A DNA stretch of 64,000 bases. It comes from Humisphaera borealis. Its GTDB lineage: Bacteria; Planctomycetota; Phycisphaerae; Tepidisphaerales; Tepidisphaeraceae. The first letter of the stretch is position 1; each line of letters begins with the position of its first letter. Location of the stretch: contig NZ_CP063458.1 of NCBI RefSeq assembly GCF_015169395.1, positions 1,798,001 through 1,862,000 of the forward strand, read 5' to 3'. Shown here in pieces: positions 1-64,000 of the stretch. The notes under the pieces are model-generated. The model saw only the letters and a program-made list of their open reading frames with translations, was not told where the DNA came from and did no database searches. The translations under genes and the position numbers were made by a program.

Positions 1-419
1 GTGGTCGCTTCGTTGATGAACTCGCGGGCCAGGTCGGCCGTATCCGTCTGGACCGAAAAGTCGGGCTCGGGCCCGTCATACGGGGAGGCCTCTGCCGGGG
101 GATGCTCCGCCGCTTGCGGCTTTACCGATTCAGACCCGCCGTCAACGGACTGCTGCAACTGCGTCAGGATTGCGCCGATCTCGTCCATCGCCGCCTGAGC
201 GTTGGCCACTTCCTGCAGGATGATCGCTTCCAGAAGCGAGGCACCCCGTTCCGCGGCGCGTCCGAGTTCTTCGTGTGTCGCCGCCCCGGAATCACGGGCG
301 ACCTTCGCCGCCGCTCCAAAGGATTCATGGAGCTGCGCCAGTCCGTGCGGATCGTTCAGGTCCGCCGCAATAACACCGGCTGCAAGACCCTCGATGATTG
401 GTAGTAGCTGATCTGCCAT
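1..419 (-). CDS. CheA-like signalling protein, N-terminal part (partial)
   Basis: An open frame runs without a stop from an ATG at 419 on the minus strand to the window edge, so only the first ~139 residues are visible. The N-terminus is a helical, alanine-rich stretch, followed by an acidic linker and then LAREFINEAT at the very edge. That last motif resembles the start of a CheA-type histidine phosphotransfer (HPt) domain. I infer a chemotaxis-type or hybrid histidine kinase component in the cytoplasm. The phosphorylated histidine and the kinase core lie outside the window, so the family call is tentative. It is divergent from the PilZ gene that begins at 714. Confidence 0.5.
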   Translation of the reverse strand, partial: MADQLLPIIEGLAAGVIAADLNDPHGLAQLHESFGAAAKVARDSGAATHEELGRAAERGASLLEAIILQEVANAQAAMDEIGAILTQLQQSVDGGSESVKPQAAEHPPAEASPYDGPEPDFSVQTDTADLAREFINEAT

Positions 420-508
420 GATGCAATGCCGGGTTCTTGGTGCGCCGCGTACGCTGGTGCACCTCTTCGTTCGGCAACGGAGGCCCAAGGGAAAACCCAC
501 ATGGCCAC

Positions 509-544
509 AAAAAGGGGCAAACCCGAATGCCGCCGCCCCTTTTT
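509..544. other. terminator-like hairpin between divergent genes
   Basis: AAAAAGGGGC (509-518) and GCCCCTTTTT (535-544) form a perfect 10-bp stem with a 16-nt loop, A-rich on one side and T-rich on the other. The shape is that of a bidirectional intrinsic terminator, yet it lies in the 294-bp gap between two divergent starts (419 minus, 714 plus). It may be an attenuator or insulator in the 5' leader of either gene. Nothing else coding is seen in this gap. Confidence 0.5.
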
Positions 545-713
545 CGCCTGCCGGGGAAAACCCGACAGCACCCCGACCGAGATTGAATTGGAGATTGAGG
601 CACACGCAGGTGCTGACGGGTTCGAAACCCGACTTCGACGCCGAGGATCACGAACGTGATGCGGCGTCGACGGGCTTTCGAAGGTTAGCGGACCTGTAGG
701 AGTGCTTAGGAAA

Positions 714-1139
714 ATGCAATTGACCCTGAAGTTGCTTCAGCTGGTCGCGGAGAATCTGAGGTCTGACGAGTTCAGCAGCCGGGCCAAGCGCACCGAGCCG
801 CGCGTCGGGCTTCGTGCCAAGGCGAAGATCGTCCCCATGGTTGTGGACGACCGTGGTATCCCTCCCATGGAAATCTGGGTCAGGGATATCTCTTCCAGCG
901 GGATCGGCTTTGTTGTCAACCGCGCGTTGCCGCAGGGCAGCTTCTTCCTGCTCAAGCTGCAGACGCCGGCGAGGGACGATCTGTCCATCCAATACAAGGT
1001 GACCTACACCAACGCCATCGGCGGCGGCAGCCACGTGGTCGGCGCATGCTTCGATCGCGTCGTCTGCGCGAATCCTACCTATGTGCAAGGACCGCTGAAG
1101 ATGCTCGGACAACGCAAGGCGCCCAAGACCGCCGCTTAA
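714..1139 (+). CDS. PilZ domain protein
   Basis: A 141-residue cytoplasmic protein with a PilZ domain, a cyclic-di-GMP receptor fold. Both halves of the ligand-binding signature are present: RVGLR (residues 30-34, the RxxxR element) and DISSSG (58-63, the D/NxSxxG element), followed by hydrophobic beta strands. The protein is expected to bind c-di-GMP and to act through a partner on motility, adhesion or exopolysaccharide. I chose the ATG at 714 because AGGAG lies 11 bases upstream (698-702); a GTG at 702 would overlap that site. No second domain is visible, so the output is unknown. The gene stands alone, divergent from the CheA-like gene. Confidence 0.85.
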   Translation: MQLTLKLLQLVAENLRSDEFSSRAKRTEPRVGLRAKAKIVPMVVDDRGIPPMEIWVRDISSSGIGFVVNRALPQGSFFLLKLQTPARDDLSIQYKVTYTNAIGGGSHVVGACFDRVVCANPTYVQGPLKMLGQRKAPKTAA

Positions 1140-1352
1140 GCCTGGGCGGTAAGTGCGGAGGTGTCGTTCAAAGGATTCGGGACAGCGGGGTCAATGTGTG
1201 TACCGAGGGCGCTGTCATAGCCAAGATTTGGGATCGGGTGCCATGGGCTGGCGTACTCGCCTGCCCGTGGCCGGCCTCGTCTGGTGTAGTCCCGCCACGT
1301 GCAGCGGAGTACCGCAGCCCATGACACCCTCCCGCACCTCAGCCGGCCAGGC

Positions 1353-2456
1353 TTATTTGACCACCCGGACCCGGTGGTTCTCAGAATCGCCGATGTAGAC
1401 CGCACCGTCGGCGTCAACGAAAACCCCGTGGGGGCGAGCGAGCTTGCACTTCAGGCCGTCGCCGTCAGGACCATCGCCTTTCAGTCCGGTACCGCAGACG
1501 ACGTCGATCACGCCCGACTTGGGGTCCACGACACGAATCGAATGGCTCTCGGTGTCGGCGAGATAAACTTTGCCGTCGGGACCGATGCTGACGCCCTTGG
1601 GACCCGCGAGCGTTGCCGCCTTGGCCGGTCCGCCGTTGCCGGTGAAGCCGCTCTTGCCGGTGCCGGCGACGTGATGAATCGTGCCGGATTTCATGTCGAG
1701 CTTGAAGAGCTGATTCCCTTCGCGCAGCGCGAGCCACAGGTTGCCGTCGGCGTCGAAATCGATCGCCCGCGGGCCGCGCAGCGACACTTCCGAGATCTTT
1801 CCGCCATCGACCGTGGGTTCCTTTTTCCCGGTGCCGGCGAAAGTCGTGACGATTCCGGTTTTGGCATCGACCATGCGCACCCGATGATTCAGGATGTCGC
1901 AGATATACAGATTACCGGCCTTGTCGAGCTGAATGCTGTGCGGCTGGCTGAAGGTCGCCTTGGTGGCGGCCTCGCCGTCGCCGCTGTACCCGGCCTTGCC
2001 GGTGCCGGCGACGGTGCTGATGTTGCCGGACTTCATGTCTACTTTGCGGACGGTGTGGTTGAGCCTTTCGACGATGTACAGATCGCCGGCGGTATCGAAG
2101 CGGACCTCGTAGGGTTCGTTGAGCTCGGCCTTGATGGCAGGTCCGCCGTCGCCGCTGTACCCCTTTTTGCCGCCGACGCCGGCGACTGTGGACGCCTTGC
2201 CGTCCTTGTCGATTCTCCGGACCACGTGGTTGTCGGTATCGCAGACGTACATCGCGCCGTCGGGCCCACGGACAAGACCGAACACGTTATTTAGCTGAGC
2301 CGCCGTCGCAGGGCCGCCGTCGCCGCTATAACCCTTTTGGCCGGTGCCGGCGTAGGTCGAGACGGGTCGACCCGGTGCGGCGTCAGCTTCCTTGGAGCAG
2401 CCGACCATCAGGAACAGCGTCGTGAGGCAGATCAATGCGCGGGGTGTTGCGGTCAT
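1353..2456 (-). CDS. NHL-repeat beta-propeller lipoprotein
   Basis: A 367-residue protein starting at MTATPRALIC, a short basic region plus hydrophobic stretch ending in MVGC, which looks like a slightly unusual lipobox. It is therefore probably an exported, membrane-anchored protein. The rest is six or so repeats with STVAGTG / YSGDGGPA / NHRVR elements typical of NHL-type beta-propellers, whose usual role is protein, RNA or polysaccharide binding rather than catalysis. The frame is open further upstream to 2606, but that extension has no signal character, so I reject it. It is divergent from the FHA-phosphatase gene across a ~170-bp gap. No enzymatic residues are evident. Confidence 0.8.
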   Translation of the reverse strand: MTATPRALICLTTLFLMVGCSKEADAAPGRPVSTYAGTGQKGYSGDGGPATAAQLNNVFGLVRGPDGAMYVCDTDNHVVRRIDKDGKASTVAGVGGKKGYSGDGGPAIKAELNEPYEVRFDTAGDLYIVERLNHTVRKVDMKSGNISTVAGTGKAGYSGDGEAATKATFSQPHSIQLDKAGNLYICDILNHRVRMVDAKTGIVTTFAGTGKKEPTVDGGKISEVSLRGPRAIDFDADGNLWLALREGNQLFKLDMKSGTIHHVAGTGKSGFTGNGGPAKAATLAGPKGVSIGPDGKVYLADTESHSIRVVDPKSGVIDVVCGTGLKGDGPDGDGLKCKLARPHGVFVDADGAVYIGDSENHRVRVVK

Positions 2457-2628
2457 GGCGAGTAATGTCGCGAGCGAAGTGACGTTCGTCAAAGGGGCTG
2501 CGCAAGCCGGCGTAGGGTCCGCTCCTCCGGTCCGACGAGGGGCGGCTCGACCGTCGTCCCTGTGCGACTTCGCTCGATCCTGATAACCTACCTGGGGGAT
2601 AACCATTGGATGTCATTCCGCGAGCCGT

Positions 2629-4365
2629 ATGCCACCCGTTTCCGCTCAACAAGGTCTGCTCGAACGCCCCGCCGCCCGTACCGGCGAACTGCTGGTTGAG
2701 GTCCACGACGGCGTCCGAGCCATCGCGCGACACAAGGTGCTGTCGCATGCCATCATCGGCCGGGCAGCCGATGCGCAGATTCACCTCGACCGTGGCACCG
2801 TCTCGCGACAGCACGCCGAGGTTCTTTGCGACCCCTTCGGCCGATGGTGGATTCGCGACCTCGGCAGCCGCAACGGCGTGGTTTTCAGCGGACGCAGGGT
2901 CAACGAGCGGGCCATCCGCACCGGCGATCAGTACCAGGTCGGTGATTTCGCACTGCGGTTCAAGCTGCCGGAAACGCCGGACGAAGACGGCACGCGCGAG
3001 AAATCGGATCACACCACGTTCGTGCCGGTCTCCGATCATGACGCCGCGATCGACATCAGCACCGCCCGAGACCTGGGCTCGCCGAAGATCGCCGCCGAGC
3101 ACCTGTCGATGCTGCTGGAGACCGGCCGGCTGATGATGGAGACCGATGAATCGGACGCCCGTCTGACCCAGCTCCTGCAGCTGATGCTCCGGCCCGAATA
3201 CAAGGGCACCTGCTCGATGGCCCTTCGGGTGCACCCCGGCCGGCTGGAAAGCCCGGTGGCGCTGGTGCCGGCCCAAACCCTGAGCGGACACGGCGGCAAC
3301 CGGGTGCCGGTGTCGCGCAGCCTGCTCAAATCGGTCATGGAGCGCCGCGCCCCCGCGATGGCCGGCAGCGCCAACGGCATGCCCGTCCACGGCGATATGG
3401 TCGAGATGTCGATGATCTCATCGACCCGGCCGCTGTGTGCGATCGCCTGCCCCCTGCGGCAGCCCGGCGGTTCCGACGCCCCGCCCGATGGCGCGATGGA
3501 TCTGCTCTATATCGTCTTCCCTCCCGAGTGCGCAACCGGCGAATGGCTCGCGATTGCTGCCCTTGCGACGGAACAGTTTCGCCTGTCGGAATCGGCCTGG
3601 GCGGCGCGACGGGACGCGCTCAGCCACGCCGCCGTCGAACGCGACCTGGAACAGGCCCGCCAGATTCAGATCCAGTTCCTGCCCCGCGGCCTGAGCGTGC
3701 CGGGGTTGGAAGTGGCGGTCGGGTTCCAGCCCTGCCGCTGGGTCGCCGGCGACTACACCGACGCGATGCTGCTCGGTGACGGCCGTATCTTCCTTGCTGT
3801 CGCCGACGTTTGCGGTAAGGGGCTCGCCGCGGCGCTGGTCGCCAGCAGCCTGCACACGCTGGTTCGCGCAATGCTCGACGACGGCGACAGCCTCGAGCGC
3901 GTGATGAACCGCCTGAACCGCCATCTGGTCCGCTATCTTCGCGACGGTCGTTTCGCGACGATGGCGTGCGCGATCGTCAATCCCGCGACCGGCGCGATTC
4001 AGTACGCCAACTGCGGTCATCCGCCGGTGTTTATCTTCGGCCCTGACGGCTCGGCCCGCGATCTGCCCACCGGCAGCAATCTGCCCCTGGGTGTCGATCC
4101 CGACGCGGTGCAGTTGCACGAAGACCAGCTCAACCCCGGTGAAATGCTCGCGATGTACACCGACGGCCTGAGCGAAGCCCGCACGACGACCGGCGAGATG
4201 CTCGGCATCGACGGCGTCCGTACTCAATTCTGCCACATCTACGCCGCCTGCCGCGGCCACACCGTCACCGAAGCCTGCAACCGCGTCATCACTTGGATGG
4301 ACACCGTTTCCGGTGGCCGTCTCCAGGACGACGACCGCACGTACCTCCTGGCCCGGCGCAAGTGA
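2629..4365 (+). CDS. FHA domain - SpoIIE/RsbU-type PP2C phosphatase
   Basis: A 578-residue signalling protein. An FHA domain (about residues 20-112) contains the GRAADAQIHL, SRQHAEV and SRNG signatures that bind phosphothreonine peptides. A middle region (about 150-330) looks like a degenerate GAF-type sensor. The C-terminus (about 335-577) is a SpoIIE/RsbU-type PP2C serine phosphatase with GDY, VADVCGKG and YTDGLSEA motifs carrying the metal-binding aspartates. Known relatives dephosphorylate anti-anti-sigma factors in partner-switching pathways. Here FHA presumably docks the enzyme to a Ser/Thr-kinase substrate (inference). No kinase or STAS gene is adjacent. The ATG at 2629 has no strong ribosome site, so the start is approximate. 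Confidence 0.85.
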   Translation: MPPVSAQQGLLERPAARTGELLVEVHDGVRAIARHKVLSHAIIGRAADAQIHLDRGTVSRQHAEVLCDPFGRWWIRDLGSRNGVVFSGRRVNERAIRTGDQYQVGDFALRFKLPETPDEDGTREKSDHTTFVPVSDHDAAIDISTARDLGSPKIAAEHLSMLLETGRLMMETDESDARLTQLLQLMLRPEYKGTCSMALRVHPGRLESPVALVPAQTLSGHGGNRVPVSRSLLKSVMERRAPAMAGSANGMPVHGDMVEMSMISSTRPLCAIACPLRQPGGSDAPPDGAMDLLYIVFPPECATGEWLAIAALATEQFRLSESAWAARRDALSHAAVERDLEQARQIQIQFLPRGLSVPGLEVAVGFQPCRWVAGDYTDAMLLGDGRIFLAVADVCGKGLAAALVASSLHTLVRAMLDDGDSLERVMNRLNRHLVRYLRDGRFATMACAIVNPATGAIQYANCGHPPVFIFGPDGSARDLPTGSNLPLGVDPDAVQLHEDQLNPGEMLAMYTDGLSEARTTTGEMLGIDGVRTQFCHIYAACRGHTVTEACNRVITWMDTVSGGRLQDDDRTYLLARRK

Positions 4366-4869
4366 CCAGACGCCCGTCGGTGCCGCGGGTCGGCCGTACT
4401 CGGCAGACCCGTGCTTGTGCGCCGTCCGCCGTCCGCCGTCCAGCACGGGTCTCCGGAGTACCGGCGACCCGTGGCACCATCCCTTACCGCCCCTACCAGT
4501 AGTGTCCGGTGTCGCGCCCGCGCCACCCTTTGGTGACGGGCGGTGGATAACTTGAAGCGGTCAACAAATCGCGGCGGTTCTGCGACGACAAAGGGTTACG
4601 CTGCATCCGGAGCACGTCGAAACGGGCACCAGACATTTTTCCTGCACCATCCCACATTTTGTTGTCGATGCACTTGCCAGACACAAGGGGTGGTATGTAG
4701 GATGTCAAAGCACTGGACGGATCGTTGAGGATCGGTCAATGCGGGGTCAAGGTTCTTCCAAGCCATTTCCGTCGCTCCTGCGGCGGTCATTTGGCCGCGA
4801 ATAGAGCCGGCCGAAAGGTCCCCGATCGGTCCGAATAGCAAGGCGCAGCAGCGCGAAGAAGAGGTGGCC
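4366..4869. other. intergenic region with two inverted palindromic repeats
   Basis: No convincing gene. The left part holds two copies of a ~35-bp palindromic repeat in opposite orientations (4383-4413 and 4443-4477), annotated separately. The remainder (about 4480-4860) shows no coding signal or recognisable RNA and presumably carries the promoter of the dCTP deaminase gene. Confidence 0.6.
4383..4477. repeat. pair of inverted REP-like palindromes
   Basis: Each unit is a hairpin of the form ACGGGTC - GCGGAGTACCGC-like core - GACCCGT. One copy (4383-4413) is in reverse orientation and the second (4443-4477) in forward orientation, separated by ~30 bases. The same unit recurs three times in alternating orientation at 17,444-17,630. 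This dispersed arrangement is typical of REP/BIME-like elements. Confidence 0.7.
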
Positions 4870-5442
4870 ATGTCTGTACTCTGTGACACGCAAATCCGCG
4901 AACTGATCGGCATCGAACCCTTCGAAGACAACGTCAAGCGGCCGGGCAAGATCAGCTTCGGCGTCAGCAGCTACGGGTACGACGTCCGCGTCGGCACGCT
5001 CTTCAAGATCTTCACCAACGTCTCCCCCACCGGCGGGCAGGCGATCGTCGACCCCAAGCGGTTTACCGAAGACCTCTTCGTCACCGTCGACACCGCCGAC
5101 ACCGGCAGCGACCACGTGATCATCCCGCCGAACAGCTTCGCGCTGTGCGAAACGGTCGAAGAGATTGCCGTCCCCCGGGACTGCCTGGCGATCTGCGTCG
5201 GCAAGAGCACGTACGCCCGCTGCGGCATCATCGTGAACGTCACCCCGCTCGAGCCCGAGTGGCGCGGCAAGGTGACGATCGAAATCAGCAACACGACTCC
5301 CCTGCCGGCGAAGATCTACGCCAACGAAGGCATCGCGCAGATGATCTTCCTGCAGGCCGAGCGCGTCTGTGCCCGCAGCTACGCCGACAAGGGCGGCAAG
5401 TACCAGGACCAGGCGGGACTGACGCTGCCGAAGGTGGATTGA
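4870..5442 (+). CDS. dcd: dCTP deaminase
   Basis: A 190-residue trimeric dUTPase-fold enzyme that deaminates dCTP to dUTP for thymidylate synthesis. The family signatures are clear: [46 protein letters not shown] (with the catalytic Glu) and EGIAQMIF. Length matches the family. The ATG at 4870 is preceded by GAGG at 4861-4864, which decides the start over a GTG six bases upstream. A stable hairpin follows seven bases after the stop. It lies one intergenic region upstream of the ribonucleotide reductase gene, so two deoxynucleotide-supply enzymes are neighbours on the same strand. Confidence 0.95.
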
Positions 5443-5448
5443 GTTACT

Positions 5449-5476
5449 CCCTCTCCCCTGAGTACAGGGGCGAGGG
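5449..5476. terminator. hairpin after dcd (dispersed repeat)
   Basis: CCCTCTCCCCTG and CAGGGGCGAGGG pair around an AGTA loop directly after the dcd stop. There is no clear T-run, so it may be a repeat-derived terminator. A near-identical hairpin occurs at 49,317-49,344. Confidence 0.5.
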
Positions 5477-5677
5477 GACCGAAACAACCAAATCGCGGCC
5501 ACATCAGGGTGCCGAGCCGCGATCGCCTTGAACTTCCGGATCGTCACTTCGAAGACTGACGCGACATCCGACCCCGGTCTCCCTGACGGAAAAATCGAAT
5601 AGCGGCTGGTGCGACCGAAGACCCTCGCACCCCACTCACGAAGGCACTGCCTGTCGTGAACAGAAATTGTACGTGCC

Positions 5678-5713
5678 TTGCGATACCTGTTCTGTTAAAG
5701 TTAGGTATCGCAA
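5678..5713. promoter_or_regulatory. 11-bp inverted repeat upstream of nrdJ
   Basis: TTGCGATACCT (5678-5688) and AGGTATCGCAA (5703-5713) form a perfect 11-bp inverted repeat with a 14-base spacer. It could be a repressor operator or an RNA hairpin in the nrdJ leader. It does not match the NrdR box as I know it. Confidence 0.4.
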
Positions 5714-5740
5714 CAGCGCGATGATGTTGACATGAACAAT

Positions 5741-5890
5741 GGTGGGGCAGGCATTCTTGCCTGCCTAGTCAAGGCGAGTGCCGGGCATTCCTGCCCGGCC
5801 GAAGCTTGGCGACGCACGATGCGTTTCCGCTCACGTCGGCAGGAATGCCGACATCGCGGAAACGCGGCAGACAAGAATGTCTGCCCCACC
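5741..5890. repeat. nested palindromic MITE-like element
   Basis: The ends are an imperfect ~25-bp terminal inverted repeat (GGTGGGGCAGGCATTCTTGC at 5741 against the reverse complement ending at 5890). Inside are further hairpins: GCCGGGCATTCCTGCCCGGC, and GCGTTTCCGC paired with GCGGAAACGC around a smaller GTCGGCA/TGCCGAC hairpin. It has no coding capacity of its own. The arrangement suggests a small non-autonomous mobile element or structured repeat. Confidence 0.6.
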
Positions 5891-6021
5891 ACTTTGGAAC
5901 CAACACGGAAGACCTTCACGCCAAGGACGGCATCGAGGCAAGGCTGCCTCGATTAACCCAAAAGGACTCCCCGGCGTCGCCCCACGCTCAGGCGGCACCG
6001 GAATTGCGAAAGGACAGCAGC

Positions 6022-9000
6022 ATGAAGATCACTCGTCGATTCACCAAGGCCGGCCAGGACGTTTTCTCCACCGTCAATTACGACAAACGCACCAGCCGCA
6101 TCGCCAACCCCGACGGCAAGGTCGTTTTCGAAATGAACGACGCCGAGATCCCTTCGCAGTGGAGCCAGCTCGCCACCGACATCATGGTGAGCAAGTACTT
6201 TCGCAAGGCGGGCGTGCCGCAGCTCGACGAGAACGGACAGCAGAAGCGTGACGAAGCCGGAAACCTGATTTTCGGACCGGAGAAATCCGCCAAGCAGGTC
6301 ATCCACCGTCTGGCCGGCTGCTGGCGCATGTGGGGCGAGACCCACGGCTACTTCGACAGCACCGAAGACGCCCAGGCGTTCTACGACGAGCTGTCGTACA
6401 TGCTGCTCAACCAGATGTGCGCCCCCAACAGCCCGCAGTGGTTCAACACCGGCCTGAACTACGCCTACAACATCACCGGCCCCGCCCAGGGCCACTTCTA
6501 TTGCGACCCCAAGAGCGGCGAACTCACCCGCGGCGCCGACGCCTACACCCACCCGCAGCCCCACGCCTGCTTCATCCAGTCCGTCGCCGACGACCTGGTC
6601 AATGAAGGCGGCATCATGGACCTCTGGACCCGCGAAGCCCGCCTGTTCAAGTACGGCTCGGGCACCGGCTCCAACTTCTCCAAGGTGCGCGGCGAAAATG
6701 AACGCCTCTCCGGCGGCGGCAAGTCGTCCGGCCTGATGTCGTTCCTCAAGATCGGCGACCGCGCCGCCGGCGCGATCAAGTCCGGCGGCACCACCCGCCG
6801 TGCCGCCAAGATGGTCTGCCTCGACCTCGATCACCCCGACGTCGAAGACTTCGTCAACTGGAAGGTACGCGAAGAACTGAAGGTCGCCGCGCTCGCCGAG
6901 GGCATCAAGCACCTCTCGCCCGAACAGCAGGCGACTGCCAAGAAGCTCGGCCTGAAGCTCGACTACGACTTCAACGGCGAAGCCTACATGACCGTCAGCG
7001 GTCAGAACTCGAACAACTCGGTCCGCATCCCCAACAGCTTCTTCGAAGCCCTCGAAGCCGACGGCGACTGGAAGCTCTACCGCCGCACCGACGCCAAGCT
7101 GCACAAGACCATCAAGGCCCGCGATCTGTGGGAACAGATCTCCTACGCCGCGTGGCGCTGCGCCGACCCCGGCGTGCAGTACGACACGACCATCAACCAG
7201 TGGCACACCTGCCCGAACTCCGGCCGCATTAACGCGTCCAACCCCTGCGTCACCGGCGACACCCGCGTGCTGACGCCCGGCGGCATCTGGCGTCGCATCG
7301 ACCAGATGATCCACCTGCCCGCCCGCGTCGTCACCAACCTCGACGGCCAGGAAATCCACGTCACCGAAGGCGCATTCCCCACCGGCACGAAGGACGTCTT
7401 CGAACTGGCGACCGCCGGTGGCTACAAGGTGAAGCTGACGGCCGACCACAAGATCTACACCCGCCGTCGCGGCTGGGTCGCGGCCCGCGACCTGACGCCG
7501 CAGGACGAGGTCAAGCTGCCGAACAAGCCCGCCGCCGTCCAAGAGATCGGCGAGCCGCAGGACGCCCGGTTCTTCCAGATGCTCGGGTTCTTCATGTCCG
7601 AGGCCAACGGCGACCTCACCCGCCTTCACCTCGACGCCGCCGTGCCCGATGTCGCGCTGCGTGACAGCTTCGCCCAGTACGTCGCCGAGACGTGGGGCGA
7701 AAAGCTCGACGCCTCCGACCGCATCTTCGTCGGCGACGTCGCCGAGAACGGCGTGGATTCATCGGCCGATCTCGCCGCCGGCGGCGGTACCGCCACGGCG
7801 ACGCTGACCAACCGCCGCCTCGTCGGCCGGTTGCAGTCGTTCGTCCGCACCGACACCCCGGCCCGCCGCCTGAGCGACGAAGCCTTCACCGCCGGCCTGG
7901 CCGCGCAGAAGCACCTGCTCCGCGCCCTGTTCACCGCCGACGGCGAAATCGTCAACAACACCGTCGAACTGACCAGCGCCAGCCGCGAGTTCCTGGAAGA
8001 CGTGCAGATGCTGCTGCTGGGCTTCGGCGTGCAGAGCGCGATCGCCTCCCATTCAGCATTGGATAATCGCGGAGTTCTGCCCGCATCGCGGGATCTCACC
8101 GGCCCTTCATCGGGCGACGCAGCCATCGGGAGCGGGAAGGCCGGCAACGGCGCCTCCGCCCCACAGCGCCACGGCCTGCGTATCGATGCGGGCAGTCTCC
8201 GCAATTTCGGGAAATACGTCGGCCTTCTGCCCGGCCGCAAGCTCCAGCAGCTCGCCGAAGCGATGCCCTTCGCGCTCAGCCGCGGCGGCGATGTCGGCAG
8301 CCAGTACGGTGCCAACGCCGGCAACTGGGACCGCGTCGCGACCGTCTCGCCGCTCGGCCGCCAGCAGGTGTTCGACCTCACCGAGCCCGTCACCAGCTCG
8401 TTCGTCGCCAACGGCATCACCGTGCACAACTGCTCGGAATACATGTTCCTGGATGACACGGCGTGCAACCTGGCGAGCCTTAACGTGCTCACCTTCTTCG
8501 ACGCCGAGAGCAAGAGCTTCGACATCGACGCCTACCGCCACGGCATCCGCCTCTGGACGGTCGTCCTCGAGATCAGCGTGCTGATGGCCAGCTTCCCCAG
8601 CGAAGAAATCGCCACCCGCAGCTACAAGTTCCGCACGCTCGGCCTGGGCTACGCCAACCTGGGCGCCATGCTCATGCAGGCCGGCATCGGCTACGACAGC
8701 AGCAAGGGCCGCGGGATCTGTGCCGCCCTGACCAGCATCCTCACCGGCGAGAGCTACGCCACCAGCGCCGAGATGGCCAAAGAGCACGGCCCGTTCCCCG
8801 GCTACGCCGAGAACAAGGAGCCCATGCTGCGGGTCATCCGCAACCACCGCCGGGCCGCGTACAACGTCAACAGCGACAGCCAGGGTCGGGCGACCGCCGG
8901 CGGGTACGAGAACCTGCAGATCCAGCCGGTCGGCATCGATTCCAACCAGTTCGCCGAGACCGACCCCCTCGCGTCGTCCACCCTGCTCAAGGTCGCCCGC

Positions 9001-10809
9001 GAATGCTGGGACCGCGCCCTCGCCCAGGGCGAACAGCACGGCTACCGCAACGCCCAGACCACCGTCATCGCACCCACCGGCACCATCGGCCTGCTGATGG
9101 ACTGCGATACCACCGGCGTCGAGCCCGACTTTGCACTGGTCAAGTTCAAGAAGCTCGCCGGCGGCGGGTACTTCAAGATCGCCAACCAGTCGCTCCAGCC
9201 GGCCCTCAAGAACCTCGGCTACTCGGCCGAGCAGGTGCACGCGATCATCCAGTACGTCATGGGCACGCTCAACCTGGAAGATTCGCCGCACATCAACGCC
9301 GACGCCCTGCTGTCGCTCGGCTTCACCCGCGACGAGCTGGCCAAGATCGAATCGGCCCTCCCCGCCACGTTCGAACTCAGCTTCGCGTTCAGCCCGTGGA
9401 CGCTCGGCGCCGACGTCATGAAGCGGCTCGGCGTGTCCGAAGCCGAATGGCAGAAGCCCAACTTCAACCTCCTGCGGAAGCTCGGCTTCAGCAAGCGGCA
9501 GATCAACGAGGCCAACGACGTCATCTGCGGCCGCGGCACCGTCGAAGGCGCACCCCACCTGCGAGCCGAGCACCTGCCGGTGTTCGATTGCGCCAACAAG
9601 TGCGGCAAGACCGGCGAGCGGTTCATCCCCGCCGAAGGCCACATCCGCATGATGGCCGCCGCCCAGCCGTTCATCAGCGGCGCGATCAGCAAGACCATCA
9701 ACCTGCCCAACGAAGCGACGATCGACGAGATCAAGCAGGCGTACAAGCTGAGCTGGGAACTGGGCCTCAAGGCCAACGCCCTCTACCGCGACGGCAGCAA
9801 GCTCTCCCAGCCGCTCAACAACAAGAGCGACGAGCAGATCGACGACGAAGAGAGCGAAGAGAACGTGCAGGCTGCGAAGGACGAGGTGGCAAAAGACGTC
9901 GCCCACGCCGCCAAGGTCGCGTCGGCCGATCCATCCTCCATCCTCAGTCCTCAATCGTCGATCCGTGCCGACAACATCTCCGCCGCGATCGAGCACACCC
10001 GCGTCATCGAGAAGATCGTCGAACGCATCGTCGAGCGTCCCCTGCGTCGCCGCCTGCCGGATACGCGCAACGCGCTCACGCACAAGTTCGACGTCGCCGG
10101 CCACGAAGGTTACATCACCTGCGGTCTGTACGAAGACGGCCAGCCCGGCGAAGTCTTCATCACCATGGCCAAGGAAGGCAGCACGATCGGCGGCCTGATG
10201 GACACCATCGCCACTCTGGTGAGCGTGAGCCTGCAGTACGGCGTGCCGGTGGAAAGCCTGGTCCGCAAGTTCGAGCACGTGCGGTTCGAGCCCAGCGGCA
10301 TGACCCGCAACCAGGAGATCCCGTTCGCCAAGAGCCTGGTGGATTACATCTTCCGCTGGCTGGCGATGGAGTTCGTCCCCGGCTACCGCGCCCAGAACGC
10401 CCCCCGGCGTCCCGAGCGCACGCCCGTCGCCGGCACCACGCCCGCCCCGGTCGTGACGCCGGTGATCTCGATCGCCGAGCCCGCACCCGCGGCGCTCACG
10501 TCCGAGACGCCCGACGTAGGGGCACACGGCGGTGTGCCCGCCCCCGCGAAGAAATCCAACGGCCACCACAGCCGCCTGGAACCCGACACCGCCCGCCCGT
10601 TCGCCTACGGCGAAGAAAAGCCCACCCCCGCCCCCGAGCCCAGCACCGGCGTGAACCTCCGACTGGCCGTCGTCGCCGACCCGCTAAGCGCCCAGGGCAG
10701 CAACATGCAAGCCGACGCCCCGGCCTGCGATGTCTGCGGGAGCATCACGGTGAGAAGCGGGACTTGCTACAAGTGTCTGAATTGTGGGAACTCGATGGGA
10801 TGCTCGTAA
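6022..10809 (+). CDS. nrdJ: Adenosylcobalamin-dependent ribonucleotide reductase with intein
   Basis: A class II ribonucleoside reductase precursor of 1595 residues, converting ribonucleotides to deoxyribonucleotides with adenosylcobalamin as radical source. Conserved stretches include APNSPQWFNTGLN, HACFIQSV (Cys183, the first redox cysteine), GSGTGSNFSK, DDTACNLASLNVL (Cys815, its partner), ATVIAPTGTI-like TVIAPTGTIG, and a C-terminal zinc-type CDVCGS...CYKCLNCG tail. An intein of 395 residues (409-803) interrupts the active-site motif, leaving Asn407-Pro408 before it and Cys804-Ser-Glu806 after it; the mature enzyme is then ~1200 residues. The ATG at 6022 follows AAAGGA. A low-complexity run SSILSPQSSI near residue 1310 looks like captured intergenic sequence. 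Confidence 0.95.
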   Translation: MKITRRFTKAGQDVFSTVNYDKRTSRIANPDGKVVFEMNDAEIPSQWSQLATDIMVSKYFRKAGVPQLDENGQQKRDEAGNLIFGPEKSAKQVIHRLAGCWRMWGETHGYFDSTEDAQAFYDELSYMLLNQMCAPNSPQWFNTGLNYAYNITGPAQGHFYCDPKSGELTRGADAYTHPQPHACFIQSVADDLVNEGGIMDLWTREARLFKYGSGTGSNFSKVRGENERLSGGGKSSGLMSFLKIGDRAAGAIKSGGTTRRAAKMVCLDLDHPDVEDFVNWKVREELKVAALAEGIKHLSPEQQATAKKLGLKLDYDFNGEAYMTVSGQNSNNSVRIPNSFFEALEADGDWKLYRRTDAKLHKTIKARDLWEQISYAAWRCADPGVQYDTTINQWHTCPNSGRINASNPCVTGDTRVLTPGGIWRRIDQMIHLPARVVTNLDGQEIHVTEGAFPTGTKDVFELATAGGYKVKLTADHKIYTRRRGWVAARDLTPQDEVKLPNKPAAVQEIGEPQDARFFQMLGFFMSEANGDLTRLHLDAAVPDVALRDSFAQYVAETWGEKLDASDRIFVGDVAENGVDSSADLAAGGGTATATLTNRRLVGRLQSFVRTDTPARRLSDEAFTAGLAAQKHLLRALFTADGEIVNNTVELTSASREFLEDVQMLLLGFGVQSAIASHSALDNRGVLPASRDLTGPSSGDAAIGSGKAGNGASAPQRHGLRIDAGSLRNFGKYVGLLPGRKLQQLAEAMPFALSRGGDVGSQYGANAGNWDRVATVSPLGRQQVFDLTEPVTSSFVANGITVHNCSEYMFLDDTACNLASLNVLTFFDAESKSFDIDAYRHGIRLWTVVLEISVLMASFPSEEIATRSYKFRTLGLGYANLGAMLMQAGIGYDSSKGRGICAALTSILTGESYATSAEMAKEHGPFPGYAENKEPMLRVIRNHRRAAYNVNSDSQGRATAGGYENLQIQPVGIDSNQFAETDPLASSTLLKVARECWDRALAQGEQHGYRNAQTTVIAPTGTIGLLMDCDTTGVEPDFALVKFKKLAGGGYFKIANQSLQPALKNLGYSAEQVHAIIQYVMGTLNLEDSPHINADALLSLGFTRDELAKIESALPATFELSFAFSPWTLGADVMKRLGVSEAEWQKPNFNLLRKLGFSKRQINEANDVICGRGTVEGAPHLRAEHLPVFDCANKCGKTGERFIPAEGHIRMMAAAQPFISGAISKTINLPNEATIDEIKQAYKLSWELGLKANALYRDGSKLSQPLNNKSDEQIDDEESEENVQAAKDEVAKDVAHAAKVASADPSSILSPQSSIRADNISAAIEHTRVIEKIVERIVERPLRRRLPDTRNALTHKFDVAGHEGYITCGLYEDGQPGEVFITMAKEGSTIGGLMDTIATLVSVSLQYGVPVESLVRKFEHVRFEPSGMTRNQEIPFAKSLVDYIFRWLAMEFVPGYRAQNAPRRPERTPVAGTTPAPVVTPVISIAEPAPAALTSETPDVGAHGGVPAPAKKSNGHHSRLEPDTARPFAYGEEKPTPAPEPSTGVNLRLAVVADPLSAQGSNMQADAPACDVCGSITVRSGTCYKCLNCGNSMGCS
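7246..8430 (+). other. Intein in NrdJ with DOD-type endonuclease remnant
   Basis: In-frame protein-splicing element of 395 residues. The N-terminal block begins CVTGDTRVLTPGG (Cys1), block B is LTADHKIYTR, and the C-terminus is VANGITVHN followed by Cys+1, the standard splicing residues (Cys1, His-Asn, Cys+1). The middle contains two LAGLIDADG-like stretches, QMLGFFMSEANGD (about residue 519) and LLRALFTADGE (about 631). The first is poorly conserved, so nicking activity may be lost. A stretch at about 8045-8165 looks like foreign low-complexity insertion. The +1 cysteine is the catalytic thiyl-radical cysteine, so the unspliced protein cannot be active. Confidence 0.93.
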
Positions 10810-10918
10810 ACTTCCGGTGAACAATCTGTTAGCCATCGGCCGGGCGCAAATCGCGCCCGGCCGACGTCGTTTTACAAAGACACGCAGACAGGATCTTTAG
10901 GCAAAGGGGTCATAAAAG

Positions 10919-12538
10919 ATGGTAGATATAACGTTGCCTAGTCGCGATGGTACGATCGGAACCGAGAGGCTCAACAATGTTCAATCCGTCGTCATTGTCG
11001 GCGCAAATGGCGCTGGAAAGAGTCGTCTCGGCTATTGGATTGAGCATAATAATGAATGCCCGACGCATCGAGTGAGCGCCCAGCGTTCATTGGCCTTCAA
11101 AGATGAAGTTACGCCTGTGCCTTTCGATTCAGCTCAAAAGAATCTCTTTTACGGGGGTGGTGCTCTCTCAGTCTACGCCGTGAGTAATGACCGAAGCTTC
11201 CGTTGGGGTGGAAATTCAGACAAGGCGATGAGCCACCTGCTCGATGACTACAATCCTCTCTTATCACTACTTTTTGCTTATAATCACCGTCGCAACCACC
11301 TATATGTTCAGAGAACGCGTGTTGAAAGGTCCTTCATCGAACCTGAAGAGTCAAAGCTGGAAACAGTTGTTCGGATCTGGCAATCAGTAATGTCACACCG
11401 CGAATTGCTGGTGTTGGATGACAAGCTGAAGGCCCGCGCGCCGCACGGGTCTGAGTACGCGGCTAGCGACCTGAGCGACGGCGAGCGTGTCGCCTTCTAT
11501 CTGATCGGGGAGGTGCTCATAGCACCCGACAACGCGATTGTGATCATCGATGAACCTGAAATCCACCTTCACCACGCAATACAAGCTCGACTTTGGGATG
11601 AGATTGAGGGCGCGCGCCCTGATTGCCTTCTCGTCTACATCACGCATGACTTAGATTTCGCGACCTCGCGGAAGATGGCTACGAAGATAATCGCCAGATC
11701 GTTTGATGGTACCGCGTGGAAGTGGGATCTTGTTCCGAATGCATCGCCACTTCCAGAATCTGTTCTTCTTGAAGTTCTTGGCAGCCGCCGAACCACGGTC
11801 TTTGTGGAGGGCGACGCTGACAGTATCGACCTGACGCTGCTCTCGCTTGTCTTTCCAGAGTACCTCATCATCCCGCGTGGTGGTTGCGAGAAGGTGATCG
11901 AAACAACAAAGGGCCTTCGAGAATCGTCAGGTCACCACAACCTTAAACCGTTTGGCCTCATCGATAGAGACTATCGCACAAACAAGGAACTGAGTTGCTT
12001 GACGAAACATGGCGTCTATGCGGCCGAAGTTTCCGAGATTGAGAATCTCCTCTGCGTGGATGAAGTCCTAGAATTGGTCGCGGCGCACCTGAGGTTAGAC
12101 GTTGCCGCGACAGTCCAGCGAGTACATGAATTTGTACTTGGACAGCTAGAACGTGAAATCGAGCAGCAAGCCATCAACCGCACGCAGAAGGAATTGACAT
12201 TCCGTTTGGCGGGATTTGGTGTAAAAGCGAGGTCGAAGACGGAATTGCAGAATCTAATGGCGGCGTTCACTTCTGCAATTGATGTCGATGAGATATACGC
12301 GGAAAATCAGAAACTCTTCCGTAAAGTCGTTGATACCGCGGATTTCCCTCAAGCCCTCAAACTTTACAATCGGAAGAGTCTCGCATCGCGCATCTCCGCA
12401 GTCTTCGACTTGAGGGACGGCGGTTACCCCGAGTTGGTAATCCGACTTCTCAAGGATCCGAGAGGGGGAAAGATGGCGGCTGCACTACGAAAGTATTTGC
12501 CGAGCTTCGCTTCGGCGGATGGCGTATCCGATGGCTGA
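10919..12538 (+). CDS. AAA ATPase with DUF4435/TOPRIM-like domain; candidate defence protein
   Basis: A 539-residue protein. The N-terminal ABC-type ATPase domain has Walker A GANGAGKS (28-35), signature LSDGER (185-190) and Walker B VIIDEPEIHLH (about 208-218). The C-terminal half begins VFVEGDADS (about 295) and contains LIDRDY (about 347), the acidic VEG...DxD pattern of the DUF4435 / OLD-like TOPRIM fold. Such ATPase-TOPRIM fusions are found among antiphage and overcoming-lysogenisation-defect proteins, so a single-gene defence role is plausible (inference). Codon use and base composition are clearly more AT-rich than the neighbours, which suggests transfer. AAAGGGG lies ~10 bases upstream of the ATG. 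The gene ends before a strong bidirectional hairpin. Confidence 0.75.
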   Translation: MVDITLPSRDGTIGTERLNNVQSVVIVGANGAGKSRLGYWIEHNNECPTHRVSAQRSLAFKDEVTPVPFDSAQKNLFYGGGALSVYAVSNDRSFRWGGNSDKAMSHLLDDYNPLLSLLFAYNHRRNHLYVQRTRVERSFIEPEESKLETVVRIWQSVMSHRELLVLDDKLKARAPHGSEYAASDLSDGERVAFYLIGEVLIAPDNAIVIIDEPEIHLHHAIQARLWDEIEGARPDCLLVYITHDLDFATSRKMATKIIARSFDGTAWKWDLVPNASPLPESVLLEVLGSRRTTVFVEGDADSIDLTLLSLVFPEYLIIPRGGCEKVIETTKGLRESSGHHNLKPFGLIDRDYRTNKELSCLTKHGVYAAEVSEIENLLCVDEVLELVAAHLRLDVAATVQRVHEFVLGQLEREIEQQAINRTQKELTFRLAGFGVKARSKTELQNLMAAFTSAIDVDEIYAENQKLFRKVVDTADFPQALKLYNRKSLASRISAVFDLRDGGYPELVIRLLKDPRGGKMAAALRKYLPSFASADGVSDG

Positions 12539-12601
12539 CCACGGATCGACTCCTCGACAAAGAAAAGGACCGGAAAAGGGGGCATCACTCGTTGTTTGTA
12601 G

Positions 12602-12619
12602 GGTGGGGTTCACCCCACC
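12602..12619. repeat. short perfect palindrome
   Basis: GGTGGGG-TTCA-CCCCACC, a perfect 7-bp stem between the ATPase gene and the terminator hairpin. It resembles the short intergenic palindromes elsewhere in the window. Confidence 0.45.
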
Positions 12620-12690
12620 GCATCGCGATCGACAACCGGTTGTGTGGGTTCGCCGTCGGCGTCCGAACGCGTGTAACTGGGAAGAAGAAA

Positions 12691-12720
12691 GGGGACATCA
12701 CGTGATGTCGTGATGTCCCC
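12691..12720. terminator. bidirectional terminator
   Basis: GGGGACATCACG (12691-12702) and CGTGATGTCCCC (12709-12720) form a perfect 12-bp stem with a TGATGT loop, between the convergent ATPase gene and the lipoprotein gene. An A/G-rich run precedes it and a T/C-rich run follows it, fitting termination in both directions. Confidence 0.75.
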
Positions 12721-12787
12721 TCTCTCTTCTTGGGTACAGCCAAACTGCTGCCCCCTGCCGCGCCCGATGCTGGCGCGGCACGCTTGG

Positions 12788-14575
12788 CTACTTGCTGCCG
12801 GCGGCGGGAGACGGCGGCGCGACTTTTACGTCCGTCTTGTCGCCGGCCGCGCCGGGGGACAGCTTGAGGTTCAGCGCGTCAACCGCCATGCCGGAGACCT
12901 TCACGTTCGGGTCCTTGTCGGCGTCGTCAGCGGACGACGGGACCGGCACTGTCACGAGCTTCGACGCGTTCAACTCGTGGGCCGCCCCCCCACCAGCTGG
13001 CACAGTAGCACTAAACCGGACCGCTAGCGTGACGTCCGTTGCCTCGGCAAGGGGACGTGCGATCGGGACGGCTAGCACGCCGGCGCGGGCGGCAGGTGCC
13101 GGCGCGGTCCAGACGCCATCAGCGGCGCCCGCAACCTCGATCTTGAGGTCCTTCGCGTCCTTTGGCAAAGACAGCGTGTACGCGACCGCGACGAAGCCCT
13201 GCTTCGCGTCTTTCACCGACGGGTGGAACGCCCCGGCCAGCTCCGACACCTTTATCGCCGCGGGCGGCTTCGGTGCCTCCCAGGCGGGCAGGGTCGCCGT
13301 GTAAGTCCATTCGTTGGACCACTTCACCACGGTGCTGCTGGGCGACAGGTCGATTCCCTTGCCGCGGTCGCGCGGGCCGGGGGCGTACTCGCCCTTAAGT
13401 TGTACGATCACCTCGGTGACGGCCTCGGCGGACATCGTGGCCGCATCGCCCGTCCCGCTCTTACCCATGGCGTTCAGTGCGGCCTGGGTGACACGGATCT
13501 TCCCGTCCGCCGCCTTCTTGGGGACACGAACGATCGCGGTCATCAGCCTCGACGTCGGCTGTAGGTCCCGCTGGTTTCCCCGCACTCCGGTCAGACTCGG
13601 GCGGACCCGCACTCGCACCTCGTTCGCCTTCGGGTAGCTGACGATCAGGTTCGTGTTCATCCGCTGACCTTCGAGCCGCTCGGCCAATGCCTCGAGGCTC
13701 TTGACCTCGGCGGATCCGGCGACCGGGCCGTACCCGCCCGACAGCGCCAGCGCCAAGGCGAAGCTACGGAACGAGGCGTTCAGGTCCTCGATCACCTGCG
13801 CGGTCTCGGTTGGCATCACTGATACGACCTGAATACTGTCCTTGTCCTTCCCGAACGCGACGTGGGCGACCGCGTCGTAGTCGTTCTTGGCCGTGTACCA
13901 CCCCGGCTCGGCCGTCAGCATGAACTGGACCCGATACGGCAGCCACCCTTCCTCGATAAAGTCCCCGCGGTTGGCGAACGCCTCGATATTTTGCATGTAC
14001 GCCCGGTAGCTTTGCACGAGCGACGCCCGCACGTCCGGGGGCAATGTCGGCTTGGCCCCGCTGGCAGCCAGCAATGCCAGCAGCCTGTCCTCGGCACTAC
14101 CGGGGCCCAGGGCGGCCGGAACGGCCGGGGCGGCCGGGGTCTTTTGCGCGACGGTCGACGTCGACGTCGTCGTGTTCTCCGTCACCTTCCCGCCGCTCGT
14201 GTTAAGCGTCTGGGTCTGAGTCTTGTCGATCGTCGGCCCGGCGACCGCCACTGACGCGGCGAAGCTCCGCTGGCTCAGTGCGATGGTAGCCGCCCCAATG
14301 TTTGGTTTGCTCAGTTCATCCCAAAGGGCGTCGACGTCCTTGAGCTTGCCGAAGTCGATGTTCGTCGAGTCGTCGCTCTCATCTACAATGGGGTGGAATA
14401 TGGGCTGGGAGATCGTGACCATCCCGACGCGGTTCTGCTCGTCGTCGGACAAGGCCGTTCTCGGTCCACCCTGGTCGGCAGTTGGGTAGCAACCCGCCGC
14501 ATGGCTGGCGGCTACAACGCACACGACGGCGCGCAGCAGGACCTTACGTGCGCTCGCACGGGCAAATCTACTCAT
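12788..14575 (-). CDS. Large lipoprotein of unknown function
   Basis: A 595-residue protein with a basic N-terminus, hydrophobic stretch and lipobox SHAAGC (Cys about residue 29), so it should be a lipid-anchored envelope protein. After an acidic segment there is a Ser/Thr-rich linker (about 120-150), a helical region, and a C-terminal half rich in beta-type segments. I recognise no family domain and no catalytic motif. AGGA lies five bases before the ATG at 14575. Similar lone lipoproteins are common in planctomycetes; function is unknown. It faces the ATPase gene across the terminator and is divergent from the LEPR protein at 14945. Confidence 0.7.
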   Translation of the reverse strand: MSRFARASARKVLLRAVVCVVAASHAAGCYPTADQGGPRTALSDDEQNRVGMVTISQPIFHPIVDESDDSTNIDFGKLKDVDALWDELSKPNIGAATIALSQRSFAASVAVAGPTIDKTQTQTLNTSGGKVTENTTTSTSTVAQKTPAAPAVPAALGPGSAEDRLLALLAASGAKPTLPPDVRASLVQSYRAYMQNIEAFANRGDFIEEGWLPYRVQFMLTAEPGWYTAKNDYDAVAHVAFGKDKDSIQVVSVMPTETAQVIEDLNASFRSFALALALSGGYGPVAGSAEVKSLEALAERLEGQRMNTNLIVSYPKANEVRVRVRPSLTGVRGNQRDLQPTSRLMTAIVRVPKKAADGKIRVTQAALNAMGKSGTGDAATMSAEAVTEVIVQLKGEYAPGPRDRGKGIDLSPSSTVVKWSNEWTYTATLPAWEAPKPPAAIKVSELAGAFHPSVKDAKQGFVAVAYTLSLPKDAKDLKIEVAGAADGVWTAPAPAARAGVLAVPIARPLAEATDVTLAVRFSATVPAGGGAAHELNASKLVTVPVPSSADDADKDPNVKVSGMAVDALNLKLSPGAAGDKTDVKVAPPSPAAGSK

Positions 14576-14944
14576 GATGTTCCTCGGTTAGAAACAAGAG
14601 ACTTGGAGCCACGCCCCAGCGTCGCTCCACCGAAGCCTCGACGCGAGACATGCGTCTCGCACAGCCGGAGACAATCGGTGACCAACGCATGATACACCGA
14701 CCACAGCCGATGTCGCAATAATATTTTATCCAGATTGCCCTAACGGTTCATTCTGCAAATGCCATTGCGGATGCCTACCGGTCGTTTGTAGCTTCGGGTG
14801 TAAACTCTGAACCCCACCTACGGGACCGTGAACGCCGTCGCATTCTCCTTGCATCCACCGCCATCCCGCCGGAACATACGATTGCTCGCGTAGGTGCCGC
14901 GCCGTTGATGGCGGTTTCCGTTTCTATTCCCGAGGAACCGCAAG
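14576..14944. other. divergent intergenic region
   Basis: 369 bases between two divergent exported-protein genes. It is locally AT-rich near 14,700-14,760, which would suit promoters. I see no repeat, RNA or small gene that I can support. Confidence 0.5.
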
Positions 14945-16213
14945 ATGACCCCTGAGCGTCGCGCCCATTCGTCCAGCCGAGCATCATCGAACGTCCATCG
15001 CGCGGCCTTTCGGCCGGAGACCCTGGAACCGCGCCGACTGATGGCCGGTACGCCTGTGCCCAATACCGACGTGGACGACCAGATTTCCGAAGCCCCCGCG
15101 GTTTCGGTGGGTGTGGCGCGGTATGGCAGCATCAGCACCGCCGGGCTGTCCGGCGGGCTGGTCGCGGGGCGCGACGTGGACATGTACAAGATCAGCGTGG
15201 TCGCCGGTCAGCGGCTGCGGTTCGACATCGACCGCACCAGCACCAGCGCGCTGGATTCCTACCTGCGGCTGTTCAACGCCGCCGGCACGCAACTTGCCGC
15301 CAGCGACAACGCCGCCGCCCCCGGCGAAACCCTCGCGAAGGACGCCTACCTCGAATACACGTTCGCGACCGCCGGCACCTATTACTTCGGCGTGTCGGGC
15401 GCGGCGAACAAGGCCTACAGCGCCACCGCCGGCACCGGCGACGTCACCGGCAGCACCGGGGCGTACGGCTGCGTCGTCGTCGACAGCACCCCGCTGTACC
15501 TTCAGACCGGGACCGATCCCACGTTCCAGCAGGTGCTGGCCAGCGGCAATCTGCCGGTCGGGGAGGACTCGACCACCGGCGTGACCGGATCAAAGATCGA
15601 CGTCACCAATCGCCTGGTGGAACTGACGACATCGGCCAAACGGCCGATCGCGCAGGCGATCCGCATCCACACCCTGGGGAACAGTTCCATCCTCCGCGCC
15701 AACTTCTCGAAGTGGTCGCGCTGGTATCAGGAAGACGGCAGCACGCAGGTGTTCCGGCTGTTCAAGGGGGAGACGAATGTCCGCAACACCCGCGAACTGG
15801 CGGCCCGCATCGAAGCGTTCAGCACCCTGCGCTGGCAGAAAGGCGCGTGGCACCAGTGGAGCGGCACCTACACGATCATCAAGCCGATCGGCACGTCGAT
15901 CTTCCAGGTGAAGAACGATGTCAACGACTGGGCGGTCAGCCTCAACATGAGCGCCAACGGCGACATCGTCCTCAACCACCGCCGGGGGGTCGACAAGGTG
16001 ATCGCGACCAACATGGTGGGCAAGCCGTTCCACGTCCGCATTCGGGACGACGGGCTGAACTACGAGGTTTACCTGAACGGCGTCAACGTCGGCACGGGCT
16101 CTTACGAGCGGCCGACCGGGTACACCTCGTTCCGGTGGGGTATGTACATGGGCGCCAGCGCCGTTACCCAGGACGCGATGGTGTTCGTGTCCGGGGCGAC
16201 GGTGGATGCGTAA
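14945..16213 (+). CDS. LEPR-motif surface protein with PPC-like domain
   Basis: A 422-residue protein. The N-terminus is basic and carries TLEPRRLMAG (about residues 26-35), the LEPR-type motif found at the N-terminus of many planctomycete secreted proteins. A PPC-like (pre-peptidase C-terminal) beta domain follows at about 40-150, with DVDMYKISVVAGQ, LRLFNAAG and GTYYFGVSG. The C-terminal half (about 200-420) is a beta-rich region with tryptophans and LNHRRG, possibly a concanavalin-like polysaccharide lyase or binding fold. I cannot assign catalytic residues. GAGGA lies eight bases before the ATG. Probably a cell-surface or secreted carbohydrate-related protein. Confidence 0.7.
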   Translation: MTPERRAHSSSRASSNVHRAAFRPETLEPRRLMAGTPVPNTDVDDQISEAPAVSVGVARYGSISTAGLSGGLVAGRDVDMYKISVVAGQRLRFDIDRTSTSALDSYLRLFNAAGTQLAASDNAAAPGETLAKDAYLEYTFATAGTYYFGVSGAANKAYSATAGTGDVTGSTGAYGCVVVDSTPLYLQTGTDPTFQQVLASGNLPVGEDSTTGVTGSKIDVTNRLVELTTSAKRPIAQAIRIHTLGNSSILRANFSKWSRWYQEDGSTQVFRLFKGETNVRNTRELAARIEAFSTLRWQKGAWHQWSGTYTIIKPIGTSIFQVKNDVNDWAVSLNMSANGDIVLNHRRGVDKVIATNMVGKPFHVRIRDDGLNYEVYLNGVNVGTGSYERPTGYTSFRWGMYMGASAVTQDAMVFVSGATVDA

Positions 16214-16276
16214 GGCGGGTGGATCGGCAAGAATCCCTGTTGGCTCAATAACCCGGCTCCCAAACCAACCCCAAGA

Positions 16277-16954
16277 ATGAACCAGGCCCTCATCAGCCGC
16301 AGAGCATTCGCGTTTTACTCGATCGGCCTGCTGGCGTGGAACCGCCTGGCCGGGGTCTGTGCGGCAAGCGTCGTCCCCGGAACGATGCCGAAAGAGTGGC
16401 CGGCCAACGCCGCGAAACATCAGGTCGTCATCCGCCGGGATGCCAAGGGCAAGGAGCAGGCCGCCGCGATCGCCGCCGCCGAGGCGGCCCGGCCGTCTGC
16501 CGAGACGCTTCGCCAAGCTGCCGAAGCCGGCGACCGCAACGACGCGCCCGGCCTGGCCAATCCGAAAGAGGCCAAGGCCGACGACAAGGCATGGTGGTAC
16601 AGGGAGCAGCTCGGCATCCGTATTCCCTGTGCGATCACCGGTGACGCCGTCACCTACTACTCGGAACTGGTGGAGAAGTACGGCAAGCAGGTTGTGAAGC
16701 GCTACACCGAGCCGAACAGTCGAGTCGAGTACCACGCGAGCGTTAAGTTTCACAAGCAGTTCAAGCTCGCGGACAAGACCTTCAATGAAGTCCATGTGGT
16801 CACGATGAAACTCACCTTCGATCAGAACTTCGCTGCGACCACGACCGAGGGGATGCACTTCGAGAAAGAGCGGTTGGTCGTCCTGGATGCCACCGGCCGA
16901 GTGCTCCACATCGCCGGCGACGGACCGACCGAGACAGCCATCCTCGCGATGTGA
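16277..16954 (+). CDS. Exported protein of unknown function
   Basis: A 225-residue protein with an N-terminal arginine pair and hydrophobic segment (FAFYSIGLLAW...AGVCAAS) consistent with a signal peptide. An Ala/Glu-rich middle (about 55-100) is followed by a compact C-terminal region with aromatic and charged residues. No known domain is recognised. It lies 63 bases after the LEPR-motif gene on the same strand and may be co-transcribed with it. The start has no strong ribosome site. Confidence 0.6.
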   Translation: MNQALISRRAFAFYSIGLLAWNRLAGVCAASVVPGTMPKEWPANAAKHQVVIRRDAKGKEQAAAIAAAEAARPSAETLRQAAEAGDRNDAPGLANPKEAKADDKAWWYREQLGIRIPCAITGDAVTYYSELVEKYGKQVVKRYTEPNSRVEYHASVKFHKQFKLADKTFNEVHVVTMKLTFDQNFAATTTEGMHFEKERLVVLDATGRVLHIAGDGPTETAILAM

Positions 16955-16976
16955 ACAACAACGCCAGGCAGGTGGC

Positions 16977-17058
16977 ATGCCCGATGAGTTGATCGAGGCG
17001 ATCGCGCTCGCCCGTCAGCGGCACGGCCTGCACCGGTGGGCGTGGGTCGTCATGCCCG
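16977..17058 (+). pseudogene. possible remnant of a REP-associated tyrosine transposase
   Basis: The frame from 16977 reads MPDELIEAIALARQRHG and then LHRWAWVVMP. This resembles the segment just before the HUH motif (MPxHxH) of Y1/REP-associated transposases. The sequence diverges exactly where the HxH should follow, into a repeat-like GGTGGCACGCC, so nothing functional remains. The placement beside a REP-like repeat nest supports the reading, but the match is short. Confidence 0.35.
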
Positions 17059-17443
17059 CCGGTGGCACGCCGCGTCCTCGCTGGGTACCTTCAGACGCCA
17101 GCGTCATTTCTCGTCCCGAAGGGGATCGGGTACGGCCGGCGTTTTTAAACGCCGTACTGGCGGGAGGCAGGTGAGCGATGACCCGCTACTGGGGCGCAAG
17201 GCGGATTTTCCTTGCTCACGCATGCCAGAACCGTACAATACACTAACATGTTATTCTGGTGAGGGCTCGTCGGCGGCGCGGTGTCGCTGGGGTTCGAAGC
17301 TGGAAGTGCGCTCGTTATGAGGACCGCTGGCCGCGTAACGCCGGCGACAGATTCCTGAGGGTGCGGCCGAGGGTTGCCTTGGGGCCGCGGTTTTTGCTGC
17401 GCGACGTGCGCGCGGCTGGGCCGTGCTGTCGGCCGCGCTTTGC

Positions 17444-17630
17444 GCACGGGTCTGCGGGGTACCGCCGACCCGTGGCACCGAGTGGTCTTGGGTTCGTTCG
17501 GCGTGGCCATCTCGGGTTCGTTCGGCAGTCCGGCACGACCCGGTGCCACGGCGTCGCCGGTACTCCGGAGACCCGTGCTGTCGGCGGCGTGTTACGCACG
17601 GGTCTGCGGAGTACCGCCGACCCGTGGCAC
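17444..17630. repeat. three REP-like palindromes in alternating orientation
   Basis: Forward copy at 17,444-17,478, reverse copy at 17,542-17,578 and forward copy at 17,596-17,630. Each has the ACGGGTC ... GACCCGT stem, a GCGGAGTACCGC-like inner stem and a GGCAC tail. They match the pair at 4383-4477. Confidence 0.75.
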
Positions 17631-17759
17631 CGAGTGGTCTCGGGTTCGTTCGGCGGAGGTGTGTTGGGTTCGTTCGGCAGACTGTGTTGGGTTCGTTCGG
17701 CGCGGGTACGAGGGGCGATCTTGGGTTCGTTTGGCACGGGCGTTTTGGGTTCGATTGGC
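17490..17759. repeat. 24-bp-period GGGTTCGTTCGGC repeats
   Basis: Copies start at 17,490, 17,514, 17,642, 17,666, 17,689, 17,723 (GTTTGGC variant) and 17,747 (GATTGGC variant). Spacing is 23-24 bases within runs, with variable 10-11-base spacers. The same unit recurs at about 49,199, 49,364, 49,429, 49,453 and 49,564. Not CRISPR: repeats and spacers are too short. Confidence 0.75.
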
Positions 17760-17853
17760 GCGGGAGCCGGGTCATGGGTACACTTCACCACGCTCCAAGC
17801 GAGCTCAACGGGTATCGGGGCGTTCGAAGCACTCATTTCAGTGGAGGGATAAC

Positions 17854-18501
17854 ATGTCGAAGCACTACTGGATTTCCGTGATCAAAGGTGAACGTGGCGG
17901 AGAGGCTCATGTGATGCAGTTGCTTCCCGACCGACTGGTCTGGGCCAGCACGACCATCAAAGGGATGCAGAATGTGATCGACCGCCTGCGGGCCGGCGGG
18001 GATGCCGACTTTAAGAGGCCCGAGACGTTGATGCGGTCGGAGATCATGTCAGTGGAATATGAGGAAAACTGGACGGCAATCGCGGTGCGCGACAGGGCCG
18101 GGAAGAAGCACGCAGTGTTCGGCTGCGAAGACAAGTCCGCAACCGTCCCCACGGCGCAGGAACTGGCCGGGTTGCTCGGCTTTTCGACGACGCCGGTCTC
18201 ACGTCCTCAATCGCCATCGGAGTACAGTTGGGGTCCGGGTGTTTTCGCGGCGATTGTCATCGCGATGACCTCGCTGCTTTTCTTCGCTGCCGGCGCTCCT
18301 GACAACGGCACCAAGCGGTATGGAAAAGCCGGTGCTTTGAAAGCAATCGGCGAGGCGCTGGGACAGGGCGGAATACTGGCCATTGGCCTGATTGTGCTTG
18401 CGGTGATCGTCGGGTGGTGGCTGTACTTGTACAAAAACCCGCCCAAGGTGTACTCGCTGGTACGACCAACGGGATCAACCGGAGTCGACAGGACCAGGTA
18501 G
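17854..18501 (+). CDS. Membrane-anchored protein of unknown function
   Basis: A 215-residue protein beginning MSKHYWISVI. The first ~130 residues are soluble (mixed alpha/beta), then two hydrophobic segments (about 131-148 and 173-192) predict two transmembrane helices with a short loop, and a short C-terminal tail. GGAGGGA at 17843-17849 fixes the ATG at 17854; the open frame further upstream only crosses repeats. No family is recognised. Its neighbours (repeat nest upstream, amidohydrolase convergent downstream) give no functional hint. Confidence 0.65.
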   Translation: MSKHYWISVIKGERGGEAHVMQLLPDRLVWASTTIKGMQNVIDRLRAGGDADFKRPETLMRSEIMSVEYEENWTAIAVRDRAGKKHAVFGCEDKSATVPTAQELAGLLGFSTTPVSRPQSPSEYSWGPGVFAAIVIAMTSLLFFAAGAPDNGTKRYGKAGALKAIGEALGQGGILAIGLIVLAVIVGWWLYLYKNPPKVYSLVRPTGSTGVDRTR

Positions 18502-18551
18502 CCGGGCATTGTCTTCGCCTGTTTGCCGACGGCTGGCGCATCGGTCTGGTA

Positions 18552-19541
18552 TCAGGCAAAGAACAGCCGCTGGGCGTTATCGCGGAGGATGGCTTTGCGG
18601 GCGGATAGGGGAAGGAAGTCGAGATCGTGCTCGACCATCGCGACGGCGTCGCCGTAGTTGTTGCCCTTCTGGAGCTGGTAAGGACAGTCGCTGCCCCAGA
18701 GGACCCGGTCTACGCCGAACGCTTCGGTGACGTGCCGCATCATCGGCACGAGGTCGTTGTACGGTGCCCTGGCGTCGCCGAACTTGTAGAAGCCTGAGGC
18801 CTTCACGTGGACCCTGCGGTGGCGGGAGAGTGACAGCAACGCCTGGAGCTCGTCGGGCCTATCGGCGCGGGCGTGGCCGAAGTGATCGATCGCGACCCTG
18901 GTGCCGGGGAAGTCGGCGAGCATCGGGTGCAGCGTGGGCAGATGTTCGACATTGACCAGCGGGCAGAGGATCAGATCCTCCTCGGTTGCCAGCGCCCAGA
19001 GCTTGCGCATCGCCGGGGCGTTCAACCAGTTGGAGGGGTCTTTCACGAAGGTTCGGTCGGCGTAGCGCGTCGGCGAGATGCGAAGGCCGCGAACGCCCTG
19101 CCGCTTGAGGTTGCGAAGATGGTCGGCCAGGTCGGTCCGACGTTCGTCGACGATCGCGACGACGGAGAACCGGCCGGGAAATCGTCTCGCGCAATTGATC
19201 AGGTATGAATTGTCATCCCCGTAGTACGGGGCGTGCTGAATGATGACGACACGGTCAACGCCATGGGGTGCCGCCGTAGCGAGCAGTTGCTCGGCGGTGA
19301 AGCTGGGGGGATCCATCTGGTCTCGCGTGATCCACCGGCCGAGGGGAAATCGGTCGGTGTCGGGCGTCCAGATGTGGCTGTGGGCGTCGATGTAGCCGGC
19401 GGAGGCGTCGGCGGCGGCATCGGCGACCGTCGCATCGGGCTTGCGGCCGGCGGTCGGCGCGCAGGCGGGCAACGACAGCGCGCCGAGGCCGGCCGCGGCA
19501 CGGGAGAGAACTTCGCGTCGTGTTGGCAGGCGTGGCCGCAC
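18552..19541 (-). CDS. Amidohydrolase_2 family TIM-barrel hydrolase
   Basis: A 329-residue protein. The N-terminus has TRREVLSRAAAGLGALSLPAC, close to a Tat signal with a lipobox-like end, so export is likely. The mature part is a metal-dependent amidohydrolase_2 barrel: DAHSHIW metal-ligand motif, AIDHFGH, LWGSDCPY and the C-terminal NAQRLFF. Relatives hydrolyse lactones or decarboxylate small acids; the substrate is unknown. The GTG start is supported by GGAGG five bases upstream. It sits 15 bases after the DUF1552 gene and is the last gene of a minus-strand run, probably an operon, beginning with the SASA esterase. Confidence 0.8.
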   Translation of the reverse strand: MRPRLPTRREVLSRAAAGLGALSLPACAPTAGRKPDATVADAAADASAGYIDAHSHIWTPDTDRFPLGRWITRDQMDPPSFTAEQLLATAAPHGVDRVVIIQHAPYYGDDNSYLINCARRFPGRFSVVAIVDERRTDLADHLRNLKRQGVRGLRISPTRYADRTFVKDPSNWLNAPAMRKLWALATEEDLILCPLVNVEHLPTLHPMLADFPGTRVAIDHFGHARADRPDELQALLSLSRHRRVHVKASGFYKFGDARAPYNDLVPMMRHVTEAFGVDRVLWGSDCPYQLQKGNNYGDAVAMVEHDLDFLPLSARKAILRDNAQRLFFA

Positions 19542-19556
19542 CGGTTCCTCCGCCGT

Positions 19557-20966
19557 TTAGGACAGGAACTGGCGGATCGGGCCGGTTTGGTCCGGGGTGA
19601 ACTTGTTCAGGCCCAGGTCAAGGTCGCCGTAGTGTTTGATCGGGTTTCCGTAGGCATTGAGGATGGTGGTGAACCAGTTGCCGATCGTCTTGTGCCCCGC
19701 AGTGCCCCAGTACGGCAGGCGGATATAGCGACCGGCGATATCGAGCTTGGCGTTTCGGCCGGAGAGCACCAGGTACGGCCATTCAATGCCGGTGCTGTGA
19801 TGGGTTTCGCCGTTGTCGGGGAAGTAGAAGAGCATGGTGTTGTCGAACAGGGTTCCCTTGCCGTCGGGGACGCTCTTGAGTCGCCGGACGATGGTATCGA
19901 TCAACGCCATGTGGCGTTTGCAGATCGCTTCGCGGACTTCCTCGGCCTTGAGGGTGCCGACGCTTTTGCCGTGACCGACATCGTGCTGGTTGATCTTTTC
20001 AGCCTCAAGCCCCGGGACGCCGCTGTAGAGCGTACCGAGTTCATCGACGGTGAATGCGACGACATTGGTCATGCCGGAGATGAGCGCGGAAAGGAGGATT
20101 TCGGTATGTCCGATCTGGCAGTCGATCGTGGTGAGGTCGTCGGCGAGGAACTTCTTGTCGAGCTTGGGGAGGTTCCGGCCGATCACGTCGCCCATGGATT
20201 CGAGCTTGCTGTTGCGGCGGCGGATGTCTTCCATCGCGACGGCGTAGTTCTGCACCTTTGCCAGTTCAAGGCCGGTGAGTTCGCGGCCAAGCCCGCCCTG
20301 GTTGGCGGCGCTGAAGTCGAGGACCTTTCGTTCGAGCTGGTAACGGACGCGGTCGGCCTCGTTGCTCGACACCGCCTTGAACAGTTCGTTGATCGCGACC
20401 TTGGGCGAACCGAAGGCGTAGTTGGGCTGCTGGGGCCCGCGGGCGGAGAAGCCTTTCTCGATGCCGAAGATGTTGCCGCGGGCGTTGCCGCCGTCGATCG
20501 GGAAGCAGGCCAGCTCGATGTGCTCGAGCGGGGATGGAAACATCCTGGCGAGTTCGAAGTCGACCGTCGCCCACTTGATGGAGCTCAGGCGTTCGTTGGC
20601 GGCGTAGACGCCGAGGCTCGACTGCCATGTGTGGTGGCCGGTGGTGCACATCTTCCCCGACAACCCCTGGAGGATTGTCATGTGTTCCTTGTGAGCGTTG
20701 AGCGCACTCATCCAGGAAGGCAGCTCGTGCCGGGCGAGGTCTACGGTGAACGACTCTTTCCGGTTCTCCTTCGCGAGGTCCTCTTTGCTCAGGCTCGGCG
20801 GAACCATCACGCTGGGAAACAGCCCGTTCCCCTTGTGCATGAAGATGAACCGCATCGGCGGCTGGCCGATCGCCGGGGCGGCCATCGCCTGCGAGATAGA
20901 CGCCGGCAGCATTGCGGCACCGGTCCCGGCGATGGTTGATTTGAGGAAGTCTCTTCGGGTCGTCAT
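19557..20966 (-). CDS. DUF1552 protein with Tat signal
   Basis: A 469-residue protein starting MTTRRDFLKSTIAG, a clear twin-arginine signal. The body matches DUF1552, a family restricted mainly to planctomycetes, verrucomicrobia and myxobacteria, which has a sulfatase/DUF1501-like appearance but no proven activity. Motifs include FMHKGNGLFPS, LSGKMCTTGHHTW, DNTMLFYFPDNG and a late THHSTG. It is normally encoded next to a DUF1592/1588-type cytochrome protein, as here (62 bases downstream of that gene). AAGGA eight bases upstream fixes the ATG at 20966. Likely periplasmic or paryphoplasmic. Confidence 0.88.
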   Translation of the reverse strand: MTTRRDFLKSTIAGTGAAMLPASISQAMAAPAIGQPPMRFIFMHKGNGLFPSVMVPPSLSKEDLAKENRKESFTVDLARHELPSWMSALNAHKEHMTILQGLSGKMCTTGHHTWQSSLGVYAANERLSSIKWATVDFELARMFPSPLEHIELACFPIDGGNARGNIFGIEKGFSARGPQQPNYAFGSPKVAINELFKAVSSNEADRVRYQLERKVLDFSAANQGGLGRELTGLELAKVQNYAVAMEDIRRRNSKLESMGDVIGRNLPKLDKKFLADDLTTIDCQIGHTEILLSALISGMTNVVAFTVDELGTLYSGVPGLEAEKINQHDVGHGKSVGTLKAEEVREAICKRHMALIDTIVRRLKSVPDGKGTLFDNTMLFYFPDNGETHHSTGIEWPYLVLSGRNAKLDIAGRYIRLPYWGTAGHKTIGNWFTTILNAYGNPIKHYGDLDLGLNKFTPDQTGPIRQFLS

Positions 20967-21028
20967 GTTCGTATCCTTCGTTGACCGGCGTTGGGCGTTC
21001 GGGCGAACCACAGCATGCATCGGATGGC

Positions 21029-23518
21029 TTACTTGCGATACATAAATGAGTCAGACGTCAGCAGCGAGACGATCACGGCGTTAAAGCTGCCGCCGCTTTC
21101 GACGTACGCCTTGTCGGCATCAATGAGCGTCTGCGAGTCGGACAGCATCTCGTTGCGACCCAAATAGAAGCGGAAGGCGTGGCGGATGATGGACTGACGA
21201 ACGCGGGCTGATTTCGAGAGCCGGTCGATCATCTCGAGGGCGTCGGTCACCGGGCCGTCCAGCTTCGGATCGCCGGTGCCGCGGAGGTAGCCGCTGGTCT
21301 CTACCGCTTTGGTCTTGTAGGTATCGGCGCCGTACTTGTCTTTGGATTTGGCGACGAGGTTTTCCGGGTTCTCCAACGGTTCGGCTTTGCGATAGCGACC
21401 GAAATCGTCGTAGTACTCGAAGGGGTAACCCAATGGGTTCATGTGCTGGTGGCACTTCCAGCACGCGGTTTGTGCCTCGCCGGTCACGGATTCGACGCGC
21501 TGGCGAAAGGTCTTGTGTGGGTCTTCCGGTACCTTGGCATCCACGGTGATGGGTACATCAGGCACGCGGCCGGCGAGCAGCTTCTCCTGGATCCAGCGGC
21601 CACGCCGGATGGGGTCGGTGTGGAAGTTGGACGAGTGGGCGATCAGCCAGGCGGGATGGGTGAGAATGCCCTTGCGATTGGCGATCTGGAACGGCTGAAC
21701 AACGGGGTAGTTCAGATCGTCGTCCTCGCCATACTGCCCGTTGACACCAGGCGTCGCCGGCAAGCTGTACGATTGCGAGTAACGGAACTGATTGCCGTGA
21801 GCCCAGGGGAAGGTGGTAAACGGCGTATTGCCCTTTCCGAGGGTGTACGACAGATGCTGCATCACCCGGGTGAGCGTATTGGAATGGGCACCGCGACCGG
21901 TCGGCGCGAAATCGACCCGGTTCTTCTTCAGCAGGTCCGCGTATTGGGCGGCGACCTTATCCGGGTTTTTACGCCAGTCGGTGTCTTTCAGGGTGTCGTA
22001 GAGTTCCTTCCAATCCGCGACGATCTTGAGCCCCTTCTCGTTATCGACATTGTGGTACATGAAGTACCGGTCGGTCGTGAGCAGGTTCTCGAAGACGTTG
22101 CGGTCCTGCTCCACGTGCAGGGCAACGATCCGGTCGGCCTCGCTGATCAGGCGGCCCGGCGTCGCACTGCTGCCGCGCCCCGGATTGTCGTAGTAGCCAC
22201 CGCTGCGATTCTTGTCCTTGAAGACTTTGACGGCGTTGGGATACCCGAAGAACTCGCGGAAGAACCGCACGATCTTGGGGTGCGAGACAAAGTCAGAGTC
22301 GTTGATGCCGTAATCGATCCGTCCCTTGTAGTAGGTCTTGTCGGCCAGCAGGCGGAGGACTTCGCGCTTGTAGTCGTCTTTCGTACCCAGACGGCCTTCG
22401 GCGGCTGCCTTAACCAGGACGGCGTCGGGGCCGCGATCGCCGAGGGCATAGGAGATCGCGAAACCGGCCTCGCGGGGGGACAGCATCCGTCGGCCGGCCG
22501 CATCAGTCGGGCCGGCTCCGAACTCCATGCGGTACAGAAACTCCGACTCCAGCAGTACCGCCACGAGCATCTGGCGCAGGCCTTCGGTGTTGCCCGCGAG
22601 GTCAATCGCCGAACGGGTCAACGCCAGGTACTTCGCCACTTCCGTGTCGGTGGCCGGCCGCTGCAGCGTGCGGCTGAACTGAGTTTGAATCGCGGTGACC
22701 AGCGCGTCATCAGTGGGCTTGGCGGGATTCAGGATGATCGTTTCAAAGGCCGCCGGCGTAGAAGGGGCAAACCGATCGGCGCGGTTCTCGAAGAAGTCCG
22801 CCTTGAAATCCCCCTTCTTGACGCGGGCCGCGCGGATCTGCTTATGCGAGATCCACTGCGCGTTGTTCAGCATGACGAGCAGGTGCCCGCCATCGAGCGG
22901 CGTGATGGCGTAGTCGCGAATGCCCGAGCGGTCGGGAAGGATAAATGGGTTCGTTACACCATAGAACGACGCGCCGTTCAGGGAGTAGGTGTCGCGCTCT
23001 CGCCCGGTGAGGCCGAAGACGTCGATGACCCGTTCCTTGAAGATCATCGGACTGACGAGCCAGCGCCGGACGGGCGTATAGGGCTTCTCCTGGATCGAAC
23101 CGCCGAATAGCCTGTCGTGATCGACGGCATTTCCGTAGTCGGGGTAACGAAGCTTGTCTTCGATCAGCGGCGCATTTGATCGGATTAACTCGCCCCGCAC
23201 CCAATCGGCGAGCAGTTTGCGCTCCGCGGGACTCGGCTGCTTCTGGTCATCCGGCGGCATCTCGGCGAAGTGGATCTGCTCCTGAACCTTGTTCATCAGG
23301 TCCAGTCGGACTTTCGAATCCAGTGCAGAAAGCGTATCGAGCCGCACCTGGCCCTTGCTCTTACTCTGGCCGTGGCAGTCCACGCAGTAGGTGCGCAGCA
23401 CTTCCTGTACCGGCTGAGGTACTGCCCCCTCAGCCGGTGTGGCGGCCTGGTCGGCGCCGCGGACGCTGCCCGAAAGCACCAGCGTCACGAGCAGGGTCAA
23501 GCACATTTGTCTGGCCAT
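21029..23518 (-). CDS. Planctomycete cytochrome c protein (DUF1587/1592/1588/1585)
   Basis: An 829-residue exported protein. A short signal peptide is followed by a PSCyt/PSD1-type cytochrome domain with one CVDCH haem motif (about residue 46). Then come the DUF1587, DUF1592, DUF1588 and DUF1585 modules in the usual order, ending with RQSIIRHAFRFYLGRNE and SDSFMYRK. A second cysteine motif CWKCHQHMNPLG lies in the DUF1588 region. These proteins are associated with extracellular carbohydrate oxidation in planctomycetes, but the reaction is not known. It begins four bases after the SASA esterase gene and precedes its customary DUF1552 partner. Confidence 0.9.
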   Translation of the reverse strand: MARQMCLTLLVTLVLSGSVRGADQAATPAEGAVPQPVQEVLRTYCVDCHGQSKSKGQVRLDTLSALDSKVRLDLMNKVQEQIHFAEMPPDDQKQPSPAERKLLADWVRGELIRSNAPLIEDKLRYPDYGNAVDHDRLFGGSIQEKPYTPVRRWLVSPMIFKERVIDVFGLTGRERDTYSLNGASFYGVTNPFILPDRSGIRDYAITPLDGGHLLVMLNNAQWISHKQIRAARVKKGDFKADFFENRADRFAPSTPAAFETIILNPAKPTDDALVTAIQTQFSRTLQRPATDTEVAKYLALTRSAIDLAGNTEGLRQMLVAVLLESEFLYRMEFGAGPTDAAGRRMLSPREAGFAISYALGDRGPDAVLVKAAAEGRLGTKDDYKREVLRLLADKTYYKGRIDYGINDSDFVSHPKIVRFFREFFGYPNAVKVFKDKNRSGGYYDNPGRGSSATPGRLISEADRIVALHVEQDRNVFENLLTTDRYFMYHNVDNEKGLKIVADWKELYDTLKDTDWRKNPDKVAAQYADLLKKNRVDFAPTGRGAHSNTLTRVMQHLSYTLGKGNTPFTTFPWAHGNQFRYSQSYSLPATPGVNGQYGEDDDLNYPVVQPFQIANRKGILTHPAWLIAHSSNFHTDPIRRGRWIQEKLLAGRVPDVPITVDAKVPEDPHKTFRQRVESVTGEAQTACWKCHQHMNPLGYPFEYYDDFGRYRKAEPLENPENLVAKSKDKYGADTYKTKAVETSGYLRGTGDPKLDGPVTDALEMIDRLSKSARVRQSIIRHAFRFYLGRNEMLSDSQTLIDADKAYVESGGSFNAVIVSLLTSDSFMYRK

Positions 23519-23522
23519 CGCT

Positions 23523-24626
23523 CTATTCCTTCAGCAGTTTGACCATCGCATGGCCCATGGCTTCGCCGACGTCCATATAGGTTTCGGCGTTTCCGTTGTA
23601 GTGGCTGTTGCCGCTGCCGCCCTTGGAAAGGGGATTGGCGTACACAGTGGCAACATTGCCTTTAAACTCCGGATACTTGCCGGCGTTGCCGTCTACCGCG
23701 AGTTGGGCCTCGAGCACCTTGCCGCCGTTACCGCCGCTTCCCTTCGTGGCTTCTCCAAGGGTCGCCAGCACAAACTTCGCCTTAGGGGCATCGAAGTCTT
23801 TGCGGAGCTGCTTGATAAACCGGACGAGATTCTGCTCGTACCGGCTTGAAAGTGCGGCGCTTCCGCCATCCCTTTCGCCCTGCCAGAAGAAGAACCCCGC
23901 GACTTCGTACTTCGTCGCCCCGGGGTAGTACTTGTCGAGCTCCGCCAGGACCTTCTTCGCATTCGCGGTATCATCGTCGTATTGCTTGCCCGCGTACCAC
24001 GCAATCGGCTTGGGCTCGCTGCCCTTTAACCAGGAATCGGGGGATTGCTTGTAGCCGGCGTAGATCTTGCCTTCGAACTCGAACTGCTCGCTTCCCGGCG
24101 GCAGCAGATCCCAGCCCAGAGCACGGTTGCCGATGCAGCTCTTGAGGATCATCACAGGCGCCTCGATGGCGTTGCCGACGGGGTGTCCGATCCCATACTC
24201 CGGCCCCATCGTCTTGCCTTTGACGGCCATCCATTCATTGTTGAACAGCTGCATCCCGCCGCCTTTGCCGACCATCACGCGCACGTTGCGGACGTCCTTG
24301 CGCTCGGTCCATTGGCCGGCGTCATCGATAAGGTGCGGGTACTTGTTCTTGGTCTTGACCGCATTTTCAAGCGAGCCTTCGCCGCCGGTCACCTTCCCCA
24401 GGCCAACCATGTTCGACTGTCCCATGAGGATGAAGACCTGAACCGGCTTAGTCATGTCCGCCGGCTTTCCGTCGGGCCGCGGGAGTGGCTGCTTGGCATC
24501 GGTGTCTGCCGCGGCCCGTGCCGCAGAAGCACCGGCAAGAAACGCTATCGCGAGCGCGACAAACGGCAGCGTGGCGGAAACGAACGCCTTGGGGCTGTGA
24601 TTGATCCTGATCTGCTTGCTTTGCAT
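23523..24626 (-). CDS. SASA-family carbohydrate acetylesterase
   Basis: A 367-residue secreted esterase. After a signal peptide (about residues 1-40) the SGNH-type block FILMGQSNMVG carries the nucleophile serine, and FFWQGERDGG is the second conserved block, typical of sialate O-acetylesterase-like / CE6-type enzymes that remove acetyl groups from polysaccharides. The catalytic His is probably in GNSHYNG near the C-terminus. I start it at MQSKQIRINH; the open frame further upstream crosses a 24-bp tandem repeat. First gene of a tight run (gap 4 bases) with the cytochrome protein, suggesting a shared role in polysaccharide breakdown. Confidence 0.82.
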   Translation of the reverse strand: MQSKQIRINHSPKAFVSATLPFVALAIAFLAGASAARAAADTDAKQPLPRPDGKPADMTKPVQVFILMGQSNMVGLGKVTGGEGSLENAVKTKNKYPHLIDDAGQWTERKDVRNVRVMVGKGGGMQLFNNEWMAVKGKTMGPEYGIGHPVGNAIEAPVMILKSCIGNRALGWDLLPPGSEQFEFEGKIYAGYKQSPDSWLKGSEPKPIAWYAGKQYDDDTANAKKVLAELDKYYPGATKYEVAGFFFWQGERDGGSAALSSRYEQNLVRFIKQLRKDFDAPKAKFVLATLGEATKGSGGNGGKVLEAQLAVDGNAGKYPEFKGNVATVYANPLSKGGSGNSHYNGNAETYMDVGEAMGHAMVKLLKE

Positions 24627-24648
24627 GGTTGTGTCTCTCCGCTGGGGT

Positions 24649-24696
24649 GACGTTCTGTATGACCTACTAAACGACGTTCTGTATGACCTACTAAAC
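24649..24696. repeat. perfect 24-bp tandem duplication
   Basis: A 24-bp unit starting GACGTTCTGTATGACC is present twice in immediate succession (24,649-24,672 and 24,673-24,696), in the 84-bp gap between the PEP-CTERM giant and the SASA esterase start. It could be a tandem operator or leader site, or a recent slippage. Confidence 0.7.
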
Positions 24697-24710
24697 AACG
24701 CGTCTTGACT

Positions 24711-27700
24711 TCAAACTGTTTCCCGCAACCGACGCCCGCGCCGTCGGGCGAGCAGGCCAATACCGGCGACCGCAAGGGTTCCGATCGAGCCGGGTTCGGG
24801 GACGGCGGTGTAGCTGATGTTGATATTGCCGCCCGACTCAGTGATAGCAAAATCGCCGGTTTCGCCAACAAATCCGCTGGTATCCAGGCTGAATAGCGCG
24901 GCGTTGAAGTTCGACACGCCGCTGGTGGTCCTGGCGATTGTCCACGTGTAGTCGCTGGCGGGGTTGAAGTCGGCCGCTGCTCCAGGGGTGGTGTTGTTGA
25001 GTGTCTTGAGAAAGATAGTGAACTGCGGACCCGTCGAGGTGTCGATGTTCAGGGTGCCATTGATCTCGAGCAAGTCCCAACTGGTACCTTGGTTGGCTAA
25101 CGTGTTGCCAGGCAATGCATCGTCTCCGTTGGCGTCCTTTATCTCCCAGACGTAGGAGCCGCCGCGGCTCCAAGTCTCGTTGGCCGTCGTGAGGGTGCCG
25201 ACGCTATTGCCGGGGGAGATGGCACCGGCCAGGGTGAGCGGCCCGGCGATCGATCCAGAGCCGCCGATGGTGCCTGCGGCATCGACCTGCAACGCGCCGG
25301 TTCCGGTACCGCTTTCCAAGGTACTGGTGTTGTTCACGAGCAGGGTGCCGGCAGTGATGGTCGTGCCGCCGCTGTAGGTGTTCGCGTTGGTAAGGCTCCA
25401 TGTGCCCAAGCCAGACTTAACTACTGCCGTGACGCCGCCCGCGCCGTCGCCGATCACTGCCGCCAGCGCGTTGGATCCGATGTTGCTGCCTTGTAAGGTC
25501 AAAGTTCTGGCTCCCGATCCTCCCAAGCCCAACGCACCGGTGTTGGTGAAGTTCATGATGTTCGTGGAGGAGACTGCTGAGGAATCAAGCGTAGCCGTGA
25601 GACCGCTCGCATTACCGATGGTGAAGAGACGGTTCGTGGTCGCCACGTTGGCCGCGTTATGCAGGAGCGTGCCACCGCCGAAGACCAACGTCGCCGCCGT
25701 GGCGTCGCCCTTGCCGATTCCGCTATTCGTCCCTGAGTCAGCCAAGGTCGTGACCTGCAAGGTGCCGCCATTGATCGTCGTGGCACCGGTAAAAGCGTTG
25801 GAGCCGGTCGTGATGTTCAAGGTTCCGAGGCCCAGTTTGGTCAGGGTGCCACCCGACGAGGCGTTACCCGTTCCCCAGTTCACCGTTTGGTTGTTGGTGT
25901 CGATGTTGAAAGCCTGGGTCGCTCCGGTGCTAAACCGGCTGGAGTAGTCGGTCGTATTACTGGCGCTGAATTGCAGGGTGCCGCCGCCGAATGCGATGAT
26001 GCCCAACGATGCGACCGTACCGGTGCCGCCGAGCGGGCCGCCGGTGCCGCTTTGGACGATGCCGAGATTCAAAATGCCGGCATTAATGTTGGTTCCGCCG
26101 GTGTAGGTGTTATTGGCCGAGAGAACCCAGGTGCCGACGCCGGATTTCGTGAGGGTGGTTGCACCCGTGGTGTTGTTGGCGATGACTTTACCGAAAGTGT
26201 TCGCTCCGGTGTTGGTGCCGCCGAGGGTCAGAGTGCGGGTTTGAGCAGCGGTGCCGTAGGCGAGGGCTACCGCGCCGGTGTAGGAAAGCGTGCCGACGCC
26301 GGAGGATTCGATGGTCGCGCCGTCGCCTGCTGCTGTGCCATTGATCGTGAATGCGCGGTCGGTCGTGGCGTTTGCCGAGCCTACGTAGCGCAGCGTGGTG
26401 CCGTTGCTCATGAGCAAATTGGCTGCGGCAGTGGCTACGTTTCCAACGCTGCTACCGCCGGGGGTTCCGGCGTTGTTGATGACGCCGACTTCCAGAACGC
26501 CTGCAGAGATGGTGGCCGCACCGGTCTGGACGCCCGATCCGAGCAGTGCAAGAGTGCCTGCGCCTGCTTTGACGATACCGCCCGCGACCACGTTGGTCTG
26601 GTTGCCGCCCAAGGTCAGTTTGTTGGCGGACACGGTGATCGTGCGGGTGCCATTGATGGTGAAATTGCCGGTTCCATTGCTCAGGGAGTTGGTGCCCGTG
26701 AAGATGGTGTTGGCGGTGAAGTTGAATACATTGTTGGTGCTGAGGGTGACCGAGCCGGAAGTGCTGTCGATCGTGGCACCGCCGAGGTTTAGGGCTCCCG
26801 TCCCAATCGCGGAACTGGTGCCACCGGTGCCGCTGTTGTTGATGTTGAGAGTTCCAGAATTCATCGTTGTTCCACCACCGTAGGTGTTGGCACCACTTAG
26901 GGTAACAGCGGTCATTGTGGTGAACGTCAGGCCATAATTGTTACCACCATCACTAATGATGTTACCCAGATTGAGAGTAGGGCTTGTGACGCCGGTCACT
27001 GTCCGGGATCCGCCGCTCAAGAGCACAGTCCCATTGTTATTCCAAGTCATTGATGTCACACGACCATTCAGGCTAAAATTGCCACTCCAAATGTTCGCGT
27101 TGGTGGTGGTGAGGGTCTGCCCTGCGGAACCTGTAAAGGACGAGGAAAACGTGCCACCCGCAAGGGTCAGCGTGCCCGTGCCGATAGCTGAAGCGTTAGC
27201 CCCGACATACACCGTCCCGCCTAGAAGAGTGAAACCACCACTGTAATTGCCGCTCAACGGTTGCAAACTGATGGAGCCGGCCACCATTGTCAAGCTACCG
27301 GCGCCGGTGATCGCTGAAGCGAACTGGGTGCCTGCGGTGACAGTGAAATCGGCGTTATTGTTATTGAAGGCGAGGTTACCGCCTGCATTGACGGTGAGGG
27401 TGCTGGACGTGGAAAGAGTGCCGCTGGCTCCACCATTGCCGAGCTGTAGCCTGCCATCATTAATGATAGTGGGCCCGGTGTAGGTGTTGGCCGTGGTGAG
27501 ACTCACTGTGCCGCTGCCGCTCTTAGTGAGGCCACCCGTGCCGCCGATGCCACCGCCGCTCACGGTGTAGTTTACCGCCGAGTTATTGAACGTGGTCGCG
27601 CTGGGCGAGACGCCTGCCGCCTGGATGACTACCGCGAGGCTGGCAGCGGCCACGTTGCCAGCGGTGACGGTGTTGGTGTCCTGGAAGGTGACGGCATTGC

Positions 27701-30056
27701 CGTTGGCGAAGCCGACCGGCGTGGTTCCCAAGACCCAGTTAGTGGAGGCACTGGTGTTCCAACTGGCATCAGTTGCGCCGTTGCCCAGTACTTGACCCGT
27801 CCAGGTCATTGTTGATGGGGCCGCAGCGACGGTGACCGACACCGCGTTGGCAGCGTTGTTCAAGGTCACCTGATAGTTGGTCCCGCCAAAGCCGGCGACT
27901 CCCGTGGTGAGGCCGGTGGCGAACTGGAAGGTACCACCGGTGGAAAGCCCGCCGGCTCCCGCCGCCGTGGTAATGAGGTTGCTGGTGCTGCCCACGGTCA
28001 GTGCGGCCAGAGGCGTGAGGTTGATGATGTTGGTGCCAGTGACCGAGGCGGTCGCGTTGGCATTGGTCAAAGCTAGCTTATCGGCGGTGGCGCCGCTCAA
28101 CTCAAAGTTCAAGGTGGCATTGTTCAGGGTCAGCGCGGTGCCGGAGAAGGACGCCTGCTGCTGCAGGTTCGTGGTGCCTCCGGCTGTTCCATCCACCATG
28201 CTGAAGACCGTGCCGCTTCCATTCAGGTTCAGGGTGGCTCCCGCCGTGCCCGCGCCCGTGGTGCCGAGGCCCACGGTGCCGGCGCCGGGCGCGACCAAGA
28301 AAACGCTGCCCGAATTGCTCACGGTGATGGCGGTATTGTTCAGCGAGCCGGTGCTGGAGATGGCCAAGGTGCCAGCGGTAATGGAAGTGTCGCCTGTGTA
28401 GGTTTGCGCAGCGGTGAACGTCTGAGTGCCGACGCCGGTCTTAGTGAGCCCCATGCTACCATTCCCATTGCCGATGTCTGAAGCGTAGCTCGGCGTGGCA
28501 CCCGTTCCCGGATTGAGCGTCAGGGTAGTCAGCGCGGTGTAGCCGCCAGCGGTCCTGAAACGGCTACTGAAGGTGTTGCTCCCGGTGATGCCGCCCAAAG
28601 TCAAGGTGGTCGTGGCGATTTGCAAGCCCGCGGATGCGCCGCCCGCCACGCTAGCCGTGCTGAAGGGGCTGTTTTGCAGGGCCGTGGCGCTGCTCAAGCT
28701 TAGAGTGCCCGCGGCGATGGTGGTTGCGCCGGTGAAGAGGCCGGAGCCGCCGAGCGTCCATGTGCCCGCGTCGTTCTTGTTCAGGCCGCCGGACGAAAGC
28801 TGCGGGAGGCCCTGATCGATCTGGGCGGCTCCCGTGCCGCGGAGGATCAACTGACCGGTGGTGGCGGGGCTGGCCGTGAACGCGCTCGTGAACCTGAGCA
28901 GGCCGCTGGTGTTGTTGGCCGTGATGGTTTGACTGGAGGTTCCGTTGAAAACGATGTTCATCACACGGTCGGTTATCTCACCGGAGCCGGTGTAGGTGAC
29001 GTTGACTCCGGCCTGGGCCGTGCCGCTCCCCACGTCAATGGTGCCGTTGGCCACGGTAGTAGGTGCACCCAACGAGCTGCTGGCCGTGCCGCCCACCACG
29101 CTGTTGAAGGATGAGACGTTGACCGTGAAGCCGGTAGTACTTTGCGGAACAAAGGATGTCCTGCCGGTGTAAGTATTGGCACCGGAGAGCGTTAGACTGC
29201 CGCCGTAGGCCTTGTTGATCCCGCCCGAGCCACTGATGATGCCGCTGAGAGTTTGGTTGGAGGAGCTCCAAATCTGCAGGGTGCCATTATTGGTGATGTT
29301 TCCGCCGTAGCTCCCGCTGTTCAGTGTGGTGGCGGTATTGTTGCCAATCCGCAGGATGCCGCCGCTGATGGTAATTTCCCCGGGGTTGAAGGTGTTGGTG
29401 GTATGTGTCAGTGCCAAAAGCCCAACTCCAGCCTTGGTGAAGTTTGTGCCTGCACCTGAGAGCGTAGAACTGATGGACTGCAAAGTGCCCACGGCACTGT
29501 TGACCGTGATGGTTTCCACCGCCGTCAAATTGATCGTGCCGCCACTAACGATGATGGCACCAGCCCCGGCGCCGAAGGTGATATCGCCGGATTGCACCGT
29601 GCCGCTGACGGTGACGGTGCCCGCCAAGAGGCTGTTCGCCGTTGCGGTGCCGAAGTTGAGGGAATCCGTGGCATTGTCGGTACTGGCGGTGGTGATGGTG
29701 CCGGTGGGAGCGGTCAAGCCGCTGGCGTCCGTGCTCCATCCCTGCGTGCCGCTGCCGACTGTCCCGGCTGACGACCAAGTGCCCGCCGCCGTGCCGAAGA
29801 GTGAGGTGCCACCATTGTTGTCCCAGTAATAAGTGGTTGCCTGCGCGGAAGACGCAGCGAACTGCGTCAGCGCAACCGCCGCCAACGAGTGAGCGGCGGC
29901 GATGGCAAAGGCCTGCCTTCGGAAGCCGACCCGCCGCGTTTTGTCCGGTGACGACCCACCTGTCGCGCCCGATGCATGATGGACCGATTCGAAGTCGTTG
30001 AGGCCGAAACTCTTCTTGCCGCTCTTGATCCGACGCTGTATACGCATGGGTACCAT
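24711..30056 (-). CDS. Autotransporter-type beta-strand repeat protein with PEP-CTERM signal
   Basis: A 1781-residue secreted protein. The N-terminus is an extended signal (hydrophobic core FAIAAAHSLAAVALTQF). Most of the length is a series of autotransporter-associated beta-strand repeats, recognisable by SGANTYTG / LTKSGVGT / GGTLQ units, expected to fold as a long parallel beta-helix. The C-terminus VPEPGSIG plus a hydrophobic stretch and RRRGRR is a PEP-CTERM sorting signal, so an exosortase should process it. GGAG seven bases upstream supports the ATG at 30056. Composition is Gly/Thr/Ala/Asn-rich. It is divergent from a XylR-like regulator and upstream of the esterase run. Probably a surface adhesin or carbohydrate-associated fibre. 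Confidence 0.88.
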   Translation of the reverse strand: MVPMRIQRRIKSGKKSFGLNDFESVHHASGATGGSSPDKTRRVGFRRQAFAIAAAHSLAAVALTQFAASSAQATTYYWDNNGGTSLFGTAAGTWSSAGTVGSGTQGWSTDASGLTAPTGTITTASTDNATDSLNFGTATANSLLAGTVTVSGTVQSGDITFGAGAGAIIVSGGTINLTAVETITVNSAVGTLQSISSTLSGAGTNFTKAGVGLLALTHTTNTFNPGEITISGGILRIGNNTATTLNSGSYGGNITNNGTLQIWSSSNQTLSGIISGSGGINKAYGGSLTLSGANTYTGRTSFVPQSTTGFTVNVSSFNSVVGGTASSSLGAPTTVANGTIDVGSGTAQAGVNVTYTGSGEITDRVMNIVFNGTSSQTITANNTSGLLRFTSAFTASPATTGQLILRGTGAAQIDQGLPQLSSGGLNKNDAGTWTLGGSGLFTGATTIAAGTLSLSSATALQNSPFSTASVAGGASAGLQIATTTLTLGGITGSNTFSSRFRTAGGYTALTTLTLNPGTGATPSYASDIGNGNGSMGLTKTGVGTQTFTAAQTYTGDTSITAGTLAISSTGSLNNTAITVSNSGSVFLVAPGAGTVGLGTTGAGTAGATLNLNGSGTVFSMVDGTAGGTTNLQQQASFSGTALTLNNATLNFELSGATADKLALTNANATASVTGTNIINLTPLAALTVGSTSNLITTAAGAGGLSTGGTFQFATGLTTGVAGFGGTNYQVTLNNAANAVSVTVAAAPSTMTWTGQVLGNGATDASWNTSASTNWVLGTTPVGFANGNAVTFQDTNTVTAGNVAAASLAVVIQAAGVSPSATTFNNSAVNYTVSGGGIGGTGGLTKSGSGTVSLTTANTYTGPTIINDGRLQLGNGGASGTLSTSSTLTVNAGGNLAFNNNNADFTVTAGTQFASAITGAGSLTMVAGSISLQPLSGNYSGGFTLLGGTVYVGANASAIGTGTLTLAGGTFSSSFTGSAGQTLTTTNANIWSGNFSLNGRVTSMTWNNNGTVLLSGGSRTVTGVTSPTLNLGNIISDGGNNYGLTFTTMTAVTLSGANTYGGGTTMNSGTLNINNSGTGGTSSAIGTGALNLGGATIDSTSGSVTLSTNNVFNFTANTIFTGTNSLSNGTGNFTINGTRTITVSANKLTLGGNQTNVVAGGIVKAGAGTLALLGSGVQTGAATISAGVLEVGVINNAGTPGGSSVGNVATAAANLLMSNGTTLRYVGSANATTDRAFTINGTAAGDGATIESSGVGTLSYTGAVALAYGTAAQTRTLTLGGTNTGANTFGKVIANNTTGATTLTKSGVGTWVLSANNTYTGGTNINAGILNLGIVQSGTGGPLGGTGTVASLGIIAFGGGTLQFSASNTTDYSSRFSTGATQAFNIDTNNQTVNWGTGNASSGGTLTKLGLGTLNITTGSNAFTGATTINGGTLQVTTLADSGTNSGIGKGDATAATLVFGGGTLLHNAANVATTNRLFTIGNASGLTATLDSSAVSSTNIMNFTNTGALGLGGSGARTLTLQGSNIGSNALAAVIGDGAGGVTAVVKSGLGTWSLTNANTYSGGTTITAGTLLVNNTSTLESGTGTGALQVDAAGTIGGSGSIAGPLTLAGAISPGNSVGTLTTANETWSRGGSYVWEIKDANGDDALPGNTLANQGTSWDLLEINGTLNIDTSTGPQFTIFLKTLNNTTPGAAADFNPASDYTWTIARTTSGVSNFNAALFSLDTSGFVGETGDFAITESGGNINISYTAVPEPGSIGTLAVAGIGLLARRRGRRLRETV

Positions 30057-30159
30057 TGATTTCTCCCCGTTCGCCTCTCCGGCCCTGCCCGCGACACGCC
30101 TTGAAAGTATAGAATCCGATAAATACGATCTGGCGACAAAGTATTACGACTTTGAGACA

Positions 30160-31347
30160 ATGCTGACCATGCCCAAACCCCGCCGAGTCGCCGTCAGGCT
30201 TGAACTGGACTGGCCCTACAAGCGCCACGCCGCCACCTTTGCCGGCACGCTGCGGTATGCCCAGGAGCACGGCTGGCAATCGACCGTGGACGAGTTCGTC
30301 GAGGACACCGTCGCCCGGCGCGGCAATGCACTGCCTTACGATGGCGTCATCGCCCGGGCGAGCACGAAGCTCGCCTCGCTCGCCGCGCGGCTGAAGCTGC
30401 CCGTTGTGAACGTCTGGACCAGTTCCCCAGTCTGGAATCGCCTGCCGGGAGTGTTTCCGAATTATCCCGCGATGGGGCGTATGCGCGCCGAGCACCTGCT
30501 GTCCCGGGGCCTTCGCCGGGCTGCGGCGCTGACGACCGACCACGACCGCGGGCAGGTCATGGAGGCCAAGGCGTTCATCGATACGCTGCAGGAGGCCGGC
30601 TGCCAGTGCAACGCCGAGACGATCTCCCTCGAAGCGGCTTCCTCCGTGAACGAATGGCGCAAGTCCGAACGCACGATCGCCGACTGGATGGACGGCTGGA
30701 AACTTCCGATCGGAGTGTTTGTCAGCGTCGAATCGCACGGCCGAATCGTGGCCCAGGCGTGTCGTAACCGAGGCTGGCGCGTTCCTGAAGATGTGGCGAT
30801 CATCACCGGCCAGAACGAAGAAACGCTGTGCGAAGGCCTGCGACCCACACTCAGCAGCATCGAGATCGGCTACGACCGGATTGGTTACGAGGCGGCCCTG
30901 TTGCTCGATCGACTGATGGACGGGCAGGCCCCGCCGAAGGAGCCGATCCTGATTTCGCCGATGGGTCTTGTCGTCCGTGAATCGACCGACTTCTTCGCCG
31001 CCGAAGATTCACTCATCGCCGCCGCACTCACATTCATCGCGGCGAACAGCCATCAGCAGATCGGCCAAGACGACGTGGCCCGCGCCGTCGCGACTGAAAT
31101 TCGTACGCTCCAAAGGCGATTCCAGAAGCACCTGAATCGGTCCATCGCGAGCGAGATTCGCCGGGTGCGTATCGAGCGTGCTAAGCGTGAACTCGCGCAG
31201 GGGGGTCGTTCGATCAAGGAGATTGCCCGGGATACCGGCTTTGGCGAGGCGCCGCGCATGTACGAAGTGTTCCAGCGGGAACTGGGTGTCACGCCGGGCC
31301 AGTATCGACGTGAACGGCAGGTACCGACGGACGAGCGAGCGCCGTGA
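30160..31347 (+). CDS. XylR/AraC-type sugar-responsive transcription regulator
   Basis: A 395-residue regulator starting MLTMPKPRRV. Residues about 8-280 are a LacI/periplasmic-binding-like ligand domain (RVAVRLELDWPYKRH, VPEDVAIITGQNEE, PTLSSIEIGYDRIGYEAA), the architecture of the XylR family that senses pentoses. The last ~100 residues are an AraC helix-turn-helix pair (EIRRVRIERAKRELAQGG, SIKEIARDTGFGEAPRMYEVF). The start is not certain: ATGs at 30160 and 30169 are both possible and the frame is open further upstream. It is divergent from the PEP-CTERM giant; by analogy it would control that gene and the run downstream of it. Confidence 0.85.
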   Translation: MLTMPKPRRVAVRLELDWPYKRHAATFAGTLRYAQEHGWQSTVDEFVEDTVARRGNALPYDGVIARASTKLASLAARLKLPVVNVWTSSPVWNRLPGVFPNYPAMGRMRAEHLLSRGLRRAAALTTDHDRGQVMEAKAFIDTLQEAGCQCNAETISLEAASSVNEWRKSERTIADWMDGWKLPIGVFVSVESHGRIVAQACRNRGWRVPEDVAIITGQNEETLCEGLRPTLSSIEIGYDRIGYEAALLLDRLMDGQAPPKEPILISPMGLVVRESTDFFAAEDSLIAAALTFIAANSHQQIGQDDVARAVATEIRTLQRRFQKHLNRSIASEIRRVRIERAKRELAQGGRSIKEIARDTGFGEAPRMYEVFQRELGVTPGQYRRERQVPTDERAP

Positions 31348-31418
31348 TCGGCGACCGTCAGATCTCCCCCACCAGGCCCTGGAAGTCCGACAGCAAACAT
31401 GGCCCACCCCAACCGCTC

Positions 31419-32303
31419 TCAGCGCATGCCGATTCTCTGCAGCCACTTCAGTGCCGCGTCCGGCCATGCCTTGGCGTCCTTCGTGCAGTGCAGCGCGTAG
31501 CCGTGGCCGCCGGTCGGATAGAGCAGGAACTCGTGCGGCACCTTGGCTTCGTCGAGTGCGGCGTGATAGATCCGGCTGCCGACGACGTGCGTTTTGTCGT
31601 CCTCGCTGTGGACGATCAGCGTCGGCGGGATCTTTGCCTTCAGGTTCAGGTCGTCGGCGACCTTGCCGTCCTTGCCGAGATATGCCGGGTACACCAGCAC
31701 GGCAAAATCCGGCCGGCAGCTTTGCTCGTCGGACGCATCGATCGCCGTATAGGCACGGCGATCGAACAGGTTGCTCGCCTTGGCCGACAGGTTGCCGCCG
31801 GCCGAGAATCCGATCACGCCGAGGCGTTTGGGGTCGATCTTCCACGCCGCCGCATTGGCCCGGGCAAGGCTCAGGGCGCGCTGAACATCCTGCAGCGCAC
31901 CGTCGCGATTGTTGGGATTGCGATACTTCAGCACCACCGCCGTGATGCCGACGGAGTTCAGCCAGGCGGCGATCTCCGTTCCTTCCTTGTCGATGACGAC
32001 GTAGCTGTAGCCGCCGCCGGGGCAAACGATCATCGCCGGTGCGGCGGCATCACCGCCGGGTGCCGGGAACACCGACAGGGTGGGCCGGCTGACGTTGGTG
32101 ATGCGGTGGAAACCATCGGTCGATGGCGTCCTCTCCTTCTCCGGCTCGGCGGCGGCGCGACCGGGCATTTTTCCCTCCGGCCATACGTCGACCGTCTTCG
32201 CCGCGACCAAAGCGGCAGGCTTCGTCGCCTGCGCCGGTGCAGATTGAACGACGAATAGAACCGAAGTGATGGCGAATACCGGGATCGCAAATCGGAAGTT
32301 CAT
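31419..32303 (-). CDS. Secreted alpha/beta hydrolase (acetyl esterase-like)
   Basis: A 294-residue protein with a signal peptide (MNFRFAIPVFAIT...PAQA). The alpha/beta-hydrolase signature is complete: oxyanion segment CPGGGYSYV, nucleophile elbow GFSAGG, acid residue in HSEDDKTHV and histidine in GGHGYALH. It resembles the BD-FAE / acetyl-xylan-esterase-like group acting on polysaccharide acetyl groups. The start is at 32303; the longer frame to 32756 crosses non-coding DNA and the left end of the integrated element. Convergent with the XylR-type regulator gene. Together with the SASA esterase it suggests a locus dealing with acetylated polysaccharide. Confidence 0.82.
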   Translation of the reverse strand: MNFRFAIPVFAITSVLFVVQSAPAQATKPAALVAAKTVDVWPEGKMPGRAAAEPEKERTPSTDGFHRITNVSRPTLSVFPAPGGDAAAPAMIVCPGGGYSYVVIDKEGTEIAAWLNSVGITAVVLKYRNPNNRDGALQDVQRALSLARANAAAWKIDPKRLGVIGFSAGGNLSAKASNLFDRRAYTAIDASDEQSCRPDFAVLVYPAYLGKDGKVADDLNLKAKIPPTLIVHSEDDKTHVVGSRIYHAALDEAKVPHEFLLYPTGGHGYALHCTKDAKAWPDAALKWLQRIGMR

Positions 32304-32503
32304 CGTTGTGCTCGTTATGCGTGCATGCAAGGTGATCGATCTGGTGCGTTTCACGTCCCTCACGTCGGAACATCTCGCGGCAATGCCGGTGACGGCAAAT
32401 GGCGATGTAAACACCGAGCCTTGCCTCGCAACTTCAGCGATTCGCCGCAGGGCAAGCCTCGCCCGGTCGTGCTGACCTGCGATCATGATTTGAAAGAGAG
32501 GAA

Positions 32504-32518
32504 GTGTTCCCGAGAGGT
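32504..32518. repeat. attL core
   Basis: GTGTTCCCGAGAGGT, identical to the core at 45,333-45,347. The flanking bases differ on both sides, so the identity block is exactly 15 bp. It marks the left end of the element in former tRNA-Arg 3'-flanking DNA. Confidence 0.88.
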
Positions 32519-32683
32519 ACTGAACATGCAAGCAATTCCCCGGGGAATATTCACTTTGCGGGCGCAAGCGGCGTAACAGGCGGCGCATCTGATGCCGACG
32601 ACGAATTGGACCGCGTGATAGCGGCGTGGTCGCGTCTGTCAGAGGATGCCCGGCGGCGCATCCTGGCGATTGTGTTTGAGTAG
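32504..32683 (+). pseudogene. displaced native 3' end of the integrase gene
   Basis: Read in the integrase frame from the core, this stretch is open for 59 codons and stops at TAG 32681-32683. After VFPRG of the core it continues TEHASNSPGN and ends DDELDRVIAAW then SRLSEDARRRILAIVFE, an amphipathic helix of the kind found at the C-terminus of planctomycete integrases. It has no start of its own. On excision and circularisation it would join codon 424 of the integrase exactly in frame. It is therefore a detached gene part, not a decayed gene. Confidence 0.82.
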
Positions 32684-32794
32684 AATAGTCCACGGGACGG
32701 CGGGCTTGATCACCTGCCGAAAGTCTTGCCCGGTCGTCGTGGTCGTCACCTGCCACGGCACCGGGCGGACCCTCCCGCTACGAAAGGTGACAAC

Positions 32795-33472
32795 ATGGAA
32801 TCATTTCTCGACTTGGCAGTTGCCGTGAGGGACGAGGCGACCGAAGCAGCCCGCAAGACCGACCCCGGTTCTCCCGAACGGATAGCGCAGATTCACCGCA
32901 TTGGGACCATGGTTGACGAGGATATGCGTCGCGCCCTGGCGATGGCACCGCCGCACGTCTACCGATCAGCGGTCATGGACGCGGCTTCAATCGTCCTAAA
33001 GGAACTGGTTGCAACGCAGCGTCATGGCGGGCATGCGTTCATTGTCGCCACCGAGGCGGTAAGCAACGCTGTGAACGTCGCGATGCACCTTCCGCCCCCG
33101 ACGCCGACACCGGCAGCACCCGACGACCTGTCAGGCGGCATCGAGCCCGACCCCGAGGATGGACGCGTTGTCCGCGTGGCTGGGTGCCGCGTCTATCTCG
33201 GCAGCGACACCAACCCCCGCCGGTTGTTCGACACCCTGGCGAAGCAGCCCGGGCGAAAGATTCCCGTTGACGACGCAACCCGAGCCGTTGACGGATTCGA
33301 GACGAGCGAGACGCAAGGCAGCGACCCGGACGAAATCCGCAAGGCACGCCAGCGCGTACACAAAGCCGTTAACAAGATACGCGAGGCGCTCGCCGAACAT
33401 GGCGCGGGCGCTCACCTGGCGTTGAGTCATGAGGACAATTCGTATGCCCTGCTGTGGAGGGCATCGCGATGA
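32795..33472 (+). CDS. Element protein of unknown function
   Basis: A 225-residue protein, first complete gene of the element. Residues 1-115 are helical and acidic, then a Pro-rich linker (PPPTPTPAAPDD, about 114-125) leads to a C-terminal region (about 140-225) ending in a helix-rich QRVHKAVNKIREAL stretch that could be a small winged-helix or DNA-binding domain. The ATG at 32795 follows AAAGG. Its stop overlaps the next gene by ATGA, so the two are translationally coupled. No family recognised. Confidence 0.65.
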   Translation: MESFLDLAVAVRDEATEAARKTDPGSPERIAQIHRIGTMVDEDMRRALAMAPPHVYRSAVMDAASIVLKELVATQRHGGHAFIVATEAVSNAVNVAMHLPPPTPTPAAPDDLSGGIEPDPEDGRVVRVAGCRVYLGSDTNPRRLFDTLAKQPGRKIPVDDATRAVDGFETSETQGSDPDEIRKARQRVHKAVNKIREALAEHGAGAHLALSHEDNSYALLWRASR

Positions 33473-34041
33473 CATACATGTGCGACGTGCTGTCCGAGGC
33501 GGACGCCGAACTGCTGTGGCTGGTCTACAGCGAGAACCTGACCCACGATGAGGTCGCGGTCATGTTCGGCGTCAGTAGGCCGGCGGTGACAAAGAAGGTG
33601 TTGCGGATACAGGAATACCTGAAGGACACGGGCGCTGAGGTCGATTTCAGCCCTTACGCGTTCTGGTTCGAGCTGCCGGACGAGCTGCATACGTTCAAGC
33701 CACATCCATACGAGCGACCCAAGGTCCGGCGGACAAAGCCACCCGAGCCGGCGGGCGAAGTAGACGAGCGGAGACTTTTGCATCTTATATCAACGCGGTG
33801 CCATCCATCGGACCGCGACGATGCAAGGCAGATAGCCGAAATCGCTAGGTTAGAGGGTGACGACCCTTGCCGGGCGGTTGATCGGTTCCGAAAGCGGGCA
33901 AACCGGATACGCCGCACGACGAAGGGGAGCGGTGCCCTAAAGAAGTACGTTGCCGCACAAAGCAGCGAACACACCGGACCAATCGACGGCAGGCGGGGAA
34001 AGAAGACGTGCTGGCAGGCTGGATGCCGAGACGATTCCTGA
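33469..34041 (+). CDS. Sigma-region-4-like HTH protein
   Basis: A 190-residue protein. Residues about 8-45 (ADAELLWLVYSENLTHDEVA, then VMFGVSRPAVTKKVLRIQEY) form a helix-turn-helix like sigma-70 region 4 or phage transcription activators. The rest is charged, with a Lys/Arg-rich C-terminus. GGAGGG seven bases ahead selects the ATG at 33469, which overlaps the previous stop (ATGA). In a satellite this could be the activator of the downstream late genes (inference). Confidence 0.65.
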   Translation: MTYMCDVLSEADAELLWLVYSENLTHDEVAVMFGVSRPAVTKKVLRIQEYLKDTGAEVDFSPYAFWFELPDELHTFKPHPYERPKVRRTKPPEPAGEVDERRLLHLISTRCHPSDRDDARQIAEIARLEGDDPCRAVDRFRKRANRIRRTTKGSGALKKYVAAQSSEHTGPIDGRRGKKTCWQAGCRDDS

Positions 34042-34387
34042 AAAAAGTTGCCGAGAGGGTTACCAAATCACCGACGCCGGTTCCTTTGTATATCGGAGGG
34101 ACGTGGTTTTCTCCGCCGGACAATTATTTTCGAGATTGAGTGATAGTAATTAGGGTTTTGCGCCCTCTTCTATCTATTACGAAGGGAGCACCCGTTCCTA
34201 ATTGGTCCTACTTAGTAGAGGTGCTCGCTTTGTTCTGCGGCGGAAAAGAATCTTTGTGACCGAGTGATAAAAGCAGGGTGCATCCTGTCCTTTAAGGGTG
34301 GATGACCACCCGTTAACTCCCCTTCACAACCCAATGCCGACCCGAGCCCTTCCAAGGGTTCGCGCTTTCCCTTTGCCACCACCGATT
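34042..34387. other. non-coding gap in the element
   Basis: About 346 bases, more AT-rich than the flanking genes. A 7-bp inverted repeat (GAGCACC 34,186-34,192 and GGTGCTC 34,220-34,226) is the only structure I see. It probably holds a promoter for the replication-module genes that follow. Confidence 0.5.
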
Positions 34388-34588
34388 ATGTCTACTCCCC
34401 TTCTCTTACTTGGTGATGTTCGCCGCGAGCTTCAGGCGGACTTCCCAAACGTTGCCGAGCACGTCGTCAAGTACGCGATCAAGTCCCGAGGTATCGAGCC
34501 GGTCCGCCGGTTCGGCACCATGCGAGCCTGGACGCGTCAGCAGTTGCCCGCGATCCGCCGGGCGATCCGGCAAACCGCCGGGAAGTGA
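34388..34588 (+). CDS. Small HTH-like DNA-binding protein
   Basis: A 66-residue basic protein beginning MSTPLLLLGDVRREL. The pattern GDVRREL...VVKYAIKSRGIEPVRRFG resembles the short MerR/excisionase-like winged helix, where the middle segment contacts DNA. The frame is open upstream to 34298, but the ATG at 34388 gives a compact single domain. Probably a recombination directionality factor or regulator of the element; no partner is certain. Confidence 0.5.
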   Translation: MSTPLLLLGDVRRELQADFPNVAEHVVKYAIKSRGIEPVRRFGTMRAWTRQQLPAIRRAIRQTAGK

Positions 34589-34685
34589 ATCCCCAAGAAA
34601 GTCAGAGTCTTACCACCGGAAGGGAAGAACCTTCCGCCTAGTGCTTTTGTAGAGCCGTCGCGTTGACGGTCAAAACGAGGAACCA

Positions 34686-34910
34686 ATGTCAGACCACAAA
34701 ACAGTCTCCGAATGGTGCCGGCATCGCTTCCCCGGGGTTCGCCCGGAAACGATATCGAGCATGTTTTACCGCAGGCAGTTGCCGGGAGCGGATGAAGCTT
34801 GCCCCGTCATCGGCGGGCGACGCCTTATTCCCGAGTCCTATTTGCCAACCCTGGAGCTTGCCCTACGGCGGGCTGGGCATCTTCCACGCCGGGAGGTGAC
34901 CCGTGGTTGA
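34686..34910 (+). CDS. Small HTH-like DNA-binding protein
   Basis: A 74-residue basic protein. The segment TVSEWCRHRFPGVRPETISS followed by MFYRRQLPGADEACPVIGGRRLIPESYL resembles an excisionase/phage-regulator winged helix. GAGGA lies a few bases before the ATG. Its end overlaps the next small DNA-binding gene by eight bases, so the two are made together. Confidence 0.55.
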   Translation: MSDHKTVSEWCRHRFPGVRPETISSMFYRRQLPGADEACPVIGGRRLIPESYLPTLELALRRAGHLPRREVTRG

Positions 34911-35124
34911 TAGCGAAACCATCCTGAAGCGGATGAACACCCTGTTGGAGCAGATCGCCACGGCGACCGCTTCACCCCTTCGGACCGCCGACGAAGCCGC
35001 CGAATACCTGCGCGTGTCACGGCGGACGCTCCACGGCTTGCCGGTTCCGAGGTGCAAGGTGGGCGGTCAGATTCGCTACGACGTGGCGGACCTAAACGAA
35101 TACATCGCGAAATCGAAGGCATGA
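34903..35124 (+). CDS. Excisionase-family (AlpA-like/HTH_17) protein
   Basis: A 73-residue protein with a GTG start preceded by GGGAGG. Residues about 25-70 contain LRTADEAAEYLRVSRRTLHG, VPRCKVGGQIRYDVADLNEYI, the typical HTH_17 / excisionase domain in which an AAEYL...VSRRT helix-turn-helix is followed by a wing ending in RYD..DL..Y. Likely the recombination directionality factor for the integrase (inference), placed far from int at the other end of the element. Confidence 0.72.
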   Translation: MVDSETILKRMNTLLEQIATATASPLRTADEAAEYLRVSRRTLHGLPVPRCKVGGQIRYDVADLNEYIAKSKA

Positions 35125-35182
35125 AAAAACCCGCGCCGGTGGCTGGCTGGCTGTTACCCGGCACGGGCTTAGGAACGAGCGA

Positions 35183-35647
35183 ATGAATCGTAGCACAAAC
35201 AATACAACGATGGCAAACGCAATCGATAGGATTGCATCGGAGCGGCTGAGAGCCGAAGCCGATGTCGTCGGGTCGATGCTGTCCGCCCCGCTACTGGCAA
35301 TTCCCCATATCACCGACGCCGGCGTTGACGGTGCCCTGTTCGATGACGTTGACCTGCGGCTGGTCTTTCTCGCCGGGGTTGTCTGTCACGACGCGAACCG
35401 GTTGACCGGCGACGCCTACGGCGACCGTACCACGGTCCTGTTGTTGGCACGGTCCGCCCTTCGCGGTGCCGGGTTGTGGCACGTCGGATTCCCCGAGTAC
35501 CTGGCGAACCTGGCATTCAGCACGCCGTTCAACGTCTCGGACCTGATCGGACGTTGCGACCGCTTGATTGAAGCAGCAGCACGCTGCAATGAGGCGCGGA
35601 AGCTGTCCCGCCGGCTGGATGAACTTTGCGAAGGGTGGGCAGCGTAA
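35183..35647 (+). CDS. DnaB N-terminal-domain-like replication protein
   Basis: A 154-residue protein. Residues about 20-75 (RLRAEADVVGSMLSAP, DAGVDGALFDDVDLRLVF) match the pattern of the DnaB helicase N-terminal domain (AE..vlG..L..p....F.d..hr.iF). It lacks any ATPase domain. Its stop overlaps the start of the next gene (TAATG), which encodes a RecA-fold ATPase, so the pair looks like a split helicase or a loader-helicase couple. AGGA eight bases upstream supports the ATG at 35183. Confidence 0.6.
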   Translation: MNRSTNNTTMANAIDRIASERLRAEADVVGSMLSAPLLAIPHITDAGVDGALFDDVDLRLVFLAGVVCHDANRLTGDAYGDRTTVLLLARSALRGAGLWHVGFPEYLANLAFSTPFNVSDLIGRCDRLIEAAARCNEARKLSRRLDELCEGWAA

Positions 35648-36873
35648 TGGAGGACACTATCGACGAAGCGAAGGAAGCCCGCGTAGACGAATGGGCGAAC
35701 AGAGACCCGAATGCACCGTGGTCTGTCGAGATGATCGCGGAGGCTCTCAAAGACGCCGTTCGTTATGACGAGTACGGCAACCGCATCTATCGCAAGAAGC
35801 CTACCGAGCCCGCAGACACCATTCGCGCCGTTTCCCTTGGGGAGTTGCTACGTGACCACCCCGAACTGCGGCGACCCGTCATCCACGGCGTGGCGCGTGA
35901 GGGTGAGATTATCAACGTCATCGCCGGGCCGAAGGTCGGAAAGTCGTGGCTGGTCTATGACCTGCTGTTGTCAGTGGCGGCAGGCGTGCCGTGGCTTGCC
36001 CGGTTCACCTGCGAGCGACGCCGGGTTCTGCTGATCGACAACGAATTAGCCGAGCCGACGATTGCCAACCGTATACCGAAGGTCGTCGACGCTAAGGGCA
36101 TGGACCTGTCAGACGTCGCCGGATTCCTGGAAGTGGTGAGCCTGCGGGGCAAGCTAAAGGACATCTTCGCCATCGAGCGATTCCTGGCGACGGTCGAGCC
36201 CGGCACCTATGGGCTGGTCGTCATCGACGCGTTCTATCGCGCCTTGCCAATCGACACCGACGAGAACGCCAATGGTGATATCACGGCGCTCTACAACGTC
36301 GCCGCAGGTATGGCGGAGCGGTTGAAGTGTGCCCTGGTTTTTATTCATCATGCGAGCAAGGGCAACCAATCGGGCAAGGGTGTTACCGACGTTGGCAGTG
36401 GTGCAGGTTCGCAAAGCCGAGCAGCGGACGCCCATATCGTCCTTCGCCCGCATGCCGTTGACGGCGCGGTTGTCATGGAAGCCGTGGTCCGATCCTTCGC
36501 CCCGGTTCAACCCTTGTGCCTGCGGTGGGAGTTTCCCAAGTTCATCCCCGCCGACGACCTTGACCCCTCCGAATTGAAGATGCCGGGACCGAAGCGGAAG
36601 CGGAAAGAGGACACCGGCGACGCCGATCCGAGCGAGACACAAATCGTCTGGACCCCGGCGAAGTTTGCCGAGACGTTCCTAAATGAGGAACCGAAGTCGA
36701 AAGACCAAATCGTAACGGCGGCGGAAGTGGTGGACATCTCCGAACGCAAGGCATTCCGATGGCTCAACGCGGCAGTCGATGCCGGTCTTGCCTACCGCTG
36801 GGAGTTCGCCGGAAAAGGCAAGCCCGTAAAGTTTGCGACCATAGCACAACCAGTAACGAGGGTTACAGAATGA
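35647..36873 (+). CDS. RepA/AAA_25-type hexameric helicase ATPase
   Basis: A 408-residue RecA-fold ATPase. Walker A is AGPKVGKSW (about 94-102), the segment RVLLIDNELAE follows, Walker B is LVVIDAF (about 190-196), and IHHASKG (about 236) with GSGAGSQSRAADAHI complete the RepA / AAA_25 pattern of plasmid and phage hexameric helicases. The N-terminal 75 residues are charged; the last ~100 contain a predicted winged-helix (KSKDQIVTAAEVVDISERKA). It should unwind the element's origin for autonomous replication. It directly follows the DnaB-N-like gene. Confidence 0.82.
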   Translation: MEDTIDEAKEARVDEWANRDPNAPWSVEMIAEALKDAVRYDEYGNRIYRKKPTEPADTIRAVSLGELLRDHPELRRPVIHGVAREGEIINVIAGPKVGKSWLVYDLLLSVAAGVPWLARFTCERRRVLLIDNELAEPTIANRIPKVVDAKGMDLSDVAGFLEVVSLRGKLKDIFAIERFLATVEPGTYGLVVIDAFYRALPIDTDENANGDITALYNVAAGMAERLKCALVFIHHASKGNQSGKGVTDVGSGAGSQSRAADAHIVLRPHAVDGAVVMEAVVRSFAPVQPLCLRWEFPKFIPADDLDPSELKMPGPKRKRKEDTGDADPSETQIVWTPAKFAETFLNEEPKSKDQIVTAAEVVDISERKAFRWLNAAVDAGLAYRWEFAGKGKPVKFATIAQPVTRVTE

Positions 36874-36889
36874 CCCCGAAATCATTTTC

Positions 36890-36960
36890 TCTTACACACA
36901 CACATACCCCCCACACCCCCCAGTGGGACGTGAACGTCCCCTGGGGCGGGGTGTGCGTGA
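36890..36960. promoter_or_regulatory. CA-rich tract and strong stem-loop
   Basis: A CA-rich run at about 36,895-36,905 precedes a long stem-loop at about 36,914-36,957. Its inner arms are GGGACGT/ACGTCCC with a GA loop, continued by CCCCAG/CTGGGG after a one-base bulge. It separates the replication gene from the packaging genes. It may act as terminator, attenuator or packaging/replication site; there is no T-run. Confidence 0.5.
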
Positions 36961-36990
36961 GCGTGAGAGGTTGAGGGAAGGACGACAACC

Positions 36991-37455
36991 ATGACGAACG
37001 ACAAAGACAAAATCACTGGCAGTACGACGGTTGCAGAAACAGTCGTTTGCACCGCGACACGGACACACTGTCGCACCTCCCCCGGTCTGTCCACCTACGA
37101 CCCGTCGCCGATGTTCGAAGTGAGCACCGATTGCATGACAAGTGCGCCGCCTTGTGCGCCGCCTTTGCACGGAATCGCGAACGGCTGCACAGAATCGCAG
37201 GGTGTTCGGTTCCACGATGGAACCTGCGCCCCCTTCATCATCGAACTTAGCGACGGCAATCCCCGGCATGACGTGCCCTTCGTCGTCAGGTTACGCCGCC
37301 TGTTGAAGATGACCCTGCGCACCTACGGCATTCGAGCGTCATGGGCACCGTCGCCCGTGGCTGCAACGCTGGCGAACGATTCGACCGCGACCCCTACGAC
37401 GACACCCCGGAAAAGAAAAACGCGCCAGCGTGCGAATGGCGAGGTGAACGTATGA
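36991..37455 (+). CDS. Element protein of unknown function
   Basis: A 154-residue Thr/Pro/Cys-containing protein starting MTNDKDKITG, with seven cysteines in the first ~80 residues (CTATRTHC, CMTSAPPC, NGC, GTC) and a basic C-terminus (PRKRKTRQR). GGAAGGA lies upstream. Its stop overlaps the small-terminase start by ATGA, so it belongs to the packaging operon. No domain recognised. Confidence 0.5.
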   Translation: MTNDKDKITGSTTVAETVVCTATRTHCRTSPGLSTYDPSPMFEVSTDCMTSAPPCAPPLHGIANGCTESQGVRFHDGTCAPFIIELSDGNPRHDVPFVVRLRRLLKMTLRTYGIRASWAPSPVAATLANDSTATPTTTPRKRKTRQRANGEVNV

Positions 37456-37970
37456 GCACCGGCAACCTAAAACGCGCCATCGGGCAAAAGGAACGATTGG
37501 CGATTCGACAGGAACAAGCCCTGCGGCTTCGCCTGGACGGGCTGTCCCACTCTGAAATCGGCGAACGCCTGGGCATCGACCGGTCACAGATTACCCGCGA
37601 CCTACAGAAGGTCATGAAGGCGACCGCCAAGCGAACGGAAGAGACGGCGGAGCAGTTGCGGAGCATCGAACTACAGCGGCTTGACCTGGGCATTGCCAGC
37701 ATCGCGGACAAGGTGCGAGCCGGCGACCCGAGGGCGCTTGACCTGTGGTTGAGGTATTCGGAGTCCCGTCGTCGGTTGCTGGGTCTGGATCAGCAGCAGC
37801 AGACAACCGCCCTGATCGGTGAGGGTGCCGGGCTGGTGTTCAACATCATCGAAGCACAACGCCCCGCCCGGTTCGTCGAATCGACCGCGACCACGCCCGG
37901 CGACGCAATCGTCGAATCGTTCGCACCCGCCCTGCCAGCACCCACGGAAGGGAGCGCCACCAATGGCTAA
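37452..37970 (+). CDS. Terminase small subunit-like HTH protein
   Basis: A 172-residue protein. Residues about 15-55 (RQEQALRLRLDGLSHSEIGE followed by RLGIDRSQITRDLQKV) form a helix-turn-helix, followed by a long helical segment (about 55-115), the usual architecture of small terminase subunits that recognise the packaging site. GAGGTG five bases ahead supports the ATG at 37452. It overlaps the large terminase gene by eight bases, which strengthens the assignment; sequence alone would allow any HTH regulator. Confidence 0.68.
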   Translation: MSTGNLKRAIGQKERLAIRQEQALRLRLDGLSHSEIGERLGIDRSQITRDLQKVMKATAKRTEETAEQLRSIELQRLDLGIASIADKVRAGDPRALDLWLRYSESRRRLLGLDQQQQTTALIGEGAGLVFNIIEAQRPARFVESTATTPGDAIVESFAPALPAPTEGSATNG

Positions 37971-39285
37971 GACTCGCAAACCGACCGCATCGACCATCGA
38001 ACTGTTGCCGAAGCAATACGCGTTCGTCACCAGCACAGCCCGCGAGGTGCTCTACAGCGGCGCGTTCGGTGCCGGCAAGAGCCGTGCGACCTGCGTGAAG
38101 TTGGCGACCCGTGCTCAACGCCCCGGCGCTAGGGAAGCCCTTGTCCGTAAGCACCTGGTCACCTTGAAGGGAACCACCCTCAAGACCCTGCTGGAACCCG
38201 AGGGCAACTTACCGCCCGTACTGCCGCCGGGAAGCTACAGCCACAACCAATCGGCGAAAACCATCCGCATCGTCGGCGGGGGCGAAATCGTCTACTTCGG
38301 GCTCGACGACGTGGCGAAGGTCGGAAGCTACAACCTGTCAGGCGTCGGCGTGGATCAGGCGGAGGAGTTGTCCGAGAACGATTGGACGGCGCTTCGTGGT
38401 CGCATCCGGTTGAACGTCGATGGCGTGCCAAACTCCCTTTACGGGGCGTGCAACCCGTCCGGACCCGAACACTTCCTGGCGGTCCGCTTCGGGCTCAACG
38501 GTCGCAGCAAGGCGGCGGACGGATGCCACGCCATCGCCACGAAGAGCGCCGACAACTGGCACTTGCCGGAGTCCTACCTGCGCGACCTGCAGACATACAC
38601 CGGCGTCGCTAAGCGGCGGTATGTCGATGGCGAATGGTGCGGCTCGGACGGTCTGGTCTACGACACCTTCGACCCTGCCATTCACGTTCGCGAACGCCGC
38701 GACGTTTGGCAACGCGTCATCGTCGGCGGCGATCAAGGATTTTCGAACCCGACCGCGATGGTAGTCATCGCCGAAGCCGAGGACGGCACCCTGCACCTGC
38801 TGGCGGAGTTCTACGCCACGGGCAAGGTAAGCAGCGACGTGATAGCCGAGGCGGAGCGGTTGAAGTCTGAATATGGGGTCACCGAGTTCGTGTTTGACCC
38901 TGCGGCGGCAGTGCTGCGGGAAGAGATGGCGCGGGCGGGGTTGTCGGTCATCGCGGGCGACAACGACGTCAACGGCGGGATTACATCCTGCCAACGTCGG
39001 TTCGCCGTGGACGGCAGCGGCAAGCCTGGGCTGACGATTAGCCCGGCGTGCGTGAACGTCATCAAAGAACTTGGCATGTACGAATGGCAACCCGGCGAAA
39101 AGGACAAGCCGGTCAAGAAACACGACCACGCCCTGGACGCCTTGCGATACGGCATCCGGCGCTTGGACGGCGGTAACCAAATCGACGTGCGAGTCATCAA
39201 CGGCGGCAACCGTAGTGAACCCCACCGACCGACGAACGACGAACACATGTGGCAGACATTCCAGACGAACAGGGGGCACCGATGA
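37963..39285 (+). CDS. Terminase large subunit
   Basis: A 440-residue phage DNA-packaging motor protein. The ATPase half has Walker A GAFGAGKSR (residues 33-41), and Walker B GVGVDQAEEL (about 126-135). The C-terminal RNase H-like nuclease half has the GGDQGFSNPTAMVVI strand with the first acidic residue (about 256), the VFDPAAA strand, and a closing HDHALDALRYGI carrying the last aspartate. Both halves are complete, so packaging and cleavage activity can be expected. It would need a portal, which is not recognisable in the element; it may therefore use a helper phage's procapsid (inference). Confidence 0.88.
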   Translation: MAKTRKPTASTIELLPKQYAFVTSTAREVLYSGAFGAGKSRATCVKLATRAQRPGAREALVRKHLVTLKGTTLKTLLEPEGNLPPVLPPGSYSHNQSAKTIRIVGGGEIVYFGLDDVAKVGSYNLSGVGVDQAEELSENDWTALRGRIRLNVDGVPNSLYGACNPSGPEHFLAVRFGLNGRSKAADGCHAIATKSADNWHLPESYLRDLQTYTGVAKRRYVDGEWCGSDGLVYDTFDPAIHVRERRDVWQRVIVGGDQGFSNPTAMVVIAEAEDGTLHLLAEFYATGKVSSDVIAEAERLKSEYGVTEFVFDPAAAVLREEMARAGLSVIAGDNDVNGGITSCQRRFAVDGSGKPGLTISPACVNVIKELGMYEWQPGEKDKPVKKHDHALDALRYGIRRLDGGNQIDVRVINGGNRSEPHRPTNDEHMWQTFQTNRGHR

Positions 39286-39932
39286 CCCTGGACGAAAACC
39301 TAGACACCCCAAACCCCGGCAGTAGCCGGAAGGATGTTTCTATGCAGTTTCTTACGACCCTGCGTGAGCAGGAACAGCAGGCGGCAACCAAAGCCGCAGA
39401 GGCAGAGGCAAAGCGTCAAGCCGACATCCACGGCAAGCGCCAGCGCTACGGACAACTCATTCGTCAAGCCATCATCGACGGTGACCTGGACGAAGTGACC
39501 GCCCCGAAGTTCCATCGCCTTGTGGCGGAGCTTGGCATTGATGCCGCCACGGTTGAAAGCCACGTTGCCGCCATTCGTCGCGCTGACGAGTTGGAGGGCG
39601 CTGCACAGAGCGTCGAAGCGCTGGAGCAAGCCCGGGAGGGCGTCAAAGTGAAGATCACTGAATTGCGTATCGCGCATCGGGACTACGAACGCGGCGAGCG
39701 TGTCCGGTTGCGGGATCACACCTGGGACGGCACGGCAAGCGTCGGCGTCATCGACGCGACCGAGGTCGCAATCGGTCAATCGAACGTCAAGACGATTCGC
39801 GAGATCAGCAGTCTCGACAGTTTGAGTGCCAACCTGTCAGAGCAGCTGCGGACCGCCCGCGCCGCCATCGACGAACGCAACACGTTGTTAAGCCGGTTCC
39901 CCTTCCTCTTCCCGGAAGGCGGTGCCCTGTGA
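39282..39932 (+). CDS. Coiled-coil element protein
   Basis: A 216-residue protein, mostly helical and charged, with predicted coiled coils at about 25-65 (REQEQQAATKAAEAEAKR) and 170-205. The ATG at 39282 overlaps the terminase stop (ATGA). Position after the large terminase is where a portal or scaffold would sit in a phage, but the protein is far too short for a portal and shows no portal motif. Function unknown. Confidence 0.55.
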   Translation: MTLDENLDTPNPGSSRKDVSMQFLTTLREQEQQAATKAAEAEAKRQADIHGKRQRYGQLIRQAIIDGDLDEVTAPKFHRLVAELGIDAATVESHVAAIRRADELEGAAQSVEALEQAREGVKVKITELRIAHRDYERGERVRLRDHTWDGTASVGVIDATEVAIGQSNVKTIREISSLDSLSANLSEQLRTARAAIDERNTLLSRFPFLFPEGGAL

Positions 39933-40204
39933 AGGAAACAACAGCGCACACATTCGTCATCCACGGCGAGGTCGCCGGCGACGGCGGCACGGCGGAGCAC
40001 GTCAACGCGGCAAAGGCTGTCGGTCGACGGTTCGGCATCGCGGTGGAATCCAACCACGTTGGCGGGATCACCTTTACGGACCCCGCTTCACCAGTCACCC
40101 GTTCAATTCAAACAACGAAGGGCATCATGAACAAGGGTATCGGCTACGGGTTCAGCGACATCGGCACGCAGATCGTTCGAGCATGGCAAGGAGGCGCACA
40201 ATGA
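39929..40204 (+). CDS. Small element protein of unknown function
   Basis: A 91-residue protein from a GTG start that overlaps the preceding stop (GTGA), with GGAAGG upstream. It is mixed alpha/beta with no recognised domain. Its own stop overlaps the next gene by ATGA, so it lies within a translationally coupled chain. Confidence 0.5.
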   Translation: MKETTAHTFVIHGEVAGDGGTAEHVNAAKAVGRRFGIAVESNHVGGITFTDPASPVTRSIQTTKGIMNKGIGYGFSDIGTQIVRAWQGGAQ

Positions 40205-40737
40205 GTACATCAACCGCAATTCACGAAGCCGGGCACGCAGTCGTCGCGGCAGTTTTAGGCTGCGACATTGAAGCGGTCGTCGGTGTTCCCTGCACCGTCG
40301 ATGGCGAACCAGCGGCAGGCGTTTGCGTTCACTCTGGTACGTCGCCGTTCAACGGTGCTGTCATCGGTGTTGCCGGTCCGATGGCAGAGGCAATGGCGGG
40401 ATACCCTCCGATGCCAAGCCAAGAGGACGTTGCACCGATTACGGACGAGAACGCGGCGAGGGCGATTGCCGAAGCAAAGCGGATTCTGACCGCCAACTGG
40501 AAAGAGGTAACGACGCTGGCGGAGGTGCTCGACGAGTGCGGGACTGCTGGCAACGCGGCAGTGCAACAGATTCGCCGGGCATTCCGTCGTCGTCGCGTCA
40601 AGTTGGTGTTGCCGCCGGCACCCCGCCCGATGGGGGCACACGACTACACCGGCGCGCCGATTCACACCAACTACCCGTTCGACCAGTCGCGGCACAAGCT
40701 GCATCAGAAGGTGTGGACAAAGCATTTCATTCACTAA
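40201..40737 (+). CDS. Stand-alone FtsH/M41-like metallopeptidase domain
   Basis: A 178-residue protein starting MSTSTAIHEAGHAVVAAVLG. HEAGHAVVA is the zinc-binding HExxH motif in the exact form used by FtsH (M41) peptidases, and the following GVAGPMAEAMAG resembles the G..AE segment of that family. There is no AAA domain and no membrane segment. The third zinc ligand (an Asp or Glu) is not obvious. GGAGG precedes the ATG, which overlaps the previous stop. It may be a protease acting on a phage or host protein, for example in maturation or interference (inference). Confidence 0.6.
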   Translation: MSTSTAIHEAGHAVVAAVLGCDIEAVVGVPCTVDGEPAAGVCVHSGTSPFNGAVIGVAGPMAEAMAGYPPMPSQEDVAPITDENAARAIAEAKRILTANWKEVTTLAEVLDECGTAGNAAVQQIRRAFRRRRVKLVLPPAPRPMGAHDYTGAPIHTNYPFDQSRHKLHQKVWTKHFIH

Positions 40738-40749
40738 CGCAGAGGCACC

Positions 40750-40905
40750 ATGAACAAGCCGATTGCAATCAACCCCCGAAACCCCAAGCCGGCAGATTAC
40801 CTGTCCGGCGGAAGGCTTCCATCGTCGCCCCCGTCAGGGAACGCGGCGAACGTCAAGCCCGACGCCCCCAAACCGGCGGACTACATCAACCCCCGAAAGG
40901 AATAG
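40750..40905 (+). CDS. 51-residue protein with internal PKPADY repeat
   Basis: A short frame MNKPIAINPRNPKPADYLSG... ending NPRKE, with the PKPADY unit twice and AGAGG before the ATG. The next gene starts one base after its stop. Low-complexity, possibly a peptide tag or linker-like protein. Real expression is uncertain. Confidence 0.4.
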   Translation: MNKPIAINPRNPKPADYLSGGRLPSSPPSGNAANVKPDAPKPADYINPRKE

Positions 40906-40906
40906 A

Positions 40907-41614
40907 ATGGAAACCCCAAAGCAGGTTAGAGAATTTGCAGACGGTGACCCCGGCGTTGTCCCGCCCCGCCGGCTCAACGAGATCATTCGGGCAGCCAACG
41001 CACTGAACTATGAAGTTCAGTCACTCAAGACCCCGCCCGACGTTCCACAAACCCCGCCGATCATGTCGCACCTGTTCTACCCGCAGGAGGACGGCGGACG
41101 CGGCGAGGTATACAAAGGCGTGGCGGTTGCCGTTACCTGGAACGAGTTCAGCGCCGACAGTGGCGGGGATACCACGCTGGCGGACATCGGGCAAATCACG
41201 TCGTCCCCTGGCGTGTGGGCACGGAAGGCAATCGGCATCAACATTGCCGCCATTGGCAAGACGACCCACAACGTACCGAAGAACGCCAAGCCGTACCCGG
41301 CGACCCTTCGGAGCGTGAACGCTGACGGCACGCTGGTATTGATGTTCGACCCCGGCAGCCCGGCGGACCTGTTCCGGGTTCAGTTGTCGCAGACCGGCGG
41401 CAGTGACGGCACCGGCACCACGGCACCGTCATATACCTACACCGTCACCCGCAACGGGGTTCAACTTGCCACCGGCGAGAGTCCCGACGTGGGGCGGGCG
41501 AATGGTAGCTACACGGCGGCAACCCTGGGCATCGGCTACTACGACAGCGACGGCGAGTTCCAATTGCTGTACGCGTTCGAAGTTCCAAACACCTACGAAT
41601 GCGCGGAGGCTTAA
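40907..41614 (+). CDS. Element protein of unknown function (tail-like?)
   Basis: A 235-residue protein. The N-terminus contains DGDPGVVPPRRLNEIIRAAN, then a Pro-rich linker; the rest is beta-rich with Gly/Thr/Ser turns (QTGGSDGTGTTAPSYTYTVT) and an aromatic C-terminus. The look is that of a virion or fibre-like protein, but I recognise no family. AAGGA precedes the ATG. It is immediately followed by the next gene with no gap. Confidence 0.5.
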   Translation: METPKQVREFADGDPGVVPPRRLNEIIRAANALNYEVQSLKTPPDVPQTPPIMSHLFYPQEDGGRGEVYKGVAVAVTWNEFSADSGGDTTLADIGQITSSPGVWARKAIGINIAAIGKTTHNVPKNAKPYPATLRSVNADGTLVLMFDPGSPADLFRVQLSQTGGSDGTGTTAPSYTYTVTRNGVQLATGESPDVGRANGSYTAATLGIGYYDSDGEFQLLYAFEVPNTYECAEA

Positions 41615-42085
41615 ATGGGACTAGGCAAAACCCAACTAGATACCGATGGCAAGCGCCGGCTGCGGTCGGACGGTTCGCGGATTGTCGCCGAAGCTGCGCC
41701 GTGCTGTTGTGACACGCCTTGCGCGACGGAGTGGCCGACGTGCGCGGACGACCTGCCGACAGCGTTCACCATGTCCGGGAACACGTTGGAAGTAGGACAG
41801 CCGGACATCCCCTGGACCGCAGCGCTAAACCGAACCGCCCCATGTGAATTCGCGGGCACCATCGACGGCGTTTATTCCGACGGGTTCAGTCACTTCACTT
41901 TCGGCGTTTCTGTCTTTCAGGACTTTCTGCCCAATGGTTGTATTGCCTGGCGGTGGAGCGGATTCCCCGGCGGGGACACACTCCAAACGGTGAACGACCC
42001 GTCAACGCCCGCCGGAGCATACAACGACAACCTGGACGGGGCGGGAAGCGTTTACGGTGGAGTTACCGGGCTGGTGATTTCATGA
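41615..42085 (+). CDS. Cys-rich element protein of unknown function
   Basis: A 156-residue protein with a cysteine cluster near residue 30 (APCCCDTPCATEWPTC) followed by a beta-rich segment with aromatic residues. The start directly abuts the previous stop and the end overlaps the next gene by ATGA. It may be a structural or binding protein; no family recognised. Confidence 0.5.
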   Translation: MGLGKTQLDTDGKRRLRSDGSRIVAEAAPCCCDTPCATEWPTCADDLPTAFTMSGNTLEVGQPDIPWTAALNRTAPCEFAGTIDGVYSDGFSHFTFGVSVFQDFLPNGCIAWRWSGFPGGDTLQTVNDPSTPAGAYNDNLDGAGSVYGGVTGLVIS

Positions 42086-42321
42086 CCTGCAAACACTGGA
42101 CGCCCTGCCAAGTTCGCAACGGGGGTTGTTGTGCCCTTGGGTTGTACGGCGGGAAGCCGAGCCTGGGCACGTGCAAGCGGTGCGACAATCGCGAGCCGTT
42201 GCCCGAGGGGTTAAGGCAGGACATCCCCGACGACTTCGACCCGGCAATAGAGGTGCGCCGGATGCGGGCTGGCGGTTGCTGTGGGAAGCCCGGTCAATTG
42301 CAACACGGTGTTGCAACATGA
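42082..42321 (+). CDS. Small Cys-rich (zinc-ribbon-like) protein
   Basis: A 79-residue protein with cysteines in the pattern CKHWTPC, GGCC, CKRC and a final GGCCG, suggesting one or two metal-binding knuckles. It is coupled to the upstream gene (ATGA). Function unknown. Confidence 0.5.
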   Translation: MTCKHWTPCQVRNGGCCALGLYGGKPSLGTCKRCDNREPLPEGLRQDIPDDFDPAIEVRRMRAGGCCGKPGQLQHGVAT

Positions 42322-42400
42322 AATGTTTGTCCACCGTGGCCAAACATTCCGGCAACCGTTGCCGAAACCGCAAGATTCCATTTGCGCACCTGTGGCGCAA

Positions 42401-42601
42401 TCACTTGAGCAGATCGCGAGCCTTGACGCCTAAGGCTTTGGCGATGGCTTCGAGCGTGGCAATGGTCGGGTTGGCAATCCTCCCCGATTCGAGTTGATAC
42501 CACTTCTGGCGGTTCGGAAGTCCTGCCAGTTTCGCGGCTTCATCCTGCGTCAGCCCGCGTTTCTCGCGTAGTGCCTTTACCTTGTCGAGGTCGATACCCA
42601 T
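42401..42601 (-). CDS. XRE/Cro-CI-type repressor
   Basis: A 66-residue protein that is essentially one HTH_3 domain: KVKALREKRGLTQDEAAKLA, GLPNRQKWYQLESGR and ATLEAIAKALGV. It is the only minus-strand gene of the element, divergent from the gene at 42,699 across a ~97-bp region with repeated half-sites. The arrangement is that of a lysogeny-type switch. It should repress its own and the divergent promoter (inference). Confidence 0.8.
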   Translation of the reverse strand: MGIDLDKVKALREKRGLTQDEAAKLAGLPNRQKWYQLESGRIANPTIATLEAIAKALGVKARDLLK

Positions 42602-42608
42602 GAGCGGA

Positions 42609-42697
42609 TTGTATCCTATAACGGATTCCTTACAACCGGTAAGACGCGGAGAAATCCGATTAACGCCCGTTGCAATTGAATCCGAATAAGGATACAA
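42609..42697. promoter_or_regulatory. candidate operators of the XRE switch
   Basis: TTGTATCCT at 42,609-42,617 and its reverse complement AGGATACAA at 42,689-42,697 flank the divergent region close to the two starts; a related half GGATTCCTTACAA lies at 42,623-42,635. Placement over both promoters suggests repressor binding sites. Confidence 0.5.
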
Positions 42698-42698
42698 C

Positions 42699-42953
42699 AT
42701 GGGCATGAACTTCCAGACCATCCAGACCGAGAAGGAATCGACGACGTTGGAAATCATGGGCGCTGCGTGGGCGCTCACCCTGACACCCGAACGCCTGCGG
42801 ATGCGCGTGGATTCGGGCAAGTGGCAGACGGTTGACTACATCGTCGATCCTTCAGACCGGAGCATTGTGTTGAGTTCGTGGAATGGACCCGAGCGGGCCA
42901 GCGAACTACTGCGCGAGGCGCTCCAGCAGGCAGTGGATGTGATGAAGAACTAA
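42699..42953 (+). CDS. Small element protein, paralogue of the 43,534 gene
   Basis: An 84-residue protein, first gene right of the repressor switch. The segment WALTLTPERLRMRVDSG...YIVDPSDRSIVLSSW and ERASELLREALQQA has the same layout as the 43,534 product (WTLRF...DFTIDPDDRSLV...ERVARCVAEGIAVA), so the two look like diverged paralogues with a beta-sheet plus helix fold. AAGGA is six bases upstream, inside an operator-like repeat. No function known. Confidence 0.55.
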   Translation: MGMNFQTIQTEKESTTLEIMGAAWALTLTPERLRMRVDSGKWQTVDYIVDPSDRSIVLSSWNGPERASELLREALQQAVDVMKN

Positions 42954-43017
42954 AAGGACCGCGACCCGCCGGCACCCTTGGCAGGAACGACCGGCGAGCC
43001 GCAATCGGAGAAGCATC

Positions 43018-43515
43018 ATGAGCAAGGCAAAGCAAGTACGCAACGGGCACGCAATCGCGGAGATTCTTCCCATGGCGCGTCCATCGGGTTCCGACGGGTT
43101 CCGCCGGTTCGCCGACGGCGAAATGCTCGACACCGTGGGGCTGGCTCAATTCCCGCCCTTCGTGTCTCAGCGGATGGACATCGCCGCCGCCCTGGCGGAG
43201 TTGGCGGACCAAATGGGCGACGACGTACACCCGTGCTCGCAACTCATGCGGCAGATCGCGGCGGACCTGTGGGCGGAATCAGGGGCGGAGTACCTGGACG
43301 CGGACGCGGAGTTGGCGTCGCCCACGGTGGGTGACCGTGGCAGCGATGACGTGATATTCAATCTCCACATCCCCGGGAAGGGGCATTGGAATTGCCGCTA
43401 CATGGACAACGGCTGCGGGATGGTCCACATCGACCGCAAGGGGGCGAGCGCTTTCGTGAACGATGAAGTGACCGTCAAGGAACTGCTGGAATGGCTGACG
43501 GCGGAAGCCAAGTAA
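43018..43515 (+). CDS. Element protein of unknown function
   Basis: A 165-residue protein, mixed alpha/beta, with an acidic centre (EYLDADAELASP) and a region GHWNCRYMDNGCGMVHIDRKG. CGGAG precedes the ATG. It lies between the two paralogous small genes, in the operon controlled from the repressor switch. No domain recognised. Confidence 0.5.
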   Translation: MSKAKQVRNGHAIAEILPMARPSGSDGFRRFADGEMLDTVGLAQFPPFVSQRMDIAAALAELADQMGDDVHPCSQLMRQIAADLWAESGAEYLDADAELASPTVGDRGSDDVIFNLHIPGKGHWNCRYMDNGCGMVHIDRKGASAFVNDEVTVKELLEWLTAEAK

Positions 43516-43533
43516 CCAGAAGGGAGCACGACC

Positions 43534-43749
43534 ATGGATAACAGACACACCATCAAAATCCTGGGCGAGGACTGGACGTTGCGGTTTGTGTACCTGCCGA
43601 TGCGCTACAACGGCAAGTACGTCGATTTCACCATTGACCCCGACGACCGATCGTTGGTCGCGTGTGCACTTGGCGGCGTTGAACGTGTCGCGCGGTGCGT
43701 AGCTGAGGGCATCGCCGTGGCTAGTTCTCAGATGCTCGACATGAAGTAA
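43534..43749 (+). CDS. Small element protein, paralogue of the 42,699 gene
   Basis: A 71-residue protein with GEDWTLRFVYLP, DFTIDPDDRSLV and a C-terminal helix VERVARCVAEGI. Same pattern as the 42,699 product. GGGAG precedes the ATG. Function unknown. Confidence 0.5.
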   Translation: MDNRHTIKILGEDWTLRFVYLPMRYNGKYVDFTIDPDDRSLVACALGGVERVARCVAEGIAVASSQMLDMK

Positions 43750-43786
43750 CTCGGCACGCCCTGCGGAAACGTGGGGCGGACGCCTT

Positions 43787-44023
43787 ATGACCAATCGATT
43801 GAACGAAGCAGACGCGGTGCATGAAGAGGGCAAGGCAGCGGCAATGGCGCACCTGTGGCTACTGCCGATGACCGAAGCCGACCGCGAATTGGCTATCGAG
43901 TTCGGAGCGAGCCTATACCGGCAGGTTCGCCCCCACCTGCTGAACCACGCCGGGCTGACCGTGTCCGCCGTCTTTGCCGCCGCCCTGGCGTATGGCGAAG
44001 CGGTGCAGGCGAACGAAATCTAA
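43787..44023 (+). CDS. Small helical element protein
   Basis: A 78-residue, mainly helical protein (MTNRLNEADAVHEEGKAAAM...). No domain recognised. It is the last gene before the integrase, 37 bases upstream of it. Confidence 0.45.
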   Translation: MTNRLNEADAVHEEGKAAAMAHLWLLPMTEADRELAIEFGASLYRQVRPHLLNHAGLTVSAVFAAALAYGEAVQANEI

Positions 44024-44060
44024 CGCCGGGCTGATCCCCTGGCAGAATCGAAGGTGACCT

Positions 44061-45551
44061 ATGGCAAGTCTGATTGATGACGGCGGCAACCTGTGGCGCG
44101 TGCAGTACACCCCGGCTGACGGCGGCAAGCGCCAAACGCTCCGCACGGGCAACATGAAGCCACGCGAGGCGCAGCGGTTCGCGGACAAGGTAGAAGCCCT
44201 GGTATCCGCCAAGCGACAGGGGCGACCGATCGACGATTCGACCGCCGCTTGGGTCGATGAGTTGACGGGCACCCTGCGTCAACGCCTGGAAGCCAAAGGA
44301 TTGGTGAAGCCGCAGGCGAAGCCCGGCGAGATGAAGCTAGGACCGGCGCTCGACAAGTGGATTGAGACGATGAGCGTCAAGCCCGCTAGCCTCATCTTCT
44401 ACGGGCAAGTTCGGCGCGACCTGCTGGCGTTCTTCGGGAAGGATCGCGACATCGCCACCATCGGACCGGAGCAGGCAGACGAGTGGCGGACGTGGTACAC
44501 ACAAAAGACAATCGGGAGGACCGGACGCCCGTTGTCGGTCGCGACCATCAGCAGGCGCGTCGTGGCTTGCCGCCATTTCTTTAAGACCCTTGTCCGGTGG
44601 AAGATGGTCATCGAGAACCCCTTCGCCGAGGTCAAGACCGGTTCACAGAAGAACAAGTCCCGCGCCTACTTCATTACCCGCGAAATGACGGACAAGGTAT
44701 TTGCCGAATGCCCCGATGCCGAGTGGCGTCTGATCGTTGCCCTAAGCCGCTACGGCGGGCTGCGGTGCCCTTCCGAGCACGTCTTACTGCGGTGGCAGGA
44801 TATCAATTGGGAGAAGGGGCGGATTCTGATTCACTCCCCGAAAACCGAACAGTACGCCGGACAGGAAACCCGTTGGTTGCCGCTCTTCCCTGAGTTGAAG
44901 CCCTTCCTGATGGAGTGCTTCGAGCAGGCGGCAGAAGGGGCGGAATACGTCATCGTGAAGCGCAGGAGCGCCAAGGTTAACCTGCGGACGCAGCTTCAGC
45001 GGATCATCACCCGAGCCGGGCTGACACCGTGGCCGCGTCTGTTCCACAACCTGCGGGCGACCCGCCAGACGGAACTAACCGAGGATTTCCCCTCGCACGT
45101 TGTCAGCGAATGGCTTGGCAACTCGGAAGACGTGGCGGCAGACCATTATCTGCAGGTCACCGATCAGCACTTCGAACGAGCGGCGGCAGCACCAGCGCAG
45201 GCGGCGCATAATGCGGCGCAGCGAGACTTGGAAACGGTGCAAAAGGCTGTGCAAGTCGCGACACCCACAAACGCAAAAACCACTGTGTTACCAGTGGTTG
45301 CGCCAGTCTGCACAAGTTCGCAGTCTGTTAAGGTGTTCCCGAGAGGTCTCGAACCTCTAACCTTCGGCTTCGGAGGCCGACGCTCTATCCAATTGAGCTA
45401 CGAGAACGTTCACGAGGCAAGGTGCCTACCGCCAGTTCGAAATGATATCGCACAATCGCGTTGGCGTCCATTCTGCGCCGCAGCATGGCAACCGCCATCC
45501 AAGGCGACCGCCATCAACCCAGCGCACGCCGTGCCGCCGCCGGGAGAGTAA
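44061..45551 (+). CDS. int: Tyrosine integrase with att site inside its gene
   Basis: A phage-type tyrosine recombinase. The N-terminal arm and SAM-like core-binding domain occupy about 75-190; the catalytic domain holds Arg235 (GGLRCPSE), His329-Arg332 (FHNLRATRQ), His346/Trp351 (HVVSEWLGN) and nucleophile Tyr363 (ADHYLQV), so it should be active. The 15-bp att core begins exactly at codon 425. In the integrated state the frame runs on through antisense tRNA-Arg and host DNA, ending in 72 foreign residues and overlapping the neighbouring host regulator gene. In the circular form codon 424 would join 59 native codons now at 32,504-32,683. AAGGTGA precedes the ATG. Confidence 0.92.
   Translation: MASLIDDGGNLWRVQYTPADGGKRQTLRTGNMKPREAQRFADKVEALVSAKRQGRPIDDSTAAWVDELTGTLRQRLEAKGLVKPQAKPGEMKLGPALDKWIETMSVKPASLIFYGQVRRDLLAFFGKDRDIATIGPEQADEWRTWYTQKTIGRTGRPLSVATISRRVVACRHFFKTLVRWKMVIENPFAEVKTGSQKNKSRAYFITREMTDKVFAECPDAEWRLIVALSRYGGLRCPSEHVLLRWQDINWEKGRILIHSPKTEQYAGQETRWLPLFPELKPFLMECFEQAAEGAEYVIVKRRSAKVNLRTQLQRIITRAGLTPWPRLFHNLRATRQTELTEDFPSHVVSEWLGNSEDVAADHYLQVTDQHFERAAAAPAQAAHNAAQRDLETVQKAVQVATPTNAKTTVLPVVAPVCTSSQSVKVFPRGLEPLTFGFGGRRSIQLSYENVHEARCLPPVRNDIAQSRWRPFCAAAWQPPSKATAINPAHAVPPPGE
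45333..45347. repeat. attR core
   Basis: GTGTTCCCGAGAGGT, identical to attL. It covers the last 14 bases of the tRNA-Arg (3' acceptor arm and part of the T stem) plus one flanking base, and codons 425-429 of the integrase frame on the other strand. Confidence 0.88.
45334..45407 (-). tRNA. tRNA-Arg (anticodon CCG)
   Basis: Full cloverleaf on the minus strand: acceptor GTTCTCG / CGGGAAC (one G-T pair), D arm GCTC/GAGC, anticodon arm TCGGC-CTCCGAA-GCCGA with anticodon CCG, and T arm AGAGG-TTCGAGA-CCTCT. The discriminator is A and CCA is not encoded. The 3' end is the integration target of the element, and the gene remains intact after integration. Confidence 0.95.
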
Positions 45552-45936
45552 TGGGTTCCTTCCGGCGTTGGGTCGCCTGCATGGCGTCGGCGACGACGCC
45601 TTCCAGGACGGCAATGTATTCCAGAAAACGCTCGCGGCCCGATTCGCTAAGCAGCACCTGCGTGTGCGGGCGATTGTTCCGCGTCGATTTGACCACATCC
45701 ACGAACCCCTGCTCCTGCAACAGCTGAAGCTGTCGGCTCAGGTTGCCGTCGGTCAGGTGGCACAACTGCTTGAGGTCACTGAAACTCAGCCCCTCGGTGT
45801 TGGCCGCGAGGGACGAGAGAATGCTGAGCCTGGCGCGCTCATGGATGACGCGCTCCAGTCCGTCGTAAGCGAAACGCCCGCGCGACGCATCGGCTGACGC
45901 CTTGGAAGATTCGGGTTGTTGATTACGCTCGGCCAT
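45514..45936 (-). CDS. Winged-helix transcriptional regulator
   Basis: A 140-residue protein. Residues about 25-105 form a MarR/ArsR-like winged helix: RARLSILSSLAANTEGLSFS, DLKQLCHLTDGNLSRQLQLL and an EQGFVDVVKSTRNNRPHTQV wing typical of the HTH_27 family. A helical C-terminal tail probably dimerises. GGAG seven bases ahead supports the start. It follows a polytopic membrane protein gene by 96 bases on the same strand, a common pairing in which the regulator controls the membrane protein. Confidence 0.82.
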   Translation of the reverse strand: MAERNQQPESSKASADASRGRFAYDGLERVIHERARLSILSSLAANTEGLSFSDLKQLCHLTDGNLSRQLQLLQEQGFVDVVKSTRNNRPHTQVLLSESGRERFLEYIAVLEGVVADAMQATQRRKEPITLPAAARRALG

Positions 45937-46032
45937 TGCCGCGCTCCACGTTGTAACAATTCAAAGTTGTAACCATTCCAAGTGCTGCCATCCGGGTCTC
46001 GGCCACTCCGAATGGTGCCCATGGCAAGCTTT

Positions 46033-46650
46033 TCAGATCGATCCTGCGGCCCGGCGTTCCAGGGTCCAGTAAAGGACCGCCGCCGCCAGAAACTGTCCGC
46101 CGCCAAACGCGACCGCCATCTGCACTGAGAAGCTGATGTCTTTCCGCGTCGCGATACAGAGCATGCCGGCCAGCAGATACCAGGCACCGACGATAAACGT
46201 CCCTCGCGGCAGCACGCGGCGGCTTGCCATCACACCCAAGCCGAACAGCGTACACCAGAGTCCCGGCAACATGTTCAGCGATCCGCCAGCCCACTCGGCG
46301 ATGGCGTACGTCAGCATCGCGCCCGCGACCAGGCAGGGAACGAACTGCTCGACCGCCGACAGTGTCATCTCGCGCTGCATCGGCGAATGGTTCCGCCGAA
46401 AGCGCACAAACATTTCAGTCCCGACGACCGCGAGGCTCGCCCCCGCCGCCGCCAGCCAGACCCACAGCGCCGCGAAGTAGTTCTCGACAAGCGTCGCCTC
46501 GCCGATCAGGTAGCGCTGCACGCCCGCCGCGACCAGCGCCATCACCGCCGAGAACGCGGTGGTCGCCGCCCGATACCCGCGGAACACCTGCGTCCGCGCC
46601 ATCTGCTGTCGGATCTCGGCGATCTGAGAAAGGGCGTCGTCGAGCTTCAT
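46033..46650 (-). CDS. Polytopic membrane protein
   Basis: A 205-residue protein starting MKLDDALSQIAEIRQQMART. After a soluble amphipathic N-terminus there are about six hydrophobic segments (for example VMALVAAGVQRYLI, FAALWVWLAAAGASLAVV, CLVAGAMLTYAIAEW, LWCTLFGLGVMAS, FIVGAWYLLAGMLCI, FGGGQFLAAAVLYW). No transporter motif is visible. It is upstream of the winged-helix regulator and likely co-transcribed. Confidence 0.75.
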   Translation of the reverse strand: MKLDDALSQIAEIRQQMARTQVFRGYRAATTAFSAVMALVAAGVQRYLIGEATLVENYFAALWVWLAAAGASLAVVGTEMFVRFRRNHSPMQREMTLSAVEQFVPCLVAGAMLTYAIAEWAGGSLNMLPGLWCTLFGLGVMASRRVLPRGTFIVGAWYLLAGMLCIATRKDISFSVQMAVAFGGGQFLAAAVLYWTLERRAAGSI

Positions 46651-46945
46651 AGCGACGGTCCGGCAGTGCAGCGCAAACCAGCGATGACATCTTACACCGC
46701 GAACTTTACATTGCAAAGGCGATGGACATTGCATCGTCGAAAGTCGATTCGCATTGGCGGAATGTCGGCTGGTGAAAGGGGAATCGATGGGGTCGTCGGC
46801 TGACTGAAGCCGTGTACGGGCATCACAGTCGGCAAACAGCAGTCGACGCTCCGACGTCAACAATCCGCCATCCCGCCTTGCCCCGGCGCATCCTTGCGTT
46901 ATGTTGCCGGCGGTAACGAACTCATCCTTTCAACGGAGCAACGTC

Positions 46946-47284
46946 ATGGCTGGCAAATTCGAGCTCAAGAAGTCCCCGTCGGGCAAGTTCATGTTCAATC
47001 TCAAGGCCGGCAACGGTCAGGTCATCCTGACCAGCGAGCTGTACAACGAGAAGGCCAGTGCCGAGAACGGCATCGCGTCGGTGAAGAAGAACTCGGCCGA
47101 CGACGCCCGCTTCGAGCGCAAGAAAAGCAAGAACGACGAGCCCTACTTCGTCCTGACGGCGACCAACGGCCAGACGATCGGCAAGAGCGAGATGTACACG
47201 ACCACCGCCGCAATGGAGAACGGCATCGCGTCGGTCAAGACCAACGGCCCGACGGCGGCGATCGACGACACCACGGCGGCGTGA
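46946..47284 (+). CDS. DUF1508 (YegP-like) protein
   Basis: A 112-residue protein made of two tandem DUF1508 units: GKFELKKSPSGKFMFNLKAG...AENGIASVKKN and FERKKSKNDEPYFVLTATNG...MENGIASVKTN. The family is small, cytoplasmic and of unknown biochemical role (Escherichia coli YegP). The ATG at 46946 follows CGGAG. A strong hairpin terminator lies ~50 bases downstream. Confidence 0.9.
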   Translation: MAGKFELKKSPSGKFMFNLKAGNGQVILTSELYNEKASAENGIASVKKNSADDARFERKKSKNDEPYFVLTATNGQTIGKSEMYTTTAAMENGIASVKTNGPTAAIDDTTAA

Positions 47285-47336
47285 GCTCCGGTGCGACGAA
47301 TCCCCGATCAGAATTGAGTCGCATGCTGATTCACGC

Positions 47337-47363
47337 AAAGCCCGGGTCTTCGGCCCGGGCTTT
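47337..47363. terminator. intrinsic terminator
   Basis: AAAGCCCGGG (47,337-47,346) pairs perfectly with CCCGGGCTTT (47,354-47,363) around a short TCTTCGG loop. It lies between the convergent DUF1508 and sulfatase genes and has A/T-rich edges on both sides. Confidence 0.85.
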
Positions 47364-47441
47364 GTCGTGTCATGCCTCGGGCAGCACTGTTCGGTGCGCA
47401 CAGTGCGACGAACCCCGTTCCCCACGAGAGGCGGACTGCGT

Positions 47442-48833
47442 TTACTTTTCCGTCTTCTTTTTACCCGGTGTGATCATCGTGACCGGGGCGCCCTTGAGCA
47501 GCGGATTACCGAACACTGCCTGCTTGTCGCCCTGCTGCTCCATCCAGGCGGAGAGGTCTGCCCGCATCGCCGCAAGCCGGTCGGCGTGCGCCGGATCGGA
47601 CGCGAGGTTGCGCAGTTCGTACGGGTCGGCCGTCAGGTCGTACAGCTCTTCAGCCGGCCGCTCGCTGTAGCGTTTGACAATCGCCGCGGCGGCGGGGTCG
47701 CGCTCGGCGGCCGCGAGCCAGGTCTTCCAGTACACCAGCCCGCTCGGCCCTGTGGACCGGGAGATGTGCGTGTGGTGCTGGAACTCCGGATGCAGGTTGC
47801 GGATGTACTTCCAGTCGCGCGTGCGGACACTGCGAATCGGGTACACGTTGAAATCGCCGTCGCCGCTGTGCGTGCTGTAAACGCGGTCGCGATGGGCCGT
47901 GGCCGTTCCGCGCAGGATGCCCGCGAACGACTTCCCGTCCAACCCTTCCGGCACCTTTCCACCGCCCAGTTCGATTAGCGTCGGGAGCAGATCCGGCCAG
48001 CACAACATCGCATCGCTGGACGTGCCCGGCTTGATCCTGCCCGGCCAGGCCACGATCAGCGGAATGCGAATGCCGGCGTCGTAAAGGTTCCACTTCCCGA
48101 AAGGCCACGCGCCGCCGTGGTCGGCGGTGTAGATGAACAGGGTGTCGCCGGGAATCTTCTGTCCCACCAGCGCTCGAACCTCGCCGAGCAGTGTGTCGGA
48201 CTTGGTGACGTCGGTGAGGTAACTGGCCCGCTCTTCCCGTGTGACGGCGGTATCAACGTGCGTCGGCGGAATCTTTACCGCCGCCGGGTCGTAGGTGCGC
48301 TCGGCACTCCAAGGCGTGTGGGGGTGCCGCGTGCCGACGAAGAGGCAAAGGGGTTTGGCGGCGTTGCGACCGGCCAGGAACTTCGCCACCGCGGCCGTAT
48401 CCGAAAGCCCCTGATTCGGACCGTCGACGTAATCAAAGCCGTGATCCTTGGCGTAGGTGTTGTGGGCCACCTTGCCGATCGCGGCCACCTCATAGCCGAG
48501 CGCATGAAGTGCAGGCGGAAGCGAGGCGACATTGGCATTCTTGGCCTTGTGGTTCGGCTCGGCCCCGTTCCGAGCTGACCAGAGCCCGGTCAGCAGCGCC
48601 GTCCGGCTCGGACCGCACGCCGGCGAAGCCACAAATGCGTGGGTGAACTTCATCCCGTCGGCGGCCAGTCGAGCCATGTTCGGCGTGCGGACTTCCGTCG
48701 AACCGTACGCCTCGGAGTCCAACTGGCTGTGATCGTCTGAGATAAAAACAACGACGTTCGGCGGTGTCGCCCCGAACGACGACTGCGTGCCAAGCGTGCA
48801 GAAAATCGCCAGTAAAAGGGCAATGCGTTTCAT
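47442..48833 (-). CDS. Secreted sulfatase
   Basis: A 463-residue type I sulfatase with a signal peptide (MKRIALLLAIFCTLGTQSSFG). The formylglycine motif is CGPSRTALLTG with Cys73 as the residue to be modified; metal ligands ISDDHS (33-34) and TADHGGAWPFGKWNLYD are present, as is the basic HPHTPW loop. It requires a formylglycine-generating enzyme, not seen here. Planctomycete sulfatases of this kind desulfate extracellular polysaccharides. Convergent with the DUF1508 gene. Confidence 0.92.
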   Translation of the reverse strand: MKRIALLLAIFCTLGTQSSFGATPPNVVVFISDDHSQLDSEAYGSTEVRTPNMARLAADGMKFTHAFVASPACGPSRTALLTGLWSARNGAEPNHKAKNANVASLPPALHALGYEVAAIGKVAHNTYAKDHGFDYVDGPNQGLSDTAAVAKFLAGRNAAKPLCLFVGTRHPHTPWSAERTYDPAAVKIPPTHVDTAVTREERASYLTDVTKSDTLLGEVRALVGQKIPGDTLFIYTADHGGAWPFGKWNLYDAGIRIPLIVAWPGRIKPGTSSDAMLCWPDLLPTLIELGGGKVPEGLDGKSFAGILRGTATAHRDRVYSTHSGDGDFNVYPIRSVRTRDWKYIRNLHPEFQHHTHISRSTGPSGLVYWKTWLAAAERDPAAAAIVKRYSERPAEELYDLTADPYELRNLASDPAHADRLAAMRADLSAWMEQQGDKQAVFGNPLLKGAPVTMITPGKKKTEK

Positions 48834-49657
48834 GATTTGAAGGGCCTATCGCGTATGATCGTGACAATCCGTTGAAGCCAGCACTCGACCGGCCGACCCG
48901 TCCGGGAGCCTGAACAACTCAACGGCCTCTGGTCATGAAAATTGCATCGGTGTCGGTGCGGCACATCGCGGTGACGATGAACCGTTCGAGCGGGCGGGTT
49001 ATCTCGCAACATCACGCATCTCCAGCACCACTACATTGTTCTGGACAATTCGTATCCGTACAACACACTAACAGATGAATTGCGAGCAAGGCTTTTCTGC
49101 GGACATTGTTGGTCGTGCGACTTTGAATTGCGTAACGCTCGGACGGGCGTCTCTGGATGGCGCGATCGCCAGGGGCGGACTGATTTCGGTCGGGACGGCT
49201 CGGGTTCGTTTGGCGAAAACACGGGAGCGTTGTGACCGCAAGATCTAATTCGATCTTGGTGTCCTGGCCTGGCGTTCGCTTGGGGACGAGCCTCAACGTT
49301 CGGCCCCTCACCCCAACCCTCTCCCCCGAGTACAGGGGAGAGGGAGCTGAAGGCGATTCTCGGGTTCGTTCGGCAACAAGCCGCGGGCGCAGCGTACTCG
49401 CGGAGCCCCGGGTCTTCGGTGTGATCTCGGGTTCGTTCGGCGGTCCTGTGCTGGGTTCGTTCGGTAGAACGAAGTGGCGGAGGATGAACGGCTATCGACG
49501 TGTGACGCACCTTGCACGGCTTGGAAAGCCGTATCACGGACAGCGGTCGCAAGGGGGTGTTCTCGGGTTCGTTCGGCGCGGGCGCGCGTCGAACGTCGTC
49601 AACCGGCGGGAGTACCTAAGGACGGGAATAGAGGGATTACCTGACGGAGTGACATCC
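48834..49657. other. repeat-containing intergenic region
   Basis: 824 bases with no credible gene. It contains five copies of the GGGTTCGTTCGGC unit (about 49,199; 49,364; 49,429; 49,453; 49,564, with the middle two 24 bases apart), and the CCCTCTCCCC hairpin at 49,317-49,344. Promoters for the divergent sulfatase and propeller genes must lie at its ends. Confidence 0.65.
49317..49344. repeat. dispersed hairpin repeat, second copy
   Basis: CCCTCTCCCC and the reverse complement in CAGGGGAGAGGG pair around GAGTA. It is nearly identical to the hairpin following dcd at 5449-5476. Confidence 0.65.
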
Positions 49658-50911
49658 ATGAACAAGCCGACTCTGCCGGACCAGTTGTCGCGTCGCCGGT
49701 TCCTGCATGCCGCGGGTGGCGGTGTGGGCGGTTTGATGCTGGGGCTGACGCCGACCGGTCTGACGCGGCTGCACGCCGCGGACACCGTTGCGCTTGCAGA
49801 GGCTGATCCGGTGGCGGCTTGGAAATCTAGGCCGCGGATCGCTCCTGTCTCGATGGTGCCCGGGCGGCACACCATCCATAGTTATTATGTCGCCAACCCC
49901 GAGAGCCCCGACGGCAAGCGGGTGCTGTTCTTCTCATCGACCCACCCTGCCGGGTATGTGGGCGAGGTGCGGATCATGGACCGCGCCACCGGCAAGGAAA
50001 CCGTCCTGGCCGAGAACGTACACACCGAAGACGCCCATCGCGTCGCCTGCCAGCAATGGCTGTCGGGCGGCAAGCGGGTGGCGTATCACGAAGTAATCGA
50101 CAAGAAGTGGCGGGTGGTAGTCGTTGATGTCGAAACGCTCGCCAGGACCGTTGTTGCCGAGGACCGGCAGGTCGGCTTCGGCCAGCCCGCCGGCGACCTG
50201 CTGCCGATGTACGGCTGTCACTGGAACCCCGGCACCCACCGCGACCTGGAACTGTGGGACGCCAGGACCGGACAGATCACCACGCGGGCGACCATCGCCG
50301 AAGTGCAAGCCAAGTACGGCGAATGGTTTGCGAAAGAGTTCAAGGGCAAGCCCTGCTCGATCTTCTTCCCCGTGCTCAGCCCGGACGGCAAGCGGGTGTT
50401 CTTCAAGCTGGCGGCCGGCGGCGGTGGCGACAACTTCATGGCCAAGGTCGCCAGCCAGCGGCAAGGCATTGTCTGTTATGACCTGGCCCGATCGGCGTGC
50501 ATCTGGCAGCGCGGGCAGTGGGGTCACCCGGCGTGGATGCCCGATTCACGGCACATCTTCGAGGTCGGCAACATCGTCATCGATACCGACGCCGAGGGGT
50601 TCAAGTACACCAAGCTCAAGGACGTCCCCAGTCCGCGCGGATCGCACCCCTCGGTTCGCCCGGACAGCAAACTCATGGTGACCGACGGCATCAGCGAACC
50701 GATCGGGGGCAAGCCCGGCGAGTGGGGCATCGTCGTCGGCAACATGGCCGGCGGGTCCTGGACGATGATCCACAGCTTCGACCAGACCAAGGGGGCCAAG
50801 TCCTGGCGGCGGAACGACCCGCACCCGGTCTTCAGCGCCGACGGGAAACGCATCTACTATAATGTGAGCGATGGGGAGTTCTCCCGACTCTTTGTGGCGG
50901 AAGAGGGGTGA
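49658..50911 (+). CDS. Tat-exported PD40-type beta-propeller protein
   Basis: A 417-residue protein. The N-terminus SRRRFLHAAGGGVGGLMLGL is a Tat signal. The rest is a TolB/PD40-like propeller with repeated SPDGKRVFF, SADGKRIYYNVSDG and RPDSKLMV strands; the arrangement, including HTEDAHR and MYGCHWNPG, resembles oligogalacturonate-lyase-like propellers, but I cannot confirm lyase residues. The ATG at 49658 follows GGAG. Likely extracellular, carbohydrate-related. Confidence 0.75.
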   Translation: MNKPTLPDQLSRRRFLHAAGGGVGGLMLGLTPTGLTRLHAADTVALAEADPVAAWKSRPRIAPVSMVPGRHTIHSYYVANPESPDGKRVLFFSSTHPAGYVGEVRIMDRATGKETVLAENVHTEDAHRVACQQWLSGGKRVAYHEVIDKKWRVVVVDVETLARTVVAEDRQVGFGQPAGDLLPMYGCHWNPGTHRDLELWDARTGQITTRATIAEVQAKYGEWFAKEFKGKPCSIFFPVLSPDGKRVFFKLAAGGGGDNFMAKVASQRQGIVCYDLARSACIWQRGQWGHPAWMPDSRHIFEVGNIVIDTDAEGFKYTKLKDVPSPRGSHPSVRPDSKLMVTDGISEPIGGKPGEWGIVVGNMAGGSWTMIHSFDQTKGAKSWRRNDPHPVFSADGKRIYYNVSDGEFSRLFVAEEG

Positions 50912-51143
50912 GAAGTTTTTGGATTCCCGCTTCCCGGCTCCTCGCTCCGGTTAGCCGCGACGCGGAGCGGAGCGCGCACGACTTACAAATGCGCGCCGAC
51001 GATCGCATTCCGCACGACCACCCCGACCAACCCCTAACACCCCAACCCAAACATCCTCCTACAATTTTACTGATTTCCTTCTTGACGTTCGGACGATGTT
51101 ATCTAAGAATAGATACCTAACTCGAACGCCTAAGAGGTGACGC

Positions 51144-51764
51144 ATGTTGACTGTCCGCCAGATCGAACGCCTGTACGTTGCCCGTGACTTTTCCCGCCTG
51201 TTGCACGACCTGACGAGCCACCGGGCCGATGCACTGATTCGCTGGGACAAGCAGGCCAATCGCAGTGTGCTTGCCGCCGCGATGTCGGCCATTCGCCTTG
51301 ATGAGCTGAGCCAGGCCCATCATGCGTTCTGCGGGACCATGGTGCGGGCGGTGCTGGCGGCACAGGAAGCGGACGGCGGCTGGGGCGATCCACTGTCGAC
51401 CGCGCTTTGCCTGCGGGCGTTGCTGGCGAGCAAGGGCAACGGGGCGTCGATCGACCGCGGCATGGCGTATCTGGCGGCGGTTCAGCAGGACGCCGGCTCA
51501 TTCCCCGCCGGTCCCTTCCGCCGAATGCCCGCCGACGGGCACGTGACGACCTCGGTCCTCTACCTGCTCGGCGAGTTCGAGACGTTTGCCGCGGCGGTCG
51601 ACGGCTTGGGAGCCGCCGACTGGATCGAGCACAACTTGGCGACACTGGACGACCCGACCCGGGTACTCTGGCGGCACGGCAGTGTCCGCAGCCGTCGAGG
51701 CGGGCCAGGCGCCCCGCGGCTCATCCGCCGACCCGCAAGCGAGCACGTCGCGAAGGTGGCGTGA
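51144..51764 (+). CDS. Alpha-toroid / squalene-cyclase-repeat-like protein
   Basis: A 206-residue protein. The middle contains AAQEADGGWGDPLSTALCLRAL and AAVQQDAGSFPAG, which resemble the QW-type repeats of prenyltransferase / squalene-hopene cyclase alpha-toroids (Q..dGgWG...taLal.aL). It is much shorter than any cyclase and lacks a DxDD motif, so catalysis is unlikely. GAGGTG precedes the ATG. The C-terminus (RHGSVRSRRGGPGAPRLIRR) is basic and may be poorly ordered. Confidence 0.55.
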   Translation: MLTVRQIERLYVARDFSRLLHDLTSHRADALIRWDKQANRSVLAAAMSAIRLDELSQAHHAFCGTMVRAVLAAQEADGGWGDPLSTALCLRALLASKGNGASIDRGMAYLAAVQQDAGSFPAGPFRRMPADGHVTTSVLYLLGEFETFAAAVDGLGAADWIEHNLATLDDPTRVLWRHGSVRSRRGGPGAPRLIRRPASEHVAKVA

Positions 51765-52216
51765 CCAAGTCGCCCCGAGCGTGTGAGCCTGCATCCGAAA
51801 CGAAGAGAGCACGAAGGCGCGAACGCACGAAGGAAACGCGAAGAAGGATGCTGGATCGGTGCCGTATGATCTCTAGCTCTCCATAGATTTCTGGTGATGT
51901 CTCGGGTTCAGGGTAGGCCTATTGGCTGCCTGTCCGACAGATCTCGGCACCAGGATAACGAGGAGTGCAAGAGCGCAAAGAGAGTCAATGTCCCGGCTTC
52001 TTATGCGGATCCGGTCGACTCGACACCCTTCGTGGCTTCTTCGCGCCTTCGTGCCTTCGTGTTCTCTTCGTTTCGATCACGGCTCGGCCGCTGCCGGGTA
52101 GGTCAAAACAGACAATGCCCGTCACGCCGGTTGGCGCGACGGGCATTGTCAGGGTCGTGACGAGTGATTGTCTGCGAGTGTTCTGAGACAGGGAGTACCC
52201 TGTGACCAGCAGTCGT
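51765..52216. other. intergenic region with long inverted repeat and terminator
   Basis: About 450 bases between convergent genes. A ~50-bp imperfect inverted repeat (51,796-51,847 and 52,027-52,076, built of CGAAACGAAGAG and CACGAAGGC units) encloses ~180 bases of anonymous sequence. It is followed by the metK terminator at 52,111-52,150. No gene is supported. Confidence 0.6.
52111..52150. terminator. bidirectional terminator
   Basis: GACAATGCCCGTC (52,111-52,123) and GACGGGCATTGTC (52,138-52,150) form a perfect 13-bp stem, downstream of the minus-strand SAM synthetase gene and the plus-strand toroid-like gene. Confidence 0.75.
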
Positions 52217-53479
<1,263 letters not shown>

Positions 53480-53865
53480 CGCCGGCCTCCGGTTAAACCG
53501 GTCGGCGCGTAGGGTCGGAAAATGTACAGCAGTTGGCCGTCGCGGGCAAACCGGGGCTGCAGTTACCGGACATCGGGGCCCTGTTGTCTGGCAAAATAGA
53601 CAGTTTCAGGCCGTAGCCGGGATTTCCCGTTTCGACCACAGGAAGAGGGTGCCGGCGAACGACAGCCCCCCATGATTCGGCACGAATTCGGCATGGCATG
53701 ACCCCCAACCGTCGCAAAAGCATTAAGTTGGACCCTGGGGCCGGGATTCATCGGAACTTTACGTTGCCACTAGACACCGCCCCCATTTCGGCCGATGTTC
53801 CTGCTGTCCGGAGCGAGCCCAGCCTCCCCGGGCGCAATCGCAGCTACTTCTTGGAGTGTCCCGAA
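53480..53865. other. divergent promoter region
   Basis: 386 bases between the metK and epimerase genes. The frame is open upstream of the epimerase ATG but shows no protein-like conservation. I see no repeats or RNA structure that I can support; it should hold both promoters. Confidence 0.5.
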
Positions 53866-54897
53866 ATGTTGAACACGAATCAGTCTGTTGTCGTCGCCGG
53901 CGGTGGTGGTTTCATCGGTGGTCACCTGGTGGCCGACCTTCTGCGCAAGGGCTTCAAGAAGGTCCGTTGCGTGGACGTCAAGCCCGTCGAGAAGTGGTAC
54001 CAGGTCCACAAGGAAGCCGACAACATTGTCGCCGACCTCAATCTGCTCGACGAGTGTCGCCGGACCGTCAAGGGCACGGATGTGGTGATCAACCTGGCCT
54101 GCAACATGGGCGGGATGGGCTTCATCGAGAACAACAAGGGCCTGTGCATGATCAGCGTGCTGATCAACACCCACCTGCTGATGGCGGCCCGCGAGCTGGG
54201 CAATCAGCGTTTCTTCTACGCCTCGTCCGCGTGCGTCTACAACGGCGACAAGCAGAAGGACAAGAGCACGAGCGTGTTCCTGAAGGAAGAAGACGCCTAC
54301 CCCGCCCTGCCTGAAGACGGCTACGGCTGGGAGAAGCTCTTCAGCGAGCGGATGTGCCGCCACTTCCGCGAAGATTACAAGATCAACACGCGCGTCGCGC
54401 GGTTCCACAACGTCTACGGCCCCAGCGGCACCTTCGAAGGCGGCCGCGAGAAGGCCCCCGCCGCGATGTGCCGCAAGGTTATCGAGGCCAAGCTCACCGG
54501 CAAGCACGAGATCGAGATCTGGGGCGACGGCCAGCAGACGCGGTCGTTCATGTATGTCGACGACTGCCTGAAGGGCATCTACAAGATCACGGAAAGTGAC
54601 ACCTGGTGGGATCCGATCAACCTCGGCTCCAGCGAAGGTGTCACCATCAACCAGCTCGCCAGCGTCGTGGAAGACATCGCCGGCGTGAAACTAAAGCGCA
54701 ACTACAACCTCGACGCCCCCAAGGGTGTCAACGGCCGCAACAGCGACAACGCGCTGATTCAGAAAGTCTTCGGCTGGGAGCCGGACACCAAGCTGCGCGA
54801 CGGCATGGAGAAGACCTACAAGTGGATCTACGACCAGATGGCCCCGCGTTATGCCGGCGGGAAGAAGCCGGCGATGGCGATGGCCGGCGCGCACTGA
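53866..54897 (+). CDS. GDP-mannose 3,5-epimerase-like NAD-dependent sugar epimerase
   Basis: A 343-residue extended SDR enzyme. The NAD-binding motif is GGGGFIG (12-18), the catalytic YxxxK pair is Tyr153/Lys157 (YGWEKL), with YASSACVY before it. Stretches NMGGMGFI, RFHNVYGPSGTF, GGREKAPAA, GDGQQTRSF and RNSDN are strikingly like plant GDP-mannose 3',5'-epimerase, which makes GDP-L-galactose and GDP-L-gulose; the same fold also serves other GDP-sugar conversions. The ATG at 53866 follows GGAG. Together with the GT4 and GT2/acyltransferase genes downstream it belongs to polysaccharide synthesis. A strong hairpin follows. Confidence 0.85.
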   Translation: MLNTNQSVVVAGGGGFIGGHLVADLLRKGFKKVRCVDVKPVEKWYQVHKEADNIVADLNLLDECRRTVKGTDVVINLACNMGGMGFIENNKGLCMISVLINTHLLMAARELGNQRFFYASSACVYNGDKQKDKSTSVFLKEEDAYPALPEDGYGWEKLFSERMCRHFREDYKINTRVARFHNVYGPSGTFEGGREKAPAAMCRKVIEAKLTGKHEIEIWGDGQQTRSFMYVDDCLKGIYKITESDTWWDPINLGSSEGVTINQLASVVEDIAGVKLKRNYNLDAPKGVNGRNSDNALIQKVFGWEPDTKLRDGMEKTYKWIYDQMAPRYAGGKKPAMAMAGAH

Positions 54898-54941
54898 TGC
54901 CGCAGACCACATAGAGACTGCTAATTGCGGAACCGGCTTAT

Positions 54942-54973
54942 CGAGGCACGGCGTTTAAATACGCCGTGCCTCG
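54942..54973. terminator. hairpin terminator after epimerase gene
   Basis: CGAGGCACGGCGT (54,942-54,954) and ACGCCGTGCCTCG (54,961-54,973) are a perfect 13-bp stem with a TTAAAT loop, 45 bases after the epimerase stop. There is no T-run. Confidence 0.7.
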
Positions 54974-55150
54974 ACTCGTTCGCGGTCCGTCGTTCCGACA
55001 AGGGAAAGTCCGCTTTCTTCATTGAGCAATCGCTGAGCGTACGCCGATTACACTAAGTGTATGAACGCGGAGTTGTCTCGATCGTATCCCACCGGTAGTG
55101 TCCTCACCGGAACTCGGTGACGCTGGCGGTTTGTTCGCTCGATCCATTGC

Positions 55151-56431
55151 ATGCCACGAAGGACGCTTGTCATCATCAGCCAGGTCTTCATCCCTGACCC
55201 GGCGGCCGTTGGCCAATACATGGCGTCGGTTGCTATCGCGATGTCGCGTCGCGGTCACAGGGTGAAGGTGTACACCTCCGATCGCGGTTATGATAATCCG
55301 GCGACCCAATACCCGCGTCTCGAGTTTATTGAAGGTGCCGAGATTCGTCGGTTGGGCCTGACATCCTTCGGGAAGCGCTCGATTCCGATGCGGATTGCGG
55401 GTTCGGCCAGCTTTATGCTCCAGGTTCTGTTTCACCTGCTCGCCGAACGCAAACCGGGCGCGATCTTCTTTAGCACGTCCCCGCCGCTGGTGGGCTTCGT
55501 TGCGAGCATCATCGGCTGGATCCGTCGCGTACCGGTCGCGTACTGGGCGATGGACCTCAATCCCGATCAACTGATCGCGCTGGGCAAGCTTAAGCCGTCG
55601 CACCCTGCTGCGTGGATATTGGAGCGCGTCAACCGATTCATCCTCAAGCGCGCCGCGCTGGTGGTGGCCCTCGACCGTTTCATGGCCCAGCGGCTCGAAA
55701 ACCGGCTACCCCTGTCGGCAAAAATGCTGGTCCTCCCGCCCTGGCCACTTGAAGACCAGATTCACGGCAACTCTGCCGACCACCGCTCCTGGCCCGCACG
55801 CCGCGACGAAAACCCCTTCCGCCAGCAGCATGGCCTGATCGGGCGGTTCGTCATCATGTACAGCGGTAATCACAGCCCGAGCAATCCGCTCGAAACGCTG
55901 CTGCAGGCGATGCTTGCCACCCGTGACGATCCGACCGTCTGTTTCGCGTTCATCGGCGGGGGCGTGGCCAAGAAGCAGGTCGAAGCGCATGTCCGCCAGC
56001 ACGGCCTAACCAATGTTCTTCTGCTGCCCTACCAGCCCATCGAGACACTGCGATATTCGCTGGCGGCGGCCGACGTCCATGTCGCCTCGCTCGGCGGCGA
56101 AATGGTCGGCATTATTCACCCCTGCAAGGTGTACGGCGCGATGGCCGCCGGAAGGCCAATCCTCTACCTCGGTCCCAGCCCGTCTCATATCGACGACCTG
56201 ATTCATCGGCACCACATCGGCTGGCAGATCAGCCACGGCGACGTCGCCGGTGCCGTCCGGACTATCGAGCAGATTCGTCAGACCCCCATGGAGCAACTGG
56301 GCGAGATGGGAGAGCGTGCGGCGTCGATCGTGGACGGACATCTGAGCCAGCGTCGGCTTTGCGGCGCGATGTGCGATCGACTCGAGCAGTCCCTGCGGCT
56401 GCGGTCTGCGCGCAACGCCTCTCCTCGGTGA
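55151..56431 (+). CDS. GT4-family glycosyltransferase (WcaI-like)
   Basis: A 426-residue glycosyltransferase with two Rossmann-like halves. The N-terminal half opens LVIISQVFIPDPAAVGQYMA, as in WcaI-type colanic/exopolysaccharide transferases; the C-terminal half has MYSGNHSPSNP, FIGGG and the donor-binding loop LGGEMVGIIHPCKVYGAMAAGRP, with the E-x7-like spacing of GT-B enzymes. It should transfer a sugar from a nucleotide donor onto a lipid-linked exopolysaccharide precursor at the membrane. Convergent with the GT2 fusion gene, with only seven bases between the stops. Confidence 0.85.
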   Translation: MPRRTLVIISQVFIPDPAAVGQYMASVAIAMSRRGHRVKVYTSDRGYDNPATQYPRLEFIEGAEIRRLGLTSFGKRSIPMRIAGSASFMLQVLFHLLAERKPGAIFFSTSPPLVGFVASIIGWIRRVPVAYWAMDLNPDQLIALGKLKPSHPAAWILERVNRFILKRAALVVALDRFMAQRLENRLPLSAKMLVLPPWPLEDQIHGNSADHRSWPARRDENPFRQQHGLIGRFVIMYSGNHSPSNPLETLLQAMLATRDDPTVCFAFIGGGVAKKQVEAHVRQHGLTNVLLLPYQPIETLRYSLAAADVHVASLGGEMVGIIHPCKVYGAMAAGRPILYLGPSPSHIDDLIHRHHIGWQISHGDVAGAVRTIEQIRQTPMEQLGEMGERAASIVDGHLSQRRLCGAMCDRLEQSLRLRSARNASPR

Positions 56432-56438
56432 GCGCTTC

Positions 56439-58046
56439 TTATCGATCCGGCTCTGCCGCCGGCGACTGCTCGGCCACCGGCACCGACATCTGCCGGTGCT
56501 TGAGGAATCTCGCTGGATTTCCGCCAAAAATCTGGGCCGCGGGCACATCCCTGACGACGGTCGCCCTGGCACCCACAATGGCGTGGTCCCCCACCGTTAC
56601 GTTCGGGCCGATGAACGAATCCGCCGCCACCCACACATCCTGCCCGATCGTGATCGGCGGACAAATCAGCGGGAACTGCGGCTTGGTGTAATCGTGTGTG
56701 CCGGCGCAGAGGTGGGCGTACTGGCTGATCGTCGTCCCCCGGCCGATCCGTATCCGACCGAGCGAGTACAGAATCGCAAAGTCGCCGACGGACACGTCAT
56801 CGGCCAGTTCCAGGTGCCAGGGTATCTCAACTCGTACGGTGGGACGTACGCGGACATTCCTCCCCACCTTCGCGCCGAAGCAACGGAGCATCATCCTGCG
56901 GAGCATGTACCAGTTATGGAACGAATGGCGGAACAACGTTCCCTGGACGAACATCCAGACGACCCGGCCGATCTTTTCTCGCATGGACCAGGGACTCTCT
57001 TCCTTCTGTCCGAATGACATCCCCTCACGTTCACCGACGGATGGAACCACGCTTGTCGGTCGCGGATGACCGTTGTCCGGTTTGTCCGCGCGCTCGCTGC
57101 CAACGGTCGCTCGCGGCGACGGCCGGATTTGGTCAGCGGTTACCGCCGGCTGAGGCAATCGCTCCTGGTTGCCTTTGGCCTTGCGTTGCAATTCGGAAAG
57201 CTTCAGGCTTGTGAACAGGTCATAGCTGCTCATCAGCAGGCAGTATTGCAAACCGGCCTTGCCGTCGAGGAATCCGAACCGCAAAAAGTACATCCAGACG
57301 AAGCGCCCGAACCAGGTGCCAGGAAGTTTCGGGTAGACGCGGGACTTCAGAAACCTACGACGCTCGATCGCGTTACCGAACGCCGAGTAGCTCGTGGTCG
57401 GTTTTCCCGACAGCAATGCGAACGTTTCGCTCGCCTCCAGCGCCGAGTAGTGATTGTGCTTGTCGATCCAGTCATCCAGCCCCTTGCTGATATTGAAGTG
57501 CAGGTAAGGTCGATGCAGGATGCCAATCCGACCATCGGTCGCTTCCCGCTGGCCATGCCCGTAATCCCTGAACCGCATCCGTTCGCGGTGAAAGAACCGC
57601 ATCTGGTAGATCGGATATCCCCCCTCGGCGTAGCGGAGCCACCGCCCCATGAACATCAGCTTGTGCGGGACGTAAAACCCCGCATCATCGGGCTCGCGGG
57701 CGATCGTGGACTGCAGTTCTTCGACAAGATCCGGCGTGAATCGTTCGTCGGCGTCGAGGTGAAACACCCAATCGTACTTGTGCTCGATGTTGTCAATTGC
57801 CCAGTTCCGCTGTTCGCCGAATGACGTGAATGGGTGATAGTGAACGGTAGCCCCGAGCCGTGCCGCGATCTCCGTGGTTCGATCCTTCGAGCCACTGTCC
57901 AGCACGTGGACGTCGTCGCACCAAGCGCACGATCGCAGGCAGTCTTCGATGTTGGCTTCTTCGTCCTTCGTGAGAATCACGACCGAGACGGGAGGTCCGA
58001 AGGCGGCGACCTGCGGCGTGGAGATGGGCTCGGCGGACAAGGTCAT
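56439..58046 (-). CDS. Fusion of GT2 glycosyltransferase and hexapeptide acyltransferase
   Basis: A 535-residue two-domain protein. Residues about 18-260 are a GT-A/GT2 transferase of the WaaE/KdtX-like kind: VSVVILTKDEEANIEDCL, VLDSGSKDRT and FHLDADER (the DxD). About 270-350 is a charged linker. Residues about 355-520 are a left-handed beta-helix O-acyltransferase of the WcaF/NodL type with IGRGTTISQYAHLCAGTHDY, ITIGQDVWVAADSFIGPNVT and IFGGNPARF; the histidine in GTHDY is the expected catalytic base. Usually these are separate proteins; here one polypeptide may both glycosylate and acetylate the growing polymer. The linker-joined frame is uninterrupted. Confidence 0.85.
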   Translation of the reverse strand: MTLSAEPISTPQVAAFGPPVSVVILTKDEEANIEDCLRSCAWCDDVHVLDSGSKDRTTEIAARLGATVHYHPFTSFGEQRNWAIDNIEHKYDWVFHLDADERFTPDLVEELQSTIAREPDDAGFYVPHKLMFMGRWLRYAEGGYPIYQMRFFHRERMRFRDYGHGQREATDGRIGILHRPYLHFNISKGLDDWIDKHNHYSALEASETFALLSGKPTTSYSAFGNAIERRRFLKSRVYPKLPGTWFGRFVWMYFLRFGFLDGKAGLQYCLLMSSYDLFTSLKLSELQRKAKGNQERLPQPAVTADQIRPSPRATVGSERADKPDNGHPRPTSVVPSVGEREGMSFGQKEESPWSMREKIGRVVWMFVQGTLFRHSFHNWYMLRRMMLRCFGAKVGRNVRVRPTVRVEIPWHLELADDVSVGDFAILYSLGRIRIGRGTTISQYAHLCAGTHDYTKPQFPLICPPITIGQDVWVAADSFIGPNVTVGDHAIVGARATVVRDVPAAQIFGGNPARFLKHRQMSVPVAEQSPAAEPDR

Positions 58047-58197
58047 CTTCGAAGCGGGCCCCTAAAGAACAGGTCGGCTTGCGGACATCGATTCCAATGC
58101 CCAAAGTATATCGACTTCATCGGCCGATTTGCCCTCCCGGTGGACGGCCGATAACCCAGTGCTGACATTGATCCAACTTTTCCATCCGGAGGCTCAC

Positions 58198-58344
58198 TTG
58201 CGATTTGCCGCGATCTTGTCCATCACCCTGCTGGCCATCGCCGGCTGCAACAAGCCGATCCATGAAGCGTCTAGTCACAAGGCGCCCGCGTTGACGCCGG
58301 TCGTGGGCAGCGCTTCGTCGCCGCAGCCATCCGACGCAGGCTGA
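58198..58344 (+). CDS. Small lipoprotein
   Basis: A 48-residue protein from a TTG start (58198) with CGGAGG five bases upstream. It is a lipoprotein signal FAAILSITLLAIAGC, the lipobox LAIAGC fixing the Cys, followed by a short Ser/Pro/Ala tail (SSPQPSDAG). Function unknown. Too short for any domain call; the ribosome site and lipobox make it credible. Confidence 0.6.
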   Translation: MRFAAILSITLLAIAGCNKPIHEASSHKAPALTPVVGSASSPQPSDAG

Positions 58345-58369
58345 CAACCAATCCCGCCCGGCGGGCCGG

Positions 58370-59353
58370 CTACAGCAGTGTTGCGACCTTCTCTGCCTGC
58401 GCGCACACCGCGCGGGCATAGTCGCCTCCGAACAGCCGCACATGGTTCAGCAGGCTGTAGAGCTGAAAAATGGGCTTGCGCACCTGGTGATACTCGGCGG
58501 GTAGCCGCCGCTCCGCCTGATAGCTTTTGAAGAAGACCGGCGTAGCCGTATGGAAAAGATCCATGTACGCCAGTTCCGCCTCAGGACAGCCATACTTGCA
58601 GTTGGGATCGAGCATCGCCGCGATGGTCCATCGTCCCTCACCGTCGGCGGCGGCAAGCAAATTGGTCGCCCAGACATCCCAGTGGAGCAGCCTCGGCGTA
58701 CCGTCATAGACCAGGAACCGGTCGAGGCGGTCGTGCAGCTTATGGACGACTTTCCGTAGCTTGATCGGAAGAACCGTCGTCTTCGCGACCTCCGTCCAGA
58801 TCAGGTCGAAAACGTCTCGGTAAAATGCCGGCCAACTGTCGAACTGTGCGACCTGTCGCTTCGAGACGCGCATGAAGCCCGGCCCCTCAATCGCGTGAAG
58901 CCGCAGCATGAGGTCGGCCAGATCTCGCTGCAGGTTGTCGAACTGCTCGGGGCTGCAACGGCCGCGGGCGGCGTTCAGATCGACGCCTTCAACGAATTGC
59001 ATGATCAGATAGCTGAAGGGCTGTTCGAGCGAACCGTTGTGGAGATTGTGCACCTGCGGGGTGGGCACGCCGGCGCTGCGCAGGAGGTCCAGTTGGAGGA
59101 CTTCGTCTTCGTAGGCCCGATCGACGCGGTGCGGCGTGATCTTCAGGACGGCCCGCCCACCGTCTTTCAGCGTCAACAGTAATGTGGTGTTGATCGACCC
59201 GCCCGCCAGCGGAACCGCCTCCGATAGCTCGGCGTCACTACCGGCCCAGTCGTGAACGACTTGACGAAGCATGGACCAGGAGATGTCGCAGTCGGCTCCC
59301 GACATTCGGTCCGGCGCACTGTAGCCGCCGGCCACCGTCGGCCGCAATCGCAA
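58370..59353 (-). CDS. Fructosamine kinase-like protein
   Basis: A 327-residue kinase-fold protein of the fructosamine/ketosamine-3-kinase group, related to aminoglycoside phosphotransferases. Recognisable are the Gly-rich loop PLAGGSINTTLLL, the AVLKI lysine strand, the catalytic loop LLHWDVWATNLL (HxD in LHWD, Asn in TNLL) and AMLDPNCKYGCPEAELAYMDLF with the metal Asp. It would phosphorylate glycated amines, or another small substrate. The start may instead be the ATG at 59305 (MSGADCDISW); no ribosome site separates the two. Single gene. Confidence 0.8.
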   Translation of the reverse strand: MRLRPTVAGGYSAPDRMSGADCDISWSMLRQVVHDWAGSDAELSEAVPLAGGSINTTLLLTLKDGGRAVLKITPHRVDRAYEDEVLQLDLLRSAGVPTPQVHNLHNGSLEQPFSYLIMQFVEGVDLNAARGRCSPEQFDNLQRDLADLMLRLHAIEGPGFMRVSKRQVAQFDSWPAFYRDVFDLIWTEVAKTTVLPIKLRKVVHKLHDRLDRFLVYDGTPRLLHWDVWATNLLAAADGEGRWTIAAMLDPNCKYGCPEAELAYMDLFHTATPVFFKSYQAERRLPAEYHQVRKPIFQLYSLLNHVRLFGGDYARAVCAQAEKVATLL

Positions 59354-59383
59354 TCCGCCGAATCAGGAAATCCAATGTGGCGA

Positions 59384-59926
59384 TCAGGCGGCCTGCGCGA
59401 TCGGAGAATCGGAAGACTCCGATCCGGACTCGTCGCCGGCCATCCGCATCGGCTGCACTTTGCGCGGTGCCAGCGCCGGGGGGCGCTTGGCCAGAAGCTC
59501 GGCCATCGACAGCAGCGCTTCCTTGTCTTCAGACGTCGGCAGTTGGGCGCGGACGGCGTCCAGTTCGGCGGTCAGGCTGGCGACGGCATTTGCCTGCTCC
59601 GACAGCTGCTTTTCCATCTCGGCCATCTGTCCCTGCATCTGTGTCAGGCGGGTTCCCTGCCGGTCGATGATCGCCTCGGCCTGTTCCTTGGCCGTGATCA
59701 TCTCCTGGCAGCGGTTGCTCATTGCGGCGCTTTCTTCGACCATCCGCTGCAATTCCGAGGCCTGCTCGCTCAGTCGGGTCGTCTGCTCGGCGATCGCGGC
59801 CGTCTGCTCGCTCAGAATCTGCTGCTGGCTCCGAAGCCTCTCAGCGTCGGCCTTGATGCGCAACTGCTGCTGGACGATCATCTGCTTGGCTTCGTTCAAC
59901 GCCTGGGCGTATGTGATGGCGGACAT
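59384..59926 (-). CDS. Coiled-coil protein
   Basis: A 180-residue protein starting MSAITYAQALNEAK; residues 10-125 are an almost continuous coiled coil rich in Gln/Glu/Ala (EQTAAIAEQTTRLSEQASEL), followed by a Pro-rich tail (LAKRPPALAPRKVQP). AGGAG eight bases ahead fixes this start over a longer frame. Probably a structural or scaffolding protein; no enzymatic domain. Confidence 0.7.
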   Translation of the reverse strand: MSAITYAQALNEAKQMIVQQQLRIKADAERLRSQQQILSEQTAAIAEQTTRLSEQASELQRMVEESAAMSNRCQEMITAKEQAEAIIDRQGTRLTQMQGQMAEMEKQLSEQANAVASLTAELDAVRAQLPTSEDKEALLSMAELLAKRPPALAPRKVQPMRMAGDESGSESSDSPIAQAA

Positions 59927-60551
59927 CGCGGGACTCCTAGCTGGCTGGCTCGCAGATTGCCTCGTCCACGCCGCGACGGGCGGCAAACGGCAATCCTGAA
60001 GACATTCCCCTCGTCCATGCTTCGGCCGGATAAGCTGGGAGGTTTAGAGAACGGCTGCCGATTGCGACGCTGACCACCCCTTTCGCAGAAAGTACCTCCC
60101 GCAACCCCTAAAATTAGCCGTGCAAAATCCGACCTCGACGTCGACGTCCCGGTAGTCCGAAGCATTCTTCCCAAAGCTGTAACGCCAAGCGGCTGGGCGG
60201 CGTTCATCACATACGAAACGGCTGCAAGTTGTGTGAGATTGGTTTCGGACTACAAGGCAGGGTGTAAAGCGTTGAATGCACGGTAAGTTTTGCTTGACTT
60301 CGGGCTCATAACTCGGTGGAATTAGGACACTGAGTTAATTTGTAGCGACTCGGAGAGCAAGCGATTCAGTTCGCCATGTTATGGCAGGATGGCAGCCGGC
60401 TTAGGGCTGAGTTCGCTCTTGCCACGGCGGGCTCTGGACCGTGCGGCGCCCGGGCTGCGGGAAGATGGAGTGAGGCGGAGTTTTTTGCTGGCGTAGGTAT
60501 GTCGACGTCGGTAGTTTCCCGACGTCGAGCGCAGGCAGTTCCGAGAGGTGT
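59927..60551. other. long 5' region before the LEPR beta-helix gene
   Basis: About 625 bases without a convincing gene. It is moderately AT-rich around 60,200-60,370, where a promoter might lie. No repeat or RNA I can identify. Confidence 0.5.
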
Positions 60552-62726
60552 GTGTCCTCCGGGCTGTTACCAGCCATTTGTCGCACAATTCGTTCGTACG
60601 GAGGTCTCGTGCCAGACTCGAAGTCTGCGGCGGCGCGTGTTGTTTTGCGTCCCCGTCTGTCTGCTCTGAGGGCGCAGACAACATCGAAGGTTACCCCGTC
60701 TATCGGCGGATCGGGCTCGCGAGCTTTAGCCTCGTTCGAGTCGCTCGAATCCCGGCAGCTCATGTCGGTATCGATGCAGGGTGGCTACACCGTAGTGACG
60801 CCAGCCAGCGATACGCGAATCGTGTACGTCTCCAGTTCCCAGGGTAGCGACAGCAACAACGGTCTGAGCGCCAGCAGCCCGGTACGGAGTATCGGCGCCG
60901 CCAAGGCACTGCTCCGCGACGGCGTCGGCGACCAGATGCTGCTGAAGAAAGGCGACATCTGGAACGAGGGCCTGGGCTACTGGAAGATCAGCGGCCGTTC
61001 CCCCGACCAGCCCGCGCTCATCGGCGCCTACGGCGAAGGCGACCGGCCCGAAGTCCGGAACTCTTCCGGCTACGCCTTTGGCGCCGGCACACCCAGCAAT
61101 CGCCTGCACGACGTCATCGTTCAGGGCGTCCGGATGTACGCCGCCCAGCGCGACCCGAACAATCCGTTGTACAACAAGTCGGTCAAGGCGAGCGGGGTCT
61201 ATCTCGCCGGCAACATCGAGAACCTCACTTTTGAGGACATTTCGGTCGAGTACTACACCGACAACTTCGTCGCCTCCACGTTCTATCCGTATTTCAAGAA
61301 CCTGGTGATCCGCAAGTCGAACCTGTCCAACGCCTACTCCGACTGGGGTAGCCACTCGCAGGGCGCGTACATCGAAGGCGTCGACGGCATCCTTCTCGAA
61401 GGCAACACCTTTGACCACAACGGCTGGAACGAGCAGATCCCCTCGGCCGGCGCGACGATCTTCAACCACAACGCCTATATCCAGGGCATCAGTAAAAACC
61501 TGGTCGCACGGGGCAATATCTTCGCCAACTCGTCGAGCCACGGCCTTCAGGCCCGGCCCGGCGGTATCGTCGAGGACAACCTGTTCCTCAACAACCCGAT
61601 CGGCATGTCCTACGGGCTGGTCAACGGCTCGGGCCCGCTGGTCCCCGGTGGCGTGACGGGCAAGATCGCCAACAACGTTTTCGTCGGCGGCCGCAACATC
61701 GGGTCGCAGGCTCGTGGCATCGGTATCGAACTGTCCAACATCAAGCCGGGCGCCGGCTTCATGATGGAAAAGAACATCTTCACCCAGAGCTATGCCGGTG
61801 GGGTGTTCGCCGCGATCAACCTCAGCACGAACAACAATCAGAACAATGGCGAACTGGCCGCCGGCATCAACGACCTGACGCTGAAGGACAACATTGTCTA
61901 CAAGTGGCAGCGCGGTATCTGGGTGGACCCCGCCCTTCGCAGTGGCGGCACCGGCCCTTACGCCGTCAATAACCTCAACTTCCTGAACAACGACTTCCAG
62001 GAGATCAAGCTCACCAACGTCCTGTATCACGGCATCGCCGTGAAGGCTGGCAACGAAACGTTCGCCGGCAACCGCTACCATCTCCAGAACGTCGGCGGAG
62101 CACCGGTTTACATGGACGGCAAGGGGTACGACCTGGGCACCTGGTTCAACTCGTACGAAGCGACCGGCCAGGCCGTCAAAGCCAATTACGTCGATCCCGA
62201 GCGAGATGCCAAGTCGTACAGCGCCACGCTCGGCGGTGCTGGCACCAACGAAGACTTCCTGGCCAAGGCCCGGGCCAATCGCAAGGACAATTTCAACCCG
62301 GCGTACACCGCCTCTCTGGCAAACAGCTACATCCGCGCCGGCTTCGTGGACCGCGGCGATTCGTCGCCGGCCATCCCCACCGACTACGTTCCGCCGGTCA
62401 GCGAGGTTCCGCCGACGATCGATACGCCGGTCGAAACACCGACGCCCACACCGACCCCGGTCGAGCCGACGCTGCCGCCACCTCCCCCGCCGCCGGCCTC
62501 CAATCCGACGACGGAAACACCGACGACCAGCCCCGGCTACCACACCGTCGTTGGTGCCGACGGCAAGATCAAGGTCATCTGGGACAACAACGCCCCCGTT
62601 CCGACCGAGCCCACGCCAACGGAACCCGTCCCCGAGCCCGAGCAGAACGCACCGGACGTCGTTTACACTCAGCCGTCCACCCCCGGCACGATCGTTTATG
62701 CCGGCGGCTATTGGTACATCTCGTAG
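60552..62726 (+). CDS. LEPR-motif right-handed beta-helix surface protein
   Basis: A protein of up to 724 residues. The N-terminus (about 1-75) is basic with FESLESRQLMS, a variant of the LEPR-type motif of planctomycete secreted proteins. The bulk (about 80-600) has the NxF/NxI ladder of a right-handed parallel beta-helix (EDNLFLNNPIGM, KIANNVFVGG, MEKNIFTQS, LKDNIVYKW), as in pectate-lyase-like or carbohydrate-binding proteins. About 620-690 is a Pro/Thr-rich spacer, and the end is YAGGYWYIS. The start is uncertain: three overlapping GTGs lie at 60,548-60,554. Probably secreted; catalytic residues are not identifiable. Confidence 0.75.
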   Translation: MSSGLLPAICRTIRSYGGLVPDSKSAAARVVLRPRLSALRAQTTSKVTPSIGGSGSRALASFESLESRQLMSVSMQGGYTVVTPASDTRIVYVSSSQGSDSNNGLSASSPVRSIGAAKALLRDGVGDQMLLKKGDIWNEGLGYWKISGRSPDQPALIGAYGEGDRPEVRNSSGYAFGAGTPSNRLHDVIVQGVRMYAAQRDPNNPLYNKSVKASGVYLAGNIENLTFEDISVEYYTDNFVASTFYPYFKNLVIRKSNLSNAYSDWGSHSQGAYIEGVDGILLEGNTFDHNGWNEQIPSAGATIFNHNAYIQGISKNLVARGNIFANSSSHGLQARPGGIVEDNLFLNNPIGMSYGLVNGSGPLVPGGVTGKIANNVFVGGRNIGSQARGIGIELSNIKPGAGFMMEKNIFTQSYAGGVFAAINLSTNNNQNNGELAAGINDLTLKDNIVYKWQRGIWVDPALRSGGTGPYAVNNLNFLNNDFQEIKLTNVLYHGIAVKAGNETFAGNRYHLQNVGGAPVYMDGKGYDLGTWFNSYEATGQAVKANYVDPERDAKSYSATLGGAGTNEDFLAKARANRKDNFNPAYTASLANSYIRAGFVDRGDSSPAIPTDYVPPVSEVPPTIDTPVETPTPTPTPVEPTLPPPPPPPASNPTTETPTTSPGYHTVVGADGKIKVIWDNNAPVPTEPTPTEPVPEPEQNAPDVVYTQPSTPGTIVYAGGYWYIS

Positions 62727-62882
62727 CCAGAGGCTTGCATCCTGTAACCAGAGGCTCCGACCGAGTGGCAGATTCAACGGCGGGCATGACGATTCATCGT
62801 CAGGCCCGCCTTCGTTCGTTCGAAAGCCGTTCGACCCCTTGGGCAACTTCACATCCGACGTCCAAGCTGCGATAGTCGGGGT

Positions 62883-63677
62883 ATGCCGACCATTGCCTGC
62901 ATTCAGTTCGACATGGCCTGGGAAAACAAGCCAGCCAACTATCAAACCGTCGCCGAGATGGTGCGTTCGGCGAACCTTGCGCCTGGATCGCTCCTGGTGG
63001 TACCGGAGATGTTCGCGACCGGCTTCAGCATGAACGCCACGGGTATCGTCGAACCCGTGCGCGGCCCGACCCACGACTTTCTTGCCTCGCTCGCGCGGCA
63101 ACACCAGCTCTTCGTTCTCGGCGGCGTGGTGCAACCAGGTCCGACCGGAACCTGGCCGGCGCTTAACGGACGTCCGCGGAACGAGGCAATCGCGATCAGC
63201 CCAGACGGGCAGTTGCTCGCCCGTTATGCAAAGATGCACCCCTTCACGCTGGGTGGTGAGAAGGACCATTACGCCGCCGGCGACGAGATTGTGCAATTCG
63301 AGTGGCAAGGCCTGAAGGTGACGCCGTTCATCTGTTACGACCTGCGTTTTCCCGAGCTGTTCCGCCGCGCTGCAAAGCTGGGGACCGATTTGTTCGTGGT
63401 GATCGCGTCGTGGCCGGCACCGCGAACCCATCACTGGACGACCCTGTTGCAGGCCCGTGCCATCGAGAACCAGGCGTTTGTGATCGGCAATAACCGCTGC
63501 GGCTCCGATCCTAAACTGACCTATGACGGCCGGAGCCTCGTCATCGATTACGCCGGCACAATTCTCGCCGATGGCGGCACAACCCCGTCAGTCGTCACCG
63601 CGGCGATCAACCCGGAAGCCATGCGAAGCTGGCGGACTAAGATGCCCTTCCTGGCCGATATGCGTGACGACCTCTGA
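62883..63677 (+). CDS. Carbon-nitrogen hydrolase (omega-amidase-like)
   Basis: A 264-residue nitrilase-superfamily enzyme. The catalytic triad is complete: Glu42 (VVPEMFATGF), Lys117 (YAKMHPF) and Cys151 (ICYDLRFPELF), with IASWPAPR downstream. The pattern is that of the YafV / omega-amidase group that hydrolyses alpha-ketoglutaramate and similar amides. Length is normal. It precedes a planctomycete cytochrome gene by ~70 bases. Cytoplasmic. Confidence 0.9.
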   Translation: MPTIACIQFDMAWENKPANYQTVAEMVRSANLAPGSLLVVPEMFATGFSMNATGIVEPVRGPTHDFLASLARQHQLFVLGGVVQPGPTGTWPALNGRPRNEAIAISPDGQLLARYAKMHPFTLGGEKDHYAAGDEIVQFEWQGLKVTPFICYDLRFPELFRRAAKLGTDLFVVIASWPAPRTHHWTTLLQARAIENQAFVIGNNRCGSDPKLTYDGRSLVIDYAGTILADGGTTPSVVTAAINPEAMRSWRTKMPFLADMRDDL

Positions 63678-63747
63678 CGACCCCGGCGCGGGAAGTTCGT
63701 CGTCGTTGCATTCAAACGTCCGCCTTCTCCAACGGTAACGATTTGTA

Positions 63748-64000
63748 ATGACTGCGACCTCCGCCCGCTTTCTCGCCCTGCTCATCCTTGCAACGGCCTC
63801 GACGGCCGCCGGTGCCGACCAGCCCGTGGACTTTGTCCGCGACATCAAGCCGATTTTCGAAGTACGCTGTTACGACTGCCATGGCGCCGCCAAGCAGAAG
63901 GGCGGCATCCGGCTCGACGCCCCGGTCTCTCTCAAAGGCGGAGACTCCGGCTCTCCCCTTTTCACCCCCGGCGACCCGGCCAAAAGTCATCTCCTCAAGC
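63748..64000 (+). CDS. Planctomycete cytochrome c protein, N-terminal part (partial)
   Basis: An open frame from the ATG at 63748 reaches the window edge without a stop. It has a signal peptide (FLALLILATASTAAGA), then FVRDIKPIFEVRCYDCHGAAKQKGGIRLD, the PSCyt1-type domain with a single CYDCH haem motif. The usual continuation is DUF1549/DUF1553, outside the window. Likely a periplasmic redox or scaffold protein like the one at 21,029. Confidence 0.85.
   Translation, partial: MTATSARFLALLILATASTAAGADQPVDFVRDIKPIFEVRCYDCHGAAKQKGGIRLDAPVSLKGGDSGSPLFTPGDPAKSHLLK

Follow-up and report, generated by a model that had tools for sequence, protein, structure and literature searches.

An attachment site within the integrase gene of a Humisphaera borealis element and of related elements of Planctomycetota

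The window analysed here, a stretch of 64,000 nucleotides from Humisphaera borealis, holds an integrated element whose attachment site lies inside the coding sequence of its own tyrosine integrase. Integration of this element almost certainly exchanges the C-terminus of the enzyme, 59 residues being lost and 72 gained, and the lost segment (hereafter the tail) is found at the opposite end of the element. An arrangement of this kind is already known from the phage Mx8; what is new here is a phylum-wide family of integrases with a conserved tail.

According to the explanation proposed here, attP, made of a tRNA-derived core and putative arm-type sites, would be embedded in the 3' part of the integrase gene. 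In the excised circle, the gene would read across attP and encode a full-length integrase with a small, conserved helical tail at its end. On recombination of attP with the 3' end of a tRNA-Arg gene, the sequence coding for the tail would come to lie 12.8 kb away, at the opposite end of the element. The prophage integrase would then end in residues read from the antisense tRNA (here also from host DNA), its catalytic domain being untouched. If this is true, the enzyme is rewritten by the very DNA rearrangement that it performs.

The element of the window and the two forms of its integrase

Two exact copies of the 15-bp core GTGTTCCCGAGAGGT, both on the + strand, are located at 32504..32518 (distal copy) and 45333..45347 (integrase-side copy). 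No other copy occurs elsewhere in the window, even with one mismatch allowed, and none is expected in shuffled sequences. The integrase-side copy corresponds to the 3' end of a tRNA-Arg(ccg) gene (45332..45407, - strand, ARAGORN), the integration target, which is restored by the element. Since (45333-44061)/3 = 424, the first base of this copy opens codon 425 of the integrase, and the copy covers codons 425-429. In the integrated state, the integrase ORF (44061..45551, + strand, 496 aa) passes through the tRNA-Arg gene. The replacement C-terminus continues beyond the core for 67 further codons and a stop (45348..45551, + strand), read from the antisense tRNA and from host DNA, and the last 38 bases of the ORF overlap the 3' end of a host regulator ORF (45514..45936, - strand).

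The distal core is followed, in the same frame, by the detached tail (32519..32683, + strand; 54 codons and a stop, or 59 codons with the five of the core), which is joined to the integrase only in the circular form. Joining the element ends in silico gives an integrase of 483 aa. As both copies of the core are identical, this joined protein does not depend on the point of strand exchange within the core. When the host flanks are joined in the same way, the acceptor stem of the resulting tRNA-Arg is intact. In a genome of the same genus, tRNA-Arg(ccg) comes next to the same regulator and no integrase follows; this locus is apparently an empty integration site. The earlier note on this sequence had claimed the att site at codon 425, the continuation of the integrated frame through antisense tRNA and host DNA into the regulator, the in-frame distal tail and the lengths of 483 and 496 residues; the exact repeat, the coordinates, the translation and the joining of the ends bear out all of these.

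Codons 1-424 (44061..45332, + strand) encode an arm-binding N domain, the core-binding and tyrosine-recombinase catalytic domains and the start of a flexible linker. The protein matches Phage_integrase of Pfam (PF00589, E 1.2e-10, above the Pfam cut-off) and the integrases of PHROG (E 5.3e-36), and it shows the R..K..HxxR..H/W..Y pattern of the tyrosine recombinase phage integrases within this domain. Residues R235, K261, R332 and Y363 are invariant in the family alignment. Furthermore, the fold of a full-length relative, the L155 protein, matches lambda Int best outside its linker and tail. All the catalytic residues, including Tyr363, which had been placed upstream of the switch by the earlier note, precede codon 425 and hence are the same in both forms, each of which may, as that note supposed, be active.

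Detached and uninterrupted tails among Planctomycetota

The arrangement is repeated in the genome of H. borealis itself, where paralogous integrases run into tRNA-Leu, tRNA-Tyr and tRNA-Met genes. All four such integrases, that of the window and three others (A, B and D), have detached tails. For the latter three, a copy of the core and an in-frame tail are found far upstream on the same strand, at 39.4 kb (A), 82.7 kb (B) and 28.4 kb (D). When the 59-residue tail of the window was used as sole query, about ten genomes showed a tail match located 5-40 kb upstream of an integrase match, on the same contig and the same strand.

The family was sampled by taking up to 40 kb of DNA upstream of 54 integrases, some chosen for a known tail match and most for their long contigs. 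In 42 of the 54, an antisense tRNA lies at or before the end of the ORF, which ends inside or beyond the tRNA. The distal att copy (13-36 bp) was located for 33 elements, two from the window's genome and 31 from other genomes. Among the repeats that cover the 3' end of the tRNA, the longest was taken (the second longest for G116), the pairs of the tRNA-less G033 and G127b being picked among several alternatives. The upstream DNA taken for some of the integrases showed no distal copy. In 28 of the 33 elements, the replacement acquired on integration is of 5-24 residues, and in the five others, which include the window element, of 67-86 residues; the typical exchange is of about 70 residues for about 12.

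Following the distal core, the integrase frame stays open for at least 41 codons in 33/33 elements, while the two other frames reach 40 codons in 18/66 cases (Fisher P 1.5e-13). Thus, although long accidental ORFs do occur in GC-rich DNA, the idea that the repeat is real and the frame beyond it accidental has a negligible probability: besides this comparison of frames, which refutes it, the tails are homologous to each other and naturally contiguous ORFs exist (see below). In at least six elements, the tRNA is read in another frame, giving DSN in place of GxEP; the tails of these elements are still in the integrase frame, which indicates that the tail frame tracks the integrase and not the tRNA. 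The earlier note had named two observations that would weigh against its reading, homologous integrases stopping by codon 424 and frames failing to join. Most close homologues extend beyond the core, and the frames join in every one of the 33 elements. Some of the detached tails, not all, begin with ATG or GTG and have host DNA upstream.

A profile of the reconstructed proteins found matches in 42 virus contigs and in 80 genome loci, the latter under names of Planctomycetota apart from a few labelled only "bacterium". The scan of viruses with the window protein alone had given no match, and tblastn against cultured phages and plasmids gave weak matches to the core domain only. Of the chromosomal ORFs, 77 are complete, and 68 of these stop within an antisense tRNA or continue through it; the family as a whole targets at least 13 tRNA types.

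Several virus contigs carry an integrase, core and tail in one uninterrupted ORF, as detected with a tail HMM built from detached tails only. This is the case for L155 (= L154; 504 aa, tail-HMM E 1.6e-15), L166 (505 aa, E 4e-10) and L157 (508 aa, E 5e-7), L181 being a weak fourth case (E 0.023). A tRNA gene at the core is absent from all four, and the whole records of L157 and L166 each contain a single exact match to the core motif. Judging from their sequences, these uninterrupted viral ORFs are the product predicted from joining the element ends, found in nature. The contigs are uncultivated assemblies classed as linear, and would represent the excised form.

Two other loci show unusual combinations of the same parts. 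In the orphan stretch L274:18688-18915 (G000:C1, near 526.7 kb), a single frame runs from the final part of an integrase linker through a tRNA-like core into a tail, with neither integrase body nor tRNA; this stretch would be what is left of a full-length gene or of an attP. In L289 (G140:C136), a frame with a long antisense-tRNA-like segment (RPTGFEPVTCGLGNRRPDS) is followed by the conserved tail, and this locus is possibly a rearranged att site.

In an unrooted tree of 66 sequences, the arrangement is found over most of the branches. The virus integrases L171-L176, which end about 20-30 residues after the Tyr without a tail, are nested among tailed relatives. As the root is not fixed, it is no more than a suggestion that the arrangement dates far back in the family and is open to loss. 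The L171-L176 clade has apparently lost the integrase-embedded attP, and the tail is thus dispensable in some relatives.

Conservation of the tail as protein and as DNA

When 24 tails are aligned on an invariant Trp, they share a C-terminal helix block with the consensus DLARVVAAWPDLPPAIRAGILALV (DDELDRVIAAWSRLSEDARRRILAIV in the detached tail of the window, within 32519..32683, + strand). Mean identity in this block is 0.46/0.60/0.37 at codon positions 1/2/3, and it falls to 0.27 over all codon positions just after the stop in the same alignment, which points to selection on the protein. Besides the Trp, a Leu is near-invariant. The GGAxSGA block, upstream of the helix block, behaves differently: its identities of 0.72/0.76/0.70 are alike at all codon positions, which argues for selection on the DNA. 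The idea that all the conservation of the tail is at the protein level is therefore partly rejected.

The GGAxSGA block coincides with an 18-bp direct repeat, approximately GGCGGCGCAAAATGCGGCGCA, found once before the core (mostly by 115-158 bp) and once after it (mostly by 37-57 bp). The mean best match, out of 18, is 16.4 for direct copies versus 12.9 for inverted ones, 13.4 in the host flank and 12.8 in element DNA 1 kb further. The repeats GCGGCGCAWAATGCGGCG look like arm-type integrase sites. In the window, direct-repeat analysis places the P-side copy, GCGGCGCATAATGCGGCG, within the integrase coding sequence (45201..45218, + strand) and the P'-side copy, GCGGCGTAACAGGCGGCG, within the tail coding sequence (32568..32585, + strand); the two agree at 14/18 positions. 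As these repeats flank the core in coding sequence, attP with both its putative arms is coding.

These data bear on another explanation, in which attP sits in the integrase gene only because this keeps the enzyme and its site together in a compact module, the tail and its loss having no regulatory role. The overlap of the GGAxSGA block with the P' arm repeat, which makes part of the conservation a matter of DNA, and the varying length and class of the tails agree with such a by-product. However, the helix block, with its invariant Trp and near-invariant Leu, is conserved as a protein would be, and the open frame of at least 41 codons has been retained in all 33 elements. This by-product explanation is possible and in our view rather unlikely, and the tail very probably is, on the pattern of codon-position identities, a selected protein module.

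Constraint on the tail is nevertheless moderate, since in the closest pair (G028a and G054a) the catalytic regions are nearly identical and the tails visibly less alike. The tails of G008, G109a, G116 and G180, compared with those of the other elements, reveal at least two helix classes (AWPxLPxxIRxxIxAMV and LPLSDxEKAEAVRRLL) carried by related integrase bodies. This suggests, from sequence comparison, an exchange of tails between elements.

The helical nature of the tail, proposed by the earlier note, is supported by an AlphaFold2 model of the full-length L155 protein, in which the tail (residues 457-493) forms three short helices with pLDDT of 70-79. Residues 382-456, which include the core, have a pLDDT near 30. 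In this model, the core would encode part of a disordered linker preceding a small helical tail.

Known systems and the possible role of the exchange

The closest precedent is the Myxococcus xanthus phage Mx8, as presented in the passages that PMC6070905 and PMC4701971 devote to it (citing Tojo 1996; Magrini 1999). According to these passages, attP of Mx8 lies within the tyrosine integrase gene int, and integration replaces a C-terminus of 112 residues by one of 13 residues, the altered form being less active. Mx8 as described there and the planctomycete family are alike in having attP in the 3' part of int, a replaced C-terminus and an intact catalytic part. Here also, the core is part of the integrase coding sequence, beyond the codon of the catalytic Tyr, and a long C-terminus encoded by the element is replaced by one read from the target. 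Mx8 Int even has a GLEP motif, like that of the antisense tRNA here, followed by about 110 residues. However, it is only remotely related to the planctomycete integrases (hhalign probability 19%), with no BLAST match to the family below E 0.03, and its C-terminal extension gave no match to the planctomycete tail HMM. A descent from the Mx8 integrase lineage is thus unsupported. Whereas the Mx8 type is known from single phages, the planctomycete family is large and has a common tail, arm sites and many tRNA targets.

Other integrases change with the integration state. Streptococcal ICEs integrated in rumA have their att site in the integrase gene, and the C-termini of the excised and integrated forms differ (PMC4701971). 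Unlike the planctomycete elements, they encode a serine integrase and have another target, which is not a tRNA gene. According to PMC4701971, such self-rewriting C-termini are known from "very few integrative elements". With reference to Mx8 and SSV, Islander makes provision for integrases reading across attP (PMC4383910), and a review considers recombinases that disrupt their own gene as exclusively archaeal (PMC8371274). A literature search, which covered few subscription journals, retrieved no paper on an integrase-embedded attP in planctomycetes.

In the archaeal SSV-type "suicidal" integrases, the att site also lies in the integrase gene and integration partitions this gene (PMC8371274). 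By the same logic, the prophage form would be inactive here and excision would need a full-length integrase supplied by another element; integration does part coding sequence from the gene, and several related elements of this genome could provide help in trans. In the SSV type, however, integration cuts off the catalytic portion and inactivates the gene, whereas in the planctomycete family only a C-terminal tail is exchanged: the att site does not part the catalytic domain from the N-terminal part, and all the catalytic residues remain promoter-proximal. Furthermore, tail-less relatives exist and the altered integrase of Mx8, according to the passages cited above, is less active, not dead. 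An inactive prophage enzyme is therefore improbable.

The earlier note had compared the exchange with the immunity of mycobacteriophages. The attP of the mycobacteriophage BPs is part of the repressor gene, and the longer viral repressor carries a C-terminal degradation tag that integration removes (PMC4557955). The likeness holds for an attP in coding sequence and for a protein C-terminus changed by integration (shortened in BPs). It does not go further, as the gene of BPs encodes a repressor and that of the planctomycete elements an integrase, for which Mx8 is the better parallel. It is very improbable that integration stabilises the prophage integrase by removing such a tag, although the logic would be the same: the last four residues of the 33 tails have no common signal, and conservation sits in the internal helix block.

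We favour an action of the tail in the circular, integrating form, where it could for example aid synapsis or the binding of a partner. Its loss would lower the activity of the prophage enzyme and bias the element towards staying integrated, as in Mx8. This role in the circle is suggested by protein-level selection on a module joined to the integrase only in the circle, by a catalytic domain that is intact in both states and by the Mx8 precedent. Taken as a whole (attP in int, exchange of the tail, tail serving the circular form), this explanation is probably correct. Control of directionality or stability as the purpose of the tail deserves as much credit as doubt, and the swap may, as the earlier note proposed, serve as a sensor of the integration state. 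A strong version of attenuation by tail loss is weakened, as far as sequences can tell, by the divergence of tails between close relatives and by the existence of tail-less ones. The opinion that the integrase family of Planctomycetota is a two-state enzyme, with a conserved helical tail, placed after a linker whose sequence holds attP and its arm sites, present only in the circle and setting the direction of the reaction, can be held or doubted with equal reason.

A self-rewriting C-terminus is the usual state of this large bacterial family, which therefore offers many natural replicates for asking how the C-terminal tail of an integrase controls integration versus excision. In addition, many planctomycete integrases are annotated with a C-terminus that is read from an antisense tRNA in the integrated state, and the elements are easy to delimit since the displaced tail pinpoints their far end.

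The 12.8 kb between the cores in the window (32519..45332) encode, besides the integrase, a large terminase subunit (37819-39285), an AAA_25 helicase/primase-like protein and an HTH_17 protein. Among the element proteins scanned, none was recognised as a capsid, portal or tail protein, and the element is perhaps a phage satellite or a decayed prophage. The small HTH_17 protein (34903-35124) is a candidate directionality factor; it lies 9 kb from the integrase, whereas the excisionase gene of Mx8, uoi, adjoins int. Beside the element, the region 24711-30056 (- strand) encodes a very long repetitive autotransporter-like protein of 1781 aa with a PEP-CTERM-like end.
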